Positions 1-64,000 of a stretch of DNA of 64,000 nt are shown in pieces. The position numbers were made by a program, and so were the translations under genes. Position 1 is the stretch's first letter, and every line of letters begins with the position of its first letter. The notes under the pieces are model-generated. The model made no database searches. It was not told the origin of the DNA and saw nothing but the letters and a program-made list of their open reading frames with translations. Source of the stretch: Neobacillus piezotolerans. GTDB lineage: Bacteria > Bacillota > Bacilli > Bacillales > Cytobacillaceae. The stretch spans positions 620,001 to 684,000 of the forward strand of contig NZ_QNQT01000001.1 in assembly GCF_003362805.1 (NCBI RefSeq). The letters are read 5' to 3'.

Positions 1-383
1 TAGCATTTAACCCTGGCGCAGATATGGAATCGAACGAAGCCGCGATGGCTGAAGCGATGGGCCATGTCAAGACCGGCCAAATCACTTTTGCGGTCCGGGA
101 TACGAACATCGACGGACTTGATATCGAAAAAGAAGATTTCATGGGCATCAACGAAGGGAAAATTGTCGTGAAGAGCAAGGAAAAAGTAGCGGCTGCCCAG
201 GAGCTGCTTGCGAAAATGCTGGATGATGAATCGGAAATCCTGACAATCCTTCAAGGCGAAGGCGTTTCCGAAGAGGAGACGGCGGCACTTGCTTCGTTTG
301 TAGAGGATAATTTCCCGGATGTCGAAATCGAAATCCATAATGGCGAACAGCCGCTTTACTCATTCATTTTCGCAATTGAATAA
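1..383 (+). CDS. fakA: Fatty acid kinase FakA (YloV), C-terminal part, cut by the window start
   Basis: Open from the first bases (frame starting at base 3) to a TAA at 383, giving about 126 residues. The sequence AFNPGADMESNEAAMAEA, then VKTGQITFAVRDT and a final YSFIFAIE, matches the C-terminal domain of B. subtilis YloV/FakA. FakA phosphorylates fatty acids bound to a FakB (DegV-like) partner so that they can enter phospholipid synthesis through PlsX/PlsY. The N-terminal Dak-type ATP-binding domain lies upstream of the window. The neighbours (sdaAB, recG, fapR, plsX) fit the usual Bacillus order. A strong terminator follows at 394-437, so this ends its transcription unit. Confidence 0.9.
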   Translation, partial: AFNPGADMESNEAAMAEAMGHVKTGQITFAVRDTNIDGLDIEKEDFMGINEGKIVVKSKEKVAAAQELLAKMLDDESEILTILQGEGVSEEETAALASFVEDNFPDVEIEIHNGEQPLYSFIFAIE

Positions 384-393
384 ACATTGACGA

Positions 394-437
394 AAAAGGC
401 ATTCAGCCAGTATTGGCGAATGCCTTTTCTTCTTTTT
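394..437 (+). terminator. Rho-independent terminator after fakA
   Basis: An 11-bp perfect stem (AAAAGGCATTC at 394-404 with GAATGCCTTTT at 418-428) carries an inner GCCA/TGGC pairing and is followed by TTTTCTTCTTTTT. Confidence 0.88.
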
Positions 438-462
438 ACCAGCCGCCATAAATAGAAACAAT

Positions 463-492
463 TTGTCAAAATACAATAATATTCGTTAAAAT
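463..492 (+). promoter_or_regulatory. Candidate SigA promoter for sdaAB-sdaAA-recG
   Basis: TTGTCA at 463-468 and TAAAAT at 487-492 are separated by 18 bp, just downstream of the fakA terminator and 60 bp before the sdaAB start. Read by eye only. Confidence 0.5.
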
Positions 493-551
493 AAAGGATA
501 AGGCTTTTTAGTATAAACGGGTTCGGCCCGAGCTGATAAGGGGAAGGGATC

Positions 552-1214
552 ATGAAATATAAAAGTGTATTTGATATAATCGGCCCGGTGATGATAGGGC
601 CGTCAAGTTCGCATACCGCAGGAGCGGCAAGGATTGGCCGTGTTGCCAGAAGCCTTTTTGGCAGGGAGCCGAAATGGGTGAACATTTCACTCTATGGTTC
701 TTTTGCAAAAACATACCGCGGACATGGCACCGATGTAGCCCTGATTGGCGGCCTGCTTGATTTTGATACGGATGATCCCAGGATTATCAAAGCGATTGAT
801 CTCGCGGAGGCAAAGGGAATCAAACTGAGATTCATAGAGGAAGACGCGGTGACGGACCACCCGAATACAGCAAGGGTCATCATCGGCGACGATAAGGGCG
901 AGCTTGAACTAGTCGGCATTTCAATCGGCGGGGGGAAAATAGAGATTACCGAGCTGAACGGCTTTGAATTGAAGCTTTCTGGGCACCATCCGGCCATCCT
1001 CGTTGTCCACAACGACAGATTCGGTGCGATTGCAAATGTTGCCAATGTCCTTGCGAGCCATCAGGTCAACATCGGCCATATGGAAGTTTCCAGGAAGGAA
1101 AAGGGGAAAATGGCTTTGATGACAATCGAGGTTGACCATAATATTGGGCAAGATATCCTTGATGAGATAGAAAAGCTGCCAAATATCCTGAAGGTAACAA
1201 AAATTGTCGACTAA
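552..1214 (+). CDS. sdaAB: L-serine dehydratase, iron-sulfur-dependent, beta subunit
   Basis: 220 residues starting at ATG 552, with a GGGAAGGGATC ribosome site just upstream. The N-terminal half has the serine dehydratase beta-domain sequence IGPVMIGPSSSHTAGA. The C-terminal part from about residue 148 (ILVVHNDRFGAIANVANV) is an ACT domain. With SdaAA it forms the [4Fe-4S] enzyme that deaminates L-serine to pyruvate and ammonia. sdaAA starts 42 bp downstream and recG overlaps that gene, so the three are probably co-transcribed. The two-subunit arrangement is the usual one in Bacillus. Confidence 0.93.
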   Translation: MKYKSVFDIIGPVMIGPSSSHTAGAARIGRVARSLFGREPKWVNISLYGSFAKTYRGHGTDVALIGGLLDFDTDDPRIIKAIDLAEAKGIKLRFIEEDAVTDHPNTARVIIGDDKGELELVGISIGGGKIEITELNGFELKLSGHHPAILVVHNDRFGAIANVANVLASHQVNIGHMEVSRKEKGKMALMTIEVDHNIGQDILDEIEKLPNILKVTKIVD

Positions 1215-1256
1215 AAATGTGTGAATAAATATAACACCAAAAAAGGGGGAAAGCGG

Positions 1257-2141
1257 ATGTTCCGTAATGTCGCTGAGCTGGTTGAACTGGCAACCAGCAG
1301 GAATACAAAAATATCGGAAATCATGATTGAACAGGAAATTGAAGTAACAGGGCGCACGAGGGAAGAAATCATCGCGATGATGGACCGTAACCTTCTGGTA
1401 ATGGAACAGGCAGTCGAGCGCGGCATCCAGGGGGTCAAATCCCATTCCGGGCTAACAGGCGGCGACGCGGTCCTTATGCAGGAATATATTAAAAAAGGTA
1501 ATTTTCTATCGGGTGAAACATTGCTTGACGCAGTGAGCAAGGCGGTTGCCACGAATGAAGTGAATGCCGCGATGGGGACTATATGCGCGACGCCGACCGC
1601 GGGTTCCGCGGGAGTTGTTCCTGGTACTTTATTTGCCGTGAAAAACAAGCTAAATCCAACGCGTGAACAAATGGTTTCGTTTTTGTTCACCTCTGGCGCG
1701 TTTGGCTTCGTGGTCGCGAATAACGCGTCAATTTCGGGCGCCGCGGGGGGCTGCCAGGCGGAAGTTGGTTCCGCTGCAGGGATGGCGGCAGCGGCACTCG
1801 TCGAGCTTGCGGGAGGAACACCTGAGCAGTGCGCCGAAGCAATGGCCATCACATTGAAAAATATGCTTGGGCTTGTCTGCGACCCAGTCGCTGGACTTGT
1901 TGAAGTACCATGTGTAAAACGTAACGCGATGGGGGCGGCAAACGCGATGGTAGCGGCCGATATGGCGCTAGCGGGAATTAAAAGCAGAATCCCGTGCGAT
2001 GAAGTAATCGACGCGATGTTTAAAATTGGCCAATCCATGCCGTCCGCACTAAGAGAAACAGCACAGGGAGGTCTGGCGGCGACTCCAACCGGTAGGGAAC
2101 TGGAAGCCAAAATCTTTGGAATCCCGCTTACAAAACAGTGA
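1257..2141 (+). CDS. sdaAA: L-serine dehydratase, iron-sulfur-dependent, alpha subunit
   Basis: 294 residues from ATG 1257. I chose this over an upstream GTG at 1221 because AAGGGGGAAAGCGG lies just before it and the protein then begins MFRNV as in B. subtilis. Conserved cysteines are visible in GTICATPTAGSAG (near residue 110), GGCQAEVGSA and LVCDPVAGLVEVPCVKR; cysteines of this family ligand the catalytic [4Fe-4S] cluster. It is the catalytic partner of SdaAB in L-serine to pyruvate conversion. Its TGA overlaps the GTG start of recG by 3 bases, suggesting translational coupling. Confidence 0.93.
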   Translation: MFRNVAELVELATSRNTKISEIMIEQEIEVTGRTREEIIAMMDRNLLVMEQAVERGIQGVKSHSGLTGGDAVLMQEYIKKGNFLSGETLLDAVSKAVATNEVNAAMGTICATPTAGSAGVVPGTLFAVKNKLNPTREQMVSFLFTSGAFGFVVANNASISGAAGGCQAEVGSAAGMAAAALVELAGGTPEQCAEAMAITLKNMLGLVCDPVAGLVEVPCVKRNAMGAANAMVAADMALAGIKSRIPCDEVIDAMFKIGQSMPSALRETAQGGLAATPTGRELEAKIFGIPLTKQ

Positions 2142-4186
2142 ATACAAATCTCATGCAATCAGTAAAAGTCCTAAAAGGAATAGGCGATGAAACAGCAGAG
2201 CTTCTGGCAGATATGAACATTGTTACGATCAAGGATTTGCTCGAACATTTCCCATACCGCTACGAAGATTACAGGCTGCGCGACCTGGCTGATGTGAAGC
2301 ATGATGAGAGAATAACCGTGGAGGGGAAGGTTCATAGCGAGCCTTCCCTTGCCCGTTTTGGAAAAAACAAATCCCGGATGACGGTACGCCTGCTTGTCGG
2401 GCGGTACCTCGTCCAGGCCATCATCTTCAATCAGCCATATTTGAAAGGCAAAATTAAAATAAGTGAAACAGTTACAGTTACCGGAAAATGGGACCAGCAC
2501 CGTATGGCGATAACCGTATCGGAAATGCATTTTGGTGAAAACAGGGCCGGGAAGATGTTTGAACCGGTTTATGCGCTGCGGGGCAGCTTGACGATGAAGA
2601 GCATGCGCAAATACATTGCCCAGGCGTTCAACCTATATGGGAAAGACATTGAAGAAACCTTGCCAGAGGGGTTAATCGCGAAATACAGGCTTCCAGACAG
2701 GCGAGACGCTTTAAAAATCATGCATTTCCCCGATTTGCCGGAAGATGTGAAGAAGGCGAGAAGGCGGTTTGTTTATGAAGAATTCCTCGCCTTCCAGCTT
2801 AAAATGCAAGCTCTTAGGAAGCTTGAAAGGGAGCAGTCCCCCGGCATCGTCCAAAATTACGACCTGGCTAAGCTAAAGGCGTTCATCGATGCATTGCCGT
2901 TTCCGCTGACAGGGGCGCAAAAGAGGGTTGTAAATGAAATCCTCACAGATATGAAATCGCCGTACAGGATGAATCGGCTTCTGCAAGGGGATGTAGGTTC
3001 AGGCAAGACGGTCGTTGCGGCTATTGGCCTGTATGCGTCCGTTACGTCGGGAAGGCAAGGGGCCCTTATGGTCCCGACCGAAATCCTCGCTGAACAGCAT
3101 GCCGCTTCGCTTAAAGAACTATTTGGCCCAAATGGGGTCAGGTGCGAACTTTTGACAAGCTCAGTAAAAGGTAAGGCGCGAAAGGAGATCCTTGCTGCCC
3201 TCGCCGCCGGGGAAGTTGACATCCTGATCGGGACGCACGCCCTAATCCAGGAGGAGGTCGCATTTCACCGGCTTGGGTTTGTCATAACCGATGAGCAGCA
3301 CCGGTTTGGTGTCGAGCAGCGCCGTGTCCTAAGGGAAAAAGGTGAAAATCCCGATGTCCTGTTCATGACGGCGACGCCCATACCACGAACGCTTGCCATT
3401 ACAGTTTTTGGGGAAATGGATGTTTCCGTCATTGACGAAATGCCGGCGGGAAGGAAAACGATTGAAACGTATTGGGCGAGGGAGGATATGCTCGACAGGG
3501 TGCTGGCGTTCATGGAAAAAGAATTGCGCAAGGGGCGGCAGGCATATGTCATCTGCCCCCTGATTGAAGAATCCGATAAACTGGATGTCCAGAACGCCAT
3601 CGATGTCCACGCTTCCCTCACGCACTATTTCCAAGACCGCTTCACAGCAGGGCTCATGCACGGCCGTCTGCATTCTTCCGAAAAGGAGGAAGTGATGCGT
3701 GCCTTCGCGGCGAATGAAATCCAGGTTCTTGTTTCAACCACCGTCGTCGAGGTTGGCGTTAACGTCCCAAATGCCACAGTGATGGTCATTTACGACGCGG
3801 AGCGATTCGGCCTCGCTCAGCTTCACCAGCTAAGGGGCAGGGTCGGAAGGGGAAGCGACCAATCCTACTGCATCCTCCTAGCCGAACCGAAATCAGAAGT
3901 GGGTAAGGAACGGATGAAGATTATGACCGAAACGAACGATGGATTTGTTGTCAGTGAAAAGGACCTTGAATTAAGGGGGCCGGGAGACTTTTTCGGGAAA
4001 AAGCAGAGCGGGATTCCGGACTTCAAAGTTGCCGATATGGTCCATGATTACCGTGCCCTTGAAACGGCTAGGGAAGACGCGGCAAAGCTTGTCCAGTCAA
4101 GGGCATTTTGGGAATCACCCGAGTATGCCAGCCTCCGGGAAGGGCTGATTGAAGCCGGCATTCTTACAGGGGAGAAGCTGGATTGA
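2138..4186 (+). CDS. recG: ATP-dependent DNA helicase RecG
   Basis: 682 residues from GTG 2138, overlapping the sdaAA stop; this start gives the same length as I recall for B. subtilis RecG. An N-terminal wedge/OB region (to about 160) precedes a superfamily 2 helicase core: Walker A GDVGSGKT near residue 284, GTHAL, DEQHRFG near 385, MTATPIPRT, and motif VI QLRGRVGR. The C-terminal ELRGPGDFFG region is typical of RecG. RecG remodels stalled forks and branches Holliday junctions. No good Shine-Dalgarno precedes the start, which fits coupling to sdaAA. An ATG at 2153 is an alternative start. Confidence 0.95.
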   Translation: MNTNLMQSVKVLKGIGDETAELLADMNIVTIKDLLEHFPYRYEDYRLRDLADVKHDERITVEGKVHSEPSLARFGKNKSRMTVRLLVGRYLVQAIIFNQPYLKGKIKISETVTVTGKWDQHRMAITVSEMHFGENRAGKMFEPVYALRGSLTMKSMRKYIAQAFNLYGKDIEETLPEGLIAKYRLPDRRDALKIMHFPDLPEDVKKARRRFVYEEFLAFQLKMQALRKLEREQSPGIVQNYDLAKLKAFIDALPFPLTGAQKRVVNEILTDMKSPYRMNRLLQGDVGSGKTVVAAIGLYASVTSGRQGALMVPTEILAEQHAASLKELFGPNGVRCELLTSSVKGKARKEILAALAAGEVDILIGTHALIQEEVAFHRLGFVITDEQHRFGVEQRRVLREKGENPDVLFMTATPIPRTLAITVFGEMDVSVIDEMPAGRKTIETYWAREDMLDRVLAFMEKELRKGRQAYVICPLIEESDKLDVQNAIDVHASLTHYFQDRFTAGLMHGRLHSSEKEEVMRAFAANEIQVLVSTTVVEVGVNVPNATVMVIYDAERFGLAQLHQLRGRVGRGSDQSYCILLAEPKSEVGKERMKIMTETNDGFVVSEKDLELRGPGDFFGKKQSGIPDFKVADMVHDYRALETAREDAAKLVQSRAFWESPEYASLREGLIEAGILTGEKLD

Positions 4187-4211
4187 TCCCCTGCAAGCTA
4201 GATAATTACTC

Positions 4212-4240
4212 TTGCAATCTGGATATCTAACTTTTATACT
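4212..4240 (+). promoter_or_regulatory. SigA-type promoter of the fapR-plsX-fabD-fabG operon
   Basis: TTGCAA at 4212-4217 and TATACT at 4235-4240 have the ideal 17-bp spacing. The promoter lies 26 bp after the recG stop and directly upstream of the FapR operator. Confidence 0.75.
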
Positions 4241-4244
4241 ACTG

Positions 4245-4261
4245 TTAGTACCTAGTCATAA
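4245..4261 (+). promoter_or_regulatory. FapR operator (fapO)
   Basis: TTAGTACCTAGTCATAA at 4245-4261 matches the known fapO pattern (TTAGTACC followed by a degenerate inverted half). It starts 5 bp after the -10 box, so it would cover the transcription start. FapR is known to repress lipid genes from such sites and to release them on binding malonyl-CoA; here it would autoregulate its own operon. Confidence 0.78.
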
Positions 4262-4282
4262 GAGCAAATGGCGGTGGATGCG

Positions 4283-4879
4283 ATGAAGCGAAACAAAAAG
4301 GAACGCCAGCGTGAACTGGTGTTGACAATAAAAGAAAATCCATTTATAACCGACGAGGAATTGGCTGAGCTATTCTCGGTCAGCGTCCAGACAATCCGGC
4401 TTGACCGCCTTGAACTGTCCATTCCAGAACTGAGGGAACGGATCAAGAACGTGGCTGAAAAAAAGTTCGAGGATGAAGTGCGGTCCTTGCCGATTGATGA
4501 AGTAATTGGGGATATTATCGATATTGAATTGGACCATAGCGCCATTTCCATTTTGGATATAAAAAAGGAGCATGTGTTCAAGCGGAACAGGATTGCCCGA
4601 GGCCATCACTTGTTCGCCCAGGCCAATTCGCTCGCGGTAGCGGTCATCAACGATGAACTCGCGCTGACTGCGAAATCCGGGCTTCAGTTTAAAAGGTCCG
4701 TGCATGAAGGCGAGAGGGTTATCGCAAAAGCTAAGGTAACCCGGATTGATAATGAGCACGACAGAACATTTGTTGAAGTGACAAGTTATGTGAATAATGA
4801 GCCTGTGTTCATCGGGGAATTTGAAATGTTCCGCTCAAATAAAAGCAGAGGTGGCAATACGGATGAGGCTGGCAATTGA
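4283..4879 (+). CDS. fapR: Transcription factor FapR, lipid synthesis repressor
   Basis: 198 residues from ATG 4283, preceded by GGCGGTGG and giving MKRNKKERQ as in B. subtilis; an in-frame ATG at 4268 has a poor ribosome site. The N-terminal 60 residues form a DeoR-like helix-turn-helix ([22 protein letters not shown] is the recognition region, nt 4343-4408). The rest is a hot-dog effector domain ([18 protein letters not shown]) that binds malonyl-CoA. FapR represses fatty-acid and phospholipid genes when malonyl-CoA is low. A fapO-like site sits in its own promoter. The end overlaps plsX by 17 bp. Confidence 0.94.
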
Positions 4880-5867
4880 CGCAATGGGCGGCGACCATGC
4901 TCCGAAGGAAATCGTCCTTGGAGCGGTTAAGGCGGCCGACACATATAAAGACATCGAAATCCTGCTAGTCGGCGATGAAGCGAAAATCAGGGAAACATTC
5001 ACCGGGCATGATAGGATTTCGATTCTCCATACCGATGAAGTTATTCTTGCAACGGATGAGCCGGTCAGGGCGGTAAGGCGCAAAAAGAATGCTTCCATGG
5101 TCCTTGCGGCAAGGCAAGTTTCCGAAGGAGCCGCGGACGCCTGCATTTCCGCCGGGAATACAGGGGCGCTGATGGCGTCCGGGCTGTTTGTGGTTGGACG
5201 GATTGATGGGATTGACAGGCCCGCCCTTGCGCCGACCCTGCCGACGATTGGCGGGGAAGGATTCCTGCTTCTCGATGTAGGCGCGAACGTGGATGCTAAG
5301 CCGGAGCATTTGTTCCAATACGCGTTGATGGGTTCCGTTTACTCTAATAAGGTCCGCGGAATCGCGAACCCACGGGTGGGTCTTCTCAACATCGGGACGG
5401 AGGAAAAGAAAGGGAACGATCTGACAAAGGAAGCATTCACCCTTTTAAAAGAATCCAACCTGAATTTTGTCGGAAATGTCGAAGCGAGGGATTTGCTGAA
5501 TGGCGTGGCCGATGTTGTCGTCACGGACGGCTTTACCGGGAACATGGTATTGAAAACCGTGGAAGGCACGGCAATGTCCGTTTTCAAAATGCTGAAAGGC
5601 GCGCTTACGTCAAGCCTTAAAAGCAAGCTGGCCGCAGCCGTCCTAAAGCCCGACCTGAAAGTTTTAAAAAATCAGATGGATTATTCGGAATACGGCGGCG
5701 CCGCTTTATTCGGATTAAAAGCTCCGGTTATTAAGGCGCATGGATCATCAAATGCACAGGCGCTGTTCAGCGCGATCCGCCAAACAAGGGAAATGGTTGC
5801 AAACGATGTTACCGGACTAATCAAACAATCGGCAGAACGCGCAAAGCTGGCCGATAAAGAATCTTAA
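4863..5867 (+). CDS. plsX: Phosphate acyltransferase PlsX
   Basis: 334 residues from ATG 4863, with AGAGGTGG upstream and [14 protein letters not shown] as the family N-terminus; the open frame extends further upstream but only inside fapR. Family motifs include [38 protein letters not shown] and YGGAALFGL. PlsX makes acyl-phosphate from acyl-ACP and inorganic phosphate, the donor for PlsY in the first step of phosphatidic acid synthesis. FapR-controlled, and followed by fabD 16 bp downstream. Confidence 0.95.
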
Positions 5868-5883
5868 TGTAAGAGGTGCTTCA

Positions 5884-6828
5884 ATGGGAAAAATCGCATT
5901 TATCTTTCCTGGGCAGGGGTCCCAAACCGTCGGGATGGGCAAAGAACTTGCCGGGAATCATGGAAGAAGCAGGGCTCTATTTGAAAAAGCGGATGAACTT
6001 TTAGGTTATGGTTTGTCGGATATCATGTTTGAAGGTCCCCAGGAAACGTTGACGAAAACGGTCAACACCCAACCCGCTTTGCTGACAATCAGCACTGCGC
6101 TCCTGGAATTATTCAAGGAATCCGGCATCAAGGCCGATTATGCCGCGGGACACAGCCTCGGTGAATATTCCGCCCTTGTCGCGGCGGGCGCACTTTCTTT
6201 TGAAGAGGGTGTCTGCATTGTAAGGAAACGGGGAGAGTTCATGGAGGAAGCCGTTCCCGATGGTATCGGAACAATGGCCGCGGTACTTGGCCTTGAACGG
6301 GGCATTCTCGCGGAAGCGGCCGCAGCCGTTACTGCCGAGGGTTATCCGGTCCAACTCGCGAATATTAATTGCCCTGGACAAATTGTCATTTCCGGCACCG
6401 TGGAAGGCGTTAGGCAGGCCGGCGAAAAAGCGAAGGAAGCAGGAGCCAAAAGGGTCATTCAACTGGATGTAAGCGGTCCGTTTCATTCGAGCTTGATGGA
6501 ACCCGCGGCGCAAAAACTAAGAGATGTACTTAATGGCGCGCAAATCCGGGATGCATCCGTCGCGGTAATCGCAAATGCCGATGCAATGCCAATGGAAGAT
6601 GCGGATACAATCAAGGCGAATTTAGTGAAGCAGCTATACTCCCCTGTATTATGGGAAGATTCCGTCCGGAAAATGATTGAATTAGGCGTCGATACGTTCA
6701 TCGAGTTCGGCCCTGGCAAGGTGCTCGGCGGGCTTGTGAAAAAAATCAGCCGGGAAGTGAAAATCTATTCTGTTTCCGATGAACAGAGCTGCATGGAGAC
6801 TATTGCCGCCCTTAAGGAGGAAAAATAA
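5884..6828 (+). CDS. fabD: Malonyl-CoA:ACP transacylase FabD
   Basis: 314 residues from ATG 5884 with GAGGTG upstream. The N-terminal FPGQGSQ and the nucleophile motif [10 protein letters not shown] (Ser about residue 91) are present, with the catalytic His in GPFHSSLM. FabD moves malonyl from CoA to acyl carrier protein, feeding chain elongation. The TAA overlaps the fabG ATG by one base (TAATG), so translation is likely coupled. Confidence 0.95.
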
Positions 6829-7571
6829 TGAAGTTTGAAGGAAAAGCGGCGCTTGTTACGGGCGCGTCTAGGGGAATTGGCAGGGAAATCGCCCTTGAGC
6901 TTGCAAGGCAAGGCGCGAATGTTGCCATCAACTTCGCGGGCAGCGAAGCAAGAGCGAATGAAGTTGCCGAGGACATCAAAGCAATGGGACGCGAAGCCTT
7001 TGCGATTCAGGGTGATGTTTCCAACCCGGACGCCGTTTCAGCCATGGTCAAAGAAACAATCGACCGGTTTGGCTCCCTTGATATTCTCGTCAACAACGCG
7101 GGCATTACACGGGACAACCTCCTGATGAGGATGAAGGAATCCGAATGGGATGATGTTATTAATATCAACCTTAAAGGCGTATTCCTGTGCACGAAAGCCG
7201 TGACCCGGCAGATGATGAAGCAGCGAAGCGGCCGCATCATCAATATCGCCTCGATTGTCGGGGTAAGCGGGAATCCTGGGCAAGCTAATTATGTGGCTGC
7301 GAAGGCGGGAGTGATTGGCCTAACCAAAACGGCGGCTAAAGAATTGTCTTCGCGGAACATTAATGTTAACGCGATTGCCCCAGGTTTCATCACGACGGAC
7401 ATGACCGACAAATTAACCGAGGACGTCAAGGCGGAAATGCTGAAGCAAATCCCGCTTGCCCGCTTCGGGGAACCGTCCGATATCGCGAAGGCGGTTGTGT
7501 TCCTGGCCTCTGATGATTCTTCCTATATGACCGGGCAAACGCTTCATATTGATGGCGGAATGGTTATGTAA
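6828..7571 (+). CDS. fabG: 3-oxoacyl-[acyl-carrier-protein] reductase FabG
   Basis: 247 residues from ATG 6828 with AAGGAGG upstream. A classical short-chain dehydrogenase: NADP-binding TGASRGIG near the N-terminus, the NNAG motif, catalytic Ser in NIASIVG, and YVAAK for the Tyr/Lys pair. It reduces 3-oxoacyl-ACP in fatty-acid elongation. In B. subtilis acpP follows closely; here the two are separated by a 317-bp structured intergenic insert. Confidence 0.95.
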
Positions 7572-7573
7572 AA

Positions 7574-7840
7574 CCACTAGCGGGAACACCGCCCGCTAAT
7601 GGAAGTTTCGCTTTTCCCCACCTTAACGGGCAGTAGGATTCCCTAGAGGGAATCAACTGCCCCTAAAGGTCCGATTGGCGAGATACAGTGAAACTTACCG
7701 CTGTGTACTTCAGCGGTTTAGTTGAACCAATCGGGTTCGTACTGTCCGCTTATAATCTTCACGAAGGGAAGATTTTAGCGGCAGTAGAACGGGGACTAAC
7801 CATTAGCGGGAACACCATCCGCTAATGGAAGTTTCGCTTT
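7574..7840 (+). repeat. Structured palindromic element between fabG and acpP
   Basis: No gene is visible between 7572 and 7888. Two 41-bp copies of one palindromic unit (7574-7614 and 7800-7840, differing at three positions) flank about 185 bp. Each unit folds into a 10-11-bp hairpin around TAGCGG and CCGCTA. Between them are three further hairpins: 7628-7662 (GGGCAGT/ACTGCCC with GATTCCC/GGGAATC), 7671-7734 (CCGATTGG/CCAATCGG with inner CCGCTG/CAGCGG) and 7741-7784 (CCGCT/AGCGG with AATCTTC/GAAGATT). CCCC at 7617-7620 could pair with GGGG at 7791-7794 and close the whole. It looks like a mobile palindromic repeat or a structured RNA; no name is recognised. Confidence 0.7.
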
Positions 7841-7866
7841 ATTCCTTCGGGGAAATACTCTATAAT
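7838..7866 (+). promoter_or_regulatory. Candidate promoter for acpP
   Basis: TATAAT at 7861-7866 is a perfect -10 box, 23 bp before the acpP start. A weak TTTATT -35 at 7838-7843 gives 17-bp spacing and overlaps the end of the upstream repeat unit. The predicted transcript would start almost at the ribosome site. Confidence 0.5.
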
Positions 7867-7888
7867 AGCTTGAGGGGAGGTGACAAGC

Positions 7889-8122
7889 ATGGCAGAAGTA
7901 TTAGAACGCGTTACAAAGATTATCGTGGATCGCCTTGGTGTTGACGAATCCCAGGTTACACTTGAAGCTTCCTTCAAGGATGATCTTGGCGCTGATTCCC
8001 TTGATGTAGTTGAACTTGTTATGGAATTGGAAGATGAGTTCGATATGGAGATTTCTGACGATGATGCTGAGAAAATCGGCACAGTAGGAGATGCTGTTAA
8101 CTACATAAATAGCAAAAATTAA
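7889..8122 (+). CDS. acpP: Acyl carrier protein
   Basis: 77 residues from ATG 7889, preceded by GGGGAGGTGA; this start gives [18 protein letters not shown], as in B. subtilis AcpA. The motif [14 protein letters not shown] contains Ser37, which carries the 4'-phosphopantetheine arm. It shuttles acyl intermediates for FabD and FabG and donates acyl groups to PlsX. It has its own candidate promoter, and a terminator at 8138-8165 ends the unit. Confidence 0.96.
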
Positions 8123-8137
8123 TCGCAGGTTTCTCGG

Positions 8138-8165
8138 GCTCCGTTTTCAAACGGAGCTTTCTTCT
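8138..8165 (+). terminator. Rho-independent terminator after acpP
   Basis: GCTCCGTTT at 8138-8146 and AAACGGAGC at 8149-8157 form a stem whose inner pairs open to give a normal loop, followed by TTTCTTCT. Confidence 0.85.
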
Positions 8166-8238
8166 GTATTATAGAACTACCCGAGGTTTTCCTTTCATGT
8201 ATGGATGGCCAAAGAAAGAAGGAGCATGGTGAAGATTT

Positions 8239-8982
8239 ATGCGCAAAAACTATAAGGATAAAGAGGCTGCGGTGAATCGCGCAAAAGAAAATTTATTTAA
8301 AGAATTCCAGTCCCGGATTGGCATTCAATTTACGGATGAGAAGCTGCTTAAACAGGCCTTTACACATTCATCTTATGTAAATGAGCATCGCAGGAAGCCT
8401 TTTGAAGACAATGAAAGGCTTGAATTCCTTGGTGACGCAGTCCTTGAATTGACCGTTTCAAAGTTCCTTTTTAAAAAATATCCAATGATGAGCGAAGGGG
8501 AGCTGACAAAGCTCCGCGCGGCGATTGTCTGTGAGCCGTCCTTGGTGTCTTTTGCAAATGAACTTTCATTCGGCAAGCTGATATTACTCGGAAAAGGCGA
8601 GGAAATGACCGGAGGCCGTACCCGCCCGGCATTGCTCGCGGATGTATTCGAGGCGTTTATCGGCGCGCTTTATTTGGATCAAGGGTTGGAGCCAGTAGTC
8701 GATTTTCTTGAAAAAACGATTTTTCCAAAAATAAATTCCGGCGCGTTTTCCCATGTTATGGACTTTAAAAGCCAGCTCCAGGAATATGTGCAGAGGGACG
8801 GCGCCGGAACGATCGAGTACAAGGTGCTCCAGGAAAAGGGCCCTGCCCACAACAGGGAATTTGTCTCCAGGGTTTCCCTGAATGGGGAGGAGCTCGGTGT
8901 CGGTACTGGCCGTTCCAAGAAGGAAGCGGAACAGTTGGCAGCTCAAAAGGCGCTTTCACGGCTTAAGCCGGAAGACAGTTAA
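8239..8982 (+). CDS. rnc: Ribonuclease III
   Basis: 247 residues from ATG 8239 with AAGGAG upstream. The catalytic signature [13 protein letters not shown] lies near residues 59-71, and a second acidic cluster ([15 protein letters not shown]) completes the RNase III domain. A double-stranded RNA binding domain starts near residue 174 ([10 protein letters not shown]) and runs to the end. It cleaves double-stranded RNA, including rRNA precursors and small cytoplasmic RNA. smc follows 42 bp downstream and ftsY after that, the usual rnc-smc-ftsY order. Confidence 0.95.
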
Positions 8983-9024
8983 AAAAACGGGAAAACCGGC
9001 AATTGTTAGAGGAGGAAACAGGCA

Positions 9025-12000
9025 GTGTATTTAAAACGGCTCGATGTTGTAGGTTTCAAATCCTTTGCCGAACGGATTGGCGTCGATTTCGTCCCCGGTG
9101 TCACCGCCGTAGTCGGGCCAAACGGAAGTGGAAAAAGCAATGTCATCGATGCGATAAGGTGGGTGCTTGGCGAACAATCGGCCAAATCCCTCCGCGGCAC
9201 GAAGATGGAAGATATCATTTTCGCAGGAAGCGATTCACGGAAACCGCTGAATTTCGCCGAGGTAACACTTACCCTCGATAACGAAGACCAGCGCCTTGCG
9301 ATTGATTATAATGAGGTAAGTGTAACAAGAAGGGTATTCAGGTCTGGCGAAAGTGAATTCCAGATAAACAAGCAGCCATGCAGGCTTAAGGATATCGTCG
9401 ACCTTTTCATGGATTCGGGTCTTGGCCGGGAAGCGTTCTCGATTATTAGCCAAGGAAAAGTAGAAGAAATCCTGAACAGCAAGGCGGAGGAGCGCAGGAG
9501 CATTTTCGAGGAGGCCGCCGGGGTTCTGAAATACAAGCAGCGGAAGAAAAAGGCCGAAGGAAAACTGGCGGAAACCCAGGATAACCTGAACAGGGTCAAG
9601 GACATCCTCCATGAGTTGGAAAGCCAGGTCGAGCCATTGAAAATCCAGGCATCGATTGCCCGCGATTACCAGGAAAAGAAAGAAGAGCTCGAGAAAATCG
9701 AGGTTGCACTGACTGTTTTCGAGATTGAGGAACTGCACGGAAAATGGGAGGAGCTATCCCGCCTTCTCGACGTACATAAGGCGGAAGAAGTAAAATTGTC
9801 CGCGTCCCTTCATAAAAAAGAAGCCGAAATCGAACAGGCCAGGGATCGGATTGCGGCTGTGGATGAATCAATCAGCGACCTGCAAACAGTCCTTCTCCAC
9901 GCAAGCGAAGAACTCGAGAAGCTTGAGGGCAGGAAAGAAGTCCTGAAGGAACGCAAAAAGAATGCCGCCCAAAACAGAAAGCAACTCGAGGATAGCATCA
10001 AAGAACTATCCGATAAAAAAGAATCGCTTGAGCTTGAACGTGAGAACCTTCTCGCTTCCGCCAAAGCGCTCGGAAACGAAGCTTCCCTGCTCCAGGAAAA
10101 ACTTAAAGCGAAACAGGGCGAACTTGTCCTCTTTAGTGAAAATGCCGATGATAAAATTGAATCGCTAAAAAGTGAATACATTGAGGAGCTGAACGCGCAG
10201 GCGGGTGCGAGGAATGAAACAAAGCTCGTCCTTCAGCAGATTGAACAGCTTGACAGGAAAAGCGCAAGGCTTGACGACGAAAACGGGCGATTCCTTGAAG
10301 AACGCGCCAACGCGGGCGAAAAAGTGGAAACAATCAAGGCCGAGTTGGGAACCGTTGCTAAGGAACTTGAGTCCCAAGTACAGGAATTTTTAAAAAACAA
10401 AAGGCAGCTTGAAACGGTTTCCGCCAATTATCAAAAGCAGGAAAAAATGCTGTACCAGGCATACCAATACCTCCAGCAGGCAAAATCAAGGAAAGACATG
10501 CTTGAGGAAATGGAAGAAGGCTACAACGGCTTTTTCCAGGGCGTTAAGGAAGTATTAAAGGCGCGAGGAACAAGCCTGAATGGAATAGAAGGCGCGGTGG
10601 CGGAGGTCGTCCATGTGCCAAAAGAGTACCAGACGGCTATTGAAACCGCACTTGGCGGAGCGCTTCAGCATATTATCGTCGAGACGGAACAAAGCGCCCG
10701 TGAGGCAATCCAATTTTTAAAAAGGAATTCTTACGGAAGGGCGACATTCCTTCCGTTGAGCGTAATGAAAAGCAAATCGCCAGCGCCGTCCCAGCTTGAA
10801 GCGGCCAGGCAGCATCCTTCCTTTATCGGAACCGCATCGAGCCTAGTCGAATTCGGTGATAAATACAGGCATGTCATTGAAAACCTTTTGGGAAATGTAT
10901 TAATCGCGAGCGACCTTAAAGGCGCGAATGACATTGCCCGCTCGCTTCAATTCCGGATGAGGGTCGTTACCCTTGAAGGGGATGTAGTCAACGCCGGAGG
11001 GTCCATGACGGGCGGTGCGGTGAAGCAAAACGGCACCGGGCTTTTAAGCAGAAAAACCGAACTTGATGAATTAAAGGTGAAGCTGGGCGGGATGGAAGAA
11101 AAGACGTCCCAGCTCGAGGAAGAAGTAAAATTGCTGAAGACGTCAGTAAAACAAACCGAAGGCCTGCTTGAAGAGTTAAGGAAAACGGGCGAAGAAAAAC
11201 GCCTTGAGGAGCAGAGGTTGAAAGGCACGCTTCGGGAAGCGGAGCTTGAATTAAAAAATATCAGCGACCGGCTCGCAATCTATGATATGGAAAAAGGCCA
11301 AATTAATGAGGATAGGGAAAGGCTGCTTGCTCGAAAAACCGAGCTTGAATCTGCCCTTGATGGCGCGCGGAAGAAAATTGAAACACTTGACGCCGAAATC
11401 GCCAGGCTGTCTGACCAAAAGGCAAAAACCCTCACATCGAGAGAAGCTGTTTCAGAGGAAATCAATCGCCTGAAAGTTGAATTTGCTGCTAAAAACGAGC
11501 AATATCTTCATGCAATGGAACGGGTTAACCGCGTGTCGGAAGAGCATGATGCCGTTTCAATGAAGCTGGATGTGCAAAAAGAAGACCTCGGCCTTCTTGT
11601 ATCCGAAATGGATGGCAGCCTGTCAGGAGAGGAACATTTGCTCGCTGCCGCAGCCGAAAAGCAAAAAGATAAGGAAAACACCTTGAAGCTAATTTCCACG
11701 CGCAGGGAAGAAAGGCTTCGCCTTTCAGCTGAACTTGAGCAGTCGGAAGCGGGGGCAAAAGAGCTTAGGAGGCTGCATAAAGGGATGGCGGAAGCGCTCC
11801 GTGATGAGGAGGTCAAGCTTAACCGGCTGGATGTAGAACTTGAAAATAAACTTGCCCATCTTCGGGAAGAGTATTTGCTTACGTTTGAAGGAGCGAAGGA
11901 AAACCACCCTCTCCTGCTTCCGCCAGATGAGGCAAGAAGGAAGGTCAAGCTCATTAAGCGCGGCATCGAGGAACTTGGAAACGTTAATTTGGGAGCCATA

Positions 12001-12591
12001 GAGGAATATGAGCGCGTGTCGGAGCGGTATGAATTTTTGCTCGAGCAAAAAAATGATTTGCAGGAAGCAAAAGACACGCTCCATCTTGTAATAAGCGAAA
12101 TGGATGAAGAGATGATAAAGCGATTCGAAGAAACCTTCTCCGCAATCCGGATGCATTTCGAACCTGTGTTCAAGGCATTGTTTGGGGGAGGCCGGGCGGA
12201 CTTGCGGCTTACGGATCCGGAAAATCTTTTGTATACCGGGGTAGACATAGTCGCACAGCCGCCAGGGAAAAAGCTGCAAAATCTCGGACTCTTATCCGGA
12301 GGCGAGAGGGCGCTGACAGCAATCGCCCTACTGTTTTCGATCCTTAAGGTCCGCCCTGTGCCATTCTGCATCCTTGATGAGGTGGAGGCGGCGCTCGATG
12401 AGGCGAATGTATACCGCTTTAGCCAATATTTGAAGCGCTACAGCACTGGCACCCAGTTCATCGTCATCACGCATCGGAAAGGGACGATGGAGGAAGCGGA
12501 TGTGCTTTACGGGGTAACCATGCAGGAATCGGGGGTTTCCAAGCTTGTTTCTGTAAGGCTTGAAGAAACGAAAGAGCTGGTTGAAACATAA
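9025..12591 (+). CDS. smc: Chromosome partition protein SMC
   Basis: 1188 residues from GTG 9025 with GAGGAGG upstream, close to the size of B. subtilis SMC. Walker A GPNGSGKS near residue 32, two long coiled-coil arms (about 170-500 and 670-1000), a hinge between about 510 and 660 containing the GGSMTGGAVK region, the ABC signature LLSGGERAL near 1090, and Walker B CILDEVEAALDEAN. SMC condenses and segregates the chromosome with ScpA and ScpB, which are encoded elsewhere. It sits between rnc and ftsY with short gaps, probably one operon. Confidence 0.96.
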   Translation: MYLKRLDVVGFKSFAERIGVDFVPGVTAVVGPNGSGKSNVIDAIRWVLGEQSAKSLRGTKMEDIIFAGSDSRKPLNFAEVTLTLDNEDQRLAIDYNEVSVTRRVFRSGESEFQINKQPCRLKDIVDLFMDSGLGREAFSIISQGKVEEILNSKAEERRSIFEEAAGVLKYKQRKKKAEGKLAETQDNLNRVKDILHELESQVEPLKIQASIARDYQEKKEELEKIEVALTVFEIEELHGKWEELSRLLDVHKAEEVKLSASLHKKEAEIEQARDRIAAVDESISDLQTVLLHASEELEKLEGRKEVLKERKKNAAQNRKQLEDSIKELSDKKESLELERENLLASAKALGNEASLLQEKLKAKQGELVLFSENADDKIESLKSEYIEELNAQAGARNETKLVLQQIEQLDRKSARLDDENGRFLEERANAGEKVETIKAELGTVAKELESQVQEFLKNKRQLETVSANYQKQEKMLYQAYQYLQQAKSRKDMLEEMEEGYNGFFQGVKEVLKARGTSLNGIEGAVAEVVHVPKEYQTAIETALGGALQHIIVETEQSAREAIQFLKRNSYGRATFLPLSVMKSKSPAPSQLEAARQHPSFIGTASSLVEFGDKYRHVIENLLGNVLIASDLKGANDIARSLQFRMRVVTLEGDVVNAGGSMTGGAVKQNGTGLLSRKTELDELKVKLGGMEEKTSQLEEEVKLLKTSVKQTEGLLEELRKTGEEKRLEEQRLKGTLREAELELKNISDRLAIYDMEKGQINEDRERLLARKTELESALDGARKKIETLDAEIARLSDQKAKTLTSREAVSEEINRLKVEFAAKNEQYLHAMERVNRVSEEHDAVSMKLDVQKEDLGLLVSEMDGSLSGEEHLLAAAAEKQKDKENTLKLISTRREERLRLSAELEQSEAGAKELRRLHKGMAEALRDEEVKLNRLDVELENKLAHLREEYLLTFEGAKENHPLLLPPDEARRKVKLIKRGIEELGNVNLGAIEEYERVSERYEFLLEQKNDLQEAKDTLHLVISEMDEEMIKRFEETFSAIRMHFEPVFKALFGGGRADLRLTDPENLLYTGVDIVAQPPGKKLQNLGLLSGGERALTAIALLFSILKVRPVPFCILDEVEAALDEANVYRFSQYLKRYSTGTQFIVITHRKGTMEEADVLYGVTMQESGVSKLVSVRLEETKELVET

Positions 12592-12608
12592 AACAAGGAC
12601 GTGTTGAG

Positions 12609-13595
12609 ATGAGTTTTTTCAAAAAACTAAAAGAAACGTTTACTAAACAGACCGACAGTGTAACGGACAAATTCAGGGAAGGGCTTTCCAAAACGAGGAA
12701 CAGCTTTTCCGGGAAGGTCAATGACCTTGTCGCCAGATACCGTAAAGTCGATGAGGATTTTTTCGAAGAACTTGAGGAAATCCTTATCCAGGCGGATGTC
12801 GGCTTTGACACCGTCATGGAATTGATCGATCAATTGAAGTTCGAGGTAAAGCGCCGTAACATTAGCGACCCAGCAGAAGTCCAAAATGTTATTTCGGAAA
12901 AGCTTGTCGACATTTATAATGCCGGCGGAAACGAATCCTCCGAGCTGAATATACAGGAAAACGGGCTTACGGTTATCCTGTTTGTTGGCGTAAATGGCGT
13001 TGGCAAGACAACGACCATCGGAAAGCTGGCTCACAAATTCATTACAGAAGGCAAAACGGTCCTGCTTGCTGCTGGGGATACATTCCGGGCAGGCGCAATC
13101 GACCAGCTTGAAGTGTGGGGCGACCGCGTCGGCGCAGCTGTCATTAAACAAGCCGAGGGATCGGATCCGGCGGCGGTCATGTTCGATGCAATCCAGGCGG
13201 CGAAATCAAGAAAGGCGGATATCCTTCTTTGTGATACCGCGGGCCGTCTGCAAAACAAAGTAAATTTAATGAAAGAACTGGAAAAAGTGAAACGGGTCAT
13301 CGAAAGGGAAATCCCGGACGCACCCCATGAAGTGCTCCTTGTCCTTGATGCGACAACAGGGCAAAACGCGTTGATTCAGGCAAAGACGTTCAAGGAAGCA
13401 ACGGATGTGACGGGCATTGTCCTTTCGAAGCTCGACGGTACCGCTAAGGGCGGAATCGTCCTCGCAATACGGAATGAATTGAATATCCCTGTGAAATTTG
13501 TCGGCCTCGGCGAAAAGATGGATGACCTTCAGGAATTTGATCCTGAAAAATACGTGTACGGCCTGTTTGCCGACCAGGTTGACAAAACTGAATAG
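12609..13595 (+). CDS. ftsY: Signal recognition particle receptor FtsY
   Basis: 328 residues from ATG 12609, 17 bp after smc. A short amphipathic, charged N-terminus (SFFKKLKETFTKQ) is followed by the N domain and the GTPase G domain: GVNGVGKTTTIGK near residue 126, LAAGDTFRAGA, DTAGR and TKLDGTAKGG-type sequence (SKLDGTAKGG). It docks SRP-ribosome complexes at the membrane and acts with Ffh encoded at 26617. In B. subtilis ylxM-ffh follow immediately; here a 12-kb gene cluster intervenes. Confidence 0.95.
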   Translation: MSFFKKLKETFTKQTDSVTDKFREGLSKTRNSFSGKVNDLVARYRKVDEDFFEELEEILIQADVGFDTVMELIDQLKFEVKRRNISDPAEVQNVISEKLVDIYNAGGNESSELNIQENGLTVILFVGVNGVGKTTTIGKLAHKFITEGKTVLLAAGDTFRAGAIDQLEVWGDRVGAAVIKQAEGSDPAAVMFDAIQAAKSRKADILLCDTAGRLQNKVNLMKELEKVKRVIEREIPDAPHEVLLVLDATTGQNALIQAKTFKEATDVTGIVLSKLDGTAKGGIVLAIRNELNIPVKFVGLGEKMDDLQEFDPEKYVYGLFADQVDKTE

Positions 13596-13606
13596 GCAGC
13601 TATTTG

Positions 13607-13640
13607 AACAGTATCGCAATAGTAGCGGTACTGTTTTTTT
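13607..13640 (+). terminator. Rho-independent terminator after ftsY
   Basis: AACAGTATCGC at 13607-13617 pairs with GCGGTACTGTT (one T.G wobble), then a run of seven T. It separates ftsY from the accessory operon downstream. Confidence 0.85.
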
Positions 13641-13645
13641 AATAA

Positions 13646-13674
13646 TTGCACTTTATTCGCTAAAAGTGTAAAAT
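13646..13674 (+). promoter_or_regulatory. SigA-type promoter for the MoxR/VWA/ABC operon
   Basis: TTGCAC at 13646-13651 and TAAAAT at 13669-13674 are exactly 17 bp apart, a few bases after the ftsY terminator. It is the best promoter seen before the operon, which would then have a leader of about 270 nt containing the repeat at 13730-13929. Confidence 0.6.
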
Positions 13675-13679
13675 TACAC
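13666..13679 (+). promoter_or_regulatory. Operator-like palindrome over the -10 box
   Basis: GTGTAA, two bases, TTACAC (13666-13679) is a perfect 6-2-6 palindrome lying over the candidate -10 box TAAAAT. The position is what a repressor site would have. I do not recognise the cognate regulator. Confidence 0.45.
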
Positions 13680-13729
13680 CAAGTTACTTACATAAAAGTG
13701 GAGCAAAAAACAGAGAAAATACGTCTAAT

Positions 13730-13929
13730 CTATATAGGCTGAATTAAATTTAGAATCTTGGTTGATTGGAGCGGAGGGCACCGACTCCTGCGGGATGCAG
13801 CGGCAAGCTGGAGACCCCACAGGCGCCCGCGCCGAGGAGGCTCCACTGACGCCCCGCGGAAAGCGTGTGCCTGTAGCGGAAATCAACCGCAAGGTTAAGC
13901 GGGAAATGAAATTTAAAAAACCTATATAG
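13730..13929. repeat. 200-bp repeat with terminal inverted repeats (family 1, copy A)
   Basis: Bounded by CTATATAGG (13730-13738) and CCTATATAG (13921-13929), with a second inverted pair TTAAATTT/AAATTTAA inside and GGTTGATT/AATCAACC further in. The core contains CGACTCCTGCGGGATGCAG and GCGGAAATCAACC, a palindromic intergenic repeat type I know from many Bacillaceae genomes. No transposase or coding frame is evident and no clear target duplication is seen. Another copy of the core lies at 46555-46690. Confidence 0.7.
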
Positions 13930-13954
13930 TAAGCAATCATTGGGGGGAATCAGT

Positions 13955-16330
13955 TTGGCTCGGAAGAACGGAATATTTCTTTTATTTTTGATATTTTCAC
14001 TTTTTGTTTCTTTAATCCCCTTCCCTGCTTCCGCAGCTGCGGATGGGATTAAAATTTCAACGAAAACAGGTTATGGCGGCTATGTGAAAGTTGGCAGGGG
14101 ATTTCCAGTCTTTATCACGGTTGAAAACAGCGGTGAAGACTTTAAAGGCGATCTTCTCCTTAATTTTTACCCGACATACAGTTCATCTGGCGCAAGGGCA
14201 CTCCATATTGACGTGCCAAAAGGGAGCAAGAAAACGTACAGTGTATCCCTTCCCGGCATTTCCGACGAAGGGCAATATTCGAATCCGGGCAGCCGGAACA
14301 TCTTCCTGTACGAGGGAAGCTGGAAAAAAGGGAAGGAAGTTGCTTTCCAGGGTCCAAACAACCTTGCCCTGAAATATACCGACCAATCATGGAAAACGCT
14401 CGGCATTCTGAGCGAGGAACCAGACCGGTTGAAGGAGCTGAAACCGCTGCCCGCTGACAGCAGGATTGAAACGGTTATCCTTGATGGATCCGCAATACCT
14501 GAGGAACATTATGGGCTGGAATATTTTGATTACATCCTTCTTGACGGTTTTCCGCTTTCAAGCCTGAGTCCGGCACAGGAAGAAGCGCTGCTTGCCTGGG
14601 TGAAAAATGGTGGAATCCTGATCGCGGGCGGAGCAGCGAATGCCGCGCAGGCATATGGGAAGCTTTACAGCGAACTTCCAATGGAAACCGGCACCCAATC
14701 AAAGGCGGACCTTACTGGGTTGGAAAGCTCCATCAATCCCGGAGACGAATTTAAATCGGTGCCAGTTTATTTCGGATCAGCGGCCAAAGGCTCGGAAGTG
14801 GTACTGAAATCCGGTGATACTCCAATTGTCGCCAAAAGGCGGGCCGGGAATGGAGAGATTTTGCAAACCGCGTTTTCGGCGGGGGAAGAACCTTTTTCCT
14901 CGTGGAAGGGCTATGGTGAATGGTTCTCCTCGATCCTGGTGAAGGCCCGGCCATTAAAAGCTGGGAACATGCCAGGCTACTACAATCCCTACGATAGTTA
15001 TTTTTCAAATGTCGCCGATGTTAATGCGTACTTTCCTTCGGTCCACTTTTCAACTGGCCAAATTGTCTTGATGCTGGCATTTTATGTTTTGCTTGCTGGG
15101 CCGGCCCTTTATTTCCTGTTGAAGAGGATTGATAAAAGGGAACATGCCTGGTGGATTGTTCCGTCCATCGCGCTTGTATGCTCGGCCGTGATATTTGGTA
15201 TTGGCGCAAAGGACCGGATTGCAAGCCCGCAGGTTAGCCAGATGGGAGTATATAAAGCGTTTGGCGGCGGTATAACTGGCGTTCAAGCCGTTTCACTTCT
15301 GTCCAATACAGGCGGCGATTATACTTTTTCCTTCAAGGGCGGCGAGTTTAATGGAATCCCTGGGTCTTCTTTTGGACCACCTTCCGCCCCGCAGCGCTTC
15401 GCCATCCTTGAAAAAGGAAGGAAGGAGGATTCGGTAACGTTCCGGAATGTGGAATATTGGTCAACAAGGACATTATACGGAAATACATCGATCGATAATT
15501 CAGGCGGATTTGAAACAAATCTTCTTTTTTCCGGAAATAGGATCACTGGAACAATTGTAAACAACTTTCCTTATAATTTTGAAAATGTGTATATATGGTC
15601 CGGTACAAAAAGAGTGGAACTTGGAGGCCTGAAAAAGGGAGAATCCTTAAAGGTTGATCAGGATATGGGCAAAAAGTATTTAACGGCGCCAATTATTGGA
15701 GGGTACGGATACCAGGGCCCAAGCTATTACGGTGAGAATATAGAAAAAATGAAAAGAGAAAGGCTTGAAAACGAAGGGCTCAGCTTCCTTTATAATCAAT
15801 CCAGATTCCAGAACAAGCCAATTGTCTATGGCCTTACAAAAGACCGGGTCATGAAGGCCGACCTTGTGGATAAAAGAGAGAAAACGGCGAGCATTTCGCT
15901 CATCTATCAAGATGTGGATGTTGCCGGGGGACTCAGCGGCGCCTTCTCGATTAACGAGGATTCTCTTTCATTTGACCTGATTCCTGTCAAAGGCGGGAAT
16001 ATCGATTACCAGCCCGGAGCAAAAGAGGCGTTCCTAGAAGATGGTGTATATGAATACATCCTTCATCTTCCTTCTCAGCTTTCCGGGGGAACGATAAAAT
16101 TCGAGGAAATTTCGATTATGCTCCAGCCTGGCCAAGCGGCATATTCTATTAAAAATGCCGAGAGCGGCGAATTTACTAGCCTGGAAAATCCAGTGACAAG
16201 TTTTACAGAACGGCCGGAAAGGTTCGTTTCCGGGGAAGGCGAAATAACGATTCGGCTTGATAAAAAGGGGCAAGGCGACCCGGCAGTAAGGTTGCCATCG
16301 GTAACAATTAAGGGGGAGGCGGGCAAATGA
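13955..16330 (+). CDS. Exported membrane protein with amidotransferase-like region, first gene of the MoxR/VWA/ABC operon
   Basis: 791 residues from TTG 13955, preceded by TGGGGGGAATCAG; an in-frame TTG at 13940 lacks a ribosome site. A signal peptide (hydrophobic LLFLIFSLFVSLIPF, then ASA-type cleavage near residue 27) leads into a beta-rich region, then a segment from about 148 to 235 (TLGILSEEPDRL, DYILLDGF, AWVKNGGILIAGG) resembling class I glutamine amidotransferase-like folds without an obvious catalytic Cys. Two membrane segments (about 370-389 and 399-418) separate it from a C-terminal region of about 370 residues, predicted outside by topology. It overlaps the ABC ATPase gene by 4 bases. 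Function unknown; the context suggests an envelope sensor or a substrate-facing subunit. Confidence 0.8.
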   Translation: MARKNGIFLLFLIFSLFVSLIPFPASAAADGIKISTKTGYGGYVKVGRGFPVFITVENSGEDFKGDLLLNFYPTYSSSGARALHIDVPKGSKKTYSVSLPGISDEGQYSNPGSRNIFLYEGSWKKGKEVAFQGPNNLALKYTDQSWKTLGILSEEPDRLKELKPLPADSRIETVILDGSAIPEEHYGLEYFDYILLDGFPLSSLSPAQEEALLAWVKNGGILIAGGAANAAQAYGKLYSELPMETGTQSKADLTGLESSINPGDEFKSVPVYFGSAAKGSEVVLKSGDTPIVAKRRAGNGEILQTAFSAGEEPFSSWKGYGEWFSSILVKARPLKAGNMPGYYNPYDSYFSNVADVNAYFPSVHFSTGQIVLMLAFYVLLAGPALYFLLKRIDKREHAWWIVPSIALVCSAVIFGIGAKDRIASPQVSQMGVYKAFGGGITGVQAVSLLSNTGGDYTFSFKGGEFNGIPGSSFGPPSAPQRFAILEKGRKEDSVTFRNVEYWSTRTLYGNTSIDNSGGFETNLLFSGNRITGTIVNNFPYNFENVYIWSGTKRVELGGLKKGESLKVDQDMGKKYLTAPIIGGYGYQGPSYYGENIEKMKRERLENEGLSFLYNQSRFQNKPIVYGLTKDRVMKADLVDKREKTASISLIYQDVDVAGGLSGAFSINEDSLSFDLIPVKGGNIDYQPGAKEAFLEDGVYEYILHLPSQLSGGTIKFEEISIMLQPGQAAYSIKNAESGEFTSLENPVTSFTERPERFVSGEGEITIRLDKKGQGDPAVRLPSVTIKGEAGK

Positions 16331-17262
16331 TTGAAATAATGGGATTAACAAAAAAGTATGGCAAGTTTACCGCCCTTGACTCCCTTACGCTGAAAATAGA
16401 GAAGGGAACCGTGTTTGGTTTTGTCGGACAAAATGGTGCGGGCAAATCAACTACGTTCTCCATATTGGCCACACTATTGGCGCCAACTTCAGGAACAGCC
16501 TATATTAATGGGTGCAACATTGCAAAAGAACCCGCGGCGGTCAGGAGGCAAATAGGCTATATGCCGGATTTCTTCGGGGTCTATGACCAGCTGAAGGCTG
16601 TCGAATATCTGGATTTCTACGGAGCAAGCTATGGAATCTCTGCTCAGGAAAGGGCAAAGCTGATACCTCAGCTTCTTGAACTGGTCAACCTGTCCCATAA
16701 GGCGGACTCGTATGTCGATGTTCTTTCGCGCGGTATGAAGCAGAGGCTTTGCCTGGCGCGGTCGCTCATCCATGACCCTGAAGTACTGATTCTTGACGAA
16801 CCTGCTTCCGGGCTGGATCCGAGAGCGCGGGTTGAAATGCGGGAAATCCTGAAAGAACTGAAGATCATGGGAAAAACCATCCTCATTTCTTCCCATATTT
16901 TGCCCGAGCTGGCGGAAATGTGCGATACAATCGGAATTATCGATCAGGGAAGGCTCGTCGCAGAAGGCTCGGTAGCTGAAATCCAAAGGCGCCTTCAGGG
17001 AGAAAAGCTCATCACCGTGAAACTATGGGGAGATCAGGACTTGGCCGCGTCGTTTTTTGAGGACCATCACTTGGTCAGCCGCCTTGAAAAGAGCGACGAT
17101 GGCGAAAAGGTTCAGTTTGTTTTTAGAGGTACGGACGAAGAGCAGTTCCTCCTTTTAAAACAGGCGGTCGCAGCGGATATAAAAGTCATCAGCTTTTCGG
17201 AGGCCGAGTCGAACCTTGAAGATGTGTTCATGGAAATTACAAAAGGAGTTGAGCTGTCTTGA
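16327..17262 (+). CDS. ABC transporter ATP-binding protein
   Basis: 311 residues from ATG 16327, overlapping the previous stop by 4 bases. Walker A GQNGAGKST near residue 37, signature LSRGMKQRL (a common LSGGQ variant in ABC-2 exporters), Walker B VLILDEPASGLDP, and the switch His in ISSHILPELAEM. A C-terminal extension of about 90 residues follows the nucleotide-binding domain, as in CcmA-type ABC-2 ATPases. It pairs with the permease at 17259. Substrate unknown; no periplasmic-type binding protein is encoded, which fits an exporter or membrane-protein remodeller. Confidence 0.88.
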   Translation: MIEIMGLTKKYGKFTALDSLTLKIEKGTVFGFVGQNGAGKSTTFSILATLLAPTSGTAYINGCNIAKEPAAVRRQIGYMPDFFGVYDQLKAVEYLDFYGASYGISAQERAKLIPQLLELVNLSHKADSYVDVLSRGMKQRLCLARSLIHDPEVLILDEPASGLDPRARVEMREILKELKIMGKTILISSHILPELAEMCDTIGIIDQGRLVAEGSVAEIQRRLQGEKLITVKLWGDQDLAASFFEDHHLVSRLEKSDDGEKVQFVFRGTDEEQFLLLKQAVAADIKVISFSEAESNLEDVFMEITKGVELS

Positions 17263-18089
17263 AGCCGTTTTTAAATCCGGTCATGCTTAAGGAATACAAG
17301 CTCAGGTTCCGCTCCTATAAGAGTTTCCTCGGGCTCATGTTTTATTTACTGGCTGTTTCAATCTTTGTTGCTGGCTTTGTTTTTCTAAATTCCCAATCGA
17401 TGGGAGGCGCTTATGTAAGGCCCGATGAGAGCAGGATGATGTTCATGATTCTTTCCTTTATTCAACTTGGGCTGATCCTGTTCATTACTCCCGGTTTGAC
17501 CGCTGGCGTCATCAGCGGGGAGAGAGAGAAACAAACGCTCAATATCCTGCTGACCACGACCCAGAGTTCGGGTGCGATCATCATCGGCAAGCTCGTATCC
17601 TCTGTCTCGTTTTTGTTGCTGATGATTTTCGCGAGTTTGCCAATTTACAGCATCGTTTTCCTGTTTGGCGGCATCTCGCCGCTCCAGCTCCTGACCGTCC
17701 TTGGATACTATATATTTATCATTTTCGTATTCGGAAGTTTTGGCGTCCTCTATTCTACATTGATACGGAGAACGATTGTTTCGATGATTTCAACGTATGG
17801 AACTGCTCTGTTTTTTACGGCGGGTACGGCTTTCCTTATGCTAGTGTCGCTGCAGTTCGGCCATGGCGCGCAGGGGTCCAATCCTGTTCCATACTTCCTT
17901 GCGATGCTGAATCCATTTGCCATTTTGATCGGAATTTTTGAGCCTTCAGCTACTGACGGCCTAAGCGGCCAGACGGGAATTGATTTTCCTTTATGGGCCG
18001 CGCTGCTGATCTCGTACACGCTCCTTTTTACAGCCGCCATTTTGATCAGCATTCGAAAACTGCGTCCGAAAGCAGGAACAAAACGTTAA
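17259..18089 (+). CDS. ABC-2 type transporter permease
   Basis: 276 residues from TTG 17259, overlapping the ATPase stop by 4 bases. Six hydrophobic segments are readable, beginning SFLGLMFYLLAVSIFVAGF. The cytoplasmic motif GVISGEREKQTLNILLTT after the second segment is characteristic of ABC-2 permeases (NatB/YhaP-like). It would form the transporter with the upstream ATPase. Being inside a MoxR/DUF58/VWA operon is the unusual aspect: it suggests that transport or membrane-energy coupling is part of the system. Confidence 0.88.
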   Translation: MKPFLNPVMLKEYKLRFRSYKSFLGLMFYLLAVSIFVAGFVFLNSQSMGGAYVRPDESRMMFMILSFIQLGLILFITPGLTAGVISGEREKQTLNILLTTTQSSGAIIIGKLVSSVSFLLLMIFASLPIYSIVFLFGGISPLQLLTVLGYYIFIIFVFGSFGVLYSTLIRRTIVSMISTYGTALFFTAGTAFLMLVSLQFGHGAQGSNPVPYFLAMLNPFAILIGIFEPSATDGLSGQTGIDFPLWAALLISYTLLFTAAILISIRKLRPKAGTKR

Positions 18090-18105
18090 AAAAGGGTGGA
18101 CGGAA

Positions 18106-19707
18106 ATGGATGATAAAGGTCAGTTTCTCAAGCTTTTGTCCCCGGTAAGGCGGCAGCTGAGGCTAAAGCGGGCAATACTAGGCGCGCAATACGGGTTTGC
18201 GATTGGCGCGGCTGTTTTCGTGGCTGTGCTTCTAGTCGCCAGGATGGTTGTTTTTCCATACTATCACCAGGCTGCATATGTCTGTTCCGGGCTGGTATTC
18301 ATTATTGCGTTTCTGTTTTTTATCCGGCGTTTGCCGGGCTGGAAGGAAGCCGCGGCGCTTTATAACAGCTATATTCCGGAAGACAGGGTGCTATCCGCCC
18401 ATTCATTTCTTGGCGAGGATGGCGCCATCCAAAAGCTGCTCATCAAGGAAACGGTCTCCCGAATGAAAATGGAACAGGAACGCGTCCTTTCCCGTAAAAA
18501 GAAATATCCCATAACAAAATGGTTCACGGTCGGCATTCTCATCGCCGCTTCGGCTGTGTCGCTGGAGCAATTTCCGACTAAAAATATCGAAACCGCTGTA
18601 AAAAGGCAATCCGAGCTTGAAGTCGTGAAAAAAGCGGAGAAAGCAATGGCCGCGCAGCTGAAAAAGGAGATAAATCCACTTTCGAAAAAAGAGCTTGAAG
18701 AATTGATGGAAGAACTTGCGAAAGCTCGGACTCCGGAAGAGGCTTTGAAAGCGATCGATCGGAAAAGGAAGGAGCTCGTCCTCAAGGAGTTGAAGGAAAA
18801 AGAAAAAAACGCCACGCTCGAAGCACTAGCGAATGAGTTAGAGGGAGCGGGGCTTGAAAAACTCGCATCCTCCCTTGCTGAAAAGGATGTTGATAAGGCA
18901 TTGGAGGAAATTAAACGGCTTTCAAATAACGGGGGGAAACTGTCCCCGGCTCAATCTTCCGCCATGAAAAAACTTACCGGGACGGACGGCAGGCTTTCGG
19001 AGGAACAGCTCGGCAGCTTGCGGCAAAAACTTGAGGAGACATTCAACTCACAAGACGGTTTGAAAGAGCTTGCGTCCCTTCAGTATGCGCTAACTAAGCA
19101 AGGGCAGGAACTGAAAAGCGAAATGGCCGCAAAAGGCCTTACTGGAGGCGAGTTCGCGATGGGGCCACAAAAGAATCCACCCAAAGGCCAGGCGCAATCC
19201 GGCAATAAACAGGGAACGCCTCCTCCGGAAACTAATGGTTCTACGGGTACGCGGCCCGGCAGCAAACCGAGCAACGGTGGGGTGCCCGGAAACATCCCAG
19301 GAAGCGGCAATGGAAATGGGAACGGAACGGGGACTGGACAAGGCACCGGGCAAGGGGAGGGAACTGGCAGCGGCGCCGGGCAGGGGAAAGGAACCGGCAT
19401 TGGGCAAGGGGGCAGCCCTGGCGCAGGAGCAGGGCTGGGGCAGGGATCGCGGGAGTTTCTGACTGTCCCGGAGAAAATAGGCGGAAACAAGACTGTCGAA
19501 TCTGATTTTGGGGAGCTTGGTGAAGGAGGCTCATCCCAATTTGAAAGCGATGGTCCTATCCAACTCGGAACGCTCCGTCCGTATGAAGAGGTATACGGTG
19601 AATATGCCGCGTCCTACCGCAACAGCCTTGACAGGGTCAAGCTGCCGGGAGGCCTCGAAACAATCGTTAAAAATTATTTTTCTGATTTGGATCCCGAGAA
19701 GGAGTGA
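18106..19707 (+). CDS. Membrane-anchored coiled-coil protein with Gly-rich linker
   Basis: 533 residues from ATG 18106. Two N-terminal membrane segments (FAIGAAVFVAVLLVA and CSGLVFIIAFLFFI, about 28-74) and a third near 138-155 precede a Lys/Glu-rich helical, probably coiled-coil region (about 165-310). A Gly/Asn/Pro/Thr/Gln linker runs from about 350 to 447, then a conserved-looking C-terminus (PEKIGGNKT, LRPYEEVYGEYAASYRNSLD, NYFSDLDPEKE). This resembles the long helical membrane proteins that accompany MoxR/DUF58/VWA clusters (DUF4175-like), but I cannot assign a family firmly. Probably a scaffold for the ATPase or the VWA proteins. Confidence 0.75.
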   Translation: MDDKGQFLKLLSPVRRQLRLKRAILGAQYGFAIGAAVFVAVLLVARMVVFPYYHQAAYVCSGLVFIIAFLFFIRRLPGWKEAAALYNSYIPEDRVLSAHSFLGEDGAIQKLLIKETVSRMKMEQERVLSRKKKYPITKWFTVGILIAASAVSLEQFPTKNIETAVKRQSELEVVKKAEKAMAAQLKKEINPLSKKELEELMEELAKARTPEEALKAIDRKRKELVLKELKEKEKNATLEALANELEGAGLEKLASSLAEKDVDKALEEIKRLSNNGGKLSPAQSSAMKKLTGTDGRLSEEQLGSLRQKLEETFNSQDGLKELASLQYALTKQGQELKSEMAAKGLTGGEFAMGPQKNPPKGQAQSGNKQGTPPPETNGSTGTRPGSKPSNGGVPGNIPGSGNGNGNGTGTGQGTGQGEGTGSGAGQGKGTGIGQGGSPGAGAGLGQGSREFLTVPEKIGGNKTVESDFGELGEGGSSQFESDGPIQLGTLRPYEEVYGEYAASYRNSLDRVKLPGGLETIVKNYFSDLDPEKE

Positions 19708-19711
19708 TTCC

Positions 19712-20719
19712 ATGGAGTCTTTAAAAGACAAGGAAAATCAATTCAACAGAGCGGCCCAACTGCTTCAATCAGCCAGGGAAGAGATTAAAAAGGCCATTGT
19801 CGGCCAGGAAGAAACGGTCGAACATGTGCTATGGAGCATCCTTTCAGGCGGTCACAGCCTCCTTGAAGGGCTTCCAGGGCTCGGAAAAACAATGCTGATC
19901 CGAACAATCGCCGACTGTATGGATCTTTCCTTCAACCGGATTCAGTTTACGCCGGATTTAATGCCCTCCGACATAACCGGGACAATGCTTCTCCAGCCAG
20001 GCGAAAACGGCAGGCAGGAATTCGTTTTCCATGAGGGGCCTATTTTCGCAAATATTGTCCTTGCCGACGAAATCAACAGGGCGACACCAAAAACGCAGAG
20101 CGCCCTGCTTGAAGCAATGGCTGAACGGACTGTCACCGTAATGGGGAACACAAAAGTGCTGGCACGGCCGTTTTTCGTGCTGGCCACTCAGAACCCGATT
20201 GACATGGAAGGCACCTACCCTCTGCCCGAAGCCCAAATGGATCGGTTCATTTGCAAAATCCTTGTTGGCTATCCTTCAAGGGAGGAGTTAAAGGAAATCG
20301 CCCGGCGGACGACAGGGACAGAGACGCCAACCGTAAAAAAGGTCGTTTCCAAAGATGAGGTCTTCCAGCTTCAGCAGCTCGCGAAGGAAATCCTTGTCTC
20401 GGATGAAATCCTCGAATCGGCGGTTGCAATCGTTACCTGTTCACATCCCGGGCAGGAGGAAGCCCCGGAATCAGTCAATAAGTACATCCAGTATGGAATT
20501 GGGCCGAGGGGGCTTCAAAGCCTTTTAATGCTGGCAAAAGCAAGGGCATTGTGTTCAGGCAGGTACCATGTATCAACCGGGGATTTGAAAAATGCGGCAA
20601 TCCCGTCGCTTCGCCATAGGCTGCTTTTGAATTTTGAAGGGGAAGCACGGGGCCTTGAAACGGATGAAATTATCCATGAGCTCCTTGAACATGCATTAAA
20701 GGCGGCCCAGGCAAAATGA
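19712..20719 (+). CDS. MoxR-family AAA+ ATPase
   Basis: 335 residues from ATG 19712 with GAAGGAGTG upstream; the open frame extends upstream only inside the previous gene. Walker A EGLPGLGKT near residue 53, Walker B VLADEINRATPKTQSALLEAM, sensor 1 FVLATQNPIDMEGTYPLPEAQ and arginine-finger region MDRF are textbook MoxR. MoxR proteins act as chaperone-like ATPases that activate or assemble VWA-domain partners. The DUF58 gene overlaps its stop by 4 bases and two VWA genes follow, the classic MoxR-DUF58-BatA arrangement. Confidence 0.93.
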   Translation: MESLKDKENQFNRAAQLLQSAREEIKKAIVGQEETVEHVLWSILSGGHSLLEGLPGLGKTMLIRTIADCMDLSFNRIQFTPDLMPSDITGTMLLQPGENGRQEFVFHEGPIFANIVLADEINRATPKTQSALLEAMAERTVTVMGNTKVLARPFFVLATQNPIDMEGTYPLPEAQMDRFICKILVGYPSREELKEIARRTTGTETPTVKKVVSKDEVFQLQQLAKEILVSDEILESAVAIVTCSHPGQEEAPESVNKYIQYGIGPRGLQSLLMLAKARALCSGRYHVSTGDLKNAAIPSLRHRLLLNFEGEARGLETDEIIHELLEHALKAAQAK

Positions 20720-21585
20720 GCGCCGGACAGGACGGGCTGCTTGCCAGGCTCCAAAGGAAACGGCTTTCCGTAAAGACGAGAAGAAGGGCGGCCCATAAAG
20801 GGGGACGCCGATCGGGGCGGCCGGGCCAATCCCTGGAATTTTCCGATTTTCGTGCTTACCAGCCAGGGGATGATATCCGTCTGATTGACTGGAATCTTTA
20901 CGGGAGGACGGGCAAGCATTATATTAAAAGATTCCTCGATGAACAGGAAATCCATGTGGCTATTTTTCTTGACGCTTCACCGTCGATGAGGACGATCGAT
21001 ACGAAATGGAGGATGGCGAAGGAAATTGCCGCGGCTCTTTCCTATATTGTCCTGATGGGTGAAGATAGGCTATCCTTCATTCCGGCCTCCTCTTCAGCCG
21101 AAGGAAAAATCACCCGGAAGGGCACGGTCTATGCCAAAAGCGTTTACAAAAGCATCCTGGCGACAGACGGAATGGCGAAGGCCGGGACTTTTACGGAAAA
21201 TGCGCTACGCGAAGGGCTAAAGAGTACCCAAACTGCGATTGTGATAAGCGACGGCCTTGAAAATCCCGGGGAATTTGACACCCTGTTCAGGAAACTTGCT
21301 TTATCGAAGATTGAAGTGAAATTTATCCAGATTCTTTCGGGCGAGGAACTTTTTCCGTCAGAGGCCGGGGATTTGCGGCTGATAGACAGCGAAACCGGAA
21401 CCGCGGTCGATGTCACCATGCGGGAGAGCATTATTAAAATGTACCAAAGAAGGCTGAAGGCGCATAACGCGTCACTTGAACAGCTATGCAGTAAATATGG
21501 TTTTTCCTATTTGGCGGTGTCCGATAGGGATGATTTCCACGAGTTTATTTTTCAAAAATGCACGGCCAAAAAAGTGCTGGAATGA
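20716..21585 (+). CDS. DUF58 domain protein
   Basis: 289 residues from ATG 20716 (ATGA overlap with the MoxR stop). The DUF58 signature is clear: FSDFRAYQPGDDIRLIDW, then YGRTGKHYIKRFLDEQE and the VWA-like FLDASPSMR. The domain is a degenerate VWA fold, and DUF58 proteins are encoded beside MoxR almost everywhere. Unlike many DUF58 proteins it has no membrane segments at the N-terminus, so it is probably a cytoplasmic adaptor between MoxR and the membrane-bound VWA proteins. Confidence 0.9.
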   Translation: MSAGQDGLLARLQRKRLSVKTRRRAAHKGGRRSGRPGQSLEFSDFRAYQPGDDIRLIDWNLYGRTGKHYIKRFLDEQEIHVAIFLDASPSMRTIDTKWRMAKEIAAALSYIVLMGEDRLSFIPASSSAEGKITRKGTVYAKSVYKSILATDGMAKAGTFTENALREGLKSTQTAIVISDGLENPGEFDTLFRKLALSKIEVKFIQILSGEELFPSEAGDLRLIDSETGTAVDVTMRESIIKMYQRRLKAHNASLEQLCSKYGFSYLAVSDRDDFHEFIFQKCTAKKVLE

Positions 21586-21596
21586 GGTGAACCTGA

Positions 21597-23369
21597 ATGC
21601 ACTTTGCCAACCCCGCCTATTTCGCTCTGGCAGGCCTGATAGGATTTGTCATTCTTCTTTATTTTTTCCGCAAACAATATAAGTCTGTCATTAATCCTTC
21701 CAACCTGCTCTGGGCCGAGGCGATGAACGAATGGCAGGCATCCCCCTGGCTGAAGAAATTGCAGAACAGCCTGCTTTTGTGGCTTCAGGTTGCCGCGCTG
21801 GCCCTGTTGATGTTCGCGCTTGGAAAACCTGGCTGGCAAAGCGGGGGCTTGGCTGGGCAGCATTTGTTCCTGATCTTCGACCCTTCCTCGTCCATGTCCG
21901 CGCCGGCGGAAGAAGGGACAAGGGTGGACGGTGCGAAAGAAAAGATGCTTGAACTAGTGGAAAACGGTGGAAGCAGCGAAGTAACTCTCATAACCGCTGG
22001 GCAAAGGCCCGAGGTAATCCTGAACAGGGAAACAGGAACTAAGGCTGCCAGGGATGCGATCCGGTCCCTTTCGTTGACATACGAGCATGAGAATTTGATT
22101 GAAGCGGTAAAGCTTGCTGTATCGCTGTCTTCGGGTAAAGGAAACGAGATACATATTTTTTCAGACGCCGCCCCTAAGGACGAGATAGAGCCGCTTGCAG
22201 GAAACCAATTTATCCAGGTCCATAATAGCGGCACAAAGATAGAGAATCTGTCGCTTCTATCCTTTGGCGCCGCGAGGAAAGGCGATGAAATCAACGCCGC
22301 CGCGGTTATAGAAAACCAGGGCGGCAAAGAACGCGAAGTGCTGTTCAGGGTTAAGGGCGATAAAGAAGCTTATTTTGAAAAAAGCCTGAAAATTAGCCCT
22401 AATAGCCAGGAAATCATCGACATACCCGGTTTACCGGAAAATCCTTATTATTTGGCTGAGGCGGTCGTGAAGGATGGCTATCAGGCGGACAACGAGGCCG
22501 CGGCCGTCCTAACCCCTCCCAATCCGCCCATTTATGCAATCGGGGAAGTGAATCCTTTTTTGTTGAAAGGGTTCAGGTCGCTTGGGATGGAAAGCATACA
22601 GGCTGATAAAAACTCGATCGCTTCCATAAGGGAGGGGGTTTTGCTTGTTGAGGGGAAGGAGCCGGGAAACCTGCCTGATCTTCCGATATTGCTGATTAAT
22701 AAGGAGAAAGGGCAAAGGTGGGAATTGAAAGAAAAAGTAACGGCTGTGGATTCCCCTTTGCTCCAATTCACGGAATTTGGCAAAACCTTCGTAAAATATG
22801 CGGCGGAACCATATAACAGTTCATTCCAGACAATCGCGGAATCCGGCGGACGCCCGCTGATCCAAACAGGCTACAGGAAAGGGCAGCCAGCGGTCGCGGT
22901 AAATTTTGCGATTGAAGACTCTGATTGGCCGCTTCATCCAGGCTTTCCAATCTTCCTGTACAATAGCTATCAATGGCTCTCCCAGCAATCCCGGTTTCTA
23001 GGGTATTTCCAGCCCGGTGAAGAGAAGTGGCTTGCATTGGATTCTCCGGAAGGGAAACTCGCCATTTTTGGCCGGAGCGGGAAAAACCTGGCCGAATATG
23101 ATTTATCGAAAGAGAATTTCAAAGCACCTTTTAAACCAGGCGTTTACCAGGCATCCACCGGCAGCCAAATTCATTACTTTTCCGTGTTATTGGACGACAG
23201 GGAAAAGGCCGCGCCAAGTTCGGATTCATTTACATTGAATAAAAAGCCCCGTGAACAGGGGAAAAACGGCGTCCGCGAAAATGAAGCCGCCTGGCTGGCG
23301 CTCGCCATGCTTGCCTTTTTCGCTTTATTGATAGAATGGGAGGTGTACAGGCGTGGGCTTGGACGTTAA
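21597..23369 (+). CDS. BatA-like VWA-domain membrane protein
   Basis: 590 residues from ATG 21597 with GAGGTGA upstream. The N-terminus (FANPAYFALAGLIGFVILLYFF, written here as nt 21603-21668) is BatA-like, with a second membrane segment near 60-77. A VWA domain follows with MIDAS motif FDPSSSMS near residue 97 and ITAGQRPEV, then a beta-rich C-terminal portion and a final membrane segment (AWLALAMLAFFALLI, about 562-576). VWA domains bind metal and protein ligands, and in this context are the likely MoxR clients. The stop overlaps the next gene by 17 bases. Confidence 0.88.
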   Translation: MHFANPAYFALAGLIGFVILLYFFRKQYKSVINPSNLLWAEAMNEWQASPWLKKLQNSLLLWLQVAALALLMFALGKPGWQSGGLAGQHLFLIFDPSSSMSAPAEEGTRVDGAKEKMLELVENGGSSEVTLITAGQRPEVILNRETGTKAARDAIRSLSLTYEHENLIEAVKLAVSLSSGKGNEIHIFSDAAPKDEIEPLAGNQFIQVHNSGTKIENLSLLSFGAARKGDEINAAAVIENQGGKEREVLFRVKGDKEAYFEKSLKISPNSQEIIDIPGLPENPYYLAEAVVKDGYQADNEAAAVLTPPNPPIYAIGEVNPFLLKGFRSLGMESIQADKNSIASIREGVLLVEGKEPGNLPDLPILLINKEKGQRWELKEKVTAVDSPLLQFTEFGKTFVKYAAEPYNSSFQTIAESGGRPLIQTGYRKGQPAVAVNFAIEDSDWPLHPGFPIFLYNSYQWLSQQSRFLGYFQPGEEKWLALDSPEGKLAIFGRSGKNLAEYDLSKENFKAPFKPGVYQASTGSQIHYFSVLLDDREKAAPSSDSFTLNKKPREQGKNGVRENEAAWLALAMLAFFALLIEWEVYRRGLGR

Positions 23370-26148
23370 ATATCCCCTCATGTTTGCCCTCACTCTCCCG
23401 GCGGCTTATCTCATGTACTTGTTTTTCAGGCGGACGGGTACGATGGAGCAAAGAATTATCGGAATCATCCGGTCTGCTGTTCTCTTGCTGATCATATTCG
23501 CACTGGCTGTACCGCAATTTGTTTTTCCGGCCAAAACAGAAACGGTAGTTTTCCTTGTGGACAGATCGAAAAGTGTCGAGTCCCTTGGTGAAGAAGCGCT
23601 TGACTGGATCCATGAGGCAGTTTCCAAAAATGGCGCGGGAAAACAATTTGCGATTGCTTCTTTTGCGAAAAATCCGCAATCCGAATTGTCCCTGTCCAGC
23701 GGCGCCGAAATCCCGTCCCAATTTAGCGGTAATCTTGATAAGACTGAAACAGACATCAGCTCAGGACTGCGGTTCGCTTCTTCGCTCATACCAGGGGACC
23801 AGGCGGGGAGGATTGTCGTTTTTACAGATGGAAACAATACTGCAGGCGAAGCAGCTTCAGCGGCCCGGATGGTAAAGAACAGGATGATCGAACTGGACTA
23901 CGTCGCGATGAAGCAAGCGGAAGGAAAGGACGCCGCGATCACGTCGTTCACAGTTCCGCCGACTCTTTTTGAAGGGGAAAAGACATCAGTATCCGTTGCC
24001 ATTTCCAGCAATGCTGAACTGGATGCCACTTTAAGGCTGACAGTTAACAACAGGGAGATTTTAAGAAATGGAGTAAAGCTGAAGGAAGGGAACAATGCCT
24101 ATACATTTTCCCACGCTTCTTCTGGCACCGGACTCGCGGTTTATAAGGCGGAATTAATCAATTCCGGGGATGCGCATATAGAAAACAATTCACTTTTCGC
24201 TGTCGCGGATGTAAAAGGTGTCCCCAAAGTGCTAGTTGTCGAAGGAACGCCAGGCGGCATGCTCCCGGAAATCCTGCGTGCTTCTGGCCTTACGGTCGAT
24301 GCCATCGCGCCGGAAAGGCTGCCAACCGGCCTTGGCCGGTATCTGCAATACCAATCGATCGTTTTCGAGAATGTTCCCGGCCACACGGTGTCCGAGGAAC
24401 AAATGGGCCTGATTGAGAAAGCGGTCCGGGAATTCGGGACAGGCTTCGTCATGACAGGCGGCGAAGACAGTTTTGGACTCGGCGGTTATTTTAAAACCCC
24501 GATCGAAAAGCTGCTTCCTGTCGATATGGATATAAAAGGAAAGAAAGAAATGCCGTCACTCGGCCTGGTGATTGTCATTGACCGTTCCGGAAGTATGGAT
24601 GGAGCAAAGCTCGCCCTCGCGAAGGAGGCGGCGGCAAGGTCAGCTGAATTGCTTCGGGAGGATGATACACTCGGTTTCATCGCGTTCGATGACAGGCCTT
24701 GGGTGGTGGTCGAGACGGCCCCATTGACAAATAAGCAGGAAGCCATAGATAAAATCCGTTCCGTCGCGATCGGCGGCGGCACGAATATTTATCCAGCCCT
24801 CGAAAAGGCATATAGCGAGCTTCGGGATTTAAAACTCCAGCGCAAGCATATTATTTTACTGACCGATGGCCAATCCGCCACGGACGGAAATTATGCGGCA
24901 TTGATAGAAGAAGGGAAAAAGCGGAACATCACGCTCTCAACTCTTGCACTAGGCAGTGATGCTGACCGGAGGCTGCTTGAGGAGCTGGCAATGATGGGGA
25001 GCGGCCGGTTTTATGATGTTTCGGACGCCTCGGTTATCCCGAGCGTGCTATCACGTGAAACCGTCATGACAACGAGGACATATATCGAGGACGACCCGTT
25101 TTATCCGGTGATAGAGGCTTATCCTGAGTGGATGTCCCTTTTTGAAAAAGGCGTTCCACAAATGAATGCGTATATTGCCGTTACGCCAAAGCCGCGGGCG
25201 AGCGTTCCTATTTTAAGCGAAAAAGACGACCCAGTCCTCGCCCAGTGGCAGTACGGACTTGGTTCAACTCTCGCGTTCACGTCCGGCGTTGCGGGAAAAT
25301 GGGCCGGAGATTGGGCGAAGTGGGCTGGCTGGCCGGGCTTCCTAAATCAGGTTGTCGCCGAATCGCTTCCGAAATATACTAGCGAGCCGTTTTCGGTGGA
25401 AGTGAATAAAGATAAAGGGAACGCGGTTATTTCATTGAGCAGCGGAAACGCCGAAATCATACCGGTTGAAGCGTCAGTCCTGACGCAGGATGGGAAAGCG
25501 GTTGATGCGTATACGAAGCTGGTTTCCCCAGGGCAGTACGAGCTTGTTATCCCTGGAAAGCCCGGAATGTATTACCTATCCATCAGGAAGAAGGATAAAG
25601 ATGGAACCGCGTCTTTATACCGCACCGGCTTCTCCGTCCCTTATTCGGAAGAGTTTTTGCTGAAGGGAACGAATAAGGAGCTTTTGAATGAGCTTGTTTC
25701 CATAAGCGGGGGAAGGGAGCTTTCCTCCCCGAAAGATGCGTTCAGGCCTTTGGCGTCAAAGCCGCTCAGAAAACAGCCTGTCAGCGAGTATCTGCTCCTG
25801 GCTGCCTTCCTTTTGCTTGTCGCTGAAATCTTCCTGCGAAGGTTTGGAATCGGAGTGCTCGGGAAGTTAATACCAAAACGGAAGCCTCGGGAAGAAACAA
25901 GAGCTGATTCCGGAACTGCTGTTTTGGGCAGGCTGGCGAAAGCGAAGGAGCGTACCGGGAATAAATCTGGCCCGAAGAAGCCTGATCCTCCTTTCCTAAA
26001 GGATCCAGAAACAACTTTTAATAAAAATGGAGGCGTCCCTGTCCAGCCGACTGCGGAAGAAAAGAAGCCTGTATCAATGGACTTCGGTTCTTCTGGGAAG
26101 GAGGACAGGATGAAACGCCTTCTTGAAGCGAAGAAGAGAAAAGGATAG
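23353..26148 (+). CDS. Large membrane protein with two VWA-like segments, last gene of the operon
   Basis: 931 residues from GTG 23353, preceded by GGGAGGTG and overlapping the upstream gene. Two N-terminal membrane segments (to about 60) lead to a VWA-like segment with FLVDRSKSVES near residue 67. A central region with VLVVEGTPGGMLPEILRASG resembles a glutamine amidotransferase-like fold. A second, canonical VWA domain follows with VIVIDRSGSMDGAKL near 412. After further beta-rich sequence comes a membrane segment (YLLLAAFLLLVAEIFL, about 812-828) and a basic, Pro/Lys-rich tail. The tandem VWA plus amidotransferase-like layout is known in proteins annotated as glutamine amidotransferase/VWA of MoxR clusters, with no established role. 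A terminator follows. Confidence 0.86.
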   Translation: MGLDVKYPLMFALTLPAAYLMYLFFRRTGTMEQRIIGIIRSAVLLLIIFALAVPQFVFPAKTETVVFLVDRSKSVESLGEEALDWIHEAVSKNGAGKQFAIASFAKNPQSELSLSSGAEIPSQFSGNLDKTETDISSGLRFASSLIPGDQAGRIVVFTDGNNTAGEAASAARMVKNRMIELDYVAMKQAEGKDAAITSFTVPPTLFEGEKTSVSVAISSNAELDATLRLTVNNREILRNGVKLKEGNNAYTFSHASSGTGLAVYKAELINSGDAHIENNSLFAVADVKGVPKVLVVEGTPGGMLPEILRASGLTVDAIAPERLPTGLGRYLQYQSIVFENVPGHTVSEEQMGLIEKAVREFGTGFVMTGGEDSFGLGGYFKTPIEKLLPVDMDIKGKKEMPSLGLVIVIDRSGSMDGAKLALAKEAAARSAELLREDDTLGFIAFDDRPWVVVETAPLTNKQEAIDKIRSVAIGGGTNIYPALEKAYSELRDLKLQRKHIILLTDGQSATDGNYAALIEEGKKRNITLSTLALGSDADRRLLEELAMMGSGRFYDVSDASVIPSVLSRETVMTTRTYIEDDPFYPVIEAYPEWMSLFEKGVPQMNAYIAVTPKPRASVPILSEKDDPVLAQWQYGLGSTLAFTSGVAGKWAGDWAKWAGWPGFLNQVVAESLPKYTSEPFSVEVNKDKGNAVISLSSGNAEIIPVEASVLTQDGKAVDAYTKLVSPGQYELVIPGKPGMYYLSIRKKDKDGTASLYRTGFSVPYSEEFLLKGTNKELLNELVSISGGRELSSPKDAFRPLASKPLRKQPVSEYLLLAAFLLLVAEIFLRRFGIGVLGKLIPKRKPREETRADSGTAVLGRLAKAKERTGNKSGPKKPDPPFLKDPETTFNKNGGVPVQPTAEEKKPVSMDFGSSGKEDRMKRLLEAKKRKG

Positions 26149-26152
26149 ACTG

Positions 26153-26185
26153 AAAACACCGCCGGAATAAGCGGTGTTTTGTTTT
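26153..26185 (+). terminator. Rho-independent terminator ending the MoxR/VWA/ABC operon
   Basis: AAAACACCGC at 26153-26162 pairs perfectly with GCGGTGTTTT at 26171-26180, followed by GTTTTC. Confidence 0.85.
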
Positions 26186-26204
26186 CGGAGCGCCGCCCGG
26201 GACC

Positions 26205-26233
26205 TTGACACCGCAGCTTGCGGACTGTAAACT
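26205..26233 (+). promoter_or_regulatory. SigA promoter of ylxM-ffh
   Basis: A consensus TTGACA at 26205-26210, 17-bp spacer and TAAACT at 26228-26233. The spacer begins with a small palindrome, CCGCA-GCT-TGCGG (26211-26223), directly after the -35 box. Confidence 0.8.
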
Positions 26234-26272
26234 AACGATGTAAAGGTTTTTCACTTAACAAGGAGGGATAGC

Positions 26273-26605
26273 ATGCTTGAGAAAACAACGCGAATGAATT
26301 ATCTTTATGATTTCTACCAGTCGTTGTTGACGGAAAAACAGCAAAGCTATATGTCTCTCTATTACCTGGACGATTATTCGCTCGGGGAGATTGCCGAAGA
26401 GTATGATGTGAGCCGCCAGGCCGTTTATGATAATATTAAACGTACTGAAGCAATGCTCGAGGAATATGAAGAAAAACTGCTTCTGCTGCAGAAGTTCCAG
26501 GAGCGCAGCGTAATGTTGGGGAAAATGAAAGAATTGATCAATTCCGATCCAATCCCTAAGCAGGCCATGCTTGATGCGGTGGCCGAGCTTGAGAAACTAG
26601 ATTAG
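26273..26605 (+). CDS. ylxM: YlxM, SRP-associated helix-turn-helix protein (UPF0122)
   Basis: 110 residues from ATG 26273 with AAGGAGGG upstream. All-helical, with a sigma-70 region 4-like helix-turn-helix ([19 protein letters not shown]) and the family N-terminus [19 protein letters not shown]. It is always next to ffh, and streptococcal and other YlxM proteins are reported to modulate the SRP GTPases. ffh starts 11 bp downstream. Despite the DNA-binding-like motif, its partner is probably SRP rather than DNA. Confidence 0.93.
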
Positions 26606-26616
26606 GAGGCGGCACT

Positions 26617-27969
26617 ATGGCATTTGAAGGGTTGGCCGACCGACTGCAAAATACTCTCCAGAGAATCCGCGGCAAGGGGAAAGTTAATGAAGCGGACGTC
26701 AAGGAGATGATGAGGGAAGTCAGGCTGGCGCTGCTTGAGGCAGACGTTAACTTTAAAGTAGTCAAGGAGTTCGTCAAAAAAGTCAGTGAGCGGGCAGTAG
26801 GCCAGGAAGTTTTGAAAAGCCTGACGCCAGGCCAGCAGGTCATCAAGGTTGTTAAAGAAGAACTGACCGAACTCATGGGCGGGGAGCAGAGCAGGATTGC
26901 GGTTGCGAACCGGCCGCCGACGGTCATCATGATGGTCGGCCTGCAGGGTGCCGGTAAAACGACGACTACCGGGAAGCTCGCGAACCTGCTCAGGAAAAAA
27001 TACAACCGGAAACCGTTGCTGGTGGCAGCGGATATTTACCGTCCGGCTGCCATCAAGCAGCTTGAAACGCTTGGCAAACAGCTTGATATGCCAGTGTTTT
27101 CGCTCGGCGACCAGGTTAGCCCGGTTGAAATTGCGAGGCAGGCGATCGCGAAAGCGCGGGAAGACCATAACGACTATGTCCTGATCGATACAGCGGGCCG
27201 GCTTCATGTTGATGAAGCGCTGATGGACGAATTGAAGGACATCAAGGATCTTGCCAAGCCAGATGAAATTTTCCTTGTCGTCGATGCGATGACCGGGCAG
27301 GACGCTGTGAATGTGGCTCAAAGCTTCAATGAGCAGCTTGGCCTCACGGGAGTCGTTTTGACGAAGCTTGACGGCGACACAAGGGGTGGAGCGGCCTTAT
27401 CCATCCGATCCGTTACGAACACGCCGATCAAATTTGTCGGCCTTGGCGAAAAGATGGATGCGATCGAAGCGTTCCATCCTGAACGGATGGCCTCGAGGAT
27501 TCTCGGGATGGGCGATGTGATGACCCTGATCGAGAAAGCCCAGGCGAATGTCGATGAGGAAAAGGCGAAGGAACTTGAGCAAAAAATGCGGACAGCTTCC
27601 TTCACCCTCGATGACTTCCTCGACCAGCTTGGCCAGGTAAGGAAAATGGGGCCTCTTGAGGATATATTGAAAATGCTTCCGGGCGCGAACAAAATCAAAG
27701 GTTTGAACAATGTTTCAATCGATGAGAAACAAATCGCCCATGTGGAAGCGATTATCCGGTCGATGACCCCGAAGGAAAAAGCGAATCCGGAAATCATGAA
27801 CTCGAGGCGCAAACAGAGGATCGCAAAAGGAAGCGGCAGGACCGTTCCCGAGGTGAACAGGCTCCTGAAGCAGTTCGAGGACATGAAAAAGATGATGAAG
27901 CAAATGGCGGGGATGCAGCAAAAAGGGAAAAAGAAAGGCGGCTTCAAGCTTCCGTTCAATCCTTTCTAA
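26617..27969 (+). CDS. ffh: Signal recognition particle protein Ffh
   Basis: 450 residues from ATG 26617 with TTAGGAGGCGG upstream. The N-domain helices lead into the GTPase: GLQGAGKTTTTGK near residue 108, DTAGRL, TKLDGDTRGGAAL. The C-terminal M domain is Met-rich (MKKMMKQMAGMQQKGKKKGG) and binds 4.5S/scRNA and signal sequences. It works with FtsY (12609) in co-translational membrane targeting. Co-transcribed with ylxM; rpsP follows with its own promoter. Confidence 0.96.
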   Translation: MAFEGLADRLQNTLQRIRGKGKVNEADVKEMMREVRLALLEADVNFKVVKEFVKKVSERAVGQEVLKSLTPGQQVIKVVKEELTELMGGEQSRIAVANRPPTVIMMVGLQGAGKTTTTGKLANLLRKKYNRKPLLVAADIYRPAAIKQLETLGKQLDMPVFSLGDQVSPVEIARQAIAKAREDHNDYVLIDTAGRLHVDEALMDELKDIKDLAKPDEIFLVVDAMTGQDAVNVAQSFNEQLGLTGVVLTKLDGDTRGGAALSIRSVTNTPIKFVGLGEKMDAIEAFHPERMASRILGMGDVMTLIEKAQANVDEEKAKELEQKMRTASFTLDDFLDQLGQVRKMGPLEDILKMLPGANKIKGLNNVSIDEKQIAHVEAIIRSMTPKEKANPEIMNSRRKQRIAKGSGRTVPEVNRLLKQFEDMKKMMKQMAGMQQKGKKKGGFKLPFNPF

Positions 27970-28009
27970 GTGGAAAAATTCCCTATTTTTAGGTGTTAAG
28001 AAAAAAGAC

Positions 28010-28038
28010 TTTACAAACCATTTAACAATTGGTATTAT
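28010..28038 (+). promoter_or_regulatory. Candidate SigA promoter for rpsP
   Basis: TTTACA at 28010-28015 and TATTAT at 28033-28038 have 17-bp spacing, about 38 bp before the rpsP start. TATACT at 28036-28041 overlaps as an alternative -10. Confidence 0.6.
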
Positions 28039-28052
28039 ACTATCTTGTGTGA

Positions 28053-28349
<297 letters not shown>

Positions 28350-28364
28350 TAACGGCGGTATGCT

Positions 28365-28595
28365 ATGAAACAGTTGATCGAAACGATTGTAAAGCCCCTT
28401 GTTGATTTTCCTGAAGATGTTCGTGTGAACGTAATGGAAGAAGATCAGCGCGTAACCTATCATCTTTCCGTCAACAAGAGTGACATGGGAAAAGTTATTG
28501 GAAAGCAGGGGCGCGTTGCGAAAGCAATTCGCACAGTCGTCTATGCGGCTGGTGCATCGGAACAGAAAAAACTGTTTTTGGAAATAGGTGAATAA
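28365..28595 (+). CDS. khpA: KH-domain RNA-binding protein KhpA (YlqC)
   Basis: 76 residues from ATG 28365. A single KH domain with the GKVIGKQGRVAKAIRTVV loop. KhpA forms dimers with KhpB/Jag elsewhere in Firmicutes and affects RNA and cell envelope control. The rpsP-khpA pairing is standard. A terminator at 28603-28628 follows, separating it from ylqD. Confidence 0.93.
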   Translation: MKQLIETIVKPLVDFPEDVRVNVMEEDQRVTYHLSVNKSDMGKVIGKQGRVAKAIRTVVYAAGASEQKKLFLEIGE

Positions 28596-28602
28596 CCATC
28601 TA

Positions 28603-28628
28603 AAGGAGGGAGGAATCCCTCCTTTTTT
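28603..28628 (+). terminator. Rho-independent terminator between khpA and ylqD
   Basis: AAGGAGGGA at 28603-28611 pairs with TCCCTCCTT at 28616-28624, merging into a run of T. It may let rpsP-khpA be made in excess over the modification genes downstream. Confidence 0.82.
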
Positions 28629-28655
28629 GGTATTTCTACATAAGGAGGTTTTTGT

Positions 28656-29048
28656 ATGAAAATTCTCCGCACTGTCGCAGTGAAGCAAGTCCTGACGGAA
28701 ACGAGCCGCCAAAGGCTGCTTGATGCCTATGGTCAAAGGAAAGTGCAGCTTGAAAAAGAATGCGGCCAGCTGAAATTCGAGCAGAAAAAGATTGAGAAGG
28801 CTGGCAAGCTTCCGCCATCTGAAACCAAAAGGCAATTTGAAAAGGAAATCTTCTCCCGCAAGGAAAGGATCGCGCAGCTTGAGTTTCAAATCGAACAGCT
28901 GCATATGCTACCATTAGGGAGTGAATTGAAAGAATCCGAAGTACAGGCAATCGTCGACATTAAGCCAGGCGATTCCTGGGAGGATAGCCTCCATCAGGAG
29001 GAAATTATCATTCGCGACGGAATTATTGAAGAGATACGCAAGAGGTGA
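28656..29048 (+). CDS. ylqD: YlqD family protein
   Basis: 130 residues from ATG 28656 with ATAAGGAGG upstream. The central part (about 20-85) is a charged coiled coil ([14 protein letters not shown] and FQIEQLHML), followed by a small beta-rich C-terminus ([13 protein letters not shown]). The position between khpA and rimM is the same as in B. subtilis, where ylqD has no established role. The stop overlaps the upstream edge of rimM's ribosome site, suggesting co-translation with rimM. Confidence 0.88.
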
Positions 29049-29053
29049 TGCAG

Positions 29054-29572
29054 ATGGATAAATGGTTCAACGTCGGAAAGATTGTCAACACCCATGGAAT
29101 AAAGGGCGAGGTCAGGGTCGTTTCAAGAACCGATTTTGCAGAAGAAAGGTACAAGCCCGGAAGCAAGCTCTACTTGTTTCTCCCAAAGGAAAAAGAACCT
29201 TTGGAATTGACGGTTAAAGCGCACAGGCAGCATAAAAATTTCGATCTCCTCCAGTTCGAGGGCTACGGGAATATCAACGATGTTGAAAAGTTCCGGGAAG
29301 GCATCCTTAAAGTACATGAATCACAGCTTGGCGAGCTTGAGGAAGATGAATTTTATTTCCACGAAATTATTGGCTGCAACGTTATGACAACGGAAGGAGA
29401 GGAAATCGGCAAGGTGACCGAAATCCTCACGCCGGGCGCGAATGACGTATGGGTCGTAAAAGGAAAAGGCGGCAAAGAGTATCTGATTCCTTATATCGCC
29501 CATGTCGTCCTGAAGGTGGATGTAAAGGAAAAGACGGTCATCATCGACCCAATGGAAGGCCTCCTGTCATGA
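29054..29572 (+). CDS. rimM: Ribosome maturation factor RimM
   Basis: 172 residues from ATG 29054, with AGAGGTGA upstream; this gives [20 protein letters not shown], as in B. subtilis. The N-terminal RimM barrel is followed by a PRC-barrel ([29 protein letters not shown]). It helps 30S head assembly by binding S19. The stop overlaps the trmD start (ATGA). Confidence 0.95.
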
Positions 29573-30309
29573 TGAAAATCGATGTGTTGACGTTATTCCC
29601 GGAAATGTTCGATGGGGTATTCGGCAGCTCGATTTTAAAAAAGGCTGCGGAAAAAGGTGCAGTCGACTATAATGTCGTGAATTTCCGCGAATACGCGGAC
29701 AATAAGCATAAAACGGTCGACGATTACCCGTACGGGGGCGGGGCTGGCATGGTGTTGAAGCCACAGCCGATTTTCGACGCCGTCCAGGCTTTGTCGGACG
29801 GCGCGGCCGTGAAGCCCAAGGTCATCCTCTTGTGCCCGCAGGGGGAACGGCATACCCAGCGGAAAGCGGAAGAGCTTGCCGGGGAAGAGCATTTGATTTT
29901 TATATGCGGCCATTATGAGGGCTATGATGAGAGAATAAGGGAACACCTCGTGACGGATGAACTCTCAATCGGGGATTTTATTTTGACCGGGGGGGAGCTT
30001 GGGGCGATGGTCGTAATTGACAGCGTTGTCCGGCTTCTACCCGAGGTGCTAGGGAACGAGGAATCCCATCGCAAGGATTCGTTCAGCACAGGGCTCCTGG
30101 AGCATCCCCATTACACAAGGCCAGCGGATTTCCGGGGGCTCAAAGTCCCGGATGTACTAATTTCCGGTAACCATAAACTCGTCGAGGAATGGAGGACGAA
30201 GGAATCGCTGCGGAGGACTTGGGAACGGCGCCCTGATTTATTTGAAGCAATCGAGCTAGAACCTGTCCAAAGAAAATGTCTTGAGGAGATTAAAAAAGAA
30301 GGCCTCTAG
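29569..30309 (+). CDS. trmD: tRNA (guanine-N1)-methyltransferase TrmD
   Basis: 246 residues from ATG 29569 (ATGA overlap with rimM); a second ATG directly follows, at 29572. The open frame extends much further upstream, but only inside rimM. SPOUT-class motifs are present: [34 protein letters not shown] and the C-terminal [10 protein letters not shown]. TrmD makes m1G37 in tRNAs reading CNN codons and prevents +1 frameshifting. The knot residues of the SAM site look intact. Confidence 0.96.
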
Positions 30310-30312
30310 TTA

Positions 30313-30341
30313 TTGCGCCGCGCGGCCATTTATGGTAAGAT
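30313..30341 (+). promoter_or_regulatory. Candidate promoter for rplS
   Basis: TTGCGC at 30313-30318 and TAAGAT at 30336-30341 are 17 bp apart, right after trmD. Confidence 0.5.
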
Positions 30342-30349
30342 ACATCTTG

Positions 30350-30436
30350 TGGCTTGGGCCGGTTGCCGGTTTATAGCCTTTAAAACGATGTTCCGCTGCA
30401 TAGGCAAGGGATTGCAAGAGCATCTGTGGGAGGAGT
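30350..30436 (+). ncRNA. L19 ribosomal protein leader
   Basis: The roughly 100 bases between the candidate promoter and rplS contain GGCTTGGGCCGGTTGCCGG and then GTTCCGCTGCATAGGCAAG, GATTGCAAGAGCATCTG and GGGAGGAG. This recalls the conserved L19 (rplS) leader RNA of Bacillales; the match is from memory, not from a covariance search. Confidence 0.55.
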
Positions 30437-30444
30437 TGAATACG

Positions 30445-30789
30445 ATGCAACAATTAATCAATGAAATCACAAAAGAACAGCTTCGCACGGATCATCCAGC
30501 GTTTCGCCCTGGTGACACTGTACGTGTACACGTTAAGGTTATCGAGGGAACACGCGAGCGTGTCCAGTTGTTTGAAGGTGTTGTGATCAAGCGTCGTGGT
30601 GGTGGAATCAGCGAAACTTTTACTGTCCGTAAAATTTCCTATGGAGTAGGCGTTGAGCGTACTTTCCCTGTCCACACACCAAAAATTGCGAAATTGGAAG
30701 TACTCCGCCGCGGTAAAGTCCGCCGTGCGAAGCTTTACTACCTGCGCAAACTACGCGGCAAAAAAGCCCGTATCAAAGAAATTCGATAA
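30445..30789 (+). CDS. rplS: 50S ribosomal protein L19
   Basis: 114 residues from ATG 30445, preceded by GGGAGGAG; the protein starts [16 protein letters not shown] as expected, although the frame is open further upstream through the leader. It carries the family motif [21 protein letters not shown]19 sits at the 30S/50S interface. It has its own promoter and leader, so it is probably regulated apart from trmD. Two hairpin terminators follow. Confidence 0.97.
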
Positions 30790-30833
30790 TAAGCAGCCAA
30801 AGCGCCTTGCGCCTGAGCTGGACAAGAAAACAA

Positions 30834-30899
30834 GGAAGCGCCTTCGCCAGGTTCCCGCCATTGTCGGCCGGTGCCCCGCGGTGGCGCTTCTTTTATTTT
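30834..30899 (+). terminator. Large hairpin with T tract after rplS, probably repeat-derived
   Basis: GGAAGCGCC (30834-30842) faces GGCGCTTC (30883-30890), followed by TTTTATTTTA. The long GC-rich loop and the sequence just upstream (GCGCCTTGCGCC, GAGCTGGAC) resemble the family 2 repeats at 45268 and 48210, so a repeat seems to have been used as a terminator. Confidence 0.5.
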
Positions 30900-30903
30900 A
30901 ATA

Positions 30904-30928
30904 GGCTTGCGCAACAAGCCTTTTTTTT
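30904..30928 (+). terminator. Rho-independent terminator downstream of rplS
   Basis: GGCTTG, a five-base loop and CAAGCC (30904-30920), followed by eight T. Confidence 0.85.
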
Positions 30929-31083
30929 GTCAAAAAGACTTTCCGCCGTCCAAATATGTTTCATTTTTTTAACAATCATCAAATTTGCTCCTGAAATTTG
31001 CCTTCCATTTGTGTTTAAGTGGGCCGGGTTATGTAAAATAGAGTATGGAATCAACTTTAAGGGAAATGGGTGGGAAACAGATT

Positions 31084-31644
31084 ATGACAAAAAAGAAAAA
31101 TGAAGTATGGGAATGGACCAAAGCGCTGCTTGTCGCTGTCGCGCTTGCCGCGGTCATCCGCTATTTCCTTTTCGCGCCGATTGTCGTTGACGGACAATCG
31201 ATGATGCCAACCCTGAAGCACCAGGACCGGATGATTGTGAATAAATTAAGCTACCGGATAGGCGAGCCAAAACGGTTTGACATCATCGTCTTCCACGCGC
31301 CGGAGCAAAAAGATTATATTAAGCGTGTAATTGGCCTCCCTGGAGACCATATTGAATATAAGGACGACACCCTTTATGTAAATGGAAAGGCATATGAAGA
31401 ACCATATTTGGACGCCTACAAGAAAATGGTCGTGGACGGCCCGCTGACTGATCCGTTCACGCTTGAAGAAAAGACCGGCGAAAAGACGGTCCCCGAGGGC
31501 GAATTGTTTGTCATGGGGGACAACCGCAGGTATTCGAAGGACAGCCGCCATATCGGGACGGTCGCTATGGAAAAAGTGCTAGGAAAAACGAGTGTTGTGT
31601 ACTGGCCTTTCGAGGATATGCGCATAGTAAAATTGAATGAGTAG
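31084..31644 (+). CDS. lepB: Type I signal peptidase
   Basis: 186 residues from ATG 31084, with GGGTGGG upstream; an in-frame ATG at 31045 would add 13 residues. One N-terminal membrane anchor (LLVAVALAAVIRYFLF) is followed by the catalytic Ser39 in VDGQSMMPTL and the general-base Lys80 in YIKRVIGLPGD, with box E GDNRRYSKDSR. It removes signal peptides from exported proteins outside the membrane. It resembles the B. subtilis SipS/SipT size class and sits between rplS and rbgA, as in several Bacillaceae. Confidence 0.93.
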   Translation: MTKKKNEVWEWTKALLVAVALAAVIRYFLFAPIVVDGQSMMPTLKHQDRMIVNKLSYRIGEPKRFDIIVFHAPEQKDYIKRVIGLPGDHIEYKDDTLYVNGKAYEEPYLDAYKKMVVDGPLTDPFTLEEKTGEKTVPEGELFVMGDNRRYSKDSRHIGTVAMEKVLGKTSVVYWPFEDMRIVKLNE

Positions 31645-31674
31645 TTCGTAATAAGTCAACAGGAGGTGGCCGCT

Positions 31675-32553
31675 TTGACCATCCAATGGTTTCCTGGCCA
31701 CATGGCAAAGGCCCGCAGGGAAGTAACGGAAAAACTTAAGTTGGTTGATATCATTTTTGAACTGATTGATGCCAGGATTCCATATTCGTCAAGGAATCCG
31801 ATGATTGATGAAATCATCCAGCACAAGCCCAGGCTTGTCCTGCTGAATAAAGCGGATATGGCGGACAGGGAAGCGACAAAAGCATGGATCCGCCATTTCG
31901 CGGATAATGGGATAAAGGCGCTGGCAATCAACGCGCAGGCTGGAGAAGGAATGAAAGAAATAACTGCAGCCTCCCATGAAATTTTAAAGGAAAAATTCGA
32001 TCGGCTCAGGGCGAAAGGCGTTAAGCCGCGGGCGATCAGGGCGATGATTGTCGGCATCCCGAACGCTGGCAAGTCGACACTGATCAACCGGCTTGCCAAA
32101 AAAAACATCGCCAAAACAGGAAACACGCCAGGCGTGACAAAGGCCCAGCAGTGGATCAAGGTTGGCAAGGAACTGGAACTCCTTGATACCCCCGGAATCC
32201 TTTGGCCCAAGTTCGAGGACCAGGAAGTCGGAAAAAAACTCGCGCTTACTGGCGCCATAAAGGACACCATTCTGAATTTGCACGATTTGGCCCTTTTTGG
32301 ATTAAGGTTTTTGGAGCGGAATTATCCGGGCCGGTTGAAGGAACGGTATCAGCTTGATGAGGTTCCGGAGGACCCGGTTGAGCTTTTCGACCATATCGGC
32401 TTGCTTAGGGGAGCGCTAGGCAGCGGAGGAACAGTTGATTATGACAAGGTCGCTGAATTGGTCGTTCGTGAAATTAGGATGGAAAAGTTTGGCAAACTCA
32501 CCTTTGAATGGCCGGAAGAAACCAACGAAAAAAGTGAAAATGGAATGGAATAG
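31675..32553 (+). CDS. rbgA: Ribosome biogenesis GTPase RbgA (YlqF)
   Basis: 292 residues from TTG 31675, with AGGAGGTGG at 31661-31669; this gives [16 protein letters not shown], as in B. subtilis. A GTPase with circularly permuted motifs: G4 NKAD (near 60) precedes G1 GIPNAGKST (near 127) and G3 DTPG. RbgA is needed for late 50S assembly, including incorporation of L16. The C-terminal helical ANTAR-like region is present. rnhB follows 55 bp downstream. Confidence 0.95.
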
Positions 32554-32608
32554 GCTCTCGTATCGAGGGCCTTCTTTCATTAAATCAATACATAGGGGCA
32601 GAAATAAT

Positions 32609-33379
32609 ATGACGAAATTGAGTATCAGGGATATCGAGGCAAGGCTTTCCTCCATCACAGATGAACAAGATCCGTTTTTGAGGGAATTAAGCAGGGATGA
32701 ACGGAAAGGAGTCGCCTTGCTGCTGGAAAAGTGGAACAAGGCAAGGCTTGGCGCCGAAAAAATGAAGGCCAAATTTTCCGAAATGGCCGTTTTTGAGAAG
32801 AAGGCGAGGCAACAAGGTTATAAATTGATAGCCGGAACGGACGAAGCGGGAAGGGGTCCGCTCGCGGGGCCGGTCGCTGCCGCCGCGGTAATCCTGCCTG
32901 AAGATTTTTTCCTGCCAGGTCTTGATGATTCAAAAAAGCTAACCGCAAAAAAACGGGAAGAACATGAACAGATTATAAAACGGAGCGCCATTTCCTTCAG
33001 CGTCTGCCTAATCGGGCCGGAGGAAATTGATGAACTGAATATTTACCAGGCATCCATTAAAGCGATGAAGGCAGCGATTGCCGGCCTTTCACCGCTCCCG
33101 GACTATGTTCTTGCCGACGCGGTCAAACTTGATATGCCCTTTCCCTCAGAAGCCATTATTAAAGGGGACGCGAAAAGCATCTCAATTGCCGCGGCTTCCA
33201 TTTTGGCTAAAAATGAACGGGATAGGTTCATGAAAAAAATAGCTGAACAATATCCCGCCTACGGATTCGAAAAAAATATGGGCTATGGAACAAAGGAACA
33301 TATGGAAGCGATTGCGAAATTCGGGATAACGCCCCACCACAGAAAATCATTCGCACCGGTCAAACAAGCGGAGAAATAG
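32609..33379 (+). CDS. rnhB: Ribonuclease HII
   Basis: 256 residues from ATG 32609 with AGGGGCAG upstream; the frame is open upstream only inside rbgA. An N-terminal helical extension of about 70 residues, usual for Bacillus RnhB, is followed by the catalytic GTDEAGRGPLAGPV, LADAVKLDMP and the conserved KGDAKSISIAAASILAK. It removes ribonucleotides from DNA and RNA from RNA/DNA hybrids. In B. subtilis ylqG and ylqH lie next; here sucC follows directly. Confidence 0.95.
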   Translation: MTKLSIRDIEARLSSITDEQDPFLRELSRDERKGVALLLEKWNKARLGAEKMKAKFSEMAVFEKKARQQGYKLIAGTDEAGRGPLAGPVAAAAVILPEDFFLPGLDDSKKLTAKKREEHEQIIKRSAISFSVCLIGPEEIDELNIYQASIKAMKAAIAGLSPLPDYVLADAVKLDMPFPSEAIIKGDAKSISIAAASILAKNERDRFMKKIAEQYPAYGFEKNMGYGTKEHMEAIAKFGITPHHRKSFAPVKQAEK

Positions 33380-33457
33380 CTCCTTCCCGGCTCATTCCAA
33401 CTCCCAAAAATAAGATTGAGAGCTTTCAAGTGAAAGGCCATGTTCAGCCTAAAAGGG

Positions 33458-33486
33458 TGGACAAGCCACGAGGCTTTATATAAAAT
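33458..33486 (+). promoter_or_regulatory. Candidate promoter for sucCD
   Basis: TGGACA at 33458-33463 and TAAAAT at 33481-33486 are 17 bp apart, 45 bp before the sucC start. The surrounding TATATAAAAT offers alternative -10 registers. Confidence 0.5.
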
Positions 33487-33530
33487 GAAAGCGCAGTGCA
33501 ATTTTTGACAGGTTGTTAGGAGGATGGGAA

Positions 33531-34691
33531 ATGAATATCCACGAGTATCAGGGGAAGGAAATACTCAGGAAATACGGAGTAGCGGTCCCTAATGGAAAAG
33601 TGGCATTCACGGTTGAGGAAGCGGTCGAGGCCGCGCGTGAGCTTGGAACAAAGGTTTGTGTCGTAAAAGCGCAAATCCATGCTGGCGGCAGGGGGAAAGC
33701 CGGCGGTGTTAAAGTTGCCAAAAATCTTGATGAAGTGCGTACATATGCGAGTGAAATTCTCGGCAAGACGCTGGTCACCCATCAAACCGGCCCTGAAGGG
33801 AAAGAGGTCAAGCGCCTTTTAATTGAAGAAGGCTGTGACATTAAGAAGGAATATTACATCGGCCTTGTCCTTGACAGGGCTACATCTCGTGTTGTCCTGA
33901 TGGGTTCCGAAGAAGGCGGAACGGAAATTGAAGAGGTTGCGGAAAAAACCCCGGAAAAGATTTTCAAAGAAGAAATCGACCCTGTAATCGGCCTTCAGCC
34001 ATTCCAGGCGCGCCGCCTTGCGTTTAACATCAACATCCCGAAAGAGCTTGTCGGACAGGCTGTCAAATTCATGACAAGCCTCTACAATGCTTATATTGAA
34101 AAGGATTGCTCCATCGCGGAAATCAATCCCCTTGTTGTAACCGGAGACGGAAAAGTCATGGCGCTCGACGCCAAACTGAACTTTGATTCAAATGCCCTCT
34201 ATCGCCAAAAGGATGTTCTGGAGTACCGGGATCTTGTAGAAGAGGATCCGAAGGAAATTGAAGCTTCCAAGTATGACCTGAGCTATATCGCCCTTGATGG
34301 CAACATCGGCTGCATGGTGAATGGAGCCGGACTGGCTATGGCGACAATGGACATCGTCAAGCATTACGGCGGCGACCCGGCCAACTTCCTTGATGTTGGG
34401 GGCGGCGCTACAGCCGAGAAAGTTACCGAAGCGTTCAAAATCATCCTTTCCGACCCGAAAGTGAAGGGCATTTTTGTCAACATTTTCGGCGGAATCATGA
34501 AGTGCGATGTCATCGCGACAGGCGTCGTCGAGGCAGCGAAGCAGGTTGGGCTTGAAGTTCCGCTTGTTGTCCGCCTCGAAGGGACAAACGTTGAACTTGG
34601 CAAGCAAATCCTGAACGAATCCGGGCTGAACATCGTCGCGGCGGAATCAATGGCGGACGGCGCCCAGAAAATCGTTTCATTGGTGAAATAG
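33531..34691 (+). CDS. sucC: Succinyl-CoA synthetase beta subunit (ADP-forming)
   Basis: 386 residues from ATG 33531 with TTAGGAGGATGG upstream; the protein starts [16 protein letters not shown]. An ATP-grasp domain comes first ([18 protein letters not shown]), then a flavodoxin-like domain with [12 protein letters not shown] and [10 protein letters not shown]. With SucD it makes ATP or GTP from succinyl-CoA in the TCA cycle. sucD begins 15 bp downstream. No link to the neighbouring DNA genes is expected. Confidence 0.96.
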
Positions 34692-34706
34692 AAGGGGGTA
34701 ACTGTT

Positions 34707-35609
34707 GTGAGCGTTTTTATCAATAAAGACACCAAAGTCATTGTGCAGGGGATCACTGGATCAACTGCGCTATTCCATACAAAGCAAATGCTTGAATACG
34801 GCACGAAAATTGTCGGCGGGACTTCTCCCGGCAAGGGCGGCCAGGAAGTTGAAGGCGTGCCTGTCTTCAACACTGTAAAAGAAGCAGTCGACGCCACAGG
34901 CGCCAATGCTTCCGTCATCTATGTACCGGCTCCGTTCGCCGCTGACGCGATTATTGAAGCAGTCGACGCCGAGCTTGACCTTGCCATCTGCATTACTGAG
35001 CATATCCCGGTGCTGGATATGGTAAAAGTAAAACGCTACATGGAAGGCAAGAAAACACGCCTTGTCGGTCCAAACTGCCCTGGGGTCATCACTGCCGACG
35101 AATGTAAAATCGGTATCATGCCAGGATATATCCATACAAAAGGCCATGTTGGCGTTGTTTCCCGTTCTGGAACCCTCACGTACGAAGCGGTCCACCAGCT
35201 CACACAGGCTGGCATCGGGCAAACGACTGCTGTCGGAATCGGCGGGGATCCAGTCAATGGAACCAACTTCATCGATGTCCTAAAAGCCTTCAATGAAGAC
35301 CCTGAAACGTATGCGGTCATCATGATTGGCGAAATCGGCGGAACAGCCGAAGAGGAAGCCGCGGAATGGGTGAAAGCCAACATGACAAAACCGGTCGTAG
35401 GCTTCATCGGCGGACGCACAGCCCCTCCAGGAAAGAGGATGGGCCACGCGGGAGCGATCATTTCCGGCGGTAAAGGCACTGCCGATGAAAAAATCCGGGT
35501 TATGAACGAATGCGGCATTAAAGTGGCCGACACTCCTTCCGTAATGGGCGAAACGCTTATTGAAGTATTGAAGGAAAACGGCCTTTACGAAAAGTGCAAA
35601 ACCCATTAA
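34707..35609 (+). CDS. sucD: Succinyl-CoA synthetase alpha subunit
   Basis: 300 residues from GTG 34707 with AAGGGGGTAAC upstream. The N-terminal CoA-binding Rossmann domain ([23 protein letters not shown]) is followed by GPNCPGVI and the phosphohistidine region [17 protein letters not shown]. It is the partner of SucC in the TCA cycle. A long hairpin follows. Confidence 0.96.
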
Positions 35610-35620
35610 GGAATCGATAG

Positions 35621-35661
35621 CGGGAAAATAAGCCCTTTCAATTTTGGAGGGCTTATTCCCG
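35621..35661 (+). terminator. Hairpin after sucD, possible terminator
   Basis: CGGG-AATAAGCCC on the left pairs with GGGCTTATT-CCCG on the right, with a two-base bulge: a 13-bp stem. There is no clean T run afterwards, so its function as a terminator is uncertain. Confidence 0.5.
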
Positions 35662-35764
35662 TATCTATATAATGCCCCATTTTTTTGGCAAAATTTCAAT
35701 CCTCCCTAACCGCCCATCAAACATACCCATTTTAAATAAAAACCACGCCATGGAGGTCTTTCCA

Positions 35765-36637
35765 ATGGAAAGGATTAGAAGAAAACTTATCGGGTTCCTT
35801 CACCGGCCAGATGCCACATGGAATTCCGTCGGCCGCATGATGAAGGCGGAAACCCTTCCAGATTCGCTTGCCAGCCTTGCCGCACTAAAGTTATTGCCTC
35901 CGTTGAAAAAAACTGATTCAATCGCTGTTAATCATATCAATCCCCCAGATGAAACGTTCTCCACCCTTCTCCAGCAGTATAAATCAAAAAAAATCTCCAT
36001 CATTACCATTCTTGATCCGGGTTATCCTGAATTATTAAAACAAATCTATCAGCCTCCCTGGGCCCTTTTCGCATGCGGGGACCTTTCCCTTCTCAACGCA
36101 TCTCAAAAGCTTGCTGTGGTGGGTTCTCGCCAGGCTACCGATTATGGTAAAAATGCGATTAGGCTCTTATTCCCGGAATTGATAGAGAAAGGCATTGTGA
36201 TTGTGAGCGGCCTGGCAAAGGGTGTTGATACGGCCGCGCATGAATGCGCCATCCGAAATGGAGGCAAAACAATTGCGGTAATCGCAGGCGGGCTGTATCA
36301 TGTATACCCTGAAGAAAACAGGAGGCTCGCCTCCGAAATGATGAAAAATCAGCTCGTCCTTTCGGAATATCCTCCCGGCACAAAACCCGCGCGCTGGCAT
36401 TTTCCGATGAGAAACAGGATTATCAGCGGCCTATGCGGGGGAACATTCATTGTAGAGGCAAAAAATAAGAGCGGCTCGCTTATAACGGCGAATTATGCCG
36501 TTCATGAAGGACGGGATGTCTTCTCACTTCCAGGCAGCATTTTCAGCCCTTTTTCAGCGGGTGCGAACGAATTAATCCAGCATGGCGCGAAACTTGTCAC
36601 AAGGGCGGAAGATATTCTCGATGAGCTCCGCTATTGA
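35765..36637 (+). CDS. dprA: DNA processing protein DprA (Smf)
   Basis: 290 residues from ATG 35765, with TGGAGGT upstream; an ATG at 35750 overlaps that ribosome site. The Rossmann-like DprA core shows VVGSRQATDYG, VSGLAKGVDTAAHECAI, VIAGGLYHVYP and the FPMRNRIISGL region. DprA loads RecA on incoming single-stranded DNA during transformation. It sits upstream of topA as in B. subtilis. Presence of dprA alone does not show competence. Confidence 0.95.
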   Translation: MERIRRKLIGFLHRPDATWNSVGRMMKAETLPDSLASLAALKLLPPLKKTDSIAVNHINPPDETFSTLLQQYKSKKISIITILDPGYPELLKQIYQPPWALFACGDLSLLNASQKLAVVGSRQATDYGKNAIRLLFPELIEKGIVIVSGLAKGVDTAAHECAIRNGGKTIAVIAGGLYHVYPEENRRLASEMMKNQLVLSEYPPGTKPARWHFPMRNRIISGLCGGTFIVEAKNKSGSLITANYAVHEGRDVFSLPGSIFSPFSAGANELIQHGAKLVTRAEDILDELRY

Positions 36638-36756
36638 CAATCTCCAAATCCGGGGGTATTGTAAGTGGCTGAAGACAATTCAGTCCGAAACGGCCTATCC
36701 AAGCAATAGTTCTTGTGAGTCGGCTGGAAAAATTTGCGTAAATTTTACGAAAAAGG

Positions 36757-36785
36757 TTGAAATTATTAGTAAACTGGTATACATT
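36757..36785 (+). promoter_or_regulatory. Candidate promoter for topA
   Basis: TTGAAA at 36757-36762 and TACATT at 36780-36785 have 17-bp spacing, 45 bp before topA. The 192-bp gap upstream shows no gene. Confidence 0.4.
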
Positions 36786-36829
36786 TTGCAACAGGTATTA
36801 GAATAATCCCTCGCAAGGAGGATGATTGA

Positions 36830-38905
36830 ATGGCAGAATTTCTTGTCATCGTAGAGTCGCCGGCAAAGGCGAAGACCATCGAGCGGTATCTTGGAAAAAA
36901 ATATAAAGTAAAAGCGTCCATGGGCCATGTGCGCGATTTGCCAAAAAGCCAAATGGGCGTTGATATAGAGAATGGTTTCGACCCAAAATATATCACAATC
37001 CGCGGCAAGGGCCCGGTCATGAAAGAATTGAAGGCCGCTGCCAAAAAAGCAAAAAAAGTTTATCTCGCGGCTGACCCCGACAGGGAAGGGGAAGCGATTG
37101 CCTGGCATCTAGCCCACACCCTTGATGTGGATTGCGATTCGGACTGCAGGGTCGTTTTCAATGAAATTACGAAGGATGCAATCAAGGAATCTTTTAAGCA
37201 TCCAAGGCCCATCAACATGGACCTCGTTGATGCGCAGCAGGCCAGAAGGGTGCTCGACAGGCTTGTGGGCTACAATATCAGCCCGTTGCTTTGGAAAAAA
37301 GTCAAAAAAGGGCTTTCAGCGGGAAGGGTCCAGTCCGTCGCTGTCAGACTGATCATAGACCGCGAAAAAGAAATCCAGGAATTTGTTCCTGAAGAATACT
37401 GGACAATTGGCGGAAGCTTTACAAAAGGCAAGGATACATTTGAAGCGTACTTTTACGGAATCGGCGGCGAAAAGAGGGAACTCCATTCCGATCAGGATGT
37501 CAAAGAAGTGCTGAGTGGCGTGAGAGGCGATCTGTTTTCCGTTTCGGCCGTGACGAAAAAAGAACGGAGGCGAAATCCCGCCGCGCCATTTACAACTTCC
37601 TCCCTTCAGCAGGAAGCGGCAAGGAAATTAAATTTCCGCGCCAAAAAAACAATGATGCTCGCCCAGCAGCTGTATGAAGGAATTGACCTTGGCAAGGAGG
37701 GGACAGTCGGTCTGATCACTTACATGAGGACGGATTCGACGAGGGTTTCCGAAGTTGCCCAGACTGAAGCGAAGGAATATATATCATCGGTATACGGCGA
37801 GAACTTTTTGAAAGAGGAAGCCGGAAAAGAAAAGAAACAGCCAAAGGCCCAGGACGCCCATGAAGCGGTCCGCCCCACAAGCGCATTTCGCGATCCGGGG
37901 TCGCTCAAGGAATTCCTCTCAAGGGACCAACTAAGGCTGTATAAGCTGATTTGGGACCGTTTCATCGCCAGCCAGATGGCCCAGGCCATAATGGATACGA
38001 TGAGCGTCGACTTGGTCAATGGGGATGTCACATTCCGGGCAACAGGCTCGAAAATCCGTTTTCCTGGCTTCATGAAGCTGTATGTTGAAGGAACGGACGA
38101 TCAGGTGGAAGATACGGATCGAATGCTTCCCGATCTCAAGGAAGGCGATGAGGTTAATAAAACCGACATCGAACCAAAACAGCACTTCACCCAGCCGCCG
38201 CCGAGGTATACGGAAGCCCGGCTTGTAAAGACACTTGAAGAGCTGGGGATTGGACGGCCTTCCACCTATGCCCCTACATTGGACACCATTCAAAAGCGGG
38301 GATATGTTGGGCTCGACAATAAACGCTTTATCCCAACAGAGCTCGGGGAAATAGTGAATGAGCTGACGCTGGAATTTTTCCCGGAAATTCTCGATGTTGA
38401 ATTTACTGCGAAAATGGAACAGGATCTTGATGATGTGGAAGACGGAAAAAAAGCGTGGGTCAAGATTATCAGCGAATTCTATGAGGGATTCGAGAAAAGG
38501 CTTGAAGTGGCCGAAAAGGAAATGCAGGAAGTTGAAATCAAGGACGAGCCCGCAGGCGAGGATTGCGAAAACTGCGGCAGCCCGATGGTCTTTAAAATGG
38601 GCCGTTTTGGCAAGTTCATGGCCTGCAGCAATTTTCCGGACTGCCGGAATACTAAGGCGATTGTCAAGGACATTGGCGTCACATGCCCGAAATGTGAAAA
38701 AGGCCGCGTCATCGAGCGGAAGAGCAAGAAAAGGCGGATTTTCTACGGCTGCGACCGGTTTCCGGAATGTGATTTCCTTTCCTGGGATAAGCCGCTTCCA
38801 AGGAATTGCCCGAAATGCGACCATGTCCTGATTGAGAAGAAGCTGAAAAAAGGCGTCCAGGTACAATGCTCCAATTGTGATTACAAGGAAGAGCAGCAAA
38901 GCTAG
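36830..38905 (+). CDS. topA: DNA topoisomerase I
   Basis: 691 residues from ATG 36830 with AAGGAGGATGA upstream. TOPRIM domain at the start ([31 protein letters not shown]), active-site Tyr in [11 protein letters not shown] near residue 297, and three C-terminal zinc-finger modules from about 578 ([21 protein letters not shown]). It relaxes negative supercoils. It forms the dprA-topA-trmFO block seen in Bacillus. A terminator begins at its last base. Confidence 0.96.
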
Positions 38906-38936
38906 GAGTGGGCTGAATTGCCCGCTCCTTTCCTTT
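38905..38936 (+). terminator. Rho-independent terminator after topA
   Basis: GGAGTGGGC at 38905-38913 pairs with GCCCGCTCC at 38920-38928 (one T.G), then TTTCCTTT. It overlaps the last base of the topA stop codon. Confidence 0.8.
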
Positions 38937-38974
38937 GGGGAGGGTATAGGAAATGCCATCCAATTGTCCCGGGA

Positions 38975-39002
38975 GGCAAGCAAATGAAACTTTTTGCTTG
39001 CC
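38975..39002 (+). other. Hairpin in the topA-trmFO gap
   Basis: GGCAAGCAAA at 38975-38984 is a perfect 10-bp inverted repeat of TTTGCTTGCC at 38993-39002, loop eight bases. There is no T tract after it, so it is not a standard terminator. It lies about 105 bp before trmFO. Confidence 0.5.
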
Positions 39003-39106
39003 CATACGTATTGTTAAACGCAATATGGAGATGAATGGGGTATAACTACGCGATATTAGTGGAACAGTCGAATAAGTTCAACAGAAAACATCCTGGAGGT
39101 TGGAAT

Positions 39107-40414
39107 ATGAATGAAATTATAGTAAATGTGGTGGGGGCAGGCCTTGCCGGCAGCGAGGCAGCATGGCAGATTGCCAAGCGGGGAGTAAAAGTGCGCCTCT
39201 ACGAAATGAGGCCGGTAAGGCAGACTCCGGCCCACCATACGGACAAATTCGCGGAGCTTGTGTGCAGTAATTCACTTAGGGCAAATACGCTTACTAATGC
39301 CGTCGGCGTATTAAAAGAAGAAATGAGGATGCTTGATTCCGTTATTATCTCCTCCGCGGACCAATGCGCCGTACCCGCCGGGGGAGCTTTGGCTGTGGAT
39401 AGGCATGAGTTTGCCGGGAGAGTTACCGAACTTGTTAAGAACCATGAGAATATTACCGTCATTAACGAAGAGGTAAACGAAATACCGGAAGGGATCACCG
39501 TCATCGCGACTGGCCCGCTCACAAGCCCGGCGCTTTCCGCAAGCCTGAAAGAGCTGACAGGCGAGGATTATTTGTATTTTTACGATGCCGCGGCGCCTAT
39601 CATTGAAAAAGAAAGCATAAATATGGAGAAGGTGTACTTGAAATCGCGTTACGACAAAGGGGAAGCGGCCTATCTTAATTGCCCGATGACCGAAGAGGAA
39701 TTCAACCGGTTTCATGATGCCCTTGTGGCTGCTGAAACAGTGCCTTTGAAGGAATTCGAAAAGGAAATCTTTTTTGAAGGATGCATGCCGATTGAAGTCA
39801 TGGCCTCAAGAGGAAAGAAAACAATGCTCTTCGGCCCGATGAAACCTGTTGGGCTTGAAGATCCAAAGACAGGGAAGAGGCCATACGCCGTTGTCCAGCT
39901 CCGCCAGGATGACGCCGCCGGCACACTTTATAATATTGTCGGATTTCAGACACATTTAAAATGGGGTCCGCAAAAAGAGGTCATCCAGTTAATTCCAGGC
40001 CTGGAAAATGCGGAAATCGTCCGGTATGGTGTCATGCATAGGAATACCTTCATCAATTCGCCAAAAGTGCTTGAGAAGACCTACCAGTTCCGCGCGAGGA
40101 AAGATTTGTTTTTCGCTGGCCAAATGACCGGAGTTGAAGGCTATGTGGAATCGGCGGCAAGCGGGCTGATTGCCGGAATCAATGCAGCGAGGCTAGCGCT
40201 GGGACAGAATCCTGTGGAGCTCCCAGTGGAAACTGCAATGGGAAGCATGGCCCATTATATTACCCATGCCAACCCTAACAATTTCCAGCCGATGAACGCG
40301 AATTTTGGCTTGTTCCCTGAATTGCCGGAAAGAATTAAAGGGAAGCAGGAGCGAAATTTACAGCATGCGAATCGGGCGATTGAAACAATTCAGAAATTTG
40401 TGAAAAATTTGTAA
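39107..40414 (+). CDS. trmFO: tRNA m5U54 methyltransferase TrmFO (Gid)
   Basis: 435 residues from ATG 39107 with TGGAGG upstream. The FAD-binding N-terminus [16 protein letters not shown] and the family motifs VCSNSLRAN and [16 protein letters not shown] are clear. It makes 5-methyluridine 54 in tRNA with methylene-tetrahydrofolate as carbon donor. Located between topA and xerC as in B. subtilis. The upstream gap holds a hairpin but no clear promoter. Confidence 0.95.
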
Positions 40415-40420
40415 AGTTTC

Positions 40421-40449
40421 TTGCATGTGTATTTTCAGTATGATACGAT
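40421..40449 (+). promoter_or_regulatory. Promoter of xerC-hslV-hslU-codY
   Basis: TTGCAT at 40421-40426 and TACGAT at 40444-40449 have 17-bp spacing, with a TG two bases before the -10 (extended -10). Confidence 0.65.
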
Positions 40450-40476
40450 TTATAAGGCCGTGCGAGGTGATTTAAA

Positions 40477-41376
40477 ATGGGAAATGTGAACGTTTGTTTA
40501 AAGTTATTTCTTGAATATTTACAAATTGAAAAAAATTCATCACAATATACAATTGCCCATTATCATCATGCAATTAGTGAATTTTTTACCCTTATGGCTG
40601 AACATGGCATTGAGGATGTAAACAACGTGCAGTACCACGATGCCCGGCTTTTTTTAACAAAACTTTTCGGCGAAAAGCAGGCCAGAAAAACGATTTCGAG
40701 GAAAATTTCCAGCCTGCGCAGCTTTTATAAGTTTTTGTTAAGGGAAAACCTTGTAAATGAGAATCCTTTCGCTCTGGTTATTTTGCCAAAGACCGAAAAA
40801 AGGCTCCCCGAGTTTTTCTATGAAGATGAGCTCGGTATCCTGTTCGAATCGTGCGAATCCGAAACTCCCCTTGGCCAGCGGAATCTCGCCTTGCTGGAGC
40901 TTCTGTACGCGACCGGGATCCGTGTCAGTGAGTGCTGCAGTATATCCGTCAAAGATCTCGATTTTTTCCTGTCAACCGTCCTTGTAATGGGGAAAGGCAG
41001 CAAGGAACGGTATGTTCCCTTTGGGGCAAAGGCTGCCGAGGCTTTGAAAAGGTATATCGGCGACGGGAGGAGAAAACTGGTTGAGGGTAAACCCAACCAG
41101 GACGCCCTTTTCCTTAATCATAGGGGTGGCCCTCTGACAACCAGGGGGGTAAGGACCATACTGGATGGAATGATCGAAAAGTCATCGCTGACTGGAAAAA
41201 TCCATCCGCATATGCTAAGGCATACATTCGCCACCCATCTTCTTAATAATGGCGCCGACATGAGGACAGTCCAGGAGCTTCTTGGGCATGCATTTTTGTC
41301 ATCGACCCAAATCTATACCCATGTGACGAATGAGAAGCTGAAAAAAACATATATGGCCCATCATCCAAGGGCGTAA
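40477..41376 (+). CDS. xerC: Tyrosine recombinase XerC (CodV)
   Basis: 299 residues from ATG 40477 with GCGAGGTG upstream. An N-terminal SAM-like DNA binding domain is followed by the catalytic tyrosine recombinase domain: Arg in ATGIRVSE, Lys in GKGSKER, HMLRHTFATHLL and LGHAFLSSTQIYTH with the nucleophilic Tyr. It resolves chromosome dimers at dif together with XerD. First gene of an operon with hslV, hslU and codY, as in B. subtilis. There is no sign that it is a mobile-element integrase. Confidence 0.95.
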   Translation: MGNVNVCLKLFLEYLQIEKNSSQYTIAHYHHAISEFFTLMAEHGIEDVNNVQYHDARLFLTKLFGEKQARKTISRKISSLRSFYKFLLRENLVNENPFALVILPKTEKRLPEFFYEDELGILFESCESETPLGQRNLALLELLYATGIRVSECCSISVKDLDFFLSTVLVMGKGSKERYVPFGAKAAEALKRYIGDGRRKLVEGKPNQDALFLNHRGGPLTTRGVRTILDGMIEKSSLTGKIHPHMLRHTFATHLLNNGADMRTVQELLGHAFLSSTQIYTHVTNEKLKKTYMAHHPRA

Positions 41377-41412
41377 AGTGAAAAAACGCCCAAATCTTGA
41401 AGGGGGTACACC

Positions 41413-41955
41413 ATGTCCCAATTCCACGCGACTACAATCTTTGCAATCAGGCACAAGGGAAAATGCGCCATGGCAGGAGACGGCCAGGTGACATTCGGGA
41501 ATGCGGTTGTGATGAAACACACAGCCAAAAAAGTAAGGAAGATATTTAATGGTAAAGTAATAGCGGGCTTTGCAGGATCGGTTGCCGACGCCTTTACATT
41601 ATTCGAGCTGTTTGAAACAAAGCTTGAAGAATATAGCGGGAATTTGCAGCGGGCTGCAGTTGAGCTTGCGAAGGAATGGCGGAGCGATAAGGTGCTAAGG
41701 AGACTTGAAGCCATGCTCATCGTCATGAATGAGGACTATCTCCTTCTTGTGAGCGGGACGGGCGAGGTCATCGAACCGGATGACGGAATTCTCGCAATTG
41801 GCTCGGGAGGCAATTATGCCCTGGCTGCCGGCCGTTCCCTGAAGAATTTCGCCGGGGACCATTTGACGGCGCGGGAAATTGCGAAGGCTTCATTGGAAGT
41901 AGCGGCAGATATCTGCGTTTATACAAACACGAATATCATCGTAGAAGAGCTATAA
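41413..41955 (+). CDS. hslV: ATP-dependent protease subunit HslV (ClpQ/CodW)
   Basis: 180 residues from ATG 41413 with AAGGGGG upstream. The proteasome-like fold shows [29 protein letters not shown] and the conserved [11 protein letters not shown]. As in B. subtilis CodW, the chain starts [10 protein letters not shown], so Ser (after Met removal) stands five residues before the Thr-Thr that begins most HslV proteins; an N-terminal Ser nucleophile is reported for the B. subtilis enzyme. It forms the HslUV protease with the ATPase encoded next. Confidence 0.95.
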
Positions 41956-41974
41956 CCGGAAGGAGGATGCGAAT

Positions 41975-43381
41975 ATGTCAAAGGCAGCAAGTCTAACCCC
42001 CCGCCAGATTGTCGAAAAACTTGACCAGTACATAATCGGCCAAAAGGACGCGAAAAAAGCGGTTGCGGTGGCGCTCAGAAACAGATATCGCAGGGAAATG
42101 CTCGATGAAAGCATCCGGGATGAAATCATTCCGAAAAATATTCTGATGATCGGGCCAACAGGCGTTGGAAAAACCGAAATCGCAAGAAGGATTGCCAAAT
42201 TGACGGGAGCCCCTTTCATAAAAGTAGAGGCAACGAAGTTTACCGAGGTTGGTTATGTCGGCCGTGATGTCGAATCGATGGTCCGCGACTTAGTCGAAAC
42301 GGCTGTCAGGCTTGTCAAGGCAGAAAAGATGCAAAAGGTGAAAGGGAGGGCGGAAGAAAGCGCGAACCGCCGCCTTATCGACCTTTTGGTTCCATCAGCT
42401 AAAAAACAGGCCAGCTACAAGAATCCTCTTGAAATGCTTTTTGGCGGAGCAAATGCCCAGCCTGAACCGGAACCGGAAGCAAGCGAGGATTATTCAGCCC
42501 AGCAAAAGCGGGCTGCCGTTAAGGAAAGGCTTGAAAAGGGCGAATTGGAAAACGAAATCGTCACAGTTGAAGTGGAAGAACAGGCGCCGTCCATGTTCGA
42601 TATGCTCCAAGGTTCAGGCATGGAGCAGATGGGTATGAACATGCAGGATGCCTTGAGTAACCTTATGCCTAAAAAACGCAAGAAAAGGAAGCTCACCGTT
42701 AGGGAGGCTAGGGTTGTTTTAACGAATGAAGAAGCCGCCAGGATGATTGATATGGATGAAGTTACAACAGAGGCAGTGTTCCGGGCAGAACAGTCGGGAA
42801 TCATCTTCATCGATGAAATCGACAAAATCGCAAGCAAGAATACGGGCGGATCATCCGCGGATGTTTCCCGCGAAGGCGTCCAAAGGGATATTCTTCCGAT
42901 TGTTGAGGGCTCAACAGTCGTCACCAAATACGGTCCTGTCAAGACAGACCATGTCCTGTTTATCTCAGCGGGTGCGTTCCATATGGCCAAACCGTCTGAC
43001 CTTATCCCTGAATTGCAGGGAAGGTTCCCAATCCGGGTGGAACTCGGCAAGCTTACTGTGGATGATTTTTATCGGATTCTGATAGAGCCTGATAACGCAC
43101 TCATTAAACAATACAAAGCGTTATTACAGACTGAGGGTATAGAAATTGAATTTTCTGACGATGCTATTCGGAGAGTCGCGGAAGTCGCCTTTGAGGTGAA
43201 CCAGAATACCGACAATATCGGTGCGAGAAGGCTTCACACCATCCTAGAGAAGCTCCTCGAAGATTTATCCTTCGAAGCGCCTGATATCAATCTTGAAAAA
43301 GTCGTCATTACCCCGCAGTATGTGGAAGAAAAACTGGGGGCAATTTCCAGAAACAAGGATTTAAGCCAGTTCATCCTCTAG
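41975..43381 (+). CDS. hslU: ATP-dependent protease ATPase subunit HslU (ClpY)
   Basis: 468 residues from ATG 41975 with GGAAGGAGG upstream. AAA+ ATPase with [11 protein letters not shown] near residue 57, an inserted I-domain (about 110-245, with Met-rich [16 protein letters not shown]), Walker [12 protein letters not shown] and the C-terminal [12 protein letters not shown] and final QFIL, which docks into HslV. It unfolds substrates for HslV. codY follows 105 bp downstream. Confidence 0.96.
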
Positions 43382-43486
43382 GGAGCCGTTTTGCCGAGGC
43401 TTCCCAAGGGTAAATTCAGAGATAGACATTCCAATAGAAGCAGTTAATTTTTAGCAATGGATGCAGCATATAGGAGGAATAGAAAA

Positions 43487-44266
43487 ATGGATTTGTTAAC
43501 AAAAACGAGAAAGATTAATGCGCTTTTGCAAAAAGCGGCAGGAAAACCGGTTAATTTTAAGGAAATGTCCGAAACGTTAAGCGAAATTATCGAGGCTAAC
43601 ATCTTCGTTGTGAGCCGCAGAGGAAAATTGCTCGGCTTCGCGATCAACCAGCAAATTGAAAATGAGCGAATGAAGAAGATGCTAGAAGACCGCCAGTTCC
43701 CTGAGGAATATACGAACGGCCTCTTCGATATCCACGAAACATCTTCAAACCTAGACGTGGACAGCGAGTATACCGCTTTCCCGGTTGAGAACAGGGATTT
43801 ATTCCGTGATGGACTTACAACAATCGTGCCGATCATCGGCGGAGGAGAGCGCCTTGGGACGCTGATCCTTGCAAGGCTGCATGAAAAATTCCATGATGAC
43901 GACCTAATCCTTGGCGAATACGGAGCGACGGTGGTAGGGATGGAAATCCTTCGTGAAAAAGCCGAGGAGATTGAAGAAGAAGCAAGGAGCAAAGCCGTCG
44001 TCCAAATGGCGATCAGTTCCCTTTCGTACAGCGAGCTGGAAGCAATCGAGCATATTTTTGAAGAACTTAACGGCAATGAAGGCCTTCTTGTCGCTTCAAA
44101 AATCGCCGACCGTGTCGGCATTACCCGATCTGTGATCGTCAACGCACTTAGGAAACTTGAAAGTGCAGGCGTAATCGAGTCCCGTTCACTTGGCATGAAA
44201 GGGACGTATATCAAAGTCCTGAATGACAAGTTCCTTGTTGAGCTTGATAAGCTTCGCTCTAACTAA
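43487..44266 (+). CDS. codY: GTP-sensing global regulator CodY
   Basis: 259 residues from ATG 43487 with TAGGAGG upstream, equal in length to B. subtilis CodY; a GTG/ATG further upstream in frame is not needed. The N-terminal GAF domain ([32 protein letters not shown]) binds branched-chain amino acids. The C-terminal winged helix contains [27 protein letters not shown] (helix-turn-helix at nt 44089-44164). CodY represses stationary-phase and amino-acid genes when nutrients and GTP are plentiful. A strong terminator follows. Confidence 0.97.
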
Positions 44267-44275
44267 TGAATCATT

Positions 44276-44310
44276 GCCTGCCGGGCGATACCCGGCAGGC
44301 TTTTATTTTT
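44276..44310 (+). terminator. Rho-independent terminator after codY
   Basis: A perfect 10-bp stem, GCCTGCCGGG at 44276-44285 with CCCGGCAGGC at 44291-44300, and TTTTATTTTT. Confidence 0.92.
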
Positions 44311-44347
44311 ACCAAAGAGAAAAGCTTTCGATTTTTGTATGAAATTC

Positions 44348-44376
44348 TTGATTGTGGTTTCGTCTTGTGCTATATT
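44348..44376 (+). promoter_or_regulatory. Promoter of rpsB
   Basis: TTGATT at 44348-44353 and TATATT at 44371-44376 with 17-bp spacing, about 115 bp before rpsB. Confidence 0.65.
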
Positions 44377-44398
44377 ACTACATGGTGTTAATCACACA

Positions 44399-45198
<800 letters not shown>

Positions 45199-45225
45199 GC
45201 AAACAATCGTTCATGCACGGTAAAT

Positions 45226-45266
45226 AAAAAGGTGATAAGAGGGAACACCCTTTATCACCTTTTTTT
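45226..45266 (+). terminator. Rho-independent terminator after rpsB
   Basis: AAAAAGGTGATAA...AGGG (45226-45243) pairs with CCCT-TTATCACCTTTTT (45248-45264) across an AACA loop; the T run is part of the stem. Confidence 0.9.
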
Positions 45267-45267
45267 A

Positions 45268-45440
45268 AAGTAAAAGCGGAAGCAGCCGTTAAGCGGCGTA
45301 TGGCCTGGAGGGCCTCGATACGAGATAAAGGAAACACGAAGAGCGAAGCGATTCGATGTTGACTTATCGTAAGTGAGTGGACCGAAGGACACTAGACGCT
45401 GGCTGCAGGAGCTAGATAAGTAAAAGCGGAAGCAGCCGTT
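45268..45440. repeat. Palindromic intergenic repeat (family 2) with direct-repeat ends
   Basis: A 23-bp sequence containing AAAAGCGGAAGCAGCCGTT occurs identically at 45268-45290 and 45418-45440, 150 bp apart. The interior has GGCCTGGAGGGCC, GGACCGAAGGAC and GGAGCTAGA, the style of the GCGGAAGC...GGACCGAAGG...GAGCTGGAC repeats common in Bacillaceae intergenic regions. No coding frame of interest. Confidence 0.65.
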
Positions 45441-45452
45441 TAATTAAAAAGG

Positions 45453-45482
45453 TTTACAAACTCCCAGGCTGGCTATGATAAT
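45453..45482 (+). promoter_or_regulatory. Promoter of tsf
   Basis: TTTACA at 45453-45458 and GATAAT at 45477-45482 with 18-bp spacing, starting 13 bp after the repeat ends. Confidence 0.6.
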
Positions 45483-45556
45483 ACAGTAGCAAATTGCACG
45501 GGTACCCTAGAATGAATACCGAACCAATGTACATAGATTAAAAGGAGGAATTTCTA

Positions 45557-46441
45557 ATGGCAATTACTGCCCAAATGGTTAAAGAACTTCGTGAAAAAAC
45601 AGGTGCAGGCATGCTTGACTGCAAAAAGGCACTTCAGGAAACTGACGGTGATATGGAAAAAGCAATTGACTTCCTTCGCGAAAAAGGTATCGCGAAAGCA
45701 GCCAAGAAGGGCGACCGCATCGCGGCTGAAGGCCTTGCTGCAATCAAGGTTGAAGGAAACGACGCTGTTATCCTGGAAGTAAACTCCGAAACAGACTTCG
45801 TTGCGAAAAACGAAGGATTCCAAACACTGGTTCAGGAGCTTGGTTCCCACCTGCTTGCCAATAAGCCGTCTTCCGTCGAAGAAACACTGGGCCAAAAAAT
45901 GGACAACGGCGCCACTGTTGAAGAGCACATCAATTCCGCTATCGCGAAAATCGGTGAAAAGCTTTCCCTACGCCGCTTTGAAATCAAGACTAAGACTGAC
46001 AACGATGCTTTCGGCGCATACCTTCACATGGGCGGCCGCATCGCGGTTCTTAGCGTCCTTGAAGGAACAACTGATGAAAGTGTTGCAAAAGATGTTTCAA
46101 TGCACATCGCCGCACTTAACCCTAAATATGTTTCCCGTGACGAAGTGTCCGCTGAAGAAATCGAGCGCGAGCGCCAGGTTCTTACACAGCAGGCCCTGAA
46201 CGAAGGCAAGCCGGAAAACATTGTTGCCAAAATGGTTGAAGGCCGTTTAGGAAAATACTTTGAAGATGTATGCCTCCTTGACCAGACATTCGTTAAAAAC
46301 CCTGACCAGAAAGTTCGCCAGTTCGTTGAATCCAAAGGCGCTACTGTACGTGAATTTGTACGCTACGGAGTAGGCGAAGGCATCGAGAAGCGTGAAGACA
46401 ACTTCGCAGAAGAAGTTATGAGCCAGGTAAATAAAAAATAA
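45557..46441 (+). CDS. tsf: Elongation factor Ts
   Basis: 294 residues from ATG 45557 with AAAGGAGG upstream. The UBA-like N-terminus ([16 protein letters not shown]) and the [10 protein letters not shown] region are conserved and contact EF-Tu. EF-Ts recycles EF-Tu-GDP. Usually co-transcribed with rpsB; here a terminator, a repeat and a separate promoter lie between. A terminator follows at 46491. Confidence 0.97.
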
Positions 46442-46490
46442 TCAGTTCATCTGAAAGGCGTTTGCGCCATTCGAACATGTTTTAAAACGG

Positions 46491-46519
46491 ATAGGGAACA
46501 CAGGGTGTTCCCTATTTTT
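46491..46519 (+). terminator. Rho-independent terminator after tsf
   Basis: A perfect 11-bp stem, ATAGGGAACAC at 46491-46501 with GTGTTCCCTAT at 46505-46515, then TTTTTA. Confidence 0.88.
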
Positions 46520-46554
46520 AAAGACAAAACAAGTCGATCGCTAATTTCAACTAA

Positions 46555-46690
46555 GTTGAATGAAAGCCGAGGGTATCGGCTTCCGACGGGATGCAGCGGC
46601 AAGGTGGAGGCCCAACAGGCGTATAGCGCCGCGGAGACTCCAATGACGCCCCTCGGATAGCGTGTACCCGAAGCGGAAATAAACAATACG
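46555..46690. repeat. Palindromic repeat, family 1 copy B
   Basis: A diverged copy of the core at 13770-13890: CGACGGGATGCAGCGGCAAG, TGACGCCCC, AGCGTGT and GCGGAAATAAAC occur in the same order. The terminal inverted repeats of copy A (CTATATAGG) are not present here; a short CAACTAAGTTG palindrome (46548-46558) lies at the left edge. It fills most of the tsf-pyrH gap, which otherwise holds only the tsf terminator and the pyrH ribosome site. Confidence 0.65.
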
Positions 46691-46768
46691 GACATCCGCC
46701 TTAGCTGGCGGAAAACCGGATTTTTCTGAATAGGCATGCGATGGCCTCAGATTACATAGGAGGTTTTT

Positions 46769-47491
46769 ATGAGCAATCCCAAATATAAACGTGTTGTCTT
46801 AAAATTAAGTGGAGAGGCCCTTGCCGGTGACGCTGGCTTCGGAATCAACCCTGCATTCATAAAATCCATAGCCGAACAGGTGAAGGAAGTTGCTGAACTT
46901 GGCGTCGAGGTTGCTGTCGTCGTTGGGGGAGGAAACATTTGGAGGGGGAAAATCGGCGAGGAAATGGGCATGGACCGTGCCACTGCCGATTATATGGGGA
47001 TGCTTGCAACTGTGATGAACTCCTTGGCCCTGCAGGACAGCCTGGAGCAGCTCGGTATAGAAACCCGCGTACAGACATCTATTGAAATGCGCCAAGTTGC
47101 CGAACCTTATATTCGCCGCCGCGCAATCCGCCATCTTGAAAAAACACGTGTTGTCATTTTTGCAGCAGGAACAGGCAATCCATATTTCTCTACAGACACC
47201 ACTGCCGCGCTTAGGGCGGCGGAGATTGAGGCTGACGTCATTCTAATGGCGAAGAACAATGTGGACGGAGTATACTCCGCGGATCCTCGCCATGATAAGG
47301 ATGCGAAAAAGTATGAGCAGCTATCGTATCTTGATGTATTGAAAGAAGGCTTGGCTGTCATGGATTCCACTGCTTCATCGCTGTGCATGGACAATAACAT
47401 CCCGTTAATCGTTTTCTCCATTATGGAAAAAGGCAATATCAAACGTGTAGTGATGGGTGAAAAAATCGGAACTATTGTTAGGGGGAAATAA
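46769..47491 (+). CDS. pyrH: Uridylate kinase (UMP kinase)
   Basis: 240 residues from ATG 46769 with ATAGGAGG upstream. An amino-acid kinase fold: [42 protein letters not shown] and [12 protein letters not shown]. It phosphorylates UMP to UDP for nucleotide and peptidoglycan precursors. frr follows after 2 bp, as in nearly all bacteria. Confidence 0.97.
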
Positions 47492-47493
47492 TA

Positions 47494-48051
47494 ATGCCGA
47501 AACAAGTCATTAGCAACACAAAGGAGAAAATGGCTAAAGCAATCCAAGCATATACCCGGGAGCTTGCGACAATCAGGGCGGGCAGGGCTAGCGCCTCGCT
47601 CCTTGACCGGATCACAGTCGACTATTATGGCGCTCCAACCCCGGTCAACCAACTTGCTGGAATCAGCACACCAGAAGCAAGGCTGCTTGTCATCCAGCCA
47701 TACGATAAAACCATCCTGAACGACATTGAGAAAGCAATCCTAAAATCGGATCTGGGCCTTAACCCAACAAATGATGGCTCGCTTATCCGCATCGCGATCC
47801 CACAATTGACAGAGGAACGCCGTAAGGAGCTTGTCAAAGTTGTCAAAAAGGAATCCGAAGATGCGAAGATTGCCATCCGCAATATCCGCCGCGATTCAAA
47901 CGATGATTTAAAGAAGCTCGAAAAAAACGGTGAAATCACAGAAGATGATCTTCGTGGCTATTCCGATGATATTCAAAAGATCACCGATGAGCACATCAGC
48001 AAAATCGACCAAATCACGAAGGATAAAGAAAAGGAAATCTTGGAAGTGTAG
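47494..48051 (+). CDS. frr: Ribosome recycling factor
   Basis: 185 residues from ATG 47494, two bases after pyrH, with AGGGGG inside the pyrH end as ribosome site. The helical domain II sequences [18 protein letters not shown] and [20 protein letters not shown] are diagnostic. It splits post-termination ribosomes with EF-G. A strong terminator follows. Confidence 0.97.
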
Positions 48052-48073
48052 CACCCATGATGTTCCTGCCGGT

Positions 48074-48117
48074 AAAAAGCCCCTAAATGGGGTTTTTTCC
48101 GCTTTAGGGGCTTTTTT
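48074..48117 (+). terminator. Rho-independent terminator after frr
   Basis: A perfect 14-bp stem, AAAAAGCCCCTAAA at 48074-48087 with TTTAGGGGCTTTTT at 48103-48116; the inner region can also pair as CCCCTAAATGGGG plus T. It would terminate in both directions. Confidence 0.9.
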
Positions 48118-48209
48118 AGAAAAATGGTGGCATCCTGCCTTTTAAATGAGATATCTTCAGCCTTTTTTGGTATGATAAAAGCATGCCAAAAAAACACCGG
48201 CATATACAT

Positions 48210-48364
48210 AGAAAAGCGAAGGGGCCTTGCCCAGGGGCGTCAAGCGCTGGAGGACCGGAGGGGGAAGCCGTTTTTTGGCTTCAACCGGAGGGCCGAAGCG
48301 ACCTCGAGCCCCTAGGCCCTGCAGCTGGACAAAAAGAAAAGCGAAGGGGCCTTGCCCAGGGGCG
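48210..48364. repeat. Palindromic intergenic repeat (family 2), copy with 30-bp direct-repeat ends
   Basis: A 30-bp sequence beginning AGAAAAGCGAAGGGGCCTTG is identical at 48210-48239 and 48335-48364, 125 bp apart. Between them are GGAGGACCGGAGG, AAGCCGTTTTTTGGCTTC (a hairpin), GGAGGGCCGAAG, TCGAGCCCC and GCAGCTGGAC. The same family as 45268-45440 by the shared GGACCGAAGG and GCTGGAC words. Long frames run through it but are repeat sequence, not a gene. Confidence 0.68.
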
Positions 48365-48432
48365 AGGACCCATTCCGCATCCGTTCCACCCTTTATCGGA
48401 GGGAAGTTCGATTGTACTGGAGGAGCAAAAAC

Positions 48433-49230
48433 ATGCTAAATAAACTTAAAATTTGGAAGACCCAAAATGCCCCTTCCACTCTCCGAGACAGGAAAGACTG
48501 CATAATAAGTACCGGAGTGCCTGCCCATGTTGCCATCATCATGGATGGGAATGGGCGCTGGGCAAAAAAAAGAGCGATGCCCAGGATTGCGGGGCATCAT
48601 GAAGGAATGAAAGTTGTTAGGAAAATAACGAGGCTTGCCAATGAACTTGGTGTCGGGGCCTTGACATTATACGCGTTTTCAACCGAAAATTGGAAAAGGC
48701 CTAAAAACGAAGTCGATTACCTAATGCAGCTTCCCGAAGAGTTCCTCGGATCGTTTCTTCCTGAACTTGTAAAAGAAAATGTCCGTGTAGAAATGATGGG
48801 CTATAAGGAAAAGCTTCCTTCCCATACCTTAAAGGCGTTAAACCGGGCGATTGAGGAGACGAAGGAGAATACAGGCCTTGTTCTAAATTTTGCCCTTAAT
48901 TACGGAAGCAGGGCGGAAATCCTCGATGCTGTAAAACATGTCTTAAAAGACTGCCAGAGTGGTATAATGAATGCAAACAGCCTGGATGAAGAGGCCTTTT
49001 CCTCCTATTTGATGACATCTAAGATGGCCGACCCCGACTTGTTAATCCGAACGAGCGGAGAAATCCGGCTTAGCAATTTTATGCTCTGGCAGCTTGCATA
49101 TACAGAGTTTTGGTTCACAGACGTACTTTGGCCGGATTTTGGCGAAGAGGATTTCCTTGATGCGGTCGAGGCGTATCAAAACCGGCAGAGAAGATTTGGC
49201 GGGATCGAAGGCTCTAAAGGAAAATCCTGA
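48433..49230 (+). CDS. uppS: Undecaprenyl diphosphate synthase (isoprenyl transferase UppS)
   Basis: 265 residues from ATG 48433 with TGGAGGAGC upstream; the frame is open upstream only through repeat DNA. The catalytic AIIMDGNGRWAKKR, GHHEGMK, YAFSTENWKRP and C-terminal DLLIRTSGEIRLSNF motifs are intact. It makes the C55 lipid carrier for peptidoglycan and teichoic acid synthesis. cdsA, dxr, rasP and proS follow in the standard order. Confidence 0.96.
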   Translation: MLNKLKIWKTQNAPSTLRDRKDCIISTGVPAHVAIIMDGNGRWAKKRAMPRIAGHHEGMKVVRKITRLANELGVGALTLYAFSTENWKRPKNEVDYLMQLPEEFLGSFLPELVKENVRVEMMGYKEKLPSHTLKALNRAIEETKENTGLVLNFALNYGSRAEILDAVKHVLKDCQSGIMNANSLDEEAFSSYLMTSKMADPDLLIRTSGEIRLSNFMLWQLAYTEFWFTDVLWPDFGEEDFLDAVEAYQNRQRRFGGIEGSKGKS

Positions 49231-49240
49231 AACATCCGGA

Positions 49241-49285
49241 GCGATGCTGTTTTGGGAAGCTGAAAGCCGCATCGCCCCATTTTTT
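49241..49285 (+). terminator. Weak hairpin with T tract between uppS and cdsA, possible attenuator
   Basis: GCGATGC at 49241-49247 pairs with GCATCGC at 49269-49275, followed by CCCCATTTTTTAT. The 21-base loop makes it a weak terminator at most. Confidence 0.35.
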
Positions 49286-49357
49286 ATACGAGAAGGAGGA
49301 AGGGCAAATCTTCCCGCCAAACCGCTATTTTTGGATGGGCTGATTGCCTGAGACTGA

Positions 49358-50149
49358 ATGAAACAAAGAATTATAACTGCAGTAATAGCCGCGGCGCTTT
49401 TTTTACCGATTGTAATCGTTGGAGGCCTGCCTATTGTCTTTCTGGCATACGCGCTAGCAAGCATCGGCTTATATGAGCTGGCGAGAATGAAGAATATTAA
49501 GCTTGTTTCCTTTCCTGGGGTTGTGTCACTCCTGGCAATGTGGATCTTAATCCTTCCCGAAGACTATAATGGGTTTCTTGCATCAATCGGAATGGAAAAG
49601 CAGGAGATCGCCATTCTGGCTGTTTTGCTGCTTCTCGTTTATACTGTCGCAACAAAGAACCGTTTCACATTTGACGATGCGTCATTTTTGGTGATGGCGG
49701 CAGTCTATGTTGGTGCGGGTTTTTATTATTTTATGGAAACAAGGGAAGCCGGGGGGCTGAACTGGCTGTTTTACTCCTTGTTCATCATGTGGGCGACCGA
49801 TTCAGGCGCGTATTTTATCGGCCGCGCGATGGGAAAAAGGAAGCTATGGCCGGAAATCAGCCCGAACAAAACAGTCGAGGGTGCGATTGGCGGGGTAGTG
49901 TGCGCACTTCTTGTTGCCGCTGCTTTCCTGCTCTTTGGCAATATCGATGCCGCCCCTATAAAGTTGCTTGTGATAACGGCCCTTCTGTCTGTTTTTGGAC
50001 AGCTTGGGGACCTGGCCGAATCGGCGTTTAAACGAAAGTACAATGTGAAAGATTCCGGAAAGATCCTTCCTGGGCACGGGGGTATCCTTGATAGATTTGA
50101 CAGCCTGTTATTTGTCTGGCCGTTAATCCATTTGTTCCAGCTTATTTGA
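49358..50149 (+). CDS. cdsA: Phosphatidate cytidylyltransferase
   Basis: 263 residues from ATG 49358; in-frame TGA codons just upstream fix the start, and the ribosome site is weak. Seven or eight hydrophobic segments are readable, and the CDP-alcohol synthase signature near the C-terminus appears as SPNKTVEGAIGG, DLAESAFKRKYNVKDSGKILPGHGGILDRFDS (nt 50017-50103). It makes CDP-diacylglycerol from phosphatidic acid, downstream of the PlsX pathway at 4863. Separated from uppS by 127 bp. Confidence 0.95.
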   Translation: MKQRIITAVIAAALFLPIVIVGGLPIVFLAYALASIGLYELARMKNIKLVSFPGVVSLLAMWILILPEDYNGFLASIGMEKQEIAILAVLLLLVYTVATKNRFTFDDASFLVMAAVYVGAGFYYFMETREAGGLNWLFYSLFIMWATDSGAYFIGRAMGKRKLWPEISPNKTVEGAIGGVVCALLVAAAFLLFGNIDAAPIKLLVITALLSVFGQLGDLAESAFKRKYNVKDSGKILPGHGGILDRFDSLLFVWPLIHLFQLI

Positions 50150-50203
50150 CTTAAAAGTCACTTTGTTGTAGTAACAGAGGGCTGTTTTTAGGAGAGGTAT
50201 TGA

Positions 50204-51358
50204 ATGAAATACATTAGTTTGATGGGTGCCACTGGTTCAATCGGCATTCAGACACTTGATATAATCCGTGAACATCCGGAAAGCTTCAGGCTTGCTGCCT
50301 TTTCGGCGGGCCGGAATATCAGACTTGCCAGGAAAATCATCGCAGAATTCCAGCCGGACTTTGTTTCCATGCAAGGCAAGGACGATGCTGAAAAGCTTAA
50401 AGCGGAATTTCCGGGCATTTACCTTTCATACGGTGGCGATGGCCTATCAGGTGTCGCAACTTTCGAAAGGTCGGATATCGTTGTTAACGCGGTGGTCGGC
50501 AGTGTTGGACTGAAACCGACACTCGAAGCGATTGCCTGCGGCAAGACAATCGCTCTCGCAAACAAGGAAACACTCGTAACGGCCGGACATCTCGTCATGG
50601 ATGCCGCAAAAAAGAATGGGGTTGCCCTTCTTCCGGTAGATAGCGAGCACTCCGCCATCTTTCAGGCGCTTCAAGGGGAAAAAGCAAAAAACATCGAGCG
50701 GTTGATTATAACTGCATCGGGTGGAAGCTTCCGGGACCGGAGCAGGGAGGAATTGAAGGGCGTTTCAGTCGAGGACGCGCTAAACCACCCGAACTGGTCA
50801 ATGGGAGCGAAAATTACAATTGATTCGGCGACGATGATGAACAAAGGGCTTGAGGTTATTGAAGCTCATTGGCTGTTTAACCTGCCATATGAGAAGATTG
50901 GCGTTCTCCTGCACAGGGAGAGCATTATCCATTCGATGGTAGAGTTCCATGATTCAAGCATCATAGCGCAGCTGGGCAGTCCTGATATGAGGGTCCCGAT
51001 CCAATATGCCCTCACCTATCCAGACAGGCTTCCGCTTTCTTCGGCAAAGCGGCTGGACCTAGCGGAAATCGGGAAACTACATTTCCAGGAGATGGATTTC
51101 GAACGATTCCGATGCCTTCGCTTCGCCTATGACGCGGGGAAAGAAGGCGGGTCGCTGCCAACCGTCCTTAATGCGGCCAATGAAGCGGCGGTGGCTGCGT
51201 TCCTTGATGGGAGAATCCGTTTTCTTGAAATCGAGGATTTGATTGAGAGCGCGCTCAATGCGCATGTACGTATCGCGAATCCGGGGCTCGAAGAAATTCT
51301 TCAGGCAGACCTGGATGCAAGGAACTTCGTCCATTCCCTCCTTGTCAAACGAAATTGA
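50204..51358 (+). CDS. dxr: 1-deoxy-D-xylulose 5-phosphate reductoisomerase
   Basis: 384 residues from ATG 50204 with TAGGAGAGG upstream. NADPH-binding [16 protein letters not shown], the catalytic [15 protein letters not shown] and [27 protein letters not shown] (nt 50789-50851) and the C-terminal NAANEAAV are intact. It commits deoxyxylulose phosphate to the MEP isoprenoid pathway, feeding UppS. The usual uppS-cdsA-dxr-rasP context. Confidence 0.96.
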
Positions 51359-51457
51359 TCAATTCGGATTCATGTGTCAGCGTTCGCAATTTGGGATGCC
51401 GGGCAGTACCAATTTCCAGAAGTCCATACGGAACTCTTTTAAAAGGTGGTTTTTTTA

Positions 51458-52717
51458 TTGAATACAGTCATAGCGTTTATTGTCATATTCGGGGCGATCG
51501 TATTCTTCCACGAATTAGGGCATTTCATTTTCGCAAAAAGAGCCGGGATACTCTGCAGGGAATTTGCCATTGGCATGGGCCCAAAGGTGTTTACGTATAA
51601 AAAGGGGGAAACGCTGTATACCATCCGCCTCCTGCCAATCGGCGGGTACGTCAGGATGGCCGGCGATGATCCCGAAGCTGTGGAAATTAAGCCTGGTTAC
51701 AGGGTCGGCCTTCTTTTTGGCAAAGATGGCACTGTAAGCAAGATTATTCTTAACAATAAGGACAAGTTCCCTGAAGCGAGGATCATTGAAATCGAGCATG
51801 CGGATCTTGAAAGGGAGCTTGTGCTGAAGGGCTATCCGGAAGATGCGGATGAATCGCTACAGTCTTTTGTGGTTCACCCTGAAGCGGTAACGGTCGATAA
51901 CGGCGCCGAAACCCAAATCGCGCCATACAACCGCCAGTTCGCTTCCAAGACGCTCGGCCAAAGAGCAATGGCGATTTTCGCAGGGCCGATGATGAATTTC
52001 ATCCTTGCGTTCCTGATTTTTCTTGTGCTTGCTTTTATCCAAGGAGTTCCTTCCAACGAACCTAAACTGGGCAAGCTTGCCGATGGTGGCGCCGCGGTCG
52101 AAGCGGGGCTGAAGGAAGGCGATGTTGTCCAAAGCATAGCTGGCTCTGAAATATCAAGCTGGGCGGATGTTGTGGAAATCATCCGTAAAAATCCGAATAA
52201 AGAGCTGGATTTCGTGATTGAACGTGGCGGGAAAGAACAGGAAATTTCAGTTACGCCGAAAGCCCAGGAAGTCGAAAAGAAAGAAATTGGGATTATCGGG
52301 GTATACAGTCCTGTGGAAAAATCACCTGCGCTTGCGGTTAAATACGGATTTACAGAAACGGTATACTGGTCAAAGAAAATTTTCGAGATGCTCGGGCTGC
52401 TTGTGACTGGGCAATTCGCAATCGACATGCTTAGCGGACCTGTCGGGATTTATGCTACGACAGATACTGTGGTGAAATCCGGAATCTTTGTCCTGATGAA
52501 ATGGACAGCGATGCTCAGCGTTAACCTTGGGATCATGAACCTCTTGCCGATTCCGGCACTTGATGGTGGAAGGCTGCTGTTTTTCGCTGTTGAAGCAATC
52601 AGGGGCAAACCAGTCGACAGGCAAAAAGAGGGCCTTGTCCACTTTATTGGATTCGCCCTGCTGATGCTGCTGATGCTGGTCGTAACATGGCACGACATCC
52701 AAAGGTTCTTTTTGTAA
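51458..52717 (+). CDS. rasP: Site-2 intramembrane metalloprotease RasP (RseP family)
   Basis: 419 residues from TTG 51458, with AAAAGGTGG 8-10 bases upstream; MNTVIAFIVIFGAIVFFHEL matches B. subtilis RasP. Zinc motif HELGH near residue 18, a central PDZ domain (about 210-270), and the third-segment motif LLPIPALDGGRLLF. It cleaves anti-sigma factor RsiW and FtsL within the membrane. An ATG-less start is unusual but well supported by the spacing. Confidence 0.93.
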   Translation: MNTVIAFIVIFGAIVFFHELGHFIFAKRAGILCREFAIGMGPKVFTYKKGETLYTIRLLPIGGYVRMAGDDPEAVEIKPGYRVGLLFGKDGTVSKIILNNKDKFPEARIIEIEHADLERELVLKGYPEDADESLQSFVVHPEAVTVDNGAETQIAPYNRQFASKTLGQRAMAIFAGPMMNFILAFLIFLVLAFIQGVPSNEPKLGKLADGGAAVEAGLKEGDVVQSIAGSEISSWADVVEIIRKNPNKELDFVIERGGKEQEISVTPKAQEVEKKEIGIIGVYSPVEKSPALAVKYGFTETVYWSKKIFEMLGLLVTGQFAIDMLSGPVGIYATTDTVVKSGIFVLMKWTAMLSVNLGIMNLLPIPALDGGRLLFFAVEAIRGKPVDRQKEGLVHFIGFALLMLLMLVVTWHDIQRFFL

Positions 52718-52746
52718 AAACCAAGCCGGCCCGGGAAATCCTGGCC

Positions 52747-52765
52747 GGCATACATATGCCTTTTT
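52747..52765 (+). terminator. Possible terminator between rasP and proS
   Basis: A short GGCAT/ATGCC stem with TTTTTG follows a stronger hairpin, GCCGGCC at 52725-52731 with GGCCGGC at 52743-52749; the two are mutually exclusive at one edge. Confidence 0.45.
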
Positions 52766-52813
52766 GTCTGAAGGCGGAAAAATTAAAGAAGCAGATTGTT
52801 GGAGGCGGACATA

Positions 52814-54511
52814 GTGAGACAAAGCATGACCTTGATCCCTACATTGAGGGAAGTTCCGGCTGATGCGGACGTTAAGAGCCATCAGCTTTTATTGAGGGCC
52901 GGGTTCATTCGGCAAAACGCAAGCGGGGTTTACAGTTATTTACCTCTTGCAAGGAGAGTTTTGGTAAAGATTGAAGCGATTGTCAGGGAAGAAATGGATA
53001 AGGCTGGGGCAGTCGAACTGCTGATGCCGGCCCTTCAACAGGCAGATCTTTGGCAGGAGTCGGGCAGATGGTATTCATACGGGCCGGAACTGATGCGCCT
53101 TAAGGACCGAAATGAACGCGAATTTGCACTTGGCGCGACCCATGAGGAAGTCATTACAAGCCTTGTCCGTGATGAAGTAAAGTCATATAAAAGGCTTCCG
53201 TTGACCCTGTATCAAATCCAGACGAAATTCCGTGATGAAAAGCGCCCCCGTTTCGGCCTTTTACGCGGCAGAGAATTCATCATGAAGGATGCCTATTCCT
53301 TCCACTCATCAAAGGAAAGCCTTGATGATGTGTATGAGAGGATTTTCACGGCGTATTCGAACATTTTCGCCCGTTGCGGTTTGAACTACCGGGCGGTAAT
53401 CGCGGATTCAGGGGCAATGGGAGGGAAGGATACACATGAATTTATGGTCCTTTCCGATATTGGCGAGGATACAATCGCCTATTCAGACACCTCGTCATAT
53501 GCCGCCAACATTGAAATGGCACCAGTCAAAGCATCCTATGAAAAAAGTGGAGAAGCGGAGCGCGGCCTTGAAAAAGTCAGAACCGAAAACCAGAAAACGA
53601 TTGCCGAGGTTTCAAGCTTCCTTAATGTAAATGAAACACAGTGCATCAAGTCACTTTTGTTCAAGATCGATGGGCGGCCTGTCCTTGTATTGGTAAGGGG
53701 AGACCATGAAGTCAATGATATTAAGCTGAAAAACCTGTTCGAAGCATCGACGGTTGAACTTGCCGAAGCGTACGAAACGAAGAACATCCTCGGATGTGAA
53801 GTTGGTTCCGTCGGCCCGATTGGTGTAAAGAATGTCGAGATTGTCGCCGATCATGCGGTTGAATCGATTGTCAATGGCATATGCGGGGCCAATGTAGAAG
53901 ATTTCCACTATGTGAACGTCAACCCGGGAAGGGACTTTGAACCGAGCCGCTATGAGGATCTGAGATTCATTAAAGAAGGAGATCCTTCGCCGGATGGGCA
54001 AGGGAACATCCTGTTTGCTAAAGGAATTGAGGTCGGCCACGTATTTAAGCTTGGTACACGCTACAGCGAGGCCATGGATGCCCTATACCTTGATGAAAAT
54101 GGAAAATCCCAGCCAATGATTATGGGCTGCTACGGGATTGGCGTTTCCAGGACACTTGCCGCGATTGCGGAACAGTTCAACGATGACAAAGGGTTTGTCT
54201 GGCCGGAAGCCGTTTCGCCATACCAGGTTCATCTTATCGCGGTAAATACGAAGGATGAAGCCCAATCAAGCCTTTCAGAAACGCTCTATAAATCACTTGG
54301 AGAAAAATTCGAAGTTTTATTTGATGACAGGCAGGAACGCCCTGGGGTTAAGTTTGCCGATTCGGATTTGATCGGTCTCCCAGTGCGTGTAACAGTGGGC
54401 AAAAAAGCTGCTGACGGGATTGTCGAAGTAAAGGTCAGGAAAACAGGCGAAGTCCTTGAAGTGCAGACTGATAAGCTTAAAGAAACAATCAGTTCGATTT
54501 TGGGATTCTAA
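52814..54511 (+). CDS. proS: Prolyl-tRNA synthetase
   Basis: 565 residues from GTG 52814, with GGAGGCGG upstream, giving [15 protein letters not shown]. Class II motifs: motif 2 [21 protein letters not shown] (nt 53229-53291) and motif 3 [11 protein letters not shown]. An insertion editing domain (about 230-390) sits between them, the bacterial-type ProRS, and the C-terminal anticodon domain ends in GRKT-like [10 protein letters not shown]. No T-box is visible in the 96-bp gap upstream. A strong terminator follows. Confidence 0.96.
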
Positions 54512-54516
54512 TACCA

Positions 54517-54551
54517 GCCGGGCGCCCACATTGCGGCGCCCGGCATTTTTT
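54517..54551 (+). terminator. Rho-independent terminator after proS
   Basis: GCCGGGCGCC at 54517-54526 pairs perfectly with GGCGCCCGGC at 54535-54544, followed by ATTTTTT. Confidence 0.92.
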
Positions 54552-54616
54552 CGGTTTTATAGATATGGCGCCACCCATAATATTTGTTGGTTTGCCCCGA
54601 ATCAAGGCAGATTCTG

Positions 54617-54625
54617 TGGTATAAT
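54617..54625 (+). promoter_or_regulatory. Extended -10 promoter for polC
   Basis: TGGTATAAT at 54617-54625 is a perfect extended -10 (TG, one base, TATAAT), 42 bp before polC. No good -35 box is seen at 17 bp. Confidence 0.6.
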
Positions 54626-54666
54626 TAATTTTTGACAATAGATTGAAAAAGATGGGGAGAGTGACT

Positions 54667-57600
54667 ATGAATACCCATTCAGATGACAGGACGGAACGGC
54701 TGCAAATCCTGCTCCAGCAGCTGGAAATGACAGACGGCGCCCTTGTTCCATTTTTTCAAAAAGCAAGAATAGAAAAAGTGCAAATCGGCAAAAAAACGAG
54801 AACAATGCATTTTGTGTTGTCATTGGAAAAAATTCTTCCTTGCAGGGTATACAGTATGCTTGAAGCAAGGCTGAAACAGAAATTTTCGGAATTGGCAAAA
54901 GGGGTTTCATTTGAATTAAAGGTTTCCGATCAGTCCATATCAGAAGAGCTGATCCTCGATTACTGGCAAAAATCCGTCCAGGAAATAGACGGCATCGCCC
55001 CTCCTCTCCTCAAACTCATGCACAACCAAACACCTAAAGTCCACGGGTCCAGGCTAATCCTCACCGTCAGGAACGATGCGGAAGGAGGAGCCGTCAAGAA
55101 TAAATATGGCGCGATTATTTCTTCCATCTACCAAACCTTTGGATTCCCATTCCTCTCCATTGACACGGAAATAATTTCCGAAGAAAAGAACGAGGAGTAC
55201 CGGCAGTTCATGGAGGCAAAGTTAAAAGAGGACCAGGAACGGGCTCTGCTCGCGGTCGCTGAATTGCAGAAGCGAGAATCCGAGAAAGACCAGGGTGGAT
55301 CCCAGGGCGATGAGGGCCCGCTTGTTATCGGCCTGACAATCAAGGACGATGCCGAGTTCCGCAGGCTTATCGAAATTGTGGATGAGGAGCGGAGAATTGC
55401 CGTAGAAGGCTACATTTTCGATGCGGAAACAAGGGACCTGAGAAGCGGAAGGACTTTGTTGACATTTAAAATAACCGATTATACAAGCTCGATCATGGTG
55501 AAAATGTTCTCCCGCGACAAGGAAGACGCGGCACTTTTCCAGCGTGTGAAAAAAGGCATGTGGGCCAGGGTGCGCGGAAGCATCCAAAACGACACGTTCG
55601 TCAGGGACCTTGTCATGATCGGCAATGATATTAACGAAATTAGGCCGGTTAGCAGGAAAGATACCGCGCCTGATGATGAAAAGCGGGTCGAACTCCATCT
55701 TCATACCCCGATGAGCCAGATGGACGCAGTGACCCCGGTAGCCGCCCTGGTCGCGCAGGCGAAAAAATGGGGCCACAAGGCTATCGCGATCACAGACCAC
55801 GCGGTTGCCCAGTCATTCCCTGAAGCATTTTCCGCGGGGAAGAAAAACGATATAAAAATCCTTTATGGGATTGAAGCCAACCTTGTCGATGATGGGGTTC
55901 CGATCGCTTACAATGACGCCCACAGGCTGCTCGCCGAAGAAACGTATGTCGTCTTCGACGTTGAAACAACCGGCTTGTCGGCATTCTACGATACGATCAT
56001 CGAGCTTGCGGCGGTTAAAATTAGGGACGGGGAAATCATCGACCGGTTCGAGTCTTTCGCCAATCCTCACCACCGCCTGTCAGCCACAACGATCAACCTT
56101 ACGGGGATTACCGATGACATGGTGCAAAACGCACCGGAAGTAGGCGAGGTGCTGGAACGGTTCAAGGAATGGACGGGAGATGACATCCTTGTCGCCCATA
56201 ACGCTTCCTTTGACATGGGCTTCCTTAACACAGGCTATAAGAAGCTTGGCTACGGAAAATCGCCTAATCCAGTTATCGACACGCTTGAACTCGCAAGATT
56301 CCTGTATCCCGAAATGAAAAACCACCGTCTGAATACATTGGCCAAGAAATTCGACGTCGAACTGACCCAGCACCACCGGGCCATTTACGATGCCGAAGCG
56401 ACCGGTTATTTGCTGATGAAAATGCTCAAGGACTCACTTGAAAAAGGAATCGAATACCACGACCAGTTCAATGATAATATGGGGAAAGGGAATGCCTTTC
56501 AGCGGGCACGCCCATATCACTGCACACTGATGGCTCAAAACGATACCGGGCTGAAAAATCTGTTCAAGCTCATTTCGATTTCACACCTTAACTATTTTTA
56601 CAGGGTTCCAAGGATTCCAAGGTCCATCCTGCAAAAATATAGGGAAGGCATATTGGTCGGTTCTGGCTGCGACCGCGGCGAAGTATTTGAAACGATGATG
56701 CAGAAGTCTCCAGAGGAAGCCGAAGCCCTGGCAGGATTTTACGATTACCTTGAAGTCATGCCGAAGCCCGTTTATGCGCATTTGATTGAAATGGAGCTTG
56801 TCCGGAATGAAAAAGCGCTCGAGGAGATTATCGGCAATATCGTCAAACTTGGCGAAAAACTCGGCATGCCCGTTGCGGCGACCGGGAACGTCCACTATTT
56901 GAATGAAAACGATAAGATTTACCGGAAAATCCTAATCAACTCACAGGGAGGCGCGAATCCGCTGAATCGCCACAAGCTTCCGGACGTCCACTTCAGGACA
57001 ACGGATGAGATGCTGAAGGAATTCAGTTTCCTAGGGCTTGAAAAGGCGAAGGAACTCGTTGTCGAAAATCCGAATAAAATCGCCGATATGATTGATGCGA
57101 TCAAGCCAATCAAGGATGACCTGTACACGCCAAAAATTGAAGGCGCCGACGATGAGATGAGGGAAATGAGCTACTCGATGGCTCGGAAAATCTATGGCGA
57201 GCCTCTTCCTGAAATAGTCGAGGCGCGGCTCGAAAAAGAATTGAAGAGCATCATCGGGCACGGATTTGCGGTTATTTACCTGATTTCACACAAGCTTGTT
57301 AAAAAATCGCTCGACGACGGCTATCTCGTAGGGTCGAGGGGTTCCGTCGGTTCGTCGTTTGTCGCGACAATGACCGAGATTACTGAGGTTAATCCACTGC
57401 CTCCTCATTATGTTTGCCCGAAATGCAAGCATTCCGAGTTCTTTAATGATGGCTCTGTCGGTTCCGGATTCGACCTTCCGGATAAAAATTGTCCGGAATG
57501 CGGGGCGAAATACCGGAAGGACGGACATGACATCCCGTTCGAAACGTTCCTTGGCTTTAAAGGGGATAAGGTTCCCGATATCGACTTGAACTTTTCGGGT

Positions 57601-58995
57601 GAATATCAGCCACGGGCGCACAACTATACAAAAGTATTATTCGGGGAAGACAATGTTTACCGGGCGGGAACGATCGGCACCGTCGCAGACAAAACTGCGT
57701 TTGGATACGTAAAAGCGTACCAGCAGGAAAACAATCTTCACCTAAGAGGCGCAGAGATTGACAGGCTCGCTTCCGGCTGTACAGGCGTTAAGCGGACAAC
57801 CGGGCAGCATCCTGGCGGTATTATCGTTGTTCCTGATTATATGGATATATATGATTTTTCACCAATCCAATTTCCCGCCGATTCGGCGACTTCGGAATGG
57901 AAGACAACGCACTTTGATTTCCATTCCATCCATGACAACCTGCTTAAGCTTGATATTCTTGGGCACGATGACCCGACAGTCATCCGGATGCTTCAGGATT
58001 TAAGCGGGATTGATCCAAAAACGATTCCGACGGACGATCCCGAAGTCATGAAGATCTTTAGCGGAACCGAATCTCTCGGTGTGACGGAAGAGCAGATTAT
58101 GTGTAAAACCGGCACGCTCGGGATTCCGGAATTCGGCACGAGGTTCGTCCGCCAGATGCTAGAGGACACAAAGCCTACGACATTTTCGGAGCTTGTCCAG
58201 ATTTCCGGACTTTCACATGGCACGGATGTATGGCTTGGCAATGCGCAGGAATTGATCCATAACAAAATCTGCACCCTAAGCGAAGTAATCGGGTGCCGGG
58301 ACGATATCATGGTTTACCTCATTTATCAGGGCCTTGATCCCGCATTTGCTTTTAAAATCATGGAGTCGGTCCGTAAAGGAAAAGGATTGACGGATGAAAT
58401 GGAAGCGGAAATGCGGAAGAATGAGGTTCCCGAATGGTACATTGATTCATGCAAGAAGATCAAGTACATGTTCCCGAAAGCGCACGCGGCGGCGTACGTC
58501 CTGATGGCGGTAAGGATCGCTTATTTCAAGGTCCATCTTCCGCTCCTATATTACGCTGCTTACTTTACGGTAAGGGCGGAGGATTTTGACATTGAAGCGA
58601 TGGCGAGGGGTTCGGAGGCTATCAGGGCCAAAATTGAGGAAATCAACTTAAAGGGCCTGGACGCATCTCCGAAGGAAAAGAACCTTCTAACCGTCCTTGA
58701 GCTTGCGCTTGAAATGTGCGAACGCGGTTTTTCGTTCCAAAAAATCGATTTGTACAAATCAGCAGCGGCGGAATTCATTATCGACGGCGATACCCTTGTC
58801 CCACCGTTCAATTCGATTCCCGGCCTTGGGACGAACGCGGCGGAAAACATCGTTAGAGCGAGGGGAGACGGCGAATTCCTATCCAAGGAAGATCTCCAGC
58901 AGCGTGGAAAGGTTTCAAAAACCATCCTTGAATACCTTGAAAAGCAGGGTTGCCTGGAAGCCCTTCCCGAACAGAACCAGCTTTCGCTTTTCTAA
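54667..58995 (+). CDS. polC: DNA polymerase III alpha subunit PolC (Gram-positive type)
   Basis: 1442 residues from ATG 54667 with GGGGAGAG upstream; earlier in-frame TTG and ATG codons lack ribosome sites. An OB domain (about 225-335), a PHP domain split by the 3'-5' exonuclease ([15 protein letters not shown] near 430, [11 protein letters not shown]), a zinc site ([18 protein letters not shown] near 917), then the polymerase core with [11 protein letters not shown] and [12 protein letters not shown], ending in QNQLSLF, a likely clamp-binding motif. It is the main replicative polymerase of Firmicutes. Very similar to B. subtilis PolC. Confidence 0.97.
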
Positions 58996-59018
58996 AACCC
59001 AGGCATGAAGCCGGCAAT

Positions 59019-59047
59019 TTGCAATCAAGTAAGGTGTATGGTATAGT
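59019..59047 (+). promoter_or_regulatory. Promoter of the rimP-nusA-ylxR-ylxQ-infB operon
   Basis: TTGCAA at 59019-59024, 17-bp spacer, TATAGT at 59042-59047, with TG two bases before the -10. Confidence 0.75.
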
Positions 59048-59077
59048 TTTATTGGAAATACTAAGCAAAATGTCCGG

Positions 59078-59107
59078 AAGAGTGGGGAAACCCACTCTTT
59101 CGTTGTT
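59078..59107 (+). terminator. Leader hairpin upstream of rimP, possible attenuator
   Basis: AAGAGTGGG at 59078-59086 pairs perfectly with CCCACTCTT at 59091-59099 around a GAAA loop, followed by TCGTTGTTG. It lies about 30 nt downstream of the promoter start and 93 bp before rimP, so it could attenuate the operon that encodes NusA itself. Confidence 0.65.
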
Positions 59108-59191
59108 GTATTAGGCATTTTGTCGGGTAAAGATAATTGTCTCCGCGAAAAAAGCGCAAAATAGGGCAAAGAGCTGTAAAGGAGGTTAGCG

Positions 59192-59662
59192 ATGAGCAAG
59201 GTAACTGAAGTGGTGGAACAATTGGCCACTCCGATTGTTAATGATCTAGGCCTTGAATTGGTCGATGTTGAATACGTTAAAGAAGGCCGGGATTGGTTTT
59301 TGAGGCTGTATATCGATAAGGAAAGCGGCGTCGATATCGAGGAATGCGGCACGGTAAGTGAGCGCTTAAGCGAAAAACTCGATGAACTCGACCCGATCCC
59401 GCACAATTACTTCCTGGAGGTTTCGTCCCCTGGCGCGGAAAGGCCGCTAAAGAAGGAAAAGGATTTCATCAGCGCGATTGGAAAAAATGTTTTTGTTAAA
59501 ACGTACGAGCCAATCGACGGTGAAAAGTCATTTGAAGGTATTCTGCTCGAATATGACGGTCAAACGGTCAAACTCGAAATCAAGGTGAAAACACGCACAA
59601 AAACAGTTGAGATTCCTTTCGGGAAAGTGGCGAGCGCGCGGCTGGCGGTAACATTCGGCTGA
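59192..59662 (+). CDS. rimP: Ribosome maturation factor RimP
   Basis: 156 residues from ATG 59192 with AAAGGAGG upstream. The family motifs [30 protein letters not shown] and the C-terminal SH3-like half ([17 protein letters not shown]) are clear. It acts early in 30S assembly. First gene of the nusA-infB operon; the 105-bp gap to nusA shows no structure that I can support. Confidence 0.96.
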
Positions 59663-59767
59663 TTGGACCGCCTAAACGGCAAATGAGGGGCGGATGCTTA
59701 AGGAAAAAAGCAACTCGCCCGCCTATTTGCCAAAATTATTAAAAAGGCTAAAGGGGGATTAGAACTC

Positions 59768-60901
59768 ATGAGCAGCGAACTTTTGGATGCTCTAACTATT
59801 CTGGAAAGAGACAAGGGAATTTCCAGGGATGTATTAATAGAAGCAATTGAAGCAGCCCTCGTTTCGGCATATCGCCGTAACTTCAACCAGGCGCAAAATG
59901 TGAGAATCGATATTAACATGGAGAACGGGCTGATGCGCGTTTTCGCAAGGAAAGAAGTCGTTGACGAGGTTTTCGATCCACGTCTTGAAATTTCTATCGA
60001 CGAGGCTAGGAAAATCAACCCTAACTATCAGGTTGAAGATATCGTTGAAATGGAAGTTACGCCGAAAGACTTTGGACGCATTGCCGCCCAGACCGCGAAG
60101 CAGGTAGTCACTCAGCGCGTACGTGAGGCTGAACGCGGTATTATCTATTCGGAGTTCATCGATCGCGAAGAAGACATTATGACCGGTATTGTCCAAAGGA
60201 TCGATTCGAAATTCATCTATGTTAGCCTTGGGAAAATTGAGGCCCTGCTGCCAATCAACGAACAGATGCCAAACGAACACTACAAGCCGCATGACAGGAT
60301 CAAGGTTTTCTTAACAAAAGTCGAAAAGACCACCAAGGGGCCGCAAATTTTCGTTTCAAGGACCCATCCTGGCCTGCTGAAGAGGCTGTTTGAAATCGAA
60401 GTGCCTGAAATCTACGACGGCACAGTTGAAATCAAATCCGTCGCCCGCGAAGCGGGAGACAGGTCGAAAATTTCCGTCCATTCCGAGAATCCGGAAGTTG
60501 ACCCGGTCGGCTCATGCGTCGGCCCTAAGGGAACACGCGTACAGGCTGTTGTGAATGAACTAAAAGGCGAAAAGATAGATATCGTGAAATGGTCGGATGA
60601 TCCGGTCATATTCGTTGCGAACTCGCTTAGCCCTTCAAAAGTTCTGGATGTCATCGTCAATGAGGCGGATAAGGCAACAACGGTCATCGTTCCAGACTAT
60701 CAACTATCCCTGGCGATTGGCAAAAGAGGCCAGAACGCGCGCCTGGCGGCAAAACTTACCGGGTGGAAGATTGATATTAAGGCAGAAACCGAAGCTCGTG
60801 AAATGGGCATCTTCCCGCGTGAGGAAACGATCAGGCTTTTTGATGAAGAAGAAGAGTATTACGAGGAAGACGATTTTGACTTTGAAGAAGAAACGGATTA
60901 A
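59768..60901 (+). CDS. nusA: Transcription termination/antitermination factor NusA
   Basis: 377 residues from ATG 59768. The N-terminal RNA polymerase-binding domain (to about 130), S1 domain (EDIMTGIVQRIDSKFIYVSL, about 137-200), then two KH domains (VGPKGTRVQAVVNELKGEKI and LAIGKRGQNARLAAKLTGWK) and an acidic tail (EEEEYYEEDDFDFEEE). It modulates pausing and intrinsic termination. In Firmicutes it lacks the E. coli C-terminal repeats, as here. Confidence 0.97.
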   Translation: MSSELLDALTILERDKGISRDVLIEAIEAALVSAYRRNFNQAQNVRIDINMENGLMRVFARKEVVDEVFDPRLEISIDEARKINPNYQVEDIVEMEVTPKDFGRIAAQTAKQVVTQRVREAERGIIYSEFIDREEDIMTGIVQRIDSKFIYVSLGKIEALLPINEQMPNEHYKPHDRIKVFLTKVEKTTKGPQIFVSRTHPGLLKRLFEIEVPEIYDGTVEIKSVAREAGDRSKISVHSENPEVDPVGSCVGPKGTRVQAVVNELKGEKIDIVKWSDDPVIFVANSLSPSKVLDVIVNEADKATTVIVPDYQLSLAIGKRGQNARLAAKLTGWKIDIKAETEAREMGIFPREETIRLFDEEEEYYEEDDFDFEEETD

Positions 60902-60919
60902 CGAGCGGAGGGAATTGGC

Positions 60920-61201
60920 GTGAACAAAATGAAAAAGGTTCCGATGCGTAAATGTGTCGCAACAGGGGAAATGAAACCCAAAAAAGAACTTGTTCGCATC
61001 GTTCGCTCTAAAGAAGGCGTGGTCTCAATCGATCCCACGGGCAAGAAGTCGGGCCGCGGCGCGTACCTTTCCCTGGATCGTGAAGCCATTCTATTGGCAA
61101 AGAAAAAGAATGTACTATCAAACCATTTGCAAACTGACATAGATTCTACTTTATATGACGAGCTCCTCGAGCTCATTGAAAAGGAGAAACGGCAATCCTG
61201 A
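60920..61201 (+). CDS. rnpM: YlxR/RnpM, RNA-binding protein
   Basis: 93 residues from GTG 60920 with CGGAGGG upstream. The signature [18 protein letters not shown] and GRGAYL define the YlxR family, which is reported in B. subtilis to bind and modulate RNase P (renamed RnpM). The stop overlaps the ylxQ start by one base (TGATG). Confidence 0.93.
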
Positions 61202-61503
61202 TGAAACCAAATCAATGGATGTCATTGCTTGGCTTGGCAAATCGGGCACGCAAAGTCATTTCAGGGGAAGAGCTTTCCATAAAGGAAATCCGGAGCGGGA
61301 AGGCCAAATTAATCCTGCTATCCGCGGATGCATCAGCCAATACCGCCAAAAAAATCACGGACAAGTGCAATTCCTATCAAGTCCCTTGCAGGACCGTCGA
61401 TAATCGGTTCGACCTTGGTTCGGCAATCGGAAAAGATGCGCGCGTGGTGGTGGCTGTACTGGATGATGGTTTTGCCGGGAAATTGATGACACTGCTCGAT
61501 TAA
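61201..61503 (+). CDS. ylxQ: YlxQ, L7Ae-family RNA-binding protein
   Basis: 100 residues from ATG 61201, overlapping the ylxR stop by one base. An L7Ae/L30e/S12e-like fold with [15 protein letters not shown] and [15 protein letters not shown]. It probably binds kink-turn RNA; its cellular target is not firmly known. It lies between ylxR and infB in the conserved operon. Confidence 0.92.
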
Positions 61504-61522
61504 TACTAGCGGGGGTGAAAGA

Positions 61523-64000
61523 ATGAGTAAGACACGTGTATATGAATACGCTAAAAAATACAATGTTTCGAGTAAAGATATAATCGCCAAATTGAAAGAT
61601 ATGAATGTTGAAGTCTCTAACCATATGGCGACGATAGAAAATGACGCTTTCAATAAACTGGAAGCCATCTACAATAAAAAGGATGACAGGCCGCAGCCGC
61701 GTCCGCAGCAGGGAGACCAAACTGGCCGCCCGCAGCAAGGAAACCGGGATAACCGGCCACAGGGCAGCCAGCAGCCGCGTCAACAAGGAAATAGGGACAG
61801 CCGCCCACAAGGGAACCGCGATGACCGGCCGCAATCCGGCCAAGGTACCCGTCCGCAAGGCAGCCAGGGAACGCGCCCGCAAGGAAAGCGCGATGGCCGT
61901 CCGCAAGGCAGCCAGGGAACGCGCCCGCAAGGAAAGCGCGATGGCCGTCCGCAAGGCAGCCAGGGAACGCGCCCGCAAGGAAACCGCGATGGCCGTCCAC
62001 AAGGCAGCCAAGGAACGCGCCCGCAAGGCGGACAGCAAAACCGTCCCCAACAGCCGGCGGCAGCCAATCAGCAACGTCCTTCAAGACCTGCTGGCCAAAA
62101 GCCTGTAGAGAGCAAAAAATCGGAAAATGATAACAGGTCAAAAGAAAATAAAGCGTTCAATAAAGGGAAAACTTCAAATAGGCCCAATCAGAATCAGGGC
62201 CAAAACAGGAATAGGCCTGGCAAGAAGCCTCATCAGCATCAGCCGGCTCCTGTCGTGAAAAAAGAAAGGGAACTCCCTGAAAAGATTACTTTCACAGAAT
62301 CCCTGACAGTTGCCGAACTCGCGAAGAAGCTTTACAGGGAGCCATCCGAAATCATCAAGAAGCTGTTCCTTCTCGGTGTGATGGCGACAATCAATCAGGA
62401 ACTTGATAAAGATGCGATTGAACTGATTGCCAGCGAGTACGGAGTTGAAGTCGAAGAAGAAATCAAAATAGACACAACTGACCTTGAAGTTTACTTCACA
62501 GAGGATGAAACTGAAAACCTCGTTGAAAGGCCATCGGTCGTTACGATCATGGGCCACGTTGACCATGGTAAAACGACATTGCTTGATTCCATTCGCCATA
62601 CAAAAGTAACAGCAGGCGAAGCAGGTGGAATCACCCAGCATATCGGTGCATACCAGGTAGAAGAAAACGGCAAAAAGATCACTTTCCTTGATACGCCTGG
62701 ACACGCCGCGTTTACAACTATGCGTGCACGTGGTGCTAAAATTACCGATATCACCATCCTTGTCGTAGCAGCTGATGATGGCGTAATGCCGCAAACGGTT
62801 GAGGCAATCAACCATGCGAAGGCAGCGGAAGTGCCAATTATTGTCGCAATCAACAAAATGGATAAGCCAACCGCGAATCCTGACAGGGTCATGCAAGAAT
62901 TGACCGAGCACGCCCTTGTTCCTGAAGCATGGGGCGGGGATACAATTTTCGTTCCGCTTTCAGCGAAAACAGGGGAAGGGATCGATAATCTCCTTGAAAT
63001 GATTCTTCTTGTAGGTGAAGTGGAAGAATACAAAGCGAATCCGAACCGTAAAGCGGTCGGAACAGTCATCGAGGCCCAGCTTGATAAAGGCCGCGGATCT
63101 GTCGCGACATTGCTTGTCCAGAATGGAACACTAAAAATCGGTGACCCGATTGTTGTCGGCGATACGTTCGGCCGCGTCCGCGCGATGGTTAACGACAAAG
63201 GGCGCCGCGTGAAAGAAGCCGGCCCATCAACTCCGGTAGAAATTACCGGCTTGAATGATGTCCCTCAGGCAGGCGACCGTTTCGTCGTATTTGAAGATGA
63301 GAAAACTGCAAGGCAGGTCGGGGAGTCCCGCGCCTCACAAGCATTGGTCGCATCCCGTGGCGAAAAGTCCCGTGTAAGCCTGGATAACTTGTTTGAACAG
63401 TTAAAACTAGGGGAAATGAAAGACTTGAACATCATTATCAAAGCCGATGCCCAAGGTTCCGCGGAAGCAATGGCTGGATCCCTGATGAAAATTGAAGTTC
63501 CAGGAATCAATATCCGGATAATCCATACTGGAGTCGGTGCGATTAACGAATCCGACATCACCCTAGCCGCTGCTTCGAATGCTATCGTAATCGGATTTAA
63601 TGTCCGCCCTGATGCGAATGCCAAGCGCGCGGCTGAGGCTGAAAAAGTGGATATGCGTTTGCACAGAATTATTTACAAGGTAATTGAAGAGATTGAAGCT
63701 GCCATGAAGGGTATGCTTGATCCTGAGTTCCAGGAGAAAGTTATCGGTCAGGCTGAAGTCCGCCAGACGTTCAAAGTATCCAAAATTGGTACAATTGCCG
63801 GTTCTTATGTAACAGATGGCAAGATTACCCGAGATAGCGGAATCCGCGTCATTCGTGACGGCGTTGTTATTTTTGAAGGTACAATCGACGCCTTGAAGCG
63901 TTTCAAGGATGATGCCAAAGAAGTAGCGCAAGGGTACGAGTGCGGTATCACAATCAAGAACTTCAATGACGTTAAAGAAGGCGACGTCATCGAGGCGTTT
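61523..64000 (+). CDS. infB: Translation initiation factor IF-2, cut by the window end
   Basis: 826 residues are present from ATG 61523 (GGGGGTGAAAG upstream), open to the last base. The N-terminal region ([20 protein letters not shown]) is followed by a Gln/Arg/Gly/Pro-rich linker (about 52-235) with a 16-residue tandem repeat. Then comes the IF2N domain ([16 protein letters not shown]) and the GTPase: [26 protein letters not shown] and SAKTGEG, followed by domains II and III and most of domain IV. IF-2 places fMet-tRNA on the ribosome. Only a few residues of domain IV are missing. Confidence 0.96.
61859..62032 (+). repeat. 48-bp tandem repeat inside infB
   Basis: Three full 48-bp units (61859-61906, 61907-61954, 61955-62002) and a partial fourth to 62032, encoding [16 protein letters not shown] with a Lys/Asn change in the third. 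The first two units are almost identical at the DNA level, pointing to recent duplication. The unit length keeps the frame. Confidence 0.85.

Follow-up and report, generated by a model that had tools for sequence, protein, structure and literature searches.

Operons of the MoxR-Bat type are found widely, and what they do in the cell envelope is an open question. The window analysed here, a stretch of 64,000 nt of Neobacillus piezotolerans (assembly GCF_003362805.1, contig NZ_QNQT01000001.1, positions 620,001 to 684,000), carries a MoxR set that directly follows the genes of an ABC-2 exporter on the same strand. A fundamental question is why do these two sets of genes share one operon? A sequence-only reading of the window had proposed that they may form a single envelope-remodelling or secretion apparatus. 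All coordinates given below are positions of the window.

Operon layout and genomic site

Eight plus-strand open reading frames are read between 13955 and 26148. The eight-gene block on one strand that had been described at these coordinates is real, and the coordinates of the reading frames confirm the reported overlaps of 4, 4, 4 and 17 nt and gaps of 16, 4 and 11 nt. The Pfam families over the eight proteins are, in order, DUF7408, ABC_tran, ABC2_membrane_2 (just below the cut-off), none for the fourth protein, AAA_3/MoxR, DUF58, BatA plus VWA_2, and two VWA domains. The upstream border is a terminator-like hairpin (13606–13636, plus strand; 12-pair stem and T run) behind a gene that we take to be ftsY (12609–13595), and the inverted repeat of this hairpin is kept in five relatives. 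A terminator-like hairpin at 26160–26176 (plus strand) closes the unit after the eighth gene, and a sigma-70-like site at 26205–26233 fits the following gene, presumably ylxM (26273–26605). The leader, between the promoter and the first gene (P1), holds a dispersed repeat (13755–13905, plus strand) that lies outside the system; it has 22 matches in its own genome, this copy counted, and is absent at the corresponding place in five relatives.

Genes presumed to be smc and ffh lie further upstream and further downstream, respectively. The claim that the operon interrupts the block smc-ftsY-ylxM-ffh is correct, but the interruption is shared with relatives, 41 of 64 upstream stretches being at the same site. 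Four site changes are needed on the tree versus 18.5 with shuffled labels, two rows (L078 and L096) carrying no site label. In 16 sampled genomes that have no cluster, the ftsY-ylxM gap was measurable in 15 and is shorter than 200 nt in 10. The palindrome GTGTAAAATTACAC was tried as an operator of the operon and rejected: allowing up to two mismatches, it is present in 27 of the 41 ftsY-site stretches versus 0 of the 23 others, and therefore belongs to the genomic site. A plasmid search with the eighth protein (P8) matched 18 records, none covering 80% of P8.

An ECF-type promoter before P1

The single promoter region ascribed to the unit needs to be redefined. A sigma-70 scan of 13640–13955 returned no site, and a sigma-70 promoter before P1 was rejected in favor of a better-fitting ECF-sigma-type site at 13699–13729 (plus strand). 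Promoters of ECF sigma factors follow the bipartite consensus TGAAAC-16/17-CGTC; the site in the window, located by pattern scan, consists of TGGAGC, 17 nt and CGTCTAAT, with a weak −35 element (four of six positions) and a strong −10 element. The form TGnAGC/T-17-CGTCTAA is found in the window and in all seven of seven relatives of the genus. Across Bacillales, 38 of 64 stretches (the window and 63 loci; L126 has no P1) have an ECF-type site before P1, versus a shuffled mean of 2.27 and maximum of 6, counts that are inflated by the kinship of the loci. At control positions such sites occur before ylxM in 1 of 40 cases, ftsY in 0 of 38 (a set that may contain ffh of L096 instead of ftsY), MoxR in 0 of 64, P4 in 1 of 63, BatA in 4 of 64 and the ABC ATPase in 4 of 63. 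A qualifying site is absent from 26 of the 64 stretches, including all seven Planococcaceae-type loci (L127–L132 and L134). Loci of other orders have it in 11 of 38 cases versus 2.72 when shuffled (maximum 6); three of these 11 sites, in the near-identical loci L201, L202 and L219, coincide with the end of the preceding gene.

What might recognize such a promoter? Twelve Bacillota loci carry the exporter genes only, and 10 of them have genes for an ECF sigma factor and a beta-propeller protein just upstream. Pfam confirmed four of the ten sigma genes, the others being called by a home-made profile or by reading the sequence, and all four beta-propeller proteins that were scanned have PD40 matches. 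The genome of N. piezotolerans encodes a SigM-family gene above cut-off (L257), before which, as a positive control, no consensus site was found; among six ECF-type sigma genes of this genome that were checked, L259 and L260 are preceded by CGTC-type sites and one further gene by a CGTA-type site. Of the three exact ECF consensus sites in this genome, one lies immediately 5′ of a second MoxR-DUF58 operon, and another precedes a gene read as spx. Taken from sequence, the promoter suggests that the operon may be switched on under envelope stress, and it would fit an envelope role together with the neighboring ECF sigma genes elsewhere in Bacillota. The ECF-sigma-type promoter before P1 and the ECF sigma neighbors of exporter-only loci are new here, and in the open-access PMC literature no title or start of an abstract was found that describes the eight-gene operon or its ECF promoter.

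Proteins of the exporter half

P1 (13955–16330, plus strand) starts with a TTG codon preceded by GGGGGG and is an exported, membrane-anchored protein of 791 amino acids with DUF7408. It comprises beta domains, a GATase1-like domain at residues about 145–335 and a two-helix membrane hairpin in which D393, R395, E396 and W399 are invariant. Structure comparison (VIA-align) matched residues about 145–335 to GATase1-like structures; the matches fall mostly within this domain and inform little on the beta domains. The fold is also that of a domain in GH42 beta-galactosidases, and a PDB sequence search found no homologue of P1 at E 1. The description of P1 as amidotransferase-like consequently holds for the fold of this domain and not for a conserved Cys column, of which there is none. 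An active amidotransferase was rejected for P1 and P8 alike, the best Cys column reaching 19 of 64 sequences in P1 and 24 of 64 in P8. Weak DUF4350 matches, with a best E of 3.8e-4, were obtained for 6 of 29 members of the P1 family; the P1 of the window is not reported among them. An identity of P1 with ABC_transp_aux/GldG is unsupported: ABC_transp_aux is matched by 2 of the 29 (best E 0.042), and the 20 NCBIfam families that the 29 members match do not include the GldG model.

The next two genes supply both parts of an ABC-2 exporter, an ATPase and a membrane protein. The DrrA/GldA-like ABC ATPase (16327–17262, plus strand; ABC_tran 101.6 bits) has Walker A, signature, Walker B and H-loop patterns, and the GldF-like permease (17259–18089, plus strand) matches ABC2_membrane_2 (PF12679) with E 3.8e-6 and 26.8 bits, just below the cut-off of 27.2. 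Both resemble the GldA-GldF-GldG gliding-motility ABC system, in which reading P1 is placed where the extracytoplasmic partner would be. However, the matches to the GldA model (E 8.8e-73, 245.4 bits) and the GldF model (E 6.4e-7, 29.6 bits) lie far under the equivalog cut-offs of 402.6 and 288.5 bits.

Proteins of the MoxR half

P4 (18106–19707, plus strand) was characterized by alignment, hydropathy and an AlphaFold model as a membrane-anchored, Gly-rich protein. Hydropathy gives two N-terminal membrane helices, with a likely third at residues 138–155, and these are followed by a long helical stretch, a disordered Gly-rich linker and a conserved C-terminal helical hairpin with the motif GxIRPYxEVYxxYxxxYRxSxxRxxLPxxLExIVKNYF. 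The motif recurs directly 5′ of MoxR in the Chloroflexota loci L152 and L149. The AlphaFold model is partly disordered (pLDDT 67.4, pTM 0.40). Pfam matches of P4 are scattered and weak; the best, TrAA12 (E 6.1e-8, in 11 of 29 members), falls within the Gly-rich part of the P4 in the window and is read as low complexity.

The MoxR AAA+ ATPase (19712–20719, plus strand) scores 207.7 bits against AAA_3 (cut-off 27) and has the motifs GLPGLGKT, VLADE and ATQNP. The DUF58 protein (20716–21585, plus strand; Pfam) contains a VWA-like domain and, having no membrane helix by hydropathy, is read as cytoplasmic; D86, S/T88, S90 and D179 are conserved in 65 of 65 sequences, and the same alignment of 65 gives no clear conserved MIDAS Thr. 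The BatA-like, membrane-anchored VWA protein (21597–23369, plus strand; BatA 47.4 bits, VWA_2 39.4 bits) conserves D95 and S97 in 65 of 65, D190 in 64 and T/S161 in 55. P8 (23353–26148, plus strand) is membrane-anchored, and its profile resolves a BatB-type VWA domain (62–190), a GATase1-like segment (323–395), a second VWA domain (408–574) and another GATase1-like segment (612–671). The label of a two-VWA protein is thus accurate for the VWA domains and is extended by the weak GATase1-like matches around the second of them, both of which pass for the whole sequence only and not as single stretches. Both MIDAS motifs are complete, the first as D70/S72/S74/T133/D159 (T or S at 133) and the second as D410/S412/S414/T477/D505 in 64 of 64. 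The C-terminal tail of P8 ends in RMxRLLxAKxRK and is probably cytoplasmic.

Linkage and separability of the two modules

Of 41 related genomes, the same 17 contain P1, the nearest MoxR and a P8 of full length, P1 being missing from the other 24, and the exporter and MoxR sets are never apart among these nearest genomes (17 of 17). A soil relative with the operon is Bacillus sp. FJAT-27245. All eight genes stand in one order in 62 of 64 Bacillales loci, the two exceptions being one locus on a short contig and one in which the P8 frame is split; this order, which the sequence-only reading had proposed to score, rejects a chance junction of the eight genes. Across the 62 loci the junctions P1-ABC, P4-MoxR, MoxR-DUF58 and BatA-P8 never exceed 50 nt, and the loosest junction, permease-P4, does so in 16. 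The locus set comprised 80 of 330 loci. In 38 further Bacillota loci, read from 59 other P1-positive genomes, 18 have the eight-gene order, more than have any other arrangement, which contradicts the view that ABC-2 pairs are not standard members; 12 have the exporter trio P1-ABC-permease alone and seven lack the ABC ATPase. An ABC ATPase and permease also adjoin MoxR in the Planctomycetota locus L144 and in loci L139 and L143. P4 travels with the MoxR side, and P1 stays with the MoxR set in several loci that lost the ABC ATPase. In a sample of 398 Bacillota genomes (P8 matches cut at E 1e-30), 42 have both P1 and P8, 18 have only P1 and 9 have only P8; in 35 of the 42 the two genes share a strand and lie within 20 kb. 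The P1 match of genome G352 falls within the reading frame of P8 and is likely spurious, although the totals of 60 and 42 include it; the locus of this genome, L217, is one of the seven without an ABC ATPase, with a marginal P1-like gene (E 0.01).

The co-occurrence in the same 17 of 41 genomes and the order kept in 62 of 64 and 18 of 38 loci indicate that the linkage is old and selected, and the 12 exporter-only loci and seven loci without an ABC ATPase indicate that the modules can separate. The proposal of one exporter and MoxR apparatus is accordingly backed in part, by linkage far beyond chance, and tempered by the exporter-only loci. Likewise, the opposite expectation, that the modules usually occur apart in relatives, fails in the 41 nearest genomes and holds for 12 of 38 Bacillota loci.

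Comparison with known systems

The second MoxR-DUF58 pair of this genome, which we liken to Bacillus yeaC-yeaD-yebA (MoxR-DUF58-transglutaminase), shares with the operon the MoxR and DUF58 pair and, in this genome, is preceded by an exact ECF consensus. It differs in that no ABC pair, BatA or P8 adjoins it in the stretch read, and its MoxR is only 46% identical to that of the operon. In Bat (aerotolerance) operons the order is MoxR-DUF58-BatA-BatB-TPR, in part according to PMC11834572. MoxR, DUF58, BatA-like and BatB-like VWA proteins follow in the same order here, and positions 62–190 of the P8 profile match BatB (3ibs, E 2.8e-7). The operon differs in having P1, the ABC ATPase, the permease and P4 as well, and in the second VWA domain and weak GATase-like segments of P8. 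No TPR family of the BatC/BatE type was found in the eight proteins of the window (Pfam, E 0.01); one P4 member of 29 matches TPR_14, only at E 0.037.

In archaea, the system arCOG01314 (DUF4350)-MoxR-vWA was predicted by Makarova et al. to act in secretion or membrane remodelling, and PMC5898192 reports a relation of arCOG01314 to a GH42 beta-galactosidase domain. Set against that system, the likeness is an extracytoplasmic flavodoxin/GATase-like membrane protein, a MoxR AAA+ ATPase and secreted vWA proteins in one operon; the differences are the full ABC-2 pair, DUF58, BatA and P4 added here and the absence of any Ig/S-layer family among the eight proteins (Pfam).

Model and alternatives

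How would these proteins work together? On the sequence record, the operon may well encode one membrane machine made under cell-envelope stress and be old and mostly vertically kept, a joint reading in which we place about even confidence. A SigM-like ECF sigma factor would activate the operon. Outside the membrane, beside the coiled-coil P4, would lie the GATase-fold and VWA domains of P1, P8 and the BatA-like protein; P1 would also be the extracytoplasmic partner of a GldAF-like exporter made up of the ABC ATPase and permease. In the cytoplasm, the MoxR ring would use the DUF58 VWA protein as its adaptor, take hold of exposed cytoplasmic parts, such as the basic tail of P8, and spend ATP on assembly, disassembly or gating of the complex in the membrane. 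The machine would export or rearrange a lipid, a polymer or a surface protein of the envelope and so aid repair of the wall or membrane. In this model the exporter and MoxR modules would be physically coupled, and the tie of MoxR and DUF58 to the membrane proteins is predicted from gene linkage alone.

An alternative hypothesis is that one promoter serves two independent envelope-stress modules, a GldAFG-like exporter and a MoxR chaperone of the Bat type, which have different targets. The 12 exporter-only loci, 10 of them with their own ECF sigma gene, the seven MoxR sets without an ABC ATPase and the loose permease-P4 junction are what co-regulation would predict. However, P4 accompanies the MoxR genes, P1 persists beside the MoxR set in several loci lacking the ABC ATPase, and the eight genes are together in nearly all Bacillales loci, so we consider co-regulation alone possible but doubtful. 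The MoxR, DUF58 and VWA proteins could also mature a single enzyme, extracytoplasmic or membrane-bound, or load it with a cofactor, the ABC pair bringing in or taking away that ligand; MoxR-vWA pairs are described as chaperones in other systems (PMC7159879), and both MIDAS motifs of P8 are complete, but the unit contains no enzyme gene at its commonest site, ftsY-ylxM. We consider this classical role unlikely.

A protein or surface-polymer secretion system of its own, like the archaeal one, would accord with the GATase1 fold of P1 and its GH42 relation, which PMC5898192 reports for arCOG01314 too, and with the DUF4350 matches of some P1 members. These matches are weak, however, and the unit has no cargo gene; we judge such a system very unlikely. 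It is hardly credible that the operon is a MoxR-vWA ternary system of conflict or phage defense. The bpMoxR model does match MoxR above its cut-off (44.2 bits versus 27), but AAA_3 scores far higher, the eight proteins include no effector-type family (Pfam), and inheritance is mostly in place at a housekeeping site. Ternary systems have a third component (VMAP, iSTAND, FtsH or beta-propeller) along with variable effectors, and Pfam matched no such family within the eight proteins.

A bolder form of the one-machine model is that the MoxR/VWA engine itself powers or gates the ABC-2 type permease. The loci that bear on it are the seven (L205, L206, L208, L212, L217, L222 and L225) in which a P1-like gene, a six-helix membrane protein, MoxR, DUF58 and P8 are together, with no ABC ATPase gene within the cluster and the six-helix protein in the place of the permease. 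The P1-like match is marginal in L217 (E 1e-2), L222 (4e-4) and L225 (4e-3). By sequence, L212 has a six-helix protein that resembles a permease, with 20.7 bits and hhalign 69%, and that of L225 does so weakly, with 10.6 bits and hhalign 2.5%; that of L222, at 4.7 bits, does not stand out from 14 unrelated membrane proteins, which reach up to 4.3 bits, and still lower scores were obtained for the remaining four loci. We regard this form as distinctly unlikely. If it is true, the ABC motor would give way to an AAA+ ring that acts via extracytoplasmic VWA proteins, a new means of energising a membrane exporter and one under ECF envelope-stress control.

The conserved association of a complete exporter with the MoxR set, together with the ECF-type promoter, points to wall and membrane stress and to defined partners. 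The question of what membrane VWA proteins and MoxR act on thereby becomes testable in an ordinary soil Bacillus.

Gene content and borders of the operon

A reading-frame check bore out the eight genes at window positions 13955–26148 on the + strand, together with the overlaps and gaps that the sequence-only reading had claimed for them. Domain scans assigned the exported, membrane-anchored 791-residue product of gene 1 (P1) to DUF7408, genes 2 and 3 to an ABC ATPase and an ABC-2 permease (the latter scoring slightly below cut-off), and genes 5–8 to MoxR, DUF58, BatA with VWA and a membrane protein with two VWA domains (P8); no family was found for the Gly-rich membrane protein of gene 4 (P4). 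The operon is flanked by ftsY and ylxM, with hairpins 3′ of ftsY and 3′ of P8, and a sigma-70 scan found no sigma-70-like site from 13640 to the first start codon. The operon leader contains a hairpin-rich dispersed repeat (13755–13905, fold z −2.1) that has 22 matches in the genome of the window, itself counted, and is absent from the operon leader in five relatives. Elsewhere, the window holds a tandem repeat with a period of 24 bases (61735–62070) and a 43-base copy pair (7572–7614 and 7798–7840) that is 93% alike and 226 bases apart.

Conservation and chromosomal site

Among 41 near-relative genomes (own, genus, family and order), P1 is present in 17. Exactly these genomes also have a match covering most of P8 and a MoxR that is ≥58% identical; the best remaining MoxR matches are at ≤47%. 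The eight-gene order is identical in all 16 other regions fetched from these genomes. A scan of named genomes took in 80 of 330 loci, of which 63 are recorded as Bacillales/Caryophanales, one as Pseudomonas (L096) and 16 as others. In the tree, L096 places within Cytobacillus, and it was counted with the Bacillales-type loci; all eight genes stand in order at 62 of these 64, the exceptions being a short contig (L126) and a P8 split across two frames (L086). Median junction gaps from gene 1 to gene 8 are −4, −4, 14, 5, −1, 10 and −17 nt (62 loci), and junctions above 50 nt are confined to permease-P4 (16/62), DUF58-BatA (5/62) and ABC-permease (1/62). L091 and L098, named Paenibacillus and Sporosarcina, likewise fall within Cytobacillus, and all three records are probably misnamed. 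One genome of the 41 outside these 17 (G014, locus L072) has a lone broken P8 piece, probably a decaying remnant, the other seven genes being absent from the stretch read.

The sequence-only reading described the operon as interrupting a block (smc-ftsY-ylxM-ffh) that is contiguous in B. subtilis. The interruption is real but not particular to this genome; in much of the Bacillaceae the operon usually sits at this position. Upstream stretches from the window and 63 loci represent the ftsY-ylxM site in 41 of 64 cases, L096 being assigned to it from its downstream genes. A MoxR+ABC+DUF58 tree needs 4 site changes versus 18.5 with shuffled labels, so inheritance of the operon has been mostly in place. 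The ylxM surroundings were also read in 20 regions without the operon there. In genomes lacking the operon (16, one unmeasured), the ftsY-ylxM gap is below 200 nt in 10 of 15 and 290–1844 nt in five; in four genomes with the operon elsewhere it is 112, 163, 440 and 624 nt. A perfect palindrome, GTGTAAAATTACAC, lies 3′ of ftsY at 13666–13679; with ≤2 mismatches it recurs in 27/41 ftsY-site stretches versus 0/23 others.

A putative ECF-type promoter

ECF promoters follow the consensus TGAAAC...CGTC, and the pattern searched 5′ of P1 was TGAAAC (≥4/6), 16–17 nt, CGTC. A site was found in 38/64 stretches (shuffled mean 2.27, maximum 6 in 100 runs), a count inflated, like the other locus counts on regulation, by the kinship of the loci. 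Controls at the same loci gave 1/40 for ylxM, 0/38 for ftsY, 0/64 for MoxR, 1/63 for P4, 4/64 for BatA and 4/63 for ABC. The window's site reads TGGAGC-17-CGTCTAAT, and TGnAGC/T-17-CGTCTAA is found in 7/7 genus relatives; Sutcliffiella and its kin have an exact TGAAAC with a T run and the operon at a different chromosomal site, and none of seven Planococcaceae-type loci has an ECF-type site 5′ of P1. In other orders a site occurs at 11/38 loci (shuffled mean 2.72, maximum 6), including 6/18 eight-gene loci, three of the 11 (L201, L202, L219) being near-identical with sites at the preceding gene's end.

The genome of the window encodes a SigM-family gene above cut-off, 5′ of which the ECF pattern was not found, a point against the ECF reading, and contains three exact TGAAACNTTT-11/13-CGTC sites versus one match to a reversed-pattern control. 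A second MoxR operon, of the type MoxR-DUF58-transglutaminase, has one of these sites upstream; another precedes a gene read as spx, and spx is a SigM target. At the second MoxR operon, which we take to be yeaC-yeaD-yebA-like and ahead of guaA, an exact consensus stands directly 5′ (L266 2020–2046, contig C11), so that this operon too has a putative ECF-type promoter.

One machine or two modules

The main rival explanation is co-regulation of two separable modules, an exporter and a MoxR set, and the wider distribution bears on it. Among 398 Bacillota genomes, P1 occurs in 60 and P8 in 51: together in 42, P1 alone in 18 and P8 alone in nine, three of the latter having weak P1-like genes. In 35 of the 42, P1 and P8 lie on one strand ≤20 kb apart; six of the remaining seven have them on separate contigs, and in the seventh (G352) the P1 match is within P8. 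Of 59 other genomes with P1, loci were read in 38. The eight-gene order is found at 18 of these loci, counting three stretches that stop before P8, three with P4 over two frames and one with P8 so divided; the exporter trio P1-ABC-permease stands alone at 12; at seven, P1 or a P1-like gene of marginal match accompanies a MoxR set, and the operon has no ABC ATPase; one locus is truncated by a contig end.

At 10 of the 12 exporter-only loci (L185, L192, L194, L197, L200, L201, L202, L214, L219, L220), genes for an ECF sigma factor and a beta-propeller protein, possibly its anti-sigma, directly precede P1, and the other two (L186, L203) have an ECF-type site there. Sigma70 regions 2 and 4 were present in 4/4 sigma proteins scanned and PD40 in 4/4 propeller proteins; no eight-gene locus yielded an ECF sigma gene with a home-made sigma profile at a threshold of E 1e-5. 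MoxR-type loci whose operon lacks the ABC ATPase gene (L205, L206, L208, L212, L217, L222, L225) carry a six-helix protein in the permease position. Its kinship with the permease is visible by sequence in L212 and weak in L225, and in the other five similarity is no higher than in controls; the boldest reading, drawn from these loci, is that the MoxR/VWA engine itself powers or gates an ABC-2 type permease, and it is very unlikely.

Outside Bacillota, the view comprises the 16 other loci among the 80 of 330, several broken off at contig ends. Two recorded just as ‘bacterium’ (L139, L143) have a single run of MoxR, P1-like, ABC, permease, DUF58, BatA and P8, and Planctomycetota L144 has ABC, permease, P8, MoxR, DUF58 and BatA. 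A permease-profile match lies close to the MoxR set in Planctomycetota L135, L138 and L145; the other ten, within this partly truncated set, gave none, but two of them, L141 and L146, do match the ABC ATPase. The C-terminal motif of P4 lies directly 5′ of MoxR in Chloroflexota L152 and L149.

Among the open-access PMC papers listed in literature searches, none describes the eight-gene operon in its title or the opening lines of its abstract. Bat operons share MoxR-DUF58-BatA-BatB with it but are without the exporter, P1 and P4, and the ABC ATPase and permease match the GldA and GldF models, respectively, far below cut-off. MoxR-Bat is linked to stress resistance in Riemerella (PMC11834572), and an archaeal secretion or membrane-remodelling system with a GldG-like DUF4350 protein, MoxR and vWA is predicted (Makarova et al., PMC5898192); the operon resembles its working on paper, although a clean DUF4350 match is lacking. 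We hypothesize, at roughly even odds, that the operon encodes an envelope-stress-induced membrane machine, of which we infer the physical coupling, direction of work and substrate: envelope stress would induce the operon, and the MoxR/DUF58 engine would assemble or gate an outward-facing complex that may be coupled to the ABC-2 exporter.
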